Made by a program: the position numbers and the translations under genes. From an uncultured Verrucomicrobiota bacterium (GTDB lineage Bacteria > Verrucomicrobiota > Verrucomicrobiia > Limisphaerales > UBA8199): DNA of 37,764 nucleotides. The notes beneath the pieces were generated by a model that worked only from the letters and a program-made list of their open reading frames with translations, had not been told where the DNA came from and searched no databases. Shown piece after piece: positions 1-37,764 of this stretch; position 1 is the stretch's first letter; each line of letters starts with the position of its first letter. The stretch lies in contig CAIQQM010000214.1 in NCBI GenBank assembly GCA_903873945.1, positions 1 through 37,764 on the forward strand, written 5' to 3'.

Positions 1-3000
1 ATGCGTCCGTCACCACCACGCTGCTCGCCGTCGATGGCCCAAAATTCGTCACCCAAATCGTGTATACAAGGTTGCTCGTGGCCGACACCGTCCCATTGCC
101 GCTCTTCCATATCCCCACATCCGCCAGCGGCGTCACCGTGCAGGTGATCAGCGCACTTGCACAGCCGCCGCGACCGTCGCTGATGGTGTAGGTAATGGTA
201 GCCGGGCCGGTATTGGTTGGCGTGAAGGTAAGGTTTGTGCCGCCCGCATTGATCGTCACGATGCCATTGGCCGTCACCGCGTTGGTGATAATCAACGCAT
301 CACCGTAGAAGTTGGTGTCATTGATCAGCGGATAGATTTTGGTGGGCGTAAAATACAACGCCGAAGCCGTGTCGTTGACCGCAATCGGCTCGAGCCGATC
401 AAAGAAATCGTTCTTGTTTGTGACCAGGCCCGCGGTAATGACCAGCCCAATTTGGTTGTCGTTGGGAGGCCGCGTGTCTCCTGTGCTGTAGTAACCGTAG
501 AGATCGGATTCCCGAATGACGTAATTGCCAGGTGTGATGTCCTGGAACGTGTAAACGCCGTTGGTACCGGTGGTCGTGCTGGCTACGACCGGTTCGCCGT
601 TATCGGCCAGGCCATTCCCGTTGACGTCCTGCACCAGATCGAGCGAAACATTGCCGACACCGGGCTCGCCGACGTAATTCGTGCCGAAGCCGTTGGTGTC
701 GTTCCAAACTGTGCCGCTGATGGTCGCGTAAACGACGGGGTTGGGCAGATAATCGAAGAAGTTATTGTTCGCATTGGTCGACAAGGAGGTGATGTTGACA
801 GCGATGCGGTTGTTAACGGGAGCGGTGCTGATGAACCCGGGCAGGTCGGTTTCCACGATGACGTAATGCCCGATAGTCAGGTTCAGAAACTCGTAGTAAC
901 CAGTGGTATCGGTAGTGGTGATTTTCACCAGTGAGCCGTCCGCCGGATCGCCGTCGCCATTCGGGTCGGTGGAAAGCTGAACTGTAACACCGTCGAGACC
1001 GACGTCGCCAGCCGTCAGAGTGCCGCTCTGGTCCTTATCGTTGTAAACGAAGCCGGTGATTTTAGCCGCGCCGGTAACAAGATTCGTGACCGTGCTCGAT
1101 GAGGCCGGCACCGGATCGCCATTGCTGTCCACCGCGAAATCAACCGTGGCCGTGTTGAGCGCCGGATTCCCCGCGCCAACGACCTCCATGGTAATATCGT
1201 TGGTAATACTGGTGTTGGTGGCAAGCGGACCGGCACTGGCCAAGTTCGTCCAAAGCAAACTCCCCGACCCGCTACCGTTAGTCGGAATCGTAGAGGAGAC
1301 GTACAGCAAGTAACTATGGCTAAAGGTGTCCTCCATCGGCAAGGTCGGGATGGTTGTATTGCCGGTGTTCTTAACGATGATGCGGAAGGTGACGTTGCTG
1401 CCAATGTTCACGGGGCCATTGGTGGGAATGAGCAGAGTCTTGGTAACAACCAGCGCCGGTTTGGTAATGGACACACTGGCAGAACCGGTGCCGATAGTGG
1501 CACCGACGCTGGCAGTAGCTGAATTCGTCGCCGAAACCGCAGAAGCAATGGCCGTGAACGAAACGGAAATATTCGTCGTTTGGCCCGGCGTCAGCAAACC
1601 GAGATTGGTCCAAGTCAAGGCGGTAGCCGTCACGATATTCGGGGTCAGGCCGGCGGATTGGAAACTGAAGCTCGAGGAGGGGAAGTTGTCCGTCAACGAG
1701 ACATTGGTGAGCGTGGTGCTACCGACGTTAACGACCTGCAAGTTGAATTGCATTGTGTCTCCCACCAAAGCCTGGCCATTGACCGGAGAAATCAAGGTTT
1801 TGTTGACAGCCACGCCGGGGATGCCGGGCAGCGGCAAAATCGTGGCTGTGGCGCTGGATTGATCCGAGGAATCTTCCGGGTCCGTGTAAGACACCGTGAT
1901 GCTCGAGCCGACCGGCGCGAAAAGGATGCTGTTGTTTGACCCGCTGCCACCGTTCGTCTGGGTGGTAAGACAAGCGGTGAAAACACCCGTGTTTGTCCCG
2001 GTCTCGGTCAACAGCACCCGTTCAGAATCACCAACACTGCTGGTCACTGTGACATTGATATTCGTAATTCCCTCCGAGACCTTATCCAGATCGGTTACGC
2101 GCATGCAGACCGTCGAGTTGGCAGGGAACGCGTTTGTGGCCGGACCGTTATTGCCGCTCGTAAATTCGGTGGTGCTCGGTGTGCCGAGGTCGAGGAAGGT
2201 CAACGTGACACTGGTCACGGCAACATCCGTGATGCCTTCGGTGCCTTCGTTGGCGGTCATAGCCACGTTGTAGCCGCCAGTGGTCGCGCCGGTCTGCCAT
2301 GCGTACTCATAAGTTTTCGCACAGCCGGTGTTGGCCACCACATTGGCGTCAGTCAAGGTGGCATTGATATTGGCGGCCGGAATCGGCGCGGTAATGGCGA
2401 GGTTGAGACTGGTGATGTCGTAGCTGCCGAAAGGATCACTCACTGTGGCGCGCACATACAAAGGTGTGCCAGCCACCGGCGTCGTCACCAGATTGCCGCC
2501 CGGATATGGCGCGTCATAAACACCAAGGCTGGTGATTTGAATGACCGTCGTTGTTGGCAGCGTAATTTTGGACGGCGCGTTGGTGCTGTCATAATTAATC
2601 GTGTAGGTAACGCCGGACTGATTATTGGTGATTGTGCAAGCAAAAGCCTGACCCGCGACATTCGTAACCGCACTGGCAACGGTCCCGCTCCAGACAAGGG
2701 TGCCGACGGTGCTATTATAGATCGGGCTGGACAGAGTAAGAATGATGTTCGCGCCATATTTAAGTGTGGCAGTGATGGCGGGATTGGCGGGCATCGTGCC
2801 CACACCGCTGGTTACGGTAACATAATTAGTAATGGTAACCGTTCCGCCAGCCGGCATGACAAAATTCTGGCAGAAATTCGGGGTCTGATTGAAGGTAACC
2901 GTATTCGTGCCACCGCCTCCCCCTCCACTAGCCGGTTTGATGGGGACGGCCGCGATCGTCCATTGCTGACTATTCGAAGCGGTGTAAGTATTCGTAACCG

Positions 3001-6000
3001 AAGCTGCGCCCGGTTTTGTGCTGGCAGCCGCACCAGTGTAGTTGCCATTTGTGGCCCAAAGCTGGGTTTGACCAGCCCCGGGGCTAACGACCTGGGCGAC
3101 AAGGCCAACATCCCAATCGGCCGTGGAGAACACCAGTTCGCCGCTGGCCGAACTGACCGTTACGCTCGCGGTGGTGCCAGTGGCAGCCGAATTCGTCGCG
3201 GCTGCGCCTAACGGTGTCGTTTGGTTCACATTGGTGAACGTGGTGGCGCCGACAGACATGCTTGATGCGGAACCGGCGCTTACGACGACGTTGGTCGCGC
3301 CAGAAGGCGGATTAATTAGACTGTAGATGTAGGACCTCGCCGGAGAATTCGTGACGCTCGTGACCCGGGTCATGGCCACACCTCCGAAAGTGACCCCGGT
3401 CACCGGGCCGCCAGCCGGAGTGTCGGTTGCTTGTGTTGCCCCCACACCCACCGCCACCAGCAAGAGACGGTTCGGGCCGGTGCCAGGTGTGTGGGAAAGC
3501 GTCAGGCTAGTGCTATTCGCGATGAAACCCCTGCTCGTCGCAGCCGCGCCAATGGTAGATGATCCGCTGCTCCCCAACACCACACTTTGAACGGTATTGG
3601 TGCGCCCCGCAGCAACCGGGTCAACGCGATACAAGGTGTTGGTTGTCACCACCGAGCTCAAATAAAGCACTTTGCCAAGTGTGGGTGTTTGAATCATCGC
3701 CGAAGCGCTGGCGCTGTTGCCGTAAATGGGATCGGTAAAACTCACCGTCAACGTATCGCCCGCGGACACGTTTAGAGTGCCATCCTCTTGTGAAACCCCG
3801 GCAGAAAGCGAGGAGGGCAGGCCATTCGTGTTGCGGAACACGCCAGTATTGGGGCCGGTTTCGATCAGGGTAATAGTCTCAAAATCGCCGTCCGTAGCGT
3901 CGTAAACAACAACGGGAACCGTTTGCTGAGAACTGGAAGAAGTGTTGGCGCCCGGATCGGTGAGCGTAACGAAAATGTTGGCTCCGGCAGCATAGGAAGC
4001 CGCGGTTGTTCCGCCGGAATCAGTGAAGTTGATCGTTGAGGTGTTGGTGTTAGGCGTCAAGGTGTTGTCAGTTGATGCCGTCATGGCAGCCACGCCGACC
4101 CAGTTGCTGATGACGCCAGAACCAACAACCTTCGCCTGGTACCTAAAGGTACTTGTGCCCGCGCGAAGAATCACGGGAATGGTGTAGCCTGTTGGCGAGG
4201 ACAAGGGAAACGCCGGACCGGATACGTTGTCTGAAATCGGGGTGCCATTCAGAGTCGTGCTGTTGGTGACATAGCTCAAATTCGTCGGCGGCAGATCGAT
4301 CACCAAAGTGTTTCCCAAGGGCAAGAGCCCTTTGTTGTCCAACTCGACGGTGTATGCGAGCGTATCGCCAATGCTAAGCCCAACTGGCGGCACGTCCGTT
4401 ACGATGGTGGAAGTCTTGGTCAAAATCGGCACGGGGAAAGGCAACACCGTAGTGCCGGCATCAATATAGGGATTGCCGGGCGCGGCCACATCCGGGTCCT
4501 CTCCCCAAGCGGCACTAATCAAGGTGCCGTCGAGAGTGTAGACCCGCATGCCGGTTTGGTCTTTGCTTGGGTCGTAGATTTTCTGCGATTGCAGGGCAAC
4601 GAGATCATAGTTTGTATCGTATTTGTTGCCGTTGGGGTCCGTCAGCGGCCCATTGTGGTCGCCTTTGTAATCGACATAAATGCGCGTTGGGCCGATTGGC
4701 GTAACCCAGACCGGACTGCCGTCCTTAGTACCATCGCTGCTACCCGGAGCCCAGCCAACATCAGCCTCCGTGGTCAGGCCGCCGACTGGCAAAAGTGTGA
4801 AGCCCCAGTTGTAGGAGGTGTCCGCGGCGGGGTTGGCCCCCACAGTGCACAGGGCGTAAAATTTCGCCCCGCCCTGGCTCGTAAAGCCGGCTCCCGAACC
4901 CTTGGGCATTTGAAATTGGTAGGCGCTGCTGGTACCCGGCACAGAGAAACTGCCGGACCCGACGAGGGTATTGTAGGTGATCGTTATATTCGTTGGGTTC
5001 GGGTTGTAGAGATAGACAAAGGCTGGATTACCACTGGCTGACGTAGCCACGGGCGTGTAATAAGCACTGCTCCATTGCTCCACGGGATAGAGTGTGAACC
5101 AATCGGCGGCATAAGCTCCGCCCACATGACCGATGATCAGATCGGCCTGCACAGGCTTGCTCGCCACAACGCTTGCGCCGGTCTTAATACCGCCGTTGAC
5201 GAGATAGGATTCGCCCTGATTCAAAGTTACAGTCACAGGCGCCACAGGACCCGAGCCGTCCGTGTCAATCGTTACAGAAGTTCCATCCTGCGCTGCCATG
5301 ACGAACAGCCCGACGTATTTGAACAGGTTGTTGGTCAGGTCCTGACCAACCGGGCTGATGTAATTTGTGCCGTAATCAATCGTGGCAAGGACACTGACGG
5401 CGCCGGCGAAGACTGGCCCAGGACTGACGGGCCAACCCGCATGAGTAACCACGATAGCTTTGGTCGCAGCGATCCGGTCGCGTCCGTCATACAGGAAGGT
5501 GGACGGGTTACGCGGCAGGGGCACGGTATTGGTGAGCGTGATGATGGTGCCGGCCGGCAGTCCAAGGGGGTTGTGGGCAAATCCTGGAGGTATGCCGTGG
5601 GCGTCATTGCCATCACCCCAGATCTGGGTCGTTGATTGGGTTGGATGGCTTAGATCGATTTCGTAACCATCTTCCCACTGGTCATAGTAGATGACGGTAC
5701 CGTTTCCGGTGACGATGATTGAATAAGTCGAACTTTGCGCAGAACCTATCCCCCCCTCGATAGTCGACAGAGCCTGATAAATCTGCGCCTCCGGCATTGG
5801 CAAATAGAATTCCTGAACCAAAGCCGCAGCATTTGCCGCCATTGCCCAGAAGAGGAAGGCGCACGACGCGATGGCCAACCGGCATCGCAACAATCGCCGC
5901 GTTGCCATCGCCAGAAGCGACGCCATGCCATTCGATCGCGGCACTGCCGATAGTGTGTAGTCCAGTTTATTTCCCGAGCGCCGGGCCAAATTCGCAGCGC

Positions 6001-6037
6001 ATCGCGACTGCATCCATCTGATTAATGACATATTCAT
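1..6037 (-). CDS. Giant secreted/surface protein, partial (3' end beyond window): IgGFc-binding-like N-terminal region, DUF11-type repeats, SdrD_B/prealbumin-like repeats
   Basis: Reverse-strand reading from ATG at 6037: MNMSLIRWMQSRC...LAIASCAFLFWAMAANAAALVQEFYLPMPEAQIYQAL. The frame at the N-terminus is the same frame that gives DUF11-like text at the left edge (VSATSNLVYTIWVTNFGPSTASSVVVTDA). SdrD_B-like: AKITGFVYNDKDQSGTLTAGDVGLDGVTVQLSTDPNGDGDPADGS and ISGTVWNDTNGFGTNYVGEPGVGNVSLDLVQDVNGNGLADNGEP. Confidence 0.85.
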   Translation of the reverse strand, partial: MNMSLIRWMQSRCAANLARRSGNKLDYTLSAVPRSNGMASLLAMATRRLLRCRLAIASCAFLFWAMAANAAALVQEFYLPMPEAQIYQALSTIEGGIGSAQSSTYSIIVTGNGTVIYYDQWEDGYEIDLSHPTQSTTQIWGDGNDAHGIPPGFAHNPLGLPAGTIITLTNTVPLPRNPSTFLYDGRDRIAATKAIVVTHAGWPVSPGPVFAGAVSVLATIDYGTNYISPVGQDLTNNLFKYVGLFVMAAQDGTSVTIDTDGSGPVAPVTVTLNQGESYLVNGGIKTGASVVASKPVQADLIIGHVGGAYAADWFTLYPVEQWSSAYYTPVATSASGNPAFVYLYNPNPTNITITYNTLVGSGSFSVPGTSSAYQFQMPKGSGAGFTSQGGAKFYALCTVGANPAADTSYNWGFTLLPVGGLTTEADVGWAPGSSDGTKDGSPVWVTPIGPTRIYVDYKGDHNGPLTDPNGNKYDTNYDLVALQSQKIYDPSKDQTGMRVYTLDGTLISAAWGEDPDVAAPGNPYIDAGTTVLPFPVPILTKTSTIVTDVPPVGLSIGDTLAYTVELDNKGLLPLGNTLVIDLPPTNLSYVTNSTTLNGTPISDNVSGPAFPLSSPTGYTIPVILRAGTSTFRYQAKVVGSGVISNWVGVAAMTASTDNTLTPNTNTSTINFTDSGGTTAASYAAGANIFVTLTDPGANTSSSSQQTVPVVVYDATDGDFETITLIETGPNTGVFRNTNGLPSSLSAGVSQEDGTLNVSAGDTLTVSFTDPIYGNSASASAMIQTPTLGKVLYLSSVVTTNTLYRVDPVAAGRTNTVQSVVLGSSGSSTIGAAATSRGFIANSTSLTLSHTPGTGPNRLLLVAVGVGATQATDTPAGGPVTGVTFGGVAMTRVTSVTNSPARSYIYSLINPPSGATNVVVSAGSASSMSVGATTFTNVNQTTPLGAAATNSAATGTTASVTVSSASGELVFSTADWDVGLVAQVVSPGAGQTQLWATNGNYTGAAASTKPGAASVTNTYTASNSQQWTIAAVPIKPASGGGGGGTNTVTFNQTPNFCQNFVMPAGGTVTITNYVTVTSGVGTMPANPAITATLKYGANIILTLSSPIYNSTVGTLVWSGTVASAVTNVAGQAFACTITNNQSGVTYTINYDSTNAPSKITLPTTTVIQITSLGVYDAPYPGGNLVTTPVAGTPLYVRATVSDPFGSYDITSLNLAITAPIPAANINATLTDANVVANTGCAKTYEYAWQTGATTGGYNVAMTANEGTEGITDVAVTSVTLTFLDLGTPSTTEFTSGNNGPATNAFPANSTVCMRVTDLDKVSEGITNINVTVTSSVGDSERVLLTETGTNTGVFTACLTTQTNGGSGSNNSILFAPVGSSITVSYTDPEDSSDQSSATATILPLPGIPGVAVNKTLISPVNGQALVGDTMQFNLQVVNVGSTTLTNVSLTDNFPSSSFSFQSAGLTPNIVTATALTWTNLGLLTPGQTTNISVSFTAIASAVSATNSATASVGATIGTGSASVSITKPALVVTKTLLIPTNGPVNIGSNVTFRIIVKNTGNTTIPTLPMEDTFSHSYLLYVSSTIPTNGSGSGSLLWTNLASAGPLATNTSITNDITMEVVGAGNPALNTATVDFAVDSNGDPVPASSSTVTNLVTGAAKITGFVYNDKDQSGTLTAGDVGLDGVTVQLSTDPNGDGDPADGSLVKITTTDTTGYYEFLNLTIGHYVIVETDLPGFISTAPVNNRIAVNITSLSTNANNNFFDYLPNPVVYATISGTVWNDTNGFGTNYVGEPGVGNVSLDLVQDVNGNGLADNGEPVVASTTTGTNGVYTFQDITPGNYVIRESDLYGYYSTGDTRPPNDNQIGLVITAGLVTNKNDFFDRLEPIAVNDTASALYFTPTKIYPLINDTNFYGDALIITNAVTANGIVTINAGGTNLTFTPTNTGPATITYTISDGRGGCASALITCTVTPLADVGIWKSGNGTVSATSNLVYTIWVTNFGPSTASSVVVTDA

Positions 6038-6612
6038 GCAAAGCTAAAACGGAACATCTCTGGAATGCTGCTTACTGTTGGTAGGCAGGGTATTACACGA
6101 TAGTGGAGATGGCTAGTATGAAATGCACACTAATTGGACAGTCGCACGCCACGCTTTTCCATAGAGCCGGTTTCATAAGTCCAAATTAGCAAAACACATC
6201 TTGATAATAAACAAGTCGCGATGACAGAAGAGGCTTATTAAACCAGTTCTAATGTTATCAGAGATCCGTCCTGATTTTGGACGGTTTTGTACTGTTGCGC
6301 ACCTCCGACACAGACCGGGATGTTCCGGCAGACAAATCGGTATGGGGGGTCAATGGTGCCAGCCTTTGAGACTGATCCATCGCGCGAGCATTGAGGTTGC
6401 GCCAAAGGCAACATCCCGTACCGGTCAAGGGAACGCGACCCTGGTTTTGCACACGAACTTCCGCCATGCTGCGCTTCGCTTTCCACATTGTGTTGTTAGT
6501 GTTTCCGGCTTTCTTTTTTTGACAGCCCCAGTTATCGCTCATCGGACGTGTGGCATCCTGGGTTTTGTGTTAGATTTGGACGTCTCATGGATATGCGAGA
6601 GAGAATTTTCGT

Positions 6613-7890
6613 ATGCTTACAACGCCGGAACTGATGCGAGAATCGGCTCTGCCGTTTCGGCTGGGCAAAATGTTGCCCCGCTGGTTGCGCGATGTGCCCC
6701 TTTACCGGCACGCAAACGATGCGGCTGGTTTGAGCGCTGCCGCGGTATCGCTGGATGAACTGCGCCGGCTACCGCTGATCACCAAGCAGGATATCCGCCA
6801 TGAGTTTCCACACAATTTCCTCCGTGACGGAATGGCCATTGAGTCACTCCTCGATCGGGAGCTGGTGGAGCTCGAACACACTTCAGGCACATCCGAAGAG
6901 CGCACTCCTTTGCTGCTGGGACGCGGCTGGTGGGCGGAGCAGGAGGAGCGGGCTCTGCAGCTAAACTCGATGGTGGCCGGCATGCTGGACGATTACCCGA
7001 ACGCACGCCGGGTCACGATCAACTCACCGGTTTGCAGCGGTGACATCTGCTACTCCGGCATACCCTCGCGCACCGAGCGCATCGTCGGCAACGCGCTTTT
7101 TGCCAGCCTTTCCCGGTTTCCTTTCCTGTGGAGCAAAGCCGACCTGGAACGAATGGCAACGGAGGCGGCCGAATGGAAGCCGCAATTTCTCGACGTGGAC
7201 CCAGTTTACGGCGTGGCGTTTGCGCTTTACTGTGAACGGCACCATATCCGTTTGCCGTCGCTGCAATTCATCCTGTGCAGCTATGAGTTCGTGAGCGTGA
7301 CGCACCGGCGCATTCTCCAGCGGGCATTCGGCGTACCGGTGTTTAATCTCTACGGCTCGACCGAGACGGGGCATTTGCTGATGGAGACCCCCTGCGGCGA
7401 TATGCGCGCCAGCTTCGAGACCGCGTTCCTTGAGGTTCTGCATCCCAACCATCAGGGGGTTGGCGAACTTGCAGTAACAACTCTGACGAATGATTTCATG
7501 CCGCTCATCCGCTACCGCATCGGCGACCTGGTTGAACGGAACGAACAACCTTACCGCACAACTTTCGTCGTGCACGGTCGTGCTGTGGATGCATTTATCA
7601 CACCGGATGGCTTGCGAGTCACGACGTGGCAGGTGGACCAATGCCTGGCGGACCTCCCGGGCCTCGCGCACTACCAGCTGATGGAGAGAGGTTCGGGCAA
7701 ATGGTTGTTCCGCTATGTGCCCGACGTCCGCGCTCCCGGCTCAACAGAAACTGAAGAAGTTCGGTGCCGGCTCCAGCGGCTGCTGGGAATTGCATCGGGA
7801 TTGGAGATTCAAGAGACGGATTTGCTGATGCCGGAAAGTTCTGGAAAGTTCCGGCTGGGTTATCCCGCTGTGCGGCGGGCAAATCGCTGA
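6613..7890 (+). CDS. Phenylacetate-CoA ligase (PaaK)-like / adenylate-forming enzyme
   Basis: 425 aa ORF with motifs LEHTSGTSEERTPLLLGRGWW, FNLYGSTETGHLL and LIRYRIGDLVER, typical of the PaaK/CapK-like AMP-binding family. Confidence 0.8.
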   Translation: MLTTPELMRESALPFRLGKMLPRWLRDVPLYRHANDAAGLSAAAVSLDELRRLPLITKQDIRHEFPHNFLRDGMAIESLLDRELVELEHTSGTSEERTPLLLGRGWWAEQEERALQLNSMVAGMLDDYPNARRVTINSPVCSGDICYSGIPSRTERIVGNALFASLSRFPFLWSKADLERMATEAAEWKPQFLDVDPVYGVAFALYCERHHIRLPSLQFILCSYEFVSVTHRRILQRAFGVPVFNLYGSTETGHLLMETPCGDMRASFETAFLEVLHPNHQGVGELAVTTLTNDFMPLIRYRIGDLVERNEQPYRTTFVVHGRAVDAFITPDGLRVTTWQVDQCLADLPGLAHYQLMERGSGKWLFRYVPDVRAPGSTETEEVRCRLQRLLGIASGLEIQETDLLMPESSGKFRLGYPAVRRANR

Positions 7891-7891
7891 C

Positions 7892-7914
7892 GCCGGTGTT
7901 TGGGAGCCACCGGC
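7892..7914. terminator. Perfect 7-bp stem hairpin between convergent genes (possible bidirectional terminator)
   Basis: GCCGGTG-TTTGGGAGC-CACCGGC in the 43-bp gap between convergent stops at 7890 and 7934; no clear T-tract. Confidence 0.35.
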
Positions 7915-7933
7915 AACTCGCGTGTGGAGCAGT

Positions 7934-9307
7934 TTACGCGGGATCAACTTCGTAACCTTCTTCCCGGAAGCGCTGGAGTTTATAAATCAGCGCCCGGCGG
8001 CTGATGCCGAGGGCTTTCGCCGTTTCGGTCCGATTGAAGTTGTGCTTGCGGAGGGCCTGGAAAATTGCCTGGCGCTCAATCTCCCCCAACCTCTGCGCAT
8101 CGGCTGGTTCCGCAGCGGGCAATAATTCCGCGGGTCCACGCGCTCTCGCCGGCAGATGCTCAGGAAGAATCAGGTCGCCCATGGACAGCAACGTCGCACG
8201 TTCCATTGCGTTCCGCAGCTCACGGACATTCCCGGGCCAGGAGTAGCGAGCCAGGCAATCGACGACCGCAGAGGAGAAGCGCGCTTTTCCGTGCGTGAGC
8301 TCGGCCACAAACGCATTGGCCAGCGGCAGGATATCTTCCGGCCGCTCACGCAAGGCGGGAATGTTGAGTTCAACAACATTCAGCCGGTAGAACAGGTCTT
8401 CGCGGAAACGGCCGGCCTTGACTTCATCTTCAAGGTTGCGGTTCGTAGCCGCCAGGATGCGGGCGTTGGTTTGGATGACATTGTTGGAGCCGACCCGGTT
8501 GAAGCGTCCCTCCTGAGTCACCCGAAGCAGCTTGGCCTGGAGCGGAGGAGACATGTCGGCGATCTCATCCAGGAAGATGGAACCGCCATTGGCCAATTCA
8601 AAACGACCGATCCGCTGAGCCACCGCGCCGGTGAAGGCTCCTTTCTCGTGGCCAAAGAGTTCGCTTTCCAACAAAGTTTCAGGGATGGCGGCGCAATTAA
8701 CTTTTACCAACGGGCCGGACGAGCGGAAACTCCACGCGTGGATCACATCGGCCAGGACTTCCTTGCCAACGCCGCTTTCGCCCGTGATTAAAACGCGGCT
8801 CTCGGAGGGTGCGATCAATGAGGCGTCGTGCAACACAGCCTGCATTAGCGGACTTTTCGCCACCACGTGGCCGGGCAGAGGTTTCTCCGCCTCGAACTTT
8901 ACCGGGGTGACGGTCGTCATGCCGGTCGCCTGCTGGACCGTGGCGAGCAGTTCATCGAGGTCAATCGGTTTCGCGAGGTAATTGAGGGCACCATCGCGCA
9001 TGGCCCCCACAGCCTCCCGGATATCGGCGTAAGCCGTCACGAGCAGGACCGGCAGGACGGCGTGCTCCTGACGCGCACGGCGCAGGGTTTCCAAGCCAGA
9101 CATTCCCGGCATGCGCACGTCGGAGATCATCATGCTGATATCCTGACCACGAAGGGTTTCCAACGCCTGCTCACCCGAGTTCACAGGCACGGTGTGGAAG
9201 CCCTGACTGCGCAGGAATGAATCCAGCAGGCTCCGTTGGCCGGGGTCGTCATCCACGATCAGAATGCGTGGCGCCCTTAAACCATTCTTGCGAGGTTCGG
9301 ACGGCAT
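7934..9307 (-). CDS. Sigma54-dependent response regulator, NtrC family (REC-AAA+-Fis HTH)
   Basis: REC domain (ILIVDDDPGQRSLL...MISDVRMPGMSG), Walker A GESGVGKE, GAFTGA loop (FGHEKGAFTGAVAQRIGRFELANGGSIFLDEIADM), C-terminal Fis-type helix FNRTETAKALGISRRALIYKLQRF. Confidence 0.95.
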   Translation of the reverse strand: MPSEPRKNGLRAPRILIVDDDPGQRSLLDSFLRSQGFHTVPVNSGEQALETLRGQDISMMISDVRMPGMSGLETLRRARQEHAVLPVLLVTAYADIREAVGAMRDGALNYLAKPIDLDELLATVQQATGMTTVTPVKFEAEKPLPGHVVAKSPLMQAVLHDASLIAPSESRVLITGESGVGKEVLADVIHAWSFRSSGPLVKVNCAAIPETLLESELFGHEKGAFTGAVAQRIGRFELANGGSIFLDEIADMSPPLQAKLLRVTQEGRFNRVGSNNVIQTNARILAATNRNLEDEVKAGRFREDLFYRLNVVELNIPALRERPEDILPLANAFVAELTHGKARFSSAVVDCLARYSWPGNVRELRNAMERATLLSMGDLILPEHLPARARGPAELLPAAEPADAQRLGEIERQAIFQALRKHNFNRTETAKALGISRRALIYKLQRFREEGYEVDPA

Positions 9308-9339
9308 GCGGCCATGCTATCCGAAGGGGCCGGAGCGAT

Positions 9340-10773
9340 TCAAGCAACTGCTGCGGAAGATTTTTCCAGCCGGCGCAGGTATTCGTCCATTGATTTGGCC
9401 GCGCACTTTCCGTCGCCCATGGCGAGGATTACGGTCGCCGCTCCGCGGACGATATCGCCGCCGGCAAAAACTCCCGGCAGGCTGGTCATACCTTTCTCGT
9501 CCACAACAATGTTGCCCCATTTATTGAGCTTTAACTCCGGGCAAGTGGCCGTGAGCAACGGGTTGGCGCGCGTGCCAACCGCCACCACCACGACATCGCA
9601 CGGGATGATGAATTCAGAGCCGGGAATGACCATCGGCCGGGCGCGGCCCGAGGCGTCAGACTCGCCCAGTTGCATACGGACGCACCTGAGACCCGTCACC
9701 CATTTCTTTTCGCTGCCAAGCACTTCAACCGGCGCGATCAGGTATTCGAACTGGATGCCTTCCTCCTCTGCATGGTGAATTTCCTCGGCGCGCGCCGGCA
9801 TTTCCTTGCGTGTCCGGCGATAAACGATCATTGACGCCTGGGCCCCGAGGCGTTTGGCGGTGCGGGCGGAGTCTATGGCCACGTTGCCGGCGCCGACCGT
9901 AGCGACACGCTTGCCGTTAAGCACGGGCGTGTCGGACCTGGGGAATTGATATGCGGCCATCAGGTTCACGCGGGTCAGATACTCATTGGCGGAGTAGACG
10001 CCCTTGAAGTTTTCGCCCGGCACGTTCATGAAAACCGGCAAGCCCGCGCCATTCGCGATAAACACCGCGTCGAACTGCTTACGCAATTCCTGCAAGGTGT
10101 ACGTCCGGCCAATGACCGTATTGCAGACAATTTTCACCCCCGCCCTCACCAGGCGGTTCACTTCCGATTCCACGATCTTTTTCGGCAGCCGGAACTCCGG
10201 GATGCCATAAACAAGCACGCCGCCGGGCTTGTGCAGCGCCTCAAAGACAGTGACATCGTGGCCGAATTTGACCAGTTCACCGGCCGCAGTGAGGCCGCCG
10301 GGCCCGGAGCCGACGACAGCAATCTTCCTGCCGCTGGGCCGGGCGACCTGGAGGAATTGTTGTTCGCTGCTGCCGCGGGCCCAATCGCCGACATAGCGCT
10401 CAAGATAGCCGATGGCCACCGGCAATCCTTTGTGGCCACGGATGCATTCCACCTCGCACTGCGTCTCCTGCGGACAGACCCGGCCGGTGATAGAAGGAAG
10501 CGCATTATCATTGAGGAGGCTTTTCGCAGCTTCAGAAAGATTGCCCGCGGAAAGCAGTTCGATGAAGCGCGGGATGTTGACCATCACAGGGCAACCGGCC
10601 ACGCACCTGGGGTCCTTGCATTGCAGGCACCGCTCGGCTTCGAGCACGGCCACCTTCTCAGGCAGACCGAGGTTGACCTCGTTAAAGTTGGCGTTGCGGA
10701 TCAGCGGCTCCTGTTCCGACATTTTTTGCCGGTTGATTTGGAGCCGTTGTTTGGTGGTGATCTTGGGTGTCAC
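9340..10773 (-). CDS. NADPH-dependent glutamate synthase small-subunit-like flavoprotein / NfnB (SudA)-like
   Basis: 477 aa; N-terminal Fe-S cysteines CLQCKDPRCVAGCPVMVNIPRFIELL, VCPQETQCEVECI; FAD/NAD sites VVGSGPGGLTAAGEL and VGAGNVAIDSARTAKRLGA; adjacent to NfnA-like gene. Confidence 0.9.
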   Translation of the reverse strand: MTPKITTKQRLQINRQKMSEQEPLIRNANFNEVNLGLPEKVAVLEAERCLQCKDPRCVAGCPVMVNIPRFIELLSAGNLSEAAKSLLNDNALPSITGRVCPQETQCEVECIRGHKGLPVAIGYLERYVGDWARGSSEQQFLQVARPSGRKIAVVGSGPGGLTAAGELVKFGHDVTVFEALHKPGGVLVYGIPEFRLPKKIVESEVNRLVRAGVKIVCNTVIGRTYTLQELRKQFDAVFIANGAGLPVFMNVPGENFKGVYSANEYLTRVNLMAAYQFPRSDTPVLNGKRVATVGAGNVAIDSARTAKRLGAQASMIVYRRTRKEMPARAEEIHHAEEEGIQFEYLIAPVEVLGSEKKWVTGLRCVRMQLGESDASGRARPMVIPGSEFIIPCDVVVVAVGTRANPLLTATCPELKLNKWGNIVVDEKGMTSLPGVFAGGDIVRGAATVILAMGDGKCAAKSMDEYLRRLEKSSAAVA

Positions 10774-10797
10774 GGAGTCAGGAAGGAAGATATGAAA

Positions 10798-11637
10798 TCA
10801 CTTCAGCCCGATCTTGCAGGTTCCCTCCGGGCATGACGCGAGGGACTGTTGTTCGAATTCGCGGTAAGTGCCCAAACGGTCCATCAACAGATCGAAGTCA
10901 ACCTCGTGACCATCGAATTCCGGGCCGTCCACGCAAGCGAACTTCGTCTGGTGTCCCACATCGACCCGGCAGCCGCCGCACATCCCTGTGCCATCCACCA
11001 TCACCGGGTTGAGGGATACAATCGTACGGACGCCAAGAGGTTTCGTCAGCTTTACCACAGCGCGCATCATTGGGACAGGGCCAACGGCATAGACAATATT
11101 GATGCCGCCGTGGGCAAGTTCGTCTTTGGCCGCGTCTGTAACAAACCCATGCCGCCCATAGCTCCCGTCGTCGGTGCAGACAATCACTTTGCCCAACCGA
11201 TGCAGCTCGGGCTCAAAAATGACCCATTCTTTCGAGCGCCCGCCGATGATGCTGAGCACGTCCACGCCACGCTGGTGCAATCCCTGGGCAATGGGATGCA
11301 CCACAGCCGTACCGACACCACCGCCGATGCACAAGGCCCGGCCCGACGCAATCAGTTCCGTCGGGTGCCCGAGCGGCCCGGAAATGTCCGTAATCGCCTC
11401 ACCGGGTTCGAGCGCGACCAAGTCCTGTGTGCTTTTACCCACCGCCTGGATAACCAACGCAATAGTGCCAGCTCCGAGGTCAGCGTCCGCGATTGTCAAC
11501 GGGATGCGTTCCGCTCCTTCACCCCGCCGGACGATGACGAACTGGCCGGGCCGGCGGATTTGGGCAATGCGCGGCGCCTCGACATCGAGGCGCGTGACAT
11601 TCGGGCTCAGGCGAGCCTTGGCGGTGATTTTATGCAT
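10798..11637 (-). CDS. Sulfide/dihydroorotate dehydrogenase-like FAD/NAD-binding protein, NfnA (SudB)-like
   Basis: ORF 10798..11673 with probable start MHKITAKARLS at 11637; GQFVIVRRGEGAERIPLTIAD and Cys cluster MCGGCRVDVGHQTKFACVDGPEFDGHEVDF. Confidence 0.87.
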   Translation of the reverse strand: MHKITAKARLSPNVTRLDVEAPRIAQIRRPGQFVIVRRGEGAERIPLTIADADLGAGTIALVIQAVGKSTQDLVALEPGEAITDISGPLGHPTELIASGRALCIGGGVGTAVVHPIAQGLHQRGVDVLSIIGGRSKEWVIFEPELHRLGKVIVCTDDGSYGRHGFVTDAAKDELAHGGINIVYAVGPVPMMRAVVKLTKPLGVRTIVSLNPVMVDGTGMCGGCRVDVGHQTKFACVDGPEFDGHEVDFDLLMDRLGTYREFEQQSLASCPEGTCKIGLK

Positions 11638-11880
11638 GTAAAAGTATCGCTTGAAACCGGCAAGGCGTTGCACCCAAGACTATTTCATCAAAGCCCGGGC
11701 CCGCTGAGAACTTCAGCGCCACAATGCACGAATGACCAGATTCTTGATTTCAAGACCGACCAGCATGGCAACCATTTTCCCCTGAGTCAACTTTCTTGGG
11801 TTCCGGTTGCGGACTCTCTGTCGGCACATTGATGCCGATACGGGTCGGATGGCGGTTGAAACAATGCGCGCCGGAATCAG

Positions 11881-13425
11881 CTAAACGGCCACTTTAAGGT
11901 GGGTAATGCGGAAGATAGCGCCTCGGGGAACGTTGGGCAGGCATTCGATTTCCCAGCCGTGAGCCAGGACAATCTGTTGCACGACGGCCAATCCCAACCC
12001 GGTGCCCTTTTTCTGAGTAGTGAAATAGGGCTTGAAGATCTCAGTACGACGCTCGGGGGGAACGCCGGGACCGTTATCGCGCACCTCGAGGGAAGCCTCG
12101 GTTCCATTGCGTTTCCCGGCCACTACCTGGATCTCGCCGCCCTCGTCAACCGCTTGAGACGCATTAAGAAGCAGGTTGAAAAGCGCCTGGCGGAGCAATT
12201 GTTCGTCCGCCTCAATCCTAAGCGCGTCGCCGCCAACCTCCAGTTTGATTTTCTTCTCCTCGAGGTCGTAGGTAAGGGCGCGAACGACTTCATTCACGAC
12301 GGAGCTGAGGGCGAGAACAGAACGGCGGACTTCGCGCGGACGCGAATAGTTGATGAACTCGTTCAATTGCGCGGCGACTTTGTCGGCTTCATCGATGATC
12401 TCACGCGATTTTCTCTGAACCTCGGGAGGGGAACCGGGCTGTTTGGAGAGCATCTGGGCCAGGCCGCGAATAATGTTGAGCGGGTTGCGGGTTTCGTGGG
12501 CGAGACCGGCGGCAGCGAGATTCATTTCCTTGAGGTGGGTGTTGAGTTCGCTTGCGCGGACAAGGCGGATCTGGAGGTCGGCGGACTTGGCAAGGTTGCG
12601 CCAGGCGAGGCTTGAGCCGAGAGCGGAGACGGTAGCGAGCACAAAGATGATCCAACGCAGCCTGAGATCATTGGCGCGCGCAGTTTCGAAAGCGTCCGTG
12701 GACAGGGCAAGAACGAGGGCATGCAAAGCGCGTTGTTCGACGAGGGATTGGTATTCCTTTTCATCCATCCCGCGCAACCAGGGCGGGCGCCGCGGTCGTG
12801 AGCCCCTTTCTTCAGGAGGAGGGCCGACGGGCTCGCCGGGAAACGGAGCGGTCAACGCCGCCAAGTTCGAAGAGGTTGTCGAGTCTTGAGAGTCGGGCGG
12901 CGGGCGGCGAGGGAATCTGCCACGAAAGCTCTCGGGCGCGTTGTTGGTCAGGCCTCGCAAAGGCGGGAGCACCACTGTCGGATTCGTAGAGCCTTCGGAG
13001 CTAAGGCTCGTGCCGAGGTCCACCGGAGTCACGATAGTGACGGTCTTGCGTCCCCAACGTTCTCCTTCCTGCAGGATATCCTTTTGCCCAAAATCGATGG
13101 GGCGGCCGGCGGAAGCGACGGGCTCACCAGCAGCGTTCAGGAGAGCAATGGAGATGAGGTCGCTGGATTTGACGAGCTCGTTGGTGCGGCCGTTGACAAG
13201 TTCATCCAGAACGGGCTCGAGGCGTTCCTGCAAGACGGCACCGCGAAAGCGCATGCCGCGGATGCAGGCGCTGACGGTGTTGGCGATGTCTTTGGCGCGG
13301 TTCCGGAGGTCGGCCTTCGCAGCATTGGTGATGCGCGCATGTTCTTCAAGCTGCCAGGTCACGACCAGCGCCCAGACAGCCGCGAGAAGTCCGTAAACCA
13401 CCAGGTTACGACGAGCTATTTTCAT
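11881..13425 (-). CDS. Membrane sensor histidine kinase (ZraS/NtrB-like)
   Basis: 514 aa; N-terminal TM, TM near LRLRWIIFVLATVSALGSSLAW, H-box AAGLAHETRNPLNIIRGLAQML, N-box LFNLLLNASQAV, G boxes DNGPGVPPE and GTGLGLAVVQQIVLAHG. Confidence 0.93.
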   Translation of the reverse strand: MKIARRNLVVYGLLAAVWALVVTWQLEEHARITNAAKADLRNRAKDIANTVSACIRGMRFRGAVLQERLEPVLDELVNGRTNELVKSSDLISIALLNAAGEPVASAGRPIDFGQKDILQEGERWGRKTVTIVTPVDLGTSLSSEGSTNPTVVLPPLRGLTNNAPESFRGRFPRRPPPDSQDSTTSSNLAALTAPFPGEPVGPPPEERGSRPRRPPWLRGMDEKEYQSLVEQRALHALVLALSTDAFETARANDLRLRWIIFVLATVSALGSSLAWRNLAKSADLQIRLVRASELNTHLKEMNLAAAGLAHETRNPLNIIRGLAQMLSKQPGSPPEVQRKSREIIDEADKVAAQLNEFINYSRPREVRRSVLALSSVVNEVVRALTYDLEEKKIKLEVGGDALRIEADEQLLRQALFNLLLNASQAVDEGGEIQVVAGKRNGTEASLEVRDNGPGVPPERRTEIFKPYFTTQKKGTGLGLAVVQQIVLAHGWEIECLPNVPRGAIFRITHLKVAV

Positions 13426-13441
13426 GCGTCAATGAATCGAA

Positions 13442-14764
13442 TCAGTTTGGCACGCTGGACGGGCTGGTTTTGCCTTTGCTGGATTTTCCGGGTGCGGGGA
13501 CAGGGCTCTGTTGTGCTGGCAGCGCGTCAATGAACTTGTCCAGATCGCGCTGATCAAAGGACTTGGGGGCATCGGTCTTTGCTCTTTCAGCGGCAGTCAG
13601 CGCAGCCAGTTCGGTGGGTGATTGAACGATGTATGGCGTCAGGAAAATAATGAGCTCAGTTTGACTGTCGTTTTTCACTGAGTGCTTGAAGAGGTTACCC
13701 AGCAGGGGGATATCGCCGAGGATAGGAATCTTCGTGTCGGTTTTTGCCTTCGAGCTTGTCATCATACCGCCAAGGATGACGGTTTGTCCCGAGGGAGTGA
13801 CGGCGACCGTGTTAGCGGAACGTGTTTCGATATAGGGGACAGTGATGCCTTGCGAGATGGTTTGGGTTTGGGTTGGGTCGACTGAGGAAACCTCGGGGTT
13901 GATAATCATCTCGACCATGCCATCCGAAGTGATAAAAGGAGTCACATTCAGGATGATGCCCACATTCTGGTACGTATAGGCCTCAATGGGAGTGCCATTC
14001 AAGCCATTATAAGAGACGCTGGTGACGAGCGGCACCTGCTCGCCGGAGAAGATTTGCGCCGGCTGGTTATTCCGGGCAAGGATGGAAGGGCGCGACAACA
14101 CCTTCGTGCTTCCGGATTGGGCAATGGCACGCACAGTCGCCTGGTAATTTGCGCCAAGGACCTGATACAGACCGGCGGCACCCGCGCCTACGCCGGTTGA
14201 CTGGAAACTGGAAATGGGCTGTCCGACGGCATTGTACTGCAAATTGGAGGGGGCGGTGTTGAGTCCGCTGAGACCAAACACATTGGCGGCATTGGCAATC
14301 GGCTGATTGCCGGTGCCAGTCCAACCTCCCTCGACACCGATATCGGAACCCTGATTGCGAGTGACCTCGAGGAACACAACCTTGATGAGGACCTGGGGCT
14401 TGGGCTTATCCAGATTTGTCAACACCTGCATCACATAAGGCATGGCCTCCTCCGGAGCGATAACGACGACCCGGCGGGTTTCGGGGTCGATGGTAAAATA
14501 GGCGTCGGGGATGGTGCCATTGGCAGGATATTGCCGGGAAACGACATTGCCACTGCCAGCGCTCGACGTGCTGCGACCAGCGGCGCTCCCGCTAGTGCCG
14601 CCACCACCACCGAAACCGCCGCCGCCAAAACCACCTCCGCCACCCGTTCCGCCGCCCCCGGTTCCGCCGGCTCTCTGTTGCGCCTGGATATCGAGCGCGG
14701 CGCACAAACCGAGGCTCAAGATGCAGATGAGGCACTTAAGCCATTTCGAGTATATCGTAATCAT
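13442..14764 (-). CDS. Secretin channel half of split GspD: signal peptide, Gly-rich linker, partial N-domain, secretin domain
   Basis: ORF 13442..14806; probable start MITIYSKWLKCLICILSLGLCAALDIQAQ at 14764, preceded by GAGG. Secretin motifs VLSRPSILARNNQPAQIFSGEQVPLVTS, SANTVAVTPSGQTVILGGMMTSSKAKTDTKIPILGDIPLLGNLFKHSVKNDSQTELIIFLTPYIV. Confidence 0.9.
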   Translation of the reverse strand: MITIYSKWLKCLICILSLGLCAALDIQAQQRAGGTGGGGTGGGGGFGGGGFGGGGGTSGSAAGRSTSSAGSGNVVSRQYPANGTIPDAYFTIDPETRRVVVIAPEEAMPYVMQVLTNLDKPKPQVLIKVVFLEVTRNQGSDIGVEGGWTGTGNQPIANAANVFGLSGLNTAPSNLQYNAVGQPISSFQSTGVGAGAAGLYQVLGANYQATVRAIAQSGSTKVLSRPSILARNNQPAQIFSGEQVPLVTSVSYNGLNGTPIEAYTYQNVGIILNVTPFITSDGMVEMIINPEVSSVDPTQTQTISQGITVPYIETRSANTVAVTPSGQTVILGGMMTSSKAKTDTKIPILGDIPLLGNLFKHSVKNDSQTELIIFLTPYIVQSPTELAALTAAERAKTDAPKSFDQRDLDKFIDALPAQQSPVPAPGKSSKGKTSPSSVPN

Positions 14765-14818
14765 GTTTACCTCGCCGTTGTTGTTAGTTGATAACTTTGG
14801 ATTCAAATGGGCCTCCAG

Positions 14819-16486
14819 TTAGTTGCCGGTTGCGCTGCGAGAGCCGGTAGACCCAAGTGTTGTGGTACTGATAGTCGACGGCTGCGTTTGAGTCGCGCGC
14901 TGCGTGAGCGGGTTATTCTGCCCCAACAACGAGCGGCTGCTGCTGGAGTTCATACGGACAGTGCTGCGATTGAACAGATCAGAGAGAGCCTGCTGGACGT
15001 CCTGCGGGTCGGCGTTTTGCAGGTCATAGACGCCGACGACTTCTTTTCTGCCAGCCGCGGAATCCAGCTCCTCGATCATCTCGGTAATCTGGGGCATGAG
15101 CGTCTTCGAGGCGGTGACAATCAGTCTCGAAGTGCGTGGGTCCGGCACGGCAAGGACGCGTCCAAGTTTCTTTTCCCGATCGCTGCCGCCAGTCGTGGTG
15201 GTGGCAGCGCCTCCCCGCTGCCCGCCAAATCCGCCGCGGAAGAAAAACGGGAATTGGTTCTGATTGCCGCTGCTTGAGCTGGTGTCGTCAGGAAAGAGCT
15301 GGGAGAACTGATTGGCCAGCTCGGTAGGGTCGGCGTTTTTCAGGGTGAAGACCTTCAACTCGGTAACATCAGTGACCGGCTGGTCGATTTTATCGACGGT
15401 TTCGGCAATCGTACCCAGCAAATCAGCCGGGGCACTGACGATGAGCGAATTCGAGCGTTCATCGGCGACGGCGGTGACGCGCGTGGCAGCAGCGCCAGTG
15501 CCAGTGCTGCTGCGGCCACCGGCAGCAGTGTTCCCGCCGCCACCACCTCCGCCTCGTGCGCCGCCGAACATGTTGAAAAGAGCACCTCGACCGCCACCCC
15601 CACCGCCGCCGGTTTGAGTTGATTGAGACGGGGTGAACAATTGCGTAATGAGCGCGGCCAGATCCTTGGCATCAGCATACCGCAACGGCATGACTCTAAT
15701 TGATGAGACGCTGGCAATAGAGGTGTCGAGCGCCGTGACGATTTTGAGCATGCGTTTGATGTCGCTCTTGGTGGCCACCATGATGAGGCTATTGGCGCTT
15801 TCATTGACAGAGAGAGTCGCGGAAGTGGGGAGCAGCACTTCAAGGTTAGCCATTAACTGCGTGGCGTTGGCATACCGGACGGGGATGATTTGCGTCACCA
15901 CTTCATCCGATTTTTCAACGTCCGCGGGATCGTTGCCGGTAACGACTTCGAGATCCGGAGATGTTTTCGCGGATTCCATTGAAATGATCGTTAGAATCCG
16001 TCCGTTACGGCTCACTGCGTACCCATTTTTCTTCAGGACGGAATTGAGCAACTCGACCGTCTCATCTTTGGTGAGGGGCTCTTTGCTCCAGATTTCGACC
16101 GTGCCTTTGACATCGGTTGTCTTGTTGATAACGAAGCCGGCGGCATCACTCAGGTAATCCAGGATGAGGTTGAGGGGTGCGCCGCGGAAATTGAGGCGCA
16201 AACCATTTGTGGTATTTTCGGCGACGATTGTGGGTGGCGGAGTATTTGTAGCGCCTGCCGGGACCGAGACGGACGCAACAGGGGCGGAGGCCGGATTTGT
16301 GCTGACCGTCACGGCCTGGCTCGCCGTGGATGGAAGCGGAGCTTGCTGACTCGCGGCAGCGACATTGGTCGCGGCCAGGACAACCGGAGTGTCTTTGGCC
16401 GGCGTGCCGGGAGCAGGCTGCGCCGTCAGAATCTGAGTGCCTGCGCAAAGCCAGGCAATGAGTGAGAAGAATTTCATTGTTTTCAT
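14819..16486 (-). CDS. Secretin N-terminal (N0 plus serial N1-like domains) half of split GspD
   Basis: Signal peptide; N0-like LRLNFRGAPLNLILDYLSDAAGFVINKTTDVKGTVEIWSKEPLTKDETVELLNSVL; N-domains IIPVRYANATQLMANLEVLLP, VMPLRYADAKDLAALITQLF, VFTLKNADPTELANQFSQLFPDD; Gly-rich insertions; no secretin barrel. Confidence 0.88.
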   Translation of the reverse strand: MKTMKFFSLIAWLCAGTQILTAQPAPGTPAKDTPVVLAATNVAAASQQAPLPSTASQAVTVSTNPASAPVASVSVPAGATNTPPPTIVAENTTNGLRLNFRGAPLNLILDYLSDAAGFVINKTTDVKGTVEIWSKEPLTKDETVELLNSVLKKNGYAVSRNGRILTIISMESAKTSPDLEVVTGNDPADVEKSDEVVTQIIPVRYANATQLMANLEVLLPTSATLSVNESANSLIMVATKSDIKRMLKIVTALDTSIASVSSIRVMPLRYADAKDLAALITQLFTPSQSTQTGGGGGGGRGALFNMFGGARGGGGGGGNTAAGGRSSTGTGAAATRVTAVADERSNSLIVSAPADLLGTIAETVDKIDQPVTDVTELKVFTLKNADPTELANQFSQLFPDDTSSSSGNQNQFPFFFRGGFGGQRGGAATTTTGGSDREKKLGRVLAVPDPRTSRLIVTASKTLMPQITEMIEELDSAAGRKEVVGVYDLQNADPQDVQQALSDLFNRSTVRMNSSSSRSLLGQNNPLTQRATQTQPSTISTTTLGSTGSRSATGN

Positions 16487-16492
16487 ATAACG

Positions 16493-17476
16493 TTATTCCT
16501 GTTCCCGTCGCTGCATCATTCTCTTGATTATATCGCTTTCGGCGCCGCTGGAGGCGGCCGCAGAGGTTGTAGTCGTGGCCGGGGTTGGACCCGGGTTGGC
16601 CGCGTAGGTTTCGGCCCGGCTTACCGGATGCCAATCCCCTTCCTCCTCACGGCGCATTTGCCAACCCACGCCGAGTTCCACTTCGTTGGTTCCGGACGAT
16701 AGTTTGACTGTGTTCGGGGTAATGCTGGCAATTTTGTAGCCCGCAATCGCATCAGCGGTCTTGAGGGCTTTCGTATAATCGGAGCTCGTGCCGTCAAAGA
16801 ACGCAAATATGCCCTTCTCGTAACTCATGATACCCGCGAGCCTGAAGGATTCGACGGGAGCCGTCCGCTGGCGAGCCATTCCGGGCCGGTGTGGAACGCG
16901 ATTGGGGTCAAAAATATTCCTGTCCGCCACAATTTTGAAGGAAGCGTAGTCGAGTTTCAAGGGAGCGTTGTTCGTGCCTGCCGTCACAGCGCTTGCCACG
17001 GGAGCGCTAACTGCGTAAGAGCCGTTAGTCTGGGACTGCCGCTGGCGGCGGGAGCGACGAGAGCGGCGGCTGGGTTGGCTGTTAGTGCTCTTCTGAACGG
17101 AACCGCCGGCTTGCGACATAACAGTTGCCGGCGCGGCATTATCGGTTTGCGCCGCATCGTCCGGCTGGGAAATATCCTCAGCCTCCGTGACGTCATTGGT
17201 CGAAGAGGCAGGGGTTGTTTCCTGAGCTGTGACGAGCAAGCCGCTTATCAGGCCGACCAGCAGAACACTCCAAAGCCGCCAAGCTCTCTGCGACCGCCGC
17301 AACCCGATAACCGCCAACGCGTTTCCGTCGAAGGGTTTTGAGTTTTGCTCGAAGAGCCTGCCACCCCACCAACGACGCACTTTCGCCCCGGGCGCCGCAA
17401 CTTTCCCGCTGCCGTTTTCCAGCAAGCCGGTTTTATGCTCGGAATCGACTTCGCTGCTTGTTGGTTTCGACTTCAT
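16493..17476 (-). CDS. GspC/PilP-like inner-membrane connector protein
   Basis: 327 aa; one TM (LWSVLLVGLISGLLVTAQ), basic RRSRRSRRQRQS linker, HR-like domain FKIVADRNIFDPNR...FRLAGIMSYEKGIFAFFDG...ASITPNTVKLSSGTNEVELGVGWQM; between gspM and secretin genes. Confidence 0.7.
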   Translation of the reverse strand: MKSKPTSSEVDSEHKTGLLENGSGKVAAPGAKVRRWWGGRLFEQNSKPFDGNALAVIGLRRSQRAWRLWSVLLVGLISGLLVTAQETTPASSTNDVTEAEDISQPDDAAQTDNAAPATVMSQAGGSVQKSTNSQPSRRSRRSRRQRQSQTNGSYAVSAPVASAVTAGTNNAPLKLDYASFKIVADRNIFDPNRVPHRPGMARQRTAPVESFRLAGIMSYEKGIFAFFDGTSSDYTKALKTADAIAGYKIASITPNTVKLSSGTNEVELGVGWQMRREEEGDWHPVSRAETYAANPGPTPATTTTSAAASSGAESDIIKRMMQRREQE

Positions 17477-18006
17477 TTTGCTTGCGAATTGAGAACGAGA
17501 CCGCTGATTTGCAGGCCGAGCGAAAGCTGCTGCCCTTCCTTGTCGCGCGCGGCGAGTTCCACTGACTGCAATTTGAGAGCCAGCGGTTCGCTTTCGACAC
17601 TATAAAGGAACCGGCTCAATCGGCTCAGGTCGCCCGTCGTATCGACGCGGCATTCATAGGTCATATACTCGTCACTGTCGTGTTTCCACTGAGGGGTAAT
17701 GGAGGCAATAATGACCCCAGCCTCCTGCGCCCAGCGATCAATCGCCTTGAAAACCTGTTGCTCGGCGGCCGAAGTGTTGTTCGAGAGCGTGTTGTGGGAC
17801 ATCCGATCCCAGCGGCTCCGGAGGTTCTGCGAGCGCAGCAACAACCGGTTGCCATTGGCGATATCTTTGCGCAACTCGGCGATGCGGGCCGAGCGCGCGC
17901 TCCACGATTTGGCAAGCGGCGTCAAGACCAGCCGGTCACCCGCGAACAGGCCAATGGCCGTCGCCGCGAGGATGATCAGCAGTTTCTGGCGGTTCTCAAT
18001 TTGCAT
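17473..18006 (-). CDS. GspM/PilO-like T2SS assembly protein
   Basis: Start at MQIENRQKLLIILAATAIGLFAGDRLVL (18006), overlapping the end of the upstream GspL-like gene; TM, coiled coil, PilO-like C-terminal domain. The longer ORF start at 18210 lies inside gspL. Confidence 0.72.
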   Translation of the reverse strand: MQIENRQKLLIILAATAIGLFAGDRLVLTPLAKSWSARSARIAELRKDIANGNRLLLRSQNLRSRWDRMSHNTLSNNTSAAEQQVFKAIDRWAQEAGVIIASITPQWKHDSDEYMTYECRVDTTGDLSRLSRFLYSVESEPLALKLQSVELAARDKEGQQLSLGLQISGLVLNSQAK

Positions 18007-19456
18007 TTTTTCCTCCCTCGTTCCAGACGAAGCTGAATGTGAATTGGAGCGCCGGCGGCTGACCGCGAGTGGCACCAAGGTTGACATCCGGAATTTGCGG
18101 CACAGTCCGCAGCCGTTCGACAGTCTTGAGCAATGCCTGGTAATTCCGCGAGGTACCCGAGCAAACGACCGTATTGAAATCGCGGATCTCGATGGTTTTG
18201 GCTGTGACACTGCCGTCCTCGGGGAAGGCTTCGGTGAGGCGTCGGAGAATGGTCAGCCCACGGATGGTGTCATCGAACCAAGGACGGTATTGTTTGATGC
18301 TGGCTTCGATGCCTTCGAGTTGGAGCACCGCCGGCTTCATCTTCGACCATTGGGCGCCAAGCCGCCAGAGTTGAAATTGCTGGACGGAAAACAACAACCC
18401 CACCAGCAGCGCCACGGAACCGGCTACGGTAAGGATAGCACGAAGCTTGCCGGAGGAATAACGCGCGGCCATTTGCTGCCACGCAGTGACCTTGGGCGGC
18501 AGAAAATCAAATGCCCCACAGCGGCCGGTCAAGCGTTCGGCAGCCAAGCTGAGGGCCGGAGACACCGCAGCGTCCTTTGGAAATTGCACACCAAATTCGT
18601 CCGCCGCATAGGCTGTAACCACTTCAACCTGCAGATTCATTGGTTCGAGGCGGAGTTCGATCTCGTCTGCGAGCTGGCGGGCGAGATCGCGCGGGCCGAA
18701 GATGCGAACCCGGCGCACGGCGGCGCGGACTTCGTCCGGCAACTGACCGAGGGTGATGCGCACCTCGCGCGCGACGAGGTCACCCTTGAGCTGGCGGAAA
18801 GAGCCCTCGGTTTCGATGGCCCCCTCCAGCGTCCGCAGGGCAATCACCCCACCACCAAAAGTTATCTGAAGGCCCACGTGGCTCTCGCCGATGGCCAGTG
18901 CCAGAACTCCGTTGGAGGAGTCCACCCCGGCTGGCTGGAGGGCGGCGATGCCCAATGCGAAAGCGGACGGCTTGAGCTTTGCCGCCTTCAGCACTTTTTC
19001 CAACACCGCAACATGGGTCCTAGGGATGCCAACCAGCATGGCGTAATCCTTACCAGCAGCCGAATGGCAGCGGGAAGTTGCGACCTGCAGCGTCTGAGCG
19101 TCGCAAGGGAACCCACGCTCGGCTTCGATCTGCAGGAAATTAGCAACGTCAGCCTCTGGCATTTGGGGGATCTCGGTATGGGTGGCGAGGACCCACTTCA
19201 AGGGCAGGCCCACAACGCAGTTGTGTTCGCGCACTTCGAGAGCATCAAGATGATTGCGAATCTCGCGGCCAACCAATTCCGGGTCGTTCGTAAGCGGGTC
19301 GAGCGAAAGCGAGACGGAGAAGGGGTGTTGAATTTCCAGGGCGCCGTTGGGGCGACGCAGGACGAGGCCGTCGAGGCGGCTTCCGTCCAGCACCAGACCC
19401 AACATCCCGGTAAGGCGTTGGCGTTTCAAAAAGTCCAATTTCGGCAGATTGATCAT
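17996..19456 (-). CDS. GspL/PilM-PilN-like T2SS inner-membrane protein
   Basis: Start MINLPKLDFLKRQ at 19456 (ATGA overlap with gspK stop); actin-like PilM-type domain, TM LRAILTVAGSVALLVGLLFSVQQFQLW, PilN-like periplasmic domain. Confidence 0.78.
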   Translation of the reverse strand: MINLPKLDFLKRQRLTGMLGLVLDGSRLDGLVLRRPNGALEIQHPFSVSLSLDPLTNDPELVGREIRNHLDALEVREHNCVVGLPLKWVLATHTEIPQMPEADVANFLQIEAERGFPCDAQTLQVATSRCHSAAGKDYAMLVGIPRTHVAVLEKVLKAAKLKPSAFALGIAALQPAGVDSSNGVLALAIGESHVGLQITFGGGVIALRTLEGAIETEGSFRQLKGDLVAREVRITLGQLPDEVRAAVRRVRIFGPRDLARQLADEIELRLEPMNLQVEVVTAYAADEFGVQFPKDAAVSPALSLAAERLTGRCGAFDFLPPKVTAWQQMAARYSSGKLRAILTVAGSVALLVGLLFSVQQFQLWRLGAQWSKMKPAVLQLEGIEASIKQYRPWFDDTIRGLTILRRLTEAFPEDGSVTAKTIEIRDFNTVVCSGTSRNYQALLKTVERLRTVPQIPDVNLGATRGQPPALQFTFSFVWNEGGKNAN

Positions 19457-20898
19457 CGCGTATCCTTTGCCGCCAGCCATTTCTGGCGGACATCATTGCC
19501 GAGGGCCCAGCCGAGCTGGCTCAGGTCCTGGCGGTAGATGATTTGAGGTGTGCCACTGCTGGTGTCGAAGATAAATTTCACCCGCCGGTACCCCCGACCA
19601 TGCGGCCCGAGAGCCGCCACATCCGCGGCAAACTGGTAACTTTGGGTTGTGAGATAATCTCCCGCTTCAAGAAGTGACGCGTAGCTGGAGTAATTTTGAC
19701 CCAAGGCATCGACCACCCAGGCGATGGAGTTGAGATTGCCGGCATTCGACTGCCGGTAATTCACCAGTAACTGTCCGGCACTGGTATCGCCGCCCAACAA
19801 TGCAGCCAGCACCGGCGCGCTCGCGGTGTTCACATTGACGCGACCCTGGATATAGCTGCTGCTCGACATCATGATATTGTTGGCGATTTGGGCAAATTCC
19901 GTCGAAGTCATCCCGCTCCGGCGATAGAACTGGAGTGGGCTTGTGATGGGAGGGGTTAGGGGGAAGTTGTTTGCTGGAGGGTTCGTGAAGGTTGACTGGT
20001 TGTTAGTGCTACCGGAACCGCTGGTTATTCCCAGCCGGGTGAGAATCTGAGTCGCCCGCGGCTGGCCAAAACTGCCCTGCAGGAGGGTACTTAAGCTTCT
20101 GCTGGAACCACCTGTCAAACTGCTAGTGAGGTTGGTGATGTTGACTCGCGCGGTGCCGCTGCTGTTGGTGGCGGGGTTGGGTTCGCGGGTATAAACGGTC
20201 ACATATTCCAATACGCCGGCGTCCAGCATCCCGTTCTGGTTTTCGTCATTTTCGTTCGGGTCAAGGACGCCATTGCGATTTACGTCTTCACCCACCAGAA
20301 TATCCATACTGGCACCGTACAGGAGGCGCAACTCGTCCACCGTCTCGAAAGGGGCGCTCTTGCATTCGTAAGCCGGCTGAAGCGTTTCGTAATACATCTC
20401 GGTTGTGCCGGGACCGTTGGTGCTGCGCCAATCGAGAATGGCCGTCGTCAAATCCGTGGTCATGCGCGGCAGCCATACGATTTGATTGCTCGTAGCCCTG
20501 TTCAAACTGAGCTTGGACGCCTCGTCCACGAGCCCGAAACATAATTTGCCGGGCCCGACCGGATTATTGGTGTCGCGTCCAATCAGCCAGAAATGCGATT
20601 CGCCCACAGGCACTGCGGCGTTTGAGTAGGTTGTTATGCCAGGCAGAACGCCATTGGTCGCGTTGTATGAAAGTGTGGAACTGATGTAACGGGCTGCGCC
20701 GCCAATCGCTTCATCGGCGGATTGGGCTGAAACCCGGTTATCCGAGGCGCGTAGTTCAAAGGTCATGGAATTCGCGAAATAGAGAGCAAGGCTGACAAGC
20801 CCGAATGCGATCCACAGAACAATAATGAGCGTCGAGCCGCTCTCCGCAGCGCCAGCTGGCAGCCGCTGCCCATCTTTGGAATGCGTACCGGCGATCAT
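19453..20898 (-). CDS. gspK: General secretion pathway protein K
   Basis: 481 aa; pseudopilin-like N-terminus GSTLIIVLWIAFGLVSLALYFANSMTFELRASDNRVSAQSADEAIGGAARYI; GspK-type LSLNRATSNQIVWL...DLTTAILDWRSTNG and FETVDELRLLYGAS. Confidence 0.88.
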   Translation of the reverse strand: MIAGTHSKDGQRLPAGAAESGSTLIIVLWIAFGLVSLALYFANSMTFELRASDNRVSAQSADEAIGGAARYISSTLSYNATNGVLPGITTYSNAAVPVGESHFWLIGRDTNNPVGPGKLCFGLVDEASKLSLNRATSNQIVWLPRMTTDLTTAILDWRSTNGPGTTEMYYETLQPAYECKSAPFETVDELRLLYGASMDILVGEDVNRNGVLDPNENDENQNGMLDAGVLEYVTVYTREPNPATNSSGTARVNITNLTSSLTGGSSRSLSTLLQGSFGQPRATQILTRLGITSGSGSTNNQSTFTNPPANNFPLTPPITSPLQFYRRSGMTSTEFAQIANNIMMSSSSYIQGRVNVNTASAPVLAALLGGDTSAGQLLVNYRQSNAGNLNSIAWVVDALGQNYSSYASLLEAGDYLTTQSYQFAADVAALGPHGRGYRRVKFIFDTSSGTPQIIYRQDLSQLGWALGNDVRQKWLAAKDTR

Positions 20899-21605
20899 AA
20901 TGCGCCTCCGATGCTGTTCGTCGTAAGTGTCTGTGTGACGAGCGGCACAACAATTCCGAGCGGGTGCAAATTCCGGGCGTCAACGCCGGGTTCGGCCATC
21001 AGTTGGATACTAACGCGGACCGCCGTGGGCAGATTAGTATCGCCCATGCTTGTGTCCCAGGTATTGCGCCATTGCGTGCCATCGTAGCACTCAAATTGAA
21101 CACTGTTGATGTTGCCCATGAGCCATTGCTCATCAGGTGTCGGCATGCTGGTGGCAAGCAAGTTGCGGTTGACGTAGCGCACCAGGTCTTTGCCGGCCTG
21201 GTTCCGGTCGGCGGGATCTTTCAGCTGGTAATAAACTTCCTGGATGTCACCCCACGGTTCGTCATCGTTGATGGCCCCGGTGGAAGTGAAGAAATCAAGG
21301 CCGAGGCCCGAGGCTGAACCGAGGCCCATGGTCACGCCCATGGTCTGCGCCCCGCACTTGAAGTCGCCGGCGAGAATATTGTACGGTCCGACCGTGCCTT
21401 GCAGATCCCGGCGCAGAATAGCCAGGGCCTGCGTTGCGGGTAGAGCAGCATCCAACGTTGCCGAAGTTTTTTCCCGGAGGCGCACGGCGCTGAAAAAGAC
21501 GCCACCGATCGCCACCAGCACGATTGCCGAGATGGCGACGGCCAGTATGACCTCGACCAAGGTAAAGGCCGGGACAGGACGCCTGGCTGGAAGGTGGCGT
21601 GTCAT
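20895..21605 (-). CDS. gspJ: General secretion pathway protein J (pseudopilin)
   Basis: Start MTRHLPARRPVPAFTLVEVILAVAISAIVLVAIGGVFFSAV at 21605; prepilin motif; ATGA overlap with gspI. Confidence 0.85.
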   Translation of the reverse strand: MTRHLPARRPVPAFTLVEVILAVAISAIVLVAIGGVFFSAVRLREKTSATLDAALPATQALAILRRDLQGTVGPYNILAGDFKCGAQTMGVTMGLGSASGLGLDFFTSTGAINDDEPWGDIQEVYYQLKDPADRNQAGKDLVRYVNRNLLATSMPTPDEQWLMGNINSVQFECYDGTQWRNTWDTSMGDTNLPTAVRVSIQLMAEPGVDARNLHPLGIVVPLVTQTLTTNSIGGAL

Positions 21606-22045
21606 TGCGAGAGATTGGTTGATAACGCGCTGTCCACGACAGTGCTCATCCGCACCGAGTAGTCCTGCCCTTGAACGGCGAAGACCACTTCGGCGGAAAG
21701 CAGGCGCAGGGGGGTCAAGGTCGGGTCCACGCCCCACGCATCATTGCGCACGGTCCAGCGGAACTGCCGAGTGCCATCATATTCGGTGCCGGACTGGGTG
21801 CCGCCGCTCGTCCAATTCGTCGTCACGATCGTTTCGTTGAGAATTCGCTGGGCAACGCGGGCGGCTTCACCCTTGCGCGCGGCGACGCTGCCGGCGCGGC
21901 TGGCAACGTGCATGCCTTCAAGCGCCACCGGGATGACGATGGCCATGAAAACCAATGCGGCCAGCACTTCCGCGAGAGTAAACCCCGCCCGGGAACGTGC
22001 GTTGCGAGAGGCTGCGGCGTTAACTAGGCTGCGTTCGAATTTCAT
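21602..22045 (-). CDS. gspI: General secretion pathway protein I (pseudopilin)
   Basis: 147 aa; RSRAGFTLAEVLAALVFMAIVIPVALEGMHVASRAG prepilin motif; position between gspH and gspJ. Confidence 0.83.
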   Translation of the reverse strand: MKFERSLVNAAASRNARSRAGFTLAEVLAALVFMAIVIPVALEGMHVASRAGSVAARKGEAARVAQRILNETIVTTNWTSGGTQSGTEYDGTRQFRWTVRNDAWGVDPTLTPLRLLSAEVVFAVQGQDYSVRMSTVVDSALSTNLSQ

Positions 22046-22727
22046 AGTTCAAACGGTTGCGCGAAAGTGTCACCCAGAGGGATGAACCCTCGCGGTCGCT
22101 CAATTGCAGCATCCGGGGGCTGCCATCGCTTACCGAGCCATCCGGCAGAAAACGGATCGTAGGCAGGCTCGGGTGTTTGCTGATGACCGGGGGCACGCTG
22201 GCCGTGCTGACCGGCATGGTGCTGCTGCGAACGACAGCCGGTTTGACGGAGTTCGCGCTGGACACTTCAATCTTCACATCCCGATCGAGCTCGAAATCGA
22301 CCGCTTTCGAGTCGCCATCGTTGTTATTGTCCTGATAACTGACCGCCGCTTCGAGCCCATAGGTCCGGCGCTCGGCATCGACCCACAGCTCCATCGGCAC
22401 GCCTTCAGACACCGCACGGCTCTGGCCGGCCCTTGTGAGGGCCAGGACGCGACGGGCTTCCGAGTCCAGCGCGCGGCCGGTGAAGAAGTGCGACAGCGTG
22501 GGCGCGGTGACCGAGACTGCCATGGTAAGGATCGCCATGACGAGAATGAGCTCGATGAGGGTGAAGGCCCTCAACAGGGACGACGATGGGGGCTGGTGGG
22601 CGCACCCTCGGCTGTGGCGTGTAGAGCGAGTGAGAGAAAAGCCGGACCCGGACAATACATACGGAGTCGCAAGGGACGTGGTTCCCCCGCTGCTCTTGCT
22701 ATTCGATTGTCCAATCATTGGCTTCAT
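22020..22727 (-). CDS. gspH: General secretion pathway protein H (pseudopilin)
   Basis: 235 aa; RAFTLIELILVMAILTMAVSVTAPTLSHFFTGRALDSEARRVLALTRAGQSRAVSEG; position between gspG and gspI. Confidence 0.8.
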   Translation of the reverse strand: MKPMIGQSNSKSSGGTTSLATPYVLSGSGFSLTRSTRHSRGCAHQPPSSSLLRAFTLIELILVMAILTMAVSVTAPTLSHFFTGRALDSEARRVLALTRAGQSRAVSEGVPMELWVDAERRTYGLEAAVSYQDNNNDGDSKAVDFELDRDVKIEVSSANSVKPAVVRSSTMPVSTASVPPVISKHPSLPTIRFLPDGSVSDGSPRMLQLSDREGSSLWVTLSRNRLNYEIRTQPS

Positions 22728-22762
22728 TTTCAGGCCGGGACCGGCCTCCTTGTGCGCTTATT

Positions 22763-23206
22763 TCAGCGGCGCTGGGCCTGCCAGTTTCCGATGGGCGTAT
22801 TGGCTCCCGGCGTCCCTTGCGAGCTGATGTCGTAGAAACTCGGGTTGTGTTTGCCCGGGCAATCGTAGATGTATTCGCTGCCCCATGGGTCAAGGGGGAT
22901 GCTTTCCATGTAGGGCCCGTGCCAGCTCACGGCGTCGCGGGGTTGCACGACCAAATCATTCAGCCCGCTCTTCCCCTTCGGGTAGTAGCCGTTGTCCACC
23001 TCGAAGGAATCGAGCGCAGTTTTGAAGTTGGCGATCTGCGTCTGGGCGGCAGTGACGCGAGCCTGCTCGCTGCGGCCCATCACCTTCGGGTAAACAATGG
23101 CCGCGAGGGTTGCCAGGATAACGAGCACGAGCAACATCTCCACCAAGGTGAAGCCGCAGTTGTGCCGGCGAATGATTCGGTTTCGGTTTAGAGGTTGAAT
23201 TTTCAT
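22763..23206 (-). CDS. gspG: Major pseudopilin GspG
   Basis: 147 aa; NCGFTLVEMLLVLVILATLAAIVYPKVMGRSEQARVTAAQTQIANFKTALDSFEVDNGYYP...DPWGSEYIYDCPGKHNPSFYDISSQG, typical GspG. Confidence 0.95.
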   Translation of the reverse strand: MKIQPLNRNRIIRRHNCGFTLVEMLLVLVILATLAAIVYPKVMGRSEQARVTAAQTQIANFKTALDSFEVDNGYYPKGKSGLNDLVVQPRDAVSWHGPYMESIPLDPWGSEYIYDCPGKHNPSFYDISSQGTPGANTPIGNWQAQRR

Positions 23207-23259
23207 AATAATTTAAACAATTGTGCCAAACCTGTTTGATTTTCCAAGTTGTGTAACCA

Positions 23260-24510
23260 TCACTTGATGTATTCCTGCATTGTGAAGATCGGCAGCACCA
23301 TGCTGATGAAGATTGTCCCGATGAAACCGGCGATGAAAAACAACAGCAGCGGCTCGGCAAACGCGACAGCCGTCTTCAATTCACGGTCGAGATCGCCCTC
23401 GGTGACGTTGGCGATGCGCACGAGTTCCGCGTCCAGCTTGCCGCTTTCCTCGGCGACGGCCACCATTTCGGAGACGGACCCCGGGAACAGGCCACGGCAC
23501 TCGGCGAGGCTCGCACCGAGCTGGCCGCCCTGCTGAACCCGCTCGATTGCGCGCGTGACGGCATCGACGAGGATTTGGTTGCCGATGGATTTGCGGGCGA
23601 CATTGAGGCCCTGCACCAGCGGGACGCCCGCCCCGAGGAGCGTGCCCAGCATCCGGCAGAACCGGGCCATGGCAAACTGAGCGACCAACGGCCCCACGAG
23701 CGGCGCGCGCAGGACCAATCCTTCCCAAACACGCCGCCCTTTCTCGGATGCGAACCAACTCCGAACGAGCAACACCGCGACGACCACGCCAACCACCACG
23801 AACAACCCATAGGACCGGACGATATGGCTGACGGCGAGGACAATTTGCGTCGGCAGAGGAAGTGCGGCACCGAGACCGGAGAAAATGATCTGGAACTTTG
23901 GAATGAAAAAGGTGAGGAGAAAAACGAGCACCGAAAGCGCGAGCACGAGCAGAATGCTGGGATAGAGCATGGCCGCGAGCACCTTTGAACGCAGGTCCTT
24001 TTCGCGCGCCTGGAAGTCCGCGATCTGCGCCAACACGACGTCCAAGAAACCGCCCGTCTCGCCCGCCTGCACCATTGCGGTATAAACCCGCGGGAAAGTG
24101 TCGGGGGATTTGCTCATCGCGTCTGCCAGCGACATGCCGTCGATCACGAGATCATGGATTTCCTTCCACTTCGCCTGGGCGGCCGGTGCGGAGGTTTCTT
24201 TATGCAGAATCACCAGCGCGCGGCTCAACGGGACGCCAGCAGCGAGCAGGCTTGAGAGCAGGCGGGTGAAATTCTCGAGCGACCGCGCAGAAACCCTGTG
24301 GGATTTCCGGGAAAAGGAGAACGATTTCAGGGATGCGGGCAGAGCCAGGCTTTTCTCGCCGTTGCCGGCGCCGGCTTTTTCGGCGAGGCTGATCGGCCGC
24401 AAACCCAGGGCCTCGATTTGCCGGAAGGCTTCGGGCCGACCGACCGCTTCAAGCTGGCCCTCCGTAACCCCTCCGCTCGCCTGCAAGCCTTTGTATTGAA
24501 AAATCGGCAT
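23260..24510 (-). CDS. gspF: T2SS inner-membrane platform protein GspF
   Basis: 416 aa; MPIFQYKGLQASGGVTEGQLEA; duplicated T2SSF domains LLSSLLAAGVPLSRAL and MLGTLLGAGVPLVQGL. Confidence 0.95.
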   Translation of the reverse strand: MPIFQYKGLQASGGVTEGQLEAVGRPEAFRQIEALGLRPISLAEKAGAGNGEKSLALPASLKSFSFSRKSHRVSARSLENFTRLLSSLLAAGVPLSRALVILHKETSAPAAQAKWKEIHDLVIDGMSLADAMSKSPDTFPRVYTAMVQAGETGGFLDVVLAQIADFQAREKDLRSKVLAAMLYPSILLVLALSVLVFLLTFFIPKFQIIFSGLGAALPLPTQIVLAVSHIVRSYGLFVVVGVVVAVLLVRSWFASEKGRRVWEGLVLRAPLVGPLVAQFAMARFCRMLGTLLGAGVPLVQGLNVARKSIGNQILVDAVTRAIERVQQGGQLGASLAECRGLFPGSVSEMVAVAEESGKLDAELVRIANVTEGDLDRELKTAVAFAEPLLLFFIAGFIGTIFISMVLPIFTMQEYIK

Positions 24511-24519
24511 AGTCGCCTC

Positions 24520-26292
24520 CTACGGTTGGTGTCTGGTTGGCAGCGGCGGCGGAGCGGGAGCCTTTGGCATGCCGCCCGGCTCATCGATTTTTGTCGTTCG
24601 CGCCACTTCCTTGGCGGTGGTCACGCTCAGAACTTCCTCGACGGTAGTAATGCCCATGCGAACGAGACGCCAGCCGTCATCGGCCAGGGTACGCATACCG
24701 GCATGCCGCGCGGCGTCCCGAATCACGTCGCTGGAGACATTCTTTAGTATCAACCGCCGGATTTCGTCGTCACTGTCCATCCATTCGAAGATGGCGTGGC
24801 GGCCGAAGAACCCTGTCTGGCGGCATTCCTGACAGCCAACCGATCGGAAAATTGTCGTGCTGGCCGGGATACCAACCTGAGCCTTGAATGCCTGGGCTGC
24901 CAGCGATGTGTCCGGCTGTTTGCACTCATTGCACAGCACGCGAACCAGCCGCTGCGCCAGCACCGCTTCAAGCGATGAAGCGACAAGGTAAGGCTCCACT
25001 CCCATATCCACGAGCCGGGTCAGGGCCCCCGGTGCGTCGTTGGTGTGAAGGGTCGAAAAAACAAGATGGCCGGTGAGCGAGGCCTGCACGGCGATTTGAG
25101 CCGTTTCCTGGTCGCGAATTTCCCCGATCAGAATCACGTCCGGATCATGGCGCAGAATGGACCGCAAACCGCGCGCGAAAGTCAGGCCCGCCTTCTCCGA
25201 AACCTGGATCTGGTTAACCCCCTTGAGCTGGTACTCCACAGGATCCTCGATCGTGATGATCTTGCGGACGGCATCGTTGATCTCGCTCAACGCCGTGTAG
25301 AGTGTTGAGGTCTTGCCGCTGCCGGTCGGCCCGGTCACCAGGATGATCCCATGCGGCATCTGGAGCACGCGCTGGAAGCACTGATGTTCCCGCTCATCCA
25401 TGCCCAACTGACCCATGCCGCGTAGCGTCGCGTTCTGGCGCAGCAGCCGCATCACTACCGCTTCGCCATGCAGCATCGGGATCACCGACACGCGAATATC
25501 CACCTCGTTTTCGTCTATGCGAATCTTGATCCGGCCGTCCTGGGGCAGACGCTTCTCGGCAATGTTGAGGTGGCTGAGGATTTTTACCCGCGAAACAATC
25601 GCCGGCTGGAAACGTTTCAACTGGGCAGGCACCGAGGTATCCTGCAGGACACCGTCAATCCGGTAGCGGATCTTGAATTCGTCTTCAAAGGGTTCCAGGT
25701 GAATGTCGGAGGCGCGCAACTCAATGGCGTCCCGAAGCACCTGGTTGACGAAACGGATAATGGAGGCGTCTTCAGCGGCGTTGTCCAGGTCTGTGTCGTC
25801 CTCATGATGTTCGTCCACTACCAGGAAAGTGGCATCCTCGCCGAGGGTGCCGATCGTGTCCGCGCCGACGCCAAGCCGCTTTTTCATCTCCCGCTGGATA
25901 GCTTCGCTGGTAGCCAAGACGGGGCTGAGGTTCAAGCCCGTCATGCTCTTGAGCGCATCCAGCCCCTGCGTGGCAAAGAGGCGGCTGGTGGCGATTTCAA
26001 CGGTCCCGTTGAGCCGCCGCAACGGCAGCAACTCTTCCTTTAGCAGAATCCTAGCGGGGAACAGGGAGAGGAGCTCCCGGTCCGGCTCGATATCGTCGAG
26101 AGTCGTGAATGCGAGATCGTATTCCCGGGCCAGCCACTTGAGGACATCCGCCTCTTCTTGAACTGCCTGGCCGGCACCGGACTCGTTTTGCCGCGACAAA
26201 ACCGCCGCATCGGTCACAGACAACTGCCTAGCTGCGACCATTCTATCGAGCAACGGTTTTGCCGGCGGTTCCTGAACAACGCTCTCGCTCAT
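24520..26292 (-). CDS. gspE: T2SS ATPase GspE
   Basis: 590 aa; Walker A GPTGSGKTSTLYTAL, Walker B DPDVILIGEIRDQETAQIAVQASLTGHLVFSTLHTNDA, CxxC pair CNECKQP...CQECRQTG. Confidence 0.96.
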   Translation of the reverse strand: MSESVVQEPPAKPLLDRMVAARQLSVTDAAVLSRQNESGAGQAVQEEADVLKWLAREYDLAFTTLDDIEPDRELLSLFPARILLKEELLPLRRLNGTVEIATSRLFATQGLDALKSMTGLNLSPVLATSEAIQREMKKRLGVGADTIGTLGEDATFLVVDEHHEDDTDLDNAAEDASIIRFVNQVLRDAIELRASDIHLEPFEDEFKIRYRIDGVLQDTSVPAQLKRFQPAIVSRVKILSHLNIAEKRLPQDGRIKIRIDENEVDIRVSVIPMLHGEAVVMRLLRQNATLRGMGQLGMDEREHQCFQRVLQMPHGIILVTGPTGSGKTSTLYTALSEINDAVRKIITIEDPVEYQLKGVNQIQVSEKAGLTFARGLRSILRHDPDVILIGEIRDQETAQIAVQASLTGHLVFSTLHTNDAPGALTRLVDMGVEPYLVASSLEAVLAQRLVRVLCNECKQPDTSLAAQAFKAQVGIPASTTIFRSVGCQECRQTGFFGRHAIFEWMDSDDEIRRLILKNVSSDVIRDAARHAGMRTLADDGWRLVRMGITTVEEVLSVTTAKEVARTTKIDEPGGMPKAPAPPPLPTRHQP

Positions 26293-26349
26293 TGTTAGTG
26301 TTTGGTAATAGGTGGCTAGTAACTGATATCACACGTCACCGCGTGGGCC

Positions 26350-26922
26350 TTACAGCAACCCGTTCAGCGTGGCGATGGCTTCCTGGCGAGTCGTCAAGAC
26401 TTTGCGAAGCTCGGCCTGGGCGCTTTCCAGCTCCGCTTGCTTGGCTTTGCGGGATTCAACGTACCTGGCGAGCGCGGCCTTTACTTCCGCCTTGGGCGCC
26501 TTCGCATCGATGGCCTTTTGCAGTGCCTCTGCTTCAGGATTGGGTGTCGGTGCCTGGAAGCCGCCACCGCGACGTTGCCCTCCCTGGTCGCCTGTGTTGT
26601 CTCCAGCATTGCGCCGGCTGCCGGCTCCCGGCCCAAACATACCGCGACCCATACCGCCAAAGGACCCCCGCCGGGCTTCCATAACTTTCTGGACGAGTGG
26701 CTGGGTCACCTTCCATTCCGCGTCATCCTTGATTTCAAGCTGTTCCTTGATGTTGTTCATCATTGCTTGCTGCCGCTCTTCCGGCGTCATGTTCCGGAAA
26801 TCGGGACGGCCACCATTTCCACCGGTGTTGTCCTGGGCTTGCGCCCAAAGGTTCGTCGAGCCCAAACTCATACCAGCGGCCAGAGCCGCCATTGCCAACC
26901 AAGTCTGCATTTTCATCATCAT
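26350..26922 (-). CDS. Small secreted Gly/Arg-rich protein, possibly Spy/LTXXQ-like helical
   Basis: 190 aa; signal peptide MMMKMQTWLAMAALAAGMSLGSTNLWAQA; RNMTPEERQQAMMNNIKEQLEIKDDAEWKVTQPLVQKVMEARR; Gly/Arg-rich centre; helical C-terminus; 57 bp upstream of gspE. Confidence 0.75.
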   Translation of the reverse strand: MMMKMQTWLAMAALAAGMSLGSTNLWAQAQDNTGGNGGRPDFRNMTPEERQQAMMNNIKEQLEIKDDAEWKVTQPLVQKVMEARRGSFGGMGRGMFGPGAGSRRNAGDNTGDQGGQRRGGGFQAPTPNPEAEALQKAIDAKAPKAEVKAALARYVESRKAKQAELESAQAELRKVLTTRQEAIATLNGLL

Positions 26923-27237
26923 AATCTCCTACTGCGTTTATCGTTTATGTTTCATTGCACAGGGCCGCACGACGGGTGCTTCCCATGCTTCGAGTCACGC
27001 CCAAGCACGTAATATGCCATGCACGAAACTGGCTGATTTTCAATAACTTGCTAAAAATATCGTGCAGCTTTTGCGCGACATGGCCAAACCGGCTGCGCAA
27101 CTCTTGCGCACGCAGTAGGTCATGCATTGGTTTCTTCCTTAACATTTGAGAGGCGCGTCTGCATAAGCTCTGAAAAGCCATAAATTCTTTCCCTGTTTGG
27201 CGATCATCGAGGTGTGAGGAGGCAGGGTTTGTGGTCG

Positions 27238-27302
27238 CGTGATCCTTTTTGAGACCTTTTGAGCCGTTTTGAGACCGGCTTTTTGGTACGTGCGGGGAAA
27301 TG
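27238..27302. repeat. Direct repeat copy A (65 bp)
   Basis: CGTGATCCTTTTTGAGACCTTTTGAGCCGTTTTGAGACCGGCTTTTTGGTACGTGCGGGGAAATG; gapless alignment to 27788..27852 with 6 mismatches. Confidence 0.9.
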
Positions 27303-27356
27303 ATGGGTGAAGGGCAAGTGACCAGTAATCGTTGAACCAGCGGCGTGGTTAAAAGA

Positions 27357-27375
27357 GGAAATCGGACCGATTTCC
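27357..27375. promoter_or_regulatory. 19-bp perfect palindrome (operator-like)
   Basis: GGAAATCGG-A-CCGATTTCC. Confidence 0.5.
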
Positions 27376-27401
27376 GATTTCGTAACGGCTGGGGGAAATC
27401 C

Positions 27402-27578
27402 AAACTTGACCAAACTTGACCGTAATTTAAAAAATGTTGGTCAACGTTCACAGGGCAGAACTTGTGTAAGTGGCTTTTGGTAAAGCTTTTGAGAGACAAA
27501 GCTGATCTCGGCCGGGTGAGTTTGAAACTTGACCCGGTAAAGTTTGAGATGGGGTGAAAACTTTACCAAAACTTTACC
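27402..27578. repeat. Cluster of six exact AAACTT(G/T)ACC 10-mers in both orientations
   Basis: Plus orientation at 27402, 27412, 27525, 27558, 27569; inverted at 27536-27545; an imperfect inverted copy at 27479-27488. 27525-27545 forms an imperfect palindrome AAACTTGACC-C-GGTAAAGTTT. Confidence 0.8.
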
Positions 27579-27690
27579 GAATTGGGCCGTTTTTTCGGTT
27601 GGTTGATATTCTCGCACGGTCCATGGCGCGGACTGACCGCTATGGCACAGCCAAAACAGGTTGCGTCCTGCAAGTAATTCTTCATTCCGG

Positions 27691-27770
27691 TTCAACGATG
27701 CCGCTCCGACGGAGCTCTATGTGTATTGGAACCGCCATTCTACAAAGATGCCAGCCCTCCGGGCTTTTCC
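27691..27770. repeat. Two tandem ~50-bp units each carrying a short GC-rich palindrome (REP-like)
   Basis: CAACGATGCCGCTCCGACGGAGCTC and CAAAGATGCCAGCCCTCCGGGCTTT, 50 bp apart; palindromes GCTCCG-A-CGGAGC and AGCCC-TCC-GGGCT. Confidence 0.55.
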
Positions 27771-27787
27771 ATCCGATTCGCCAAACC

Positions 27788-27852
27788 CGTGATACTTTTT
27801 GAGACTTTTTGAGCCGTTTTGAGACCGGTATTTTGGCACGCGCGGGGAAATG
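27788..27852. repeat. Direct repeat copy B (65 bp)
   Basis: CGTGATACTTTTTGAGACTTTTTGAGCCGTTTTGAGACCGGTATTTTGGCACGCGCGGGGAAATG; offset exactly 550 bp from copy A. Confidence 0.9.
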
Positions 27853-28523
27853 GAGAAAGGATGGTCGAAGGGAGAGTGTGGAGCGCGGTACACTTCGGTA
27901 CACCGGGTACACCAAAATCAGAATTTTCGGAGTATTGCAGGTCATCCGGGTTGACGGGCCGGGAAGAAAGCGGTGATGAACCGCGCACCGCCTAAACGCC
28001 AGAAGCCCTCTCGCTTTGTTGAAAACATTCATGACCTGCGAGCTCCGCCCAACGGCAGAGGGTCCGGTTTCAATTCCGTTCGCGCCCATGTTTTCAGCGC
28101 TTATGGAAATCTGTATCATATAGTTTTCATACACCTATCACTTTCCGGCTCATTGCGCAAGACAATAAAAGTATTTTACTTGTATGATACAATCACGCAA
28201 AAGCGAGAGGAGGCAAGCAATCCAGAGCAGCGATCTGCCACCCGTCAAAGCCATTGGTGTGAAGTCAGAACCGCCGGAAAACTGACGAAATTTTCTGTTG
28301 ACGCTCTCTCCGCCCAGGTTAGCAGGATTGGTGTTGGAATGGCTGAGAGCGAAAACCAATTCTCCCTCACCCGCGTAGCGTACAATGTCGAGGGGCGCAA
28401 AAAAGCAAATCTATCAATAATTGACCGCTGGCGGCTCCGCAATCAGGCGGAAAGCGGGCACGGAGCATAAGAACCTGAAAAATGACCCCTTGCTGCTGCG
28501 CCGTGGTGCCTTTAGAGTTTCGC

Positions 28524-29324
28524 ATGGTTTTGCCCGCGGATTACCACCTGCACACGCCACTTTGCCGCCATGCTGTCGGCGAGCCTTCCGAGTTGGCGGC
28601 CCGGGCGGTAAAACTCGGCTTTGGGGAAATCGGCTTCTCCGACCACAGCCCGATGCCACGGGATGATTTTGACGATTGGCGCATGAGGAACGCGGACCTC
28701 GACGGGTATGTGGCTGCCGTCGAGCGGGCCCGGCGCGAGCATCCCGGCCTCGTCATCAAACTGGGCCTGGAAGTGGATTACCTTCCCGGTTGCGAGGATT
28801 GGGTTCGGGATTTAGCGGCGCGGCATCCATGGGATTACTTCATCGGCTCCGTCCATTATGTTTCCGAAACGTGGGCCATAGATAACCCGGCAAGGCTCTC
28901 CGAGTGGAAGAATCGCGAACCCCTGGAAGTCTGGACGGCCTACTTCGACCGCCTGACCATGGCGGCGGCATCCGGCTTGTTCGACATCATCGGCCACGTT
29001 GACTTGTGCAAGAAATTCTGTTTTTACCCCAAACAGGATTGCACACCGCTGGTCACCCGTTTTCTGGAAGCCGCCAAGCTCCACGGAGCGGCGATCGAGC
29101 TCAACACCTCCGGCTTGCGGAAAGACTGCAAGGAAATCTATCCCGCGCCGGCTATCGTGCGGCTTGCGGCGAAGCTGGGCGTACCGATCACGTTTGGTTC
29201 CGACGCCCATGCTCCCAGCGAAGTGGGGATGGATTTTGCGGAAGCGGTGCGGCTGGCCCGGAGCGCCGGATACACGCGGTATGGCCGCTATACCCGCCGC
29301 CGCCGGGAGGAGCAGCCGCTCTAG
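28524..29324 (+). CDS. PHP-domain histidinol-phosphatase (HisJ/HisK type)
   Basis: Start MVLPADYHLHTPLCRHAVGEPSELAARAVKLGFGEIGFSDHSPMP at 28524; EVDYLPG, FDIIGHVDLCKKF, AAIELNTSGLRKDCKEIYP, ITFGSDAHAPSEVG. Confidence 0.88.
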   Translation: MVLPADYHLHTPLCRHAVGEPSELAARAVKLGFGEIGFSDHSPMPRDDFDDWRMRNADLDGYVAAVERARREHPGLVIKLGLEVDYLPGCEDWVRDLAARHPWDYFIGSVHYVSETWAIDNPARLSEWKNREPLEVWTAYFDRLTMAAASGLFDIIGHVDLCKKFCFYPKQDCTPLVTRFLEAAKLHGAAIELNTSGLRKDCKEIYPAPAIVRLAAKLGVPITFGSDAHAPSEVGMDFAEAVRLARSAGYTRYGRYTRRRREEQPL

Positions 29325-29438
29325 TCCAGACTTTTGTTTCACCTCTCGCGAAAACCCGGGAAATTTGCAACATTCTGGAAAGTTTCCTGTCATTACCTTA
29401 TGGTTAATTGGTTTGGAGAAAAAAACTGAACACAGGCT

Positions 29439-30959
29439 ATGAAGACAACATTTAATTGCCTCAGTAACTGTCTGCTGGTGTTTGGCTTAGGCGGAGCGGT
29501 CCTGGTAGCGGGCACCGCCTTGGCTGTCAATGAACTGTCACCAACGAAGGCTGGAACTGTCGGCGCAACCCCAGCTGTGCCAATCGATGAAACTCCACTG
29601 CCACGCCTCGCGGGTCCTTACAACAGCTTCGCGCCCATTGTAAAAAAGATTGCGCCCGCTGTGGTCAAAGTCGTCGTCGCATCCAAAGAAACCAAAATTC
29701 AAATGCCCGAAGGATTCGGTTTTAACGATCCTTTCTGGCGGCGCTTTTTCGGCGACCAGTTCGGAATGAATCGCCGCCGTCAGTTCAACGTCCCGCGCCA
29801 ATATGGCCTTGGCTCGGGCGTGCTTGTCACCAAAGATGGCTACATTCTCACCAACAATCATGTCGTGGACGGTGCGGACGAAGTGAAAGTGACGTTGCAG
29901 GATGGCCGCGAGTTTACAGCAAAGGTCGTCGGCCGGGATCCGAAGTCGGATGTGGCGGTGATCAAGATTGATGCGACAGACCTGCCGATTGTGCCAATGG
30001 CGGACAGTGACAAGGTGGAAGTCGGCGATATCGTGCTGGCCATAGGCAATCCGTTCGGCGTGGGCCAGACCGTCACTTCGGGCATCGTCAGCGCGATCGG
30101 CCGCGGAAACCTGGGCATCGAAGACTACGAAGATTTCATCCAGACCGACGCGGCGATCAACCCAGGCAACTCCGGCGGCGCGCTCGTAGACGTCAATGGC
30201 CGTCTCATCGGCATCAACACGGCCATCTTCAGCCGCTCCGGCGGCAATCAGGGAATCGGTTTCGCGGTTCCGTCCAATCTTGCCCATAACGTCATGGACA
30301 GCCTGGTTAAGTTCGGTCACGTCACCCGCGGTTATTTGGGCGTGATGATCCAGGACATCACACCGGCTCTCGCCAAAGAGTTTAAGCTTAAGGACCAGAG
30401 CGGGGCGCTCGTGGGCGAGGTCGTGCCCAAAGGCCCCGCTGACAAAGCTGGATTCAAAGACGGCGACGTTATTTTGGAGTTCAACGGCAAGAAAGTTTCC
30501 GACAGCCGCCACCTCAAACTCGAGGTGGGGGGAACCAGGCCCGACACCACCGTGCCAGTGAAGATCCTGCGCGACGGCTCGATAAAGACCCTACGGGTTG
30601 CCATGCAACAGCTACCCGGCAGCGAACAGCTCGCCAAAAGCACCGGCTCCGGCAGCGGCGACAATGGCACGCTCAACGGTGTGACCGTCGGCGATTTGGA
30701 CCAGCAAGCCCGCCAGGATTTTAAGATTCCGGAGGAAATCAGAGGGGTTGTGATCACTGAGATTCAGCCGGACTCAGCCGCGGCTGACGCCGGCCTGAAG
30801 CAGGGTGATGTCATTCAGGAAATCAACCGTCATCCCGTGAAAAGCGCGGAGGAAGCCGTGCAACTCACCGGGAACGCGAAGGACAAGGTGACCTTGCTCC
30901 GCGTCTGGAGCAACGGCGGCAGCCACTATGTTGTGGTAGACGAGAGCCAAGCCGACTGA
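29439..30959 (+). CDS. htrA: Do/DegP-family periplasmic serine protease with two PDZ domains
   Basis: 506 aa; triad motifs YILTNNHVVDGADEV, RDPKSDVAVIKID, INPGNSGGALVDVNGRLIGINTAIFS; two PDZ regions (GYLGVMIQDIT..., GVVITEIQPDSAAADAGLKQGDVIQEINR). Confidence 0.95.
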   Translation: MKTTFNCLSNCLLVFGLGGAVLVAGTALAVNELSPTKAGTVGATPAVPIDETPLPRLAGPYNSFAPIVKKIAPAVVKVVVASKETKIQMPEGFGFNDPFWRRFFGDQFGMNRRRQFNVPRQYGLGSGVLVTKDGYILTNNHVVDGADEVKVTLQDGREFTAKVVGRDPKSDVAVIKIDATDLPIVPMADSDKVEVGDIVLAIGNPFGVGQTVTSGIVSAIGRGNLGIEDYEDFIQTDAAINPGNSGGALVDVNGRLIGINTAIFSRSGGNQGIGFAVPSNLAHNVMDSLVKFGHVTRGYLGVMIQDITPALAKEFKLKDQSGALVGEVVPKGPADKAGFKDGDVILEFNGKKVSDSRHLKLEVGGTRPDTTVPVKILRDGSIKTLRVAMQQLPGSEQLAKSTGSGSGDNGTLNGVTVGDLDQQARQDFKIPEEIRGVVITEIQPDSAAADAGLKQGDVIQEINRHPVKSAEEAVQLTGNAKDKVTLLRVWSNGGSHYVVVDESQAD

Positions 30960-31127
30960 ATTTTCGTTCAGCAGCAAACAAACCCTCTGGCGCCGGAGTT
31001 GGGTTTGAGCCTGGTGAAAGCGGTGGCCGAAGCGCCTGACGGCAAAGTAACGGTTTCAAGTCATGTGAGTGCCGGTTCGGAGTTTGCCGTCCGGCTGCCC
31101 AGACAAGGAAGCGTTCGTTCCCACTGA
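30960..31127 (+). pseudogene. Histidine kinase C-terminal (HATPase_c G2-box) remnant, in frame downstream of htrA
   Basis: Reading past the htrA TGA in the same frame: IFVQQQTNPLAPELGLSLVKAVAEAPDGKVTVSSHVSAGSEFAVRLPRQGSVRSH*; resembles kinase C-termini of the type GLGLSLVKAVAEAHGGxVxVxSxxxxGSxFxVxLP. Confidence 0.7.
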
Positions 31128-31137
31128 GTGACCCGCG

Positions 31138-32370
31138 CTAACGAATGACCTCTTCCGTGAGAAACAGCTCGGTCTCCCTGCCTGAGTCCGCCACTTGAAT
31201 CCGAACTGAGCGGTCCCCGATAGCCAGGCAGCGCACCAACACATTCGTTATCCCCACGCGCACCTTTGCGGATTCTCCCACAGCCAAAGTCTGATCATTG
31301 ATCAGCGCCAGCGGCCGATTTCTCGCCGCAGAAATCCCTTTGAGCAACAGTTGGGGCGGTGCGGGTGCCTGCACCTGGCTGTAAACAAGGCCGTTCGTAA
31401 CCGACGCGGATTTCGGACGGGGCATTTCGACGTTACGAATATCTCCCAGGTCGGCCGCCTTCAAACGGGGGCTGACACCCCACCGCATCCAATCCAACAC
31501 ATCGTTGAACCCATATTCCTTTTCCGCCGCAATGAATAAATTGATCTGCCCGCGAGTGTAGGCATTTCGCAACATCTTTTTCATTTGATCCTCCTCGTGA
31601 AGCGTATCCATCAGCAAATAAGCAACCAGTTCGCAGAAGCCTTCATGGGCCTCGCGGCTGAGGGTCTTCCTCCGTCCCGAAGGCACATTTTCAAAAACCC
31701 AGGCATGTGAATACTCATGCGCGCAAGTGGCCTTGAACTCCGCCAGCGGCAAAGCGCTCATCAGGCTGATCGAGTGGCTCAGGCCGTTACGGTTTGTCCG
31801 GCTGTGGATATACCCCAATATATCCGGGCACTCGAAATCGTTTCCCGCCACCGTCAACTCGTCGTACAAGTTCACGCGGTCCACCAGGCCAACCGCCACG
31901 TTCGTCGAAGGCAGCGTCAGAAACCTCGAAAACTTTCTGTCCAATATGTCCCGGATCCCCTCGCATATCTCCCTGGCTTTCGCCTCATCCAGGACGGCGG
32001 TTTTGGCGTCGCGGGCACAGAGGAAACGGCCGTCCGCCAGTTTGGTATAGTTCGCCCTGACCGGCAGGCCGCAGATATAGCATTCGTCGGGGCATGTAGC
32101 GCAGTCGTAACAAAGAAAAACTTTTTCGTGCGTCACCTTATCCACGACCGTGTAAATGGCGGAGCCAAAAGGTTTGCCACAAACACCGCAGTGGTCGGGA
32201 TCCGCCCCGAGCAGAGGCAGACAGCAACAAGCATAAGCCAGCAGAATTAGAAAACCCGCAAGCGTCCACAGCCGAAGGCGCGAATCGAGAAAAAAATGAT
32301 CTTTAACGCCATGCGGGTCCGGAAGAACCGCTTGCGGGTGATGCGCCGTTTTCACGATTGTCGCAGCCAT
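31138..32370 (-). CDS. Membrane-anchored LIM-like zinc finger + DA1-like metallopeptidase
   Basis: 410 aa; TM LWTLAGFLILLAYACCCLPLLG; CGVC...CYDC and CYIC...CARD zinc-ligand pattern; CYICGLPVRANYTKLADGRFLCARDAKTAVLDEAKAREICEGIRDIL; HExxH segment ATCAHEYSHAWVFENVPSGRRKTLSREAHEGFCELVAYLLMDTL. Confidence 0.8.
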   Translation of the reverse strand: MAATIVKTAHHPQAVLPDPHGVKDHFFLDSRLRLWTLAGFLILLAYACCCLPLLGADPDHCGVCGKPFGSAIYTVVDKVTHEKVFLCYDCATCPDECYICGLPVRANYTKLADGRFLCARDAKTAVLDEAKAREICEGIRDILDRKFSRFLTLPSTNVAVGLVDRVNLYDELTVAGNDFECPDILGYIHSRTNRNGLSHSISLMSALPLAEFKATCAHEYSHAWVFENVPSGRRKTLSREAHEGFCELVAYLLMDTLHEEDQMKKMLRNAYTRGQINLFIAAEKEYGFNDVLDWMRWGVSPRLKAADLGDIRNVEMPRPKSASVTNGLVYSQVQAPAPPQLLLKGISAARNRPLALINDQTLAVGESAKVRVGITNVLVRCLAIGDRSVRIQVADSGRETELFLTEEVIR

Positions 32371-32433
32371 TATGCCTGCTGCTGTCCGGAGAGGAAGCCA
32401 GAATTACAAATCAACCCCGGCCGCCATGCGTGG

Positions 32434-33006
32434 CTAACGAGAAACCGGTTTGGGCACGTGAACGTGCTTCGTATCCATGAGCTTGTTGAGCAAAGACTCT
32501 ACATCGTTAGCGACCGTGAGCATGGAGTAATGCCGAGGTGTGAGAAACTGCTCGTCACGAGCGTGCGCGAGAAACTGAAGCAGAAAGTCATAGAACCCGC
32601 GGATGTTGAGCAGTCCGACCGGCTTGAGGTGCAGACCAAGCTGGAGCCACGTGAAAACCTCGGCCACCTCCTCCAGCGTGCCAATGCCACCGGGAAGCGC
32701 GACAAATGCATCCGCGAGTTGAGCCATCCGATGTTTCCGCTCGTGCATGGTTTCGACGATTATCAGTTCGGTCAGGTCGCGATGATCGCGCTTCTCTGCG
32801 ACCATGGCACGGGGAATGACGCCGATAACCCTGCCTCCAGCCGTCATGGCAGCATCCGCCAACGTCCCCATCAGGCCAACACCGCCACCACCATAAATAA
32901 TGGTGAGGCCGCGCCGGGCGCACGCGGTCCCAAAAGCCGATGCCGCCGCCGCATATTCAGGAGACACTCCAAAACTGGAGCCGGAGTAAACACAGATGCG
33001 AGTCAT
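32434..33006 (-). CDS. LOG-family protein (putative cytokinin riboside 5'-monophosphate phosphoribohydrolase)
   Basis: Start MTRICVYSGSSFG at 33006; YGGGGVGLMGTLADAAM, MHERKHRMAQLADAFVALPGGIGTLEEVAEVFTWLQLG (LOG PGGxGTxxE motif). Confidence 0.92.
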   Translation of the reverse strand: MTRICVYSGSSFGVSPEYAAAASAFGTACARRGLTIIYGGGGVGLMGTLADAAMTAGGRVIGVIPRAMVAEKRDHRDLTELIIVETMHERKHRMAQLADAFVALPGGIGTLEEVAEVFTWLQLGLHLKPVGLLNIRGFYDFLLQFLAHARDEQFLTPRHYSMLTVANDVESLLNKLMDTKHVHVPKPVSR

Positions 33007-33025
33007 AAAATCCTGGATGTTTCCT

Positions 33026-33682
33026 TCATTTTGGAAGGGCGTCGAAAAAAGCTGCGAGTTTGGCAGCATCAAGCTTGTCGTTGGTCCGGACGCCGCGGCA
33101 AACGTCAATGCCGAAAGGCCGAACGGCGGTAATAGCCATGGCGACATTGGACGGATTGAGCCCCCCTGCCAGAAAGAGCGGTTTGCGGATGACCTCGCGG
33201 ATGCGGCGGCTCAACGCCCAATCGTGAGTGCGGCCAGTGCCTCCAAGCTCCTTCGTCGCGAGTGCGGGGTTGCCGGAGTCGAGCAGGATGGCATCCACAT
33301 GAGTTGCAGCCGCAACCGCCAGATCGACAGACTCCGGGCCGGTGACATGGATGACCTGAACCAAAGCAATGCCCGGCAAGGCGTGGCGGAGTTGCTGATA
33401 AACGTCGGACGGAACATAGTCGCACAGCTGAATCGTATTTGTGCGGCAACGCCGCTGCTGAGCGATGATGACCTCCGCCCGAAGCTCGCTCGTGAGCAGA
33501 ACAGTCGCGATGGGTGGCGGCACCGTTCCGGCGATATGCATAATCGCCTCCTCGGAAATCACGCCAGGCCCGCTGGGCATTGCGGAGACAAGGCCAATCG
33601 CCGAAGCGCCATATGCAATCGCCAGCTCCGCTTCTTCCGGAGACTTGATGCAGCAGATTTTAACCTTTGGACGGGTCGGCAT
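33026..33682 (-). CDS. Phosphoribosylanthranilate isomerase-like protein (non-canonical TrpF)
   Basis: Start MPTRPKVKICCIKSPEEAELAIAYGASAIGLVSAMPSGPGVI at 33682 (or 33691); ILLDSGNPALATKELGGTGRTHDW, PLFLAGGLNPSNVAMAI, GIDVCRGVRTNDKLDAAKL. Confidence 0.82.
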   Translation of the reverse strand: MPTRPKVKICCIKSPEEAELAIAYGASAIGLVSAMPSGPGVISEEAIMHIAGTVPPPIATVLLTSELRAEVIIAQQRRCRTNTIQLCDYVPSDVYQQLRHALPGIALVQVIHVTGPESVDLAVAAATHVDAILLDSGNPALATKELGGTGRTHDWALSRRIREVIRKPLFLAGGLNPSNVAMAITAVRPFGIDVCRGVRTNDKLDAAKLAAFFDALPK

Positions 33683-33888
33683 AGTGTGCATGTGTACAGT
33701 GCCGGCAAAGGCCGGCCCAATCAAATTTTCTTGTGCCTGTTTGTTGCGGCCTAACGCCGGCCAGCCGGGTCCAACACTGCACCCGGCGCGCTTTACCACG
33801 AGCGCCCAGAGGGGGAAAGGTCTTCCGCAAAACAGGGTGATTGCCGGTCTGGAAAACCGAGTTTGTCTCGCGGCCTAATCGAAGCAAA

Positions 33889-35217
33889 TCAGCCCACATT
33901 TTCGGCAGAGGGAACCCTGAGGTCCGGATCCTGCGCATGCTCGCCGACTTCGCTCTGATATCGAGTCAGGCGGCCAAACTCGAGTTCAGCCTGCCGCTGG
34001 TCTCCATGCGCTGAAAGGGCACACACCGGCAGTTCGTAATTGCCGTCGGGGAGCGCGAAGCGATAGCTGAAAGTGCCATCCGGACGGATTCTGATCGGCC
34101 GACCGCCAATCGTCACAACCGCGTCCGGCTCCGTGGCACCGTAAACAACGAGCTCGGCATTGACGTTCAACCAGAATCCTTCCGGCCGCTGATGCTGCCC
34201 CATCAAGGGACTGGAAAGGGCCTCGGCTTCTTTTCCAAGGGGACTTGAGATAGCCGGGACCAAGCCCGGTAACGCTTCGAATTCAAGCTGAGCCGGACCT
34301 GCCAGCGAGATTTCAGCGAGCCCGGCGGAACCGGGTCCGTTCTTTCGCGCGCCCCAGAGATCAAGCAACCCGGCAAGGGCAAGTTCGTACGCCGAAGTCC
34401 ACCGCTCAGCAGACACAGGAGCGGGCGCCTGACCTCCGGAGTCGAGGATAGCTCGCGATTTTTCCACTCCTTCCCGAGACAACGGTCCACCTAAGTCGCC
34501 CGGTTCAGCAGGTCTGGCAACCCGCGGCAATTGCCCGCCGGGGGCGATGGTCGCGAATTGCACCGTCTTGTCTTCGGCTGCGGCGTCCGGCGGCGTCACT
34601 ACCGTCCCGGAGGTTATAATAGTCACCCATTGGCGCGGGGATTCGTAGTAACCGAGTTCAGCCACATATCTGGTTCCGGCACCCTGGACATGGATGAACC
34701 AATGCTGTGAGTCCGGATGCACGTGAAGTTCCGTGACTGGCTTGCCCTTAATTTTGTCGAGATACACGCGCACGACAAGGCAGTGACCGGCGGCGAGCGC
34801 GCTGTACCGCTGCCGCTGTTCGCGTGCCAGGTCCCAATGCGCGTAAAGCCAATGGGGATCGCGCGCCAGCAGCAGCAGTTTTTGCCTGCCATATGCCTCC
34901 GGCAATTCCCAGGCGGCTGGTCCGACCTGCCCACCCGGCCTTGCGGCAGGCTGGGGCGATGGTTCGTCACCTTCGAAGAGAACAGGCGGAATTTTCAGTG
35001 GTGTTCCGGGGCGGACAATTCCATTGCCTGCCCGCCCGAAGTCAGCGGCGGCAACTGCCTTCTCAAGCCGCTCCGAAATTCCCGCAGGCCGCTGTTCAAC
35101 GCTGGGGGTGACGGGCATTACGCGCCCAGCCAGCAACGGGTTTGCCACCTTCTTTGGAGCACGTTTACTGGCAACCGGCTTTGCCCTTTTTACAGACCGC
35201 GATTTCTGGTTTTTCAT
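33889..35217 (-). CDS. DUF4912 domain-containing protein
   Basis: 442 aa; LPEAYGRQKLLLLARDPHWLYAHWDL...LVVRVYLDKIKGKPVTELHVHPDSQHWFIHVQGAGTRYVAELGYY; Pro/Ala/Lys-rich N-terminus. Confidence 0.8.
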   Translation of the reverse strand: MKNQKSRSVKRAKPVASKRAPKKVANPLLAGRVMPVTPSVEQRPAGISERLEKAVAAADFGRAGNGIVRPGTPLKIPPVLFEGDEPSPQPAARPGGQVGPAAWELPEAYGRQKLLLLARDPHWLYAHWDLAREQRQRYSALAAGHCLVVRVYLDKIKGKPVTELHVHPDSQHWFIHVQGAGTRYVAELGYYESPRQWVTIITSGTVVTPPDAAAEDKTVQFATIAPGGQLPRVARPAEPGDLGGPLSREGVEKSRAILDSGGQAPAPVSAERWTSAYELALAGLLDLWGARKNGPGSAGLAEISLAGPAQLEFEALPGLVPAISSPLGKEAEALSSPLMGQHQRPEGFWLNVNAELVVYGATEPDAVVTIGGRPIRIRPDGTFSYRFALPDGNYELPVCALSAHGDQRQAELEFGRLTRYQSEVGEHAQDPDLRVPSAENVG

Positions 35218-35364
35218 GCGAAAAGCCCCTCGCCGGAGGCTGCTGGGTTTGCTTTAATGTTCGAAACATTACGGCGGCGAAGCAAGCGCCGCAATCGGGA
35301 TTTTATGAAAGACGGCTTGCCATCCAGCGCTTGCAAGTGTTAACTAAAAGCCAGCGCGAAAGGA

Positions 35365-35772
35365 ATGACTGAATCTAAGGACAGCGGTTCCGGATCGGGA
35401 AAATCCGGGAAGGCATTGATCTACGTGGTGGATGACGAGCCGATGCTGCTGGAAGTGGCCTCGGCGATTCTGGAATCTTCAGGCTATGCTTTCCAAACCT
35501 TTTCCGACCCGGCGCAAGCGCTCGACGCTTTCAAGTCCGCCCCATCCCCACCTGCGCTCATCATCACTGACTACGCCATGCATTCTATGAATGGTGTGGC
35601 GCTTATTGCCGCCTGCCGCAAGATACATCCACGGCAGAAGATCCTGCTGGTCAGCGGTACAATTGACGAGCAGGCCTGTTTGAACTCCCCGGCCAAACCG
35701 GATCGTTTCCTCGCTAAACCCTACCAGGCAAAGCATCTCCTGGACATCCTGCAATCTCTGCTGGCGGAATAA
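35365..35772 (+). CDS. Single-domain response regulator (receiver)
   Basis: 135 aa; LIYVVDDEPMLLEVASAILESSGY...LIITDYAMHSMNGVALI...LVSGT...FLAKPYQAKHLLDIL. Confidence 0.92.
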   Translation: MTESKDSGSGSGKSGKALIYVVDDEPMLLEVASAILESSGYAFQTFSDPAQALDAFKSAPSPPALIITDYAMHSMNGVALIAACRKIHPRQKILLVSGTIDEQACLNSPAKPDRFLAKPYQAKHLLDILQSLLAE

Positions 35773-35839
35773 TTCGACCCCGTTTGAATTCACCGATCCA
35801 ATCGACTAAACATTACCAAACCTCAACCAACATCTGGAT

Positions 35840-36628
35840 ATGAAGAAACTGATCATTCGATTCATTGTCACGATCGTCGTCGTGGTCATCCTCGCCGCCC
35901 TGGCAGCACATCTATTGCTGGATGGAATTATCAAGCGAGGGATTGAAACCATCGGACCCAAGCTGACCAAAGTGGATATCAAGCTGCAAAGCGTCAGCCT
36001 GTCCTTCCTCTCAGGCTCGGGCAAAATCACCGGTCTGGTCGTAGGGAATCCCGAAGGGTATAAGACCCCGTCGGCGATCTCGGTCGGCTCCGCCAGCCTG
36101 GCTCTCAAACCGGGTTCGCTGCTTTCGGACAAGATTGTCATCAGCTCAATCAATGTTCAGGCGCCCGAGATCACCTTTGAAACCGATCTGAAGGGAAATA
36201 ACCTGAACAAAATTCTCGCGAACCTAGACGCGGCCACCGGTGGCAGTGGAAGCCAGCCGCCCAAAGCCAAGGAGCCAGCCCAACCCAAGGCGGCAAAGGC
36301 CGGCAAGAAACTGCAGGTTGATGATTTTGTCATTAGCGGCGGCAAAGTTCACGTCAGCATGACCACGCTGGGCGGAAAGGCTGCCACCATACCACTTCCG
36401 GACATTCACCTGACGGATTTGGGCAAGGGCCCCGAGGGCATTACGCCCGCGGAACTGACGAAAGTAGTGCTGCAGGCCATCGAGAAAAGCGCGGTTCAGG
36501 CAGCTAGTGGCGCGGTGGGAGACATTGGGAAAGGGGCCACGGCCCTAACAAAGGATCTGAGCAAGACCGTTTCCGGCAGCGCGGGGAGCATTACCAAGGG
36601 GATCGGGGGGTTGTTCAAGAAACAATAG
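35840..36628 (+). CDS. AsmA-like membrane-anchored protein
   Basis: 262 aa; N-terminal TM MKKLIIRFIVTIVVVVILAALAAHLLLDGIIKRGIETIGPKLTKVDIKLQSVSLSFLSGSGKITGLVVGNPEGYKTPSAISVGSASLALKP. Confidence 0.75.
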   Translation: MKKLIIRFIVTIVVVVILAALAAHLLLDGIIKRGIETIGPKLTKVDIKLQSVSLSFLSGSGKITGLVVGNPEGYKTPSAISVGSASLALKPGSLLSDKIVISSINVQAPEITFETDLKGNNLNKILANLDAATGGSGSQPPKAKEPAQPKAAKAGKKLQVDDFVISGGKVHVSMTTLGGKAATIPLPDIHLTDLGKGPEGITPAELTKVVLQAIEKSAVQAASGAVGDIGKGATALTKDLSKTVSGSAGSITKGIGGLFKKQ

Positions 36629-36690
36629 CCGCCGTAACCGCGAGAAAAGATTGAAAAGGGTTGTAAATAGCCCTGAAAAGGGTTCCCAGT

Positions 36691-36732
36691 GGGGCGGCGG
36701 CGATAGGGTTGCAGGTCATCTGCAGCCGCCCC
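36691..36732. terminator. GC-rich hairpin between convergent genes
   Basis: 8-bp perfect outer stem GGGGCGGC...GCCGCCCC with an inner TGCAG-GTCAT-CTGCA stem. Confidence 0.4.
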
Positions 36733-36754
36733 GCCAACCGACTGCAGCCACCAC

Positions 36755-37620
36755 TCAGTAATCGTTCAAAACTGCCCGCCTATAGCGGTTAGTCCCAACG
36801 CTCACGTAGATGTAATTGCTGTCAATGGACACCACGCCGGCGCCGAGGCCGTACGTAGTGTCCGTTGAGTTGGTCACGGTGCGCGGCAGGAGGGCCAATA
36901 TCGCGCTGATAGTAGTAGTGGTAGTAACTGTGCCACGGGCACGGAAAAACGTGCAGGGCAGCGCCATATTGAGCGGGATTGTCAGCGTGATCTCGCCGCT
37001 ATTGGTCACGCTGGTGTATGTGGTGCAAGTTTGCCACACGAGGGGCGCAGTCAAGTTGGTGCAGGCTTCCACGCACCACCCATCCACAAGATTTGTTTGA
37101 GCGATCTGAAGTACCCCATTCGTGCCCGCAATCGTGAAGGAGTCGATGCGCGGATAGCTGGCACTTGACACCATATCCATCGCGGGGATGTTGTGCGCCG
37201 TGAATAAAACGTGTTCATAACCACCTGTATCTACGTAGCTGTTGAGCACCCAAGCTCCCGCCATTTGGACAGGAGGTGCCAGCACATGAATCGCCGAATC
37301 CACGTAATCCTTGGTCGCTGCATCAGAGCCGTTGACTGGCTTGGAAAATTGAAAGGGTTGGCCGAAGAAACTGTTGGTATGGCCAAGCAACTCCCAGTGA
37401 TCGAGGCCGAACAAGGTAATATATCCCACGCCTCCGCCGGCACCGATTACTGCGAGTGAGATGGCGTTGGTTGTGGTGAAGCCGTTGGTCAGAACAAACC
37501 AGGCGGTCGAACCGTCAAAGCTGCCCACCAACTGCTCAAATACATTCGTGCCGGGTAATCCGGGTGGTGGGGAGCCGCCCAGCATGCCGCCAGAAAGGCT
37601 CCAATCGTAGAGCTGTGGCA
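36755..37620 (-). pseudogene. Phage tail-fibre-like / secreted protein, 5' end truncated by IS insertion
   Basis: ORF 36755..37723 contains GSDAATKDYVDSAI and terminal GAGVVSIDSNYIYVSVGTNRYRRAVLNDY (tail-fibre-like motifs). Its first ~35 codons are read from the opposite strand of IS3-like sequence, so its own start is missing. Confidence 0.65.
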
Positions 37621-37764
37621 CGCGGGTGACGTGACTTCGCTTTTTCGGGCCACTTGCAGTGTTAGTCTGGGCCGGACGAAAGGACCAGACAATGAAAGGC
37701 AAACGATATACGACGGAAGACAAGATCCGGGTACTGCGAGAGGCGGACCGTGGCGAGAAAAGCA
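37621..37764 (+). mobile_element. IS3-family-like insertion sequence, left end only (boundary approximate)
   Basis: TGACTTCGCTTTTTCGGGCCACTT... leader followed by a transposase OrfA N-terminus; runs off the right edge. Confidence 0.65.
37692..37764 (+). CDS. IS3-family transposase OrfA, partial
   Basis: MKGKRYTTEDKIRVLREADRGEKS, typical IS3-family OrfA N-terminus. Confidence 0.78.
   Translation, partial: MKGKRYTTEDKIRVLREADRGEKS

Follow-up and report, generated by a model that had tools for sequence, protein, structure and literature searches.

The gene at positions 31138-32370 of the minus strand probably encodes an exported bacterial LIM-DA1 peptidase with a signal peptide, a zinc endopeptidase and a PilP-like domain that may serve in docking; we assign this reading a probability of roughly 0.7. 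It lies in a stretch of 37,764 nucleotides from a Verrucomicrobiota bacterium, which as a whole is called the window below. The gene is an intact open reading frame of 410 amino acids that starts with ATG and occupies exactly these positions. The product is composed of a hydrophobic N-terminus, a LIM-like zinc module, an HExxH gluzincin domain and a C-terminal domain, in this order. Its annotation is based on the ORF, the Pfam DA1-like match and the homologue families. No other DA1-like match was found in the window's own genome assembly.

Family assignment and candidate zinc sites

Among Pfam families, DA1-like (PF12315) matches the window protein best (E 7.9e-5, 22.6 bits), narrowly missing the gathering score of 25. 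LIM ranks next, then SprT-like, M78 and M1. LIM (PF00412; E 0.018, 15.7 bits, gathering score 22.9) and Peptidase M1 (PF01433; 11.7 bits, gathering score 27.7) are also below their thresholds, and an NCBIfam scan of the window protein produced no significant family. Eight relatives exceed the curated DA1-like cut-off of 25 bits: L090 (37.0 bits), L019 (32.0 bits), L013 (30.5 bits), L035 (27.5 bits), L102, L005, L003 and L028. The window protein itself misses this cut-off, and it is treated here as a member of the family because these relatives pass it. Scanned singly, 34 of the 36 aligned sequences match DA1-like at E <= 0.1. The original prediction of a LIM-like module followed by a DA1 peptidase is upheld by Pfam, by the relatives above the cut-off, and by the ligand conservation and confident model described below. 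In the profile comparison DA1-like does rank first, but the window protein stays under the gathering scores of both PF12315 and LIM.

The DA1-like zinc peptidase domain covers residues 129-312 (31435..31986, minus strand) and was modelled by AF2 with pLDDT mostly above 90. The HExxH motif and the zinc-finger block noticed originally were both recovered, as HEYSH at residues 218-222 (31705..31719, minus strand) and as the cysteine-rich block at residues 61-121. HEYSH is predicted to provide two zinc ligands and the catalytic glutamate. It is followed by REAHEGFCE at residues 239-247, containing the stretch E243-G-F-C-E247 (31630..31644, minus strand), where E243 probably serves as the third zinc ligand. 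An alignment of 36 sequences having 20-47% identity to the window protein shows no variation at C87, C90, C97, C100, P103, C118, G186, H218, E219, H222, E243, E247 and Y271, and hardly any at C61 and C64. Loss of the HExxH and glutamate ligands in homologues, which according to the original prediction would argue against it, was not observed. When the family profile is aligned with aminopeptidase N, E243 pairs with the glutamate of the NEGF motif of M1 aminopeptidases. Zinc is therefore likely bound by H218, H222 and E243, and by gluzincin chemistry E219 would act as the base. One could also imagine a catalytically dead scaffold that merely binds zinc; however, H218, E219, H222, E243 and E247 are retained throughout 36 diverse sequences, unlike the situation in a pseudoenzyme family, and we consider this possibility very improbable.

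The LIM-like two-zinc module occupies residues 58-126 (31993..32199, minus strand). Its candidate ligands C61, C64, C87, C90 and C97, C100, C118, D121 are kept in 24 of the 24 sequences of one alignment, the eighth ligand being D, C or H, as is the habit of LIM domains. The observed spacing is C61-x2-C64-x22-C87-x2-C90-x6-C97-x2-C100-x17-C118-x2-D121, and the canonical LIM spacing is C-x2-C-x16-23-[HC]-x2-C-x2-C-x2-C-x16-21-C-x2-[CHD]. Thus all ligands are present, but the linker between the fingers has six residues instead of two, and for this reason we call the module LIM-like. In the Chloroflexota protein L106, residues 81-140 pass the Pfam LIM threshold (26.7 bits); this is the block preceding the peptidase, and it aligns with the window module. 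As in DA1, the module lies N-terminal to the peptidase.

Two AF2 models, derived from 24 and 23 sequences, reached confident pLDDT values of 84.9 and 89.9. The LIM-peptidase module had no match at E <= 0.001 among solved structures in PDB, and no solved structure of a LIM-DA1 peptidase module was found there. The weak PDB matches include treble-clef fingers and distant zincins, and those among viral predicted structures include SprT- and IrrE-like zincins.

Alternatively, the protein might be a separate M1-like or IrrE/M78-like gluzincin that shares with DA1 only the HExxH...EG..E active site. Indeed, Peptidase_M1 and M78 match 15 and 12 of the 36 sequences respectively, M1 outscores DA1-like in L106, and the best PDB sequence matches are to aminopeptidase N. 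However, the window protein and nearly all singly scanned relatives of the Verrucomicrobiota/Lentisphaerota type match DA1-like best, and it is the sole family reported for L090 (E 3e-9), which is 42% identical to the window protein. Moreover, the DA1-like matches extend beyond the active site, covering model positions 2-123 in L028 and 177-211 in L005, and the LIM-before-peptidase order is that of DA1. We consider this alternative improbable.

N-terminal segment and C-terminal domain

Residues 36-56 (32203..32265, minus strand) form a hydrophobic segment that is probably a Sec signal peptide, as indicated by its hydrophobic core and a permissible candidate cleavage site, LGA/DPD, after residue 56. 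Hydrophobic N-termini with permissible signal-peptidase-I sites were seen in 65 of 69 family members by a simple scan for hydrophobicity and cleavage sites, a permissive method distinct from SignalP. Of the four remaining proteins, two are those of Chloroflexota and the other two have doubtful starts.

The original prediction had a transmembrane segment at this place. The hydrophobic segment is there, but given these 65 N-termini an anchor is less likely than a cleaved signal peptide. If the segment stayed uncleaved, the enzyme would be a periplasmic peptidase anchored in the inner membrane. The n-region of the window protein is long (about 35 residues precede the hydrophobic stretch of about 20), the AF2 model has a helix at residues 30-50, and the LGA site is not ideal for signal peptidase, which together leave room for such an anchor. 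On the other hand, the signal peptides of most relatives are short and standard, and many have plain A-x-A sites right before the first zinc cysteine. Anchoring is thus unlikely, and from the sequence we probably deal with Sec-dependent export followed by cleavage.

The Pfam scan shows no ubiquitin-interacting motif (UIM), in agreement with the original prediction; instead, the protein starts with a short extension and the hydrophobic segment. Therefore activation by ubiquitin, as in plants, is not expected.

The C-terminal extension of about 110 residues, noted originally, is present, but it is not an unknown tail. It consists of a poorly ordered linker, residues 313-340 (31351..31434, minus strand), mostly of low confidence with pLDDT below 50 at 323-333, and a beta-domain of about 65 residues, 341-405 (31156..31350, minus strand), confidently folded with pLDDT above 90 at 343-403. 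In the Foldseek comparison of the full model with PDB, ranks 1 and 2 are PilP of Neisseria and Pseudomonas (2ivw and 2y4y; probabilities 0.98 and 1.00, TM by target 0.43 and 0.54), but with weak E-values of 0.07-0.08. A sequence-profile search of PDB found no PilP match for this domain, and Pfam reported T2SSB alone, below the threshold (E 0.01). Hence the name PilP-like refers to the predicted fold and not to the sequence. Homology to the GspC/PilP-like ORF of the window itself was not found (hhalign probability 1.5).

Of 37 relatives from the window's Limisphaerales-type clade, 36 carry the domain; none of the 31 others does. It occurs also in other exported proteins of the order: in small ones with a DPFFP motif, behind signal peptides together with thioredoxin domains, by eye in a Sel1-type repeat protein, and in two NERD-domain proteins, L045 and L053, where it lies at the exported N-terminus and precedes a transmembrane segment and the NERD domain. 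Such positions, next to thioredoxin behind signal peptides and before the transmembrane segment and NERD, are as expected of a periplasmic domain.

Taken together, the sequence features make a periplasmic zinc endopeptidase the most likely product. The signal peptide would route the chain through Sec and then be removed. Two zinc ions would fold the LIM-like module preceding the gluzincin domain, and a third one, bound by H218, H222 and E243, would act with the general base E219 to cut a restricted group of proteins in the periplasm or at the surface. By analogy with plant DA1, which needs the equivalent module, the LIM-like module may position the substrate or gate the active site. Finally, the PilP-like domain on its flexible linker may tether the enzyme to a partner in the envelope. 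Docking and regulation are the speculative parts of this scheme. A more specific version, which we consider rather doubtful, is that of a clade-specific envelope protease docked via the PilP-like domain on a secretin- or pilus-type machine and processing exported proteins, where the zinc occupancy or thiol state of the LIM-like module, rather than ubiquitin, would serve as a switch.

Distribution and gene neighbourhood

A protein search of 291 genomes of the phylum produced matches in 47, and a search of 287 genomes of the class produced matches in 17, about one third of them being matches to the C-terminal domain only. A scan of named genomes with a five-sequence alignment as the query yielded 26 loci, in Limisphaerales, other Verrucomicrobiota, one Lentisphaeria, two Chloroflexota and one Wallbacteria bacterium. 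No relatives were found in the viral contigs searched. In the tree, which was rooted at the midpoint and built from bacterial sequences, the clade of the window protein has 38 rows from Limisphaerales and other Verrucomicrobiota (support 100/100). It is set apart from the remaining sequences of the phylum and from those of Lentisphaeria, Chloroflexota and Wallbacteria. The nearest row to the window protein is L083 (99/99).

DA1 is best known from plants, where it regulates organ size, and one might think that bacteria acquired it recently from a plant or another eukaryote. However, within bacteria the family is deep as well as diverse, spanning Limisphaerales, other lineages of the phylum, Lentisphaeria, Chloroflexota and Wallbacteria, and its members carry bacterial export signals and no UIM; such a transfer is extremely improbable.

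The gene is located 63 bp behind the co-directional gene of the LOG ("lysine decarboxylase") family (32434..33147, minus strand; PF03641, E 8e-44) and trpF, and faces a gene for a trypsin-PDZ protease of the DegP/HtrA type. No promoter-like site was found, and terminator-like sites are no commoner than in shuffled sequences. In many of the closer relatives the gene is flanked by transketolase and AlgH/YqgE genes, all in the same direction. The transketolase (at least 75% identity) adjoins the gene in 17 of 37 clade relatives and AlgH/YqgE in 20 of 37, several loci being too short to tell. The sister of the window protein, L083, has kept AlgH downstream. In the window's genome the transketolase and AlgH/YqgE genes are adjacent on another contig (C267, 3288-5905) with no DA1-like gene between them, and thus the linkage is common yet dispensable. 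Assignment of a function from gene neighbours was mostly rejected, as a linkage that is not obligatory says little about function.

Some other loci of the window may be mentioned. A cluster resembling type II secretion (T2SS) or type IV pilus systems spans 13442-26292 on the minus strand, about 5 kb from the gene. It contains GspE, GspF, pseudopilin-, GspK-, GspL-, GspM- and GspC/PilP-like ORFs, with Pfam confirmation for GspE, GspF and the secretin parts only. The T2SS-type secretin is encoded by two minus-strand ORFs, 14819-16486 (N0 and three Secretin_N domains) and 13442-14806 (the Secretin channel). Each has its own signal-peptide-like start, so GspD may be either naturally split here or frameshifted. 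At the edge of the window, a very long ORF of at least 2012 amino acids (2-6037, minus strand) runs off the sequence; by eye it is rich in repeated segments that look adhesin-like.

Comparison with known systems

Burroughs et al. in 2011 reportedly associated bacterial LIM domains with membrane-linked peptidases. The HEMMHx15EE motif and the LIM-like region of plant DA1 were described by Dong et al. 2017 (PMC5322733). The substitutions AEMMA and C274Y abolish the activity, so both HEMMH and Cys274 of the LIM-like region are needed (PMC5322733). The same paper, citing Burroughs et al. 2011, notes a high similarity to Roseiflexus sequences (PMC5322733). Since bacterial LIM-plus-DA1 homologues are already in the literature (PMC5322733), the central idea of a bacterial DA1 homologue is not new. 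The secretion signal and the extra pilus-type domain of the present group seem not to have been described before: the literature searched contains no description of an exported member ending in a PilP-like domain, but this argues only weakly for novelty, as most subscription papers lay outside it. In the field of plant growth control, the way in which DA1 is controlled by its LIM-like module is still an open question. The bacterial relatives, being compact, probably exported and UIM-less, could provide a tractable structure and show the role of the LIM-like module without ubiquitin.

Both the window protein and plant DA1/DAR (PF12315) have an HExxH...E zinc peptidase preceded by a LIM-like zinc module, with the Pfam match at the family level. 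However, the plant proteins are intracellular and have UIMs, whereas the window protein is probably exported, lacks UIMs, has one LIM-like module and carries the PilP-like C-terminus as an extra domain. The spacing of the glutamate also differs, HExxH-x20-E in the window protein versus HEMMH-x15-EE in plant DA1.

The Chloroflexota proteins L105 and L106 are probably of the same sort as the LIM-peptidase homologues described from Roseiflexus. They look cytoplasmic and contain more C-x2-C pairs (8 were counted), unlike the window group with its export signal and PilP-like C-terminus. Their genes are located among several Ser/Thr protein kinase-like genes, a possible signalling context. A signal peptide, a LIM-like module and a DA1-like peptidase are also present in the exported relatives (L003-L031, L107) of Lentisphaeria and of other classes of the phylum. 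Most of these have extra C-x2-C fingers near the N-terminus, and they lack the PilP-like domain at the C-terminus. Finally, the C-terminal domain may resemble the periplasmic beta-domains of PilP and T2SS GspC in its predicted fold (Foldseek), but in the window protein it is fused to a peptidase, and the sequence similarity is below the thresholds.
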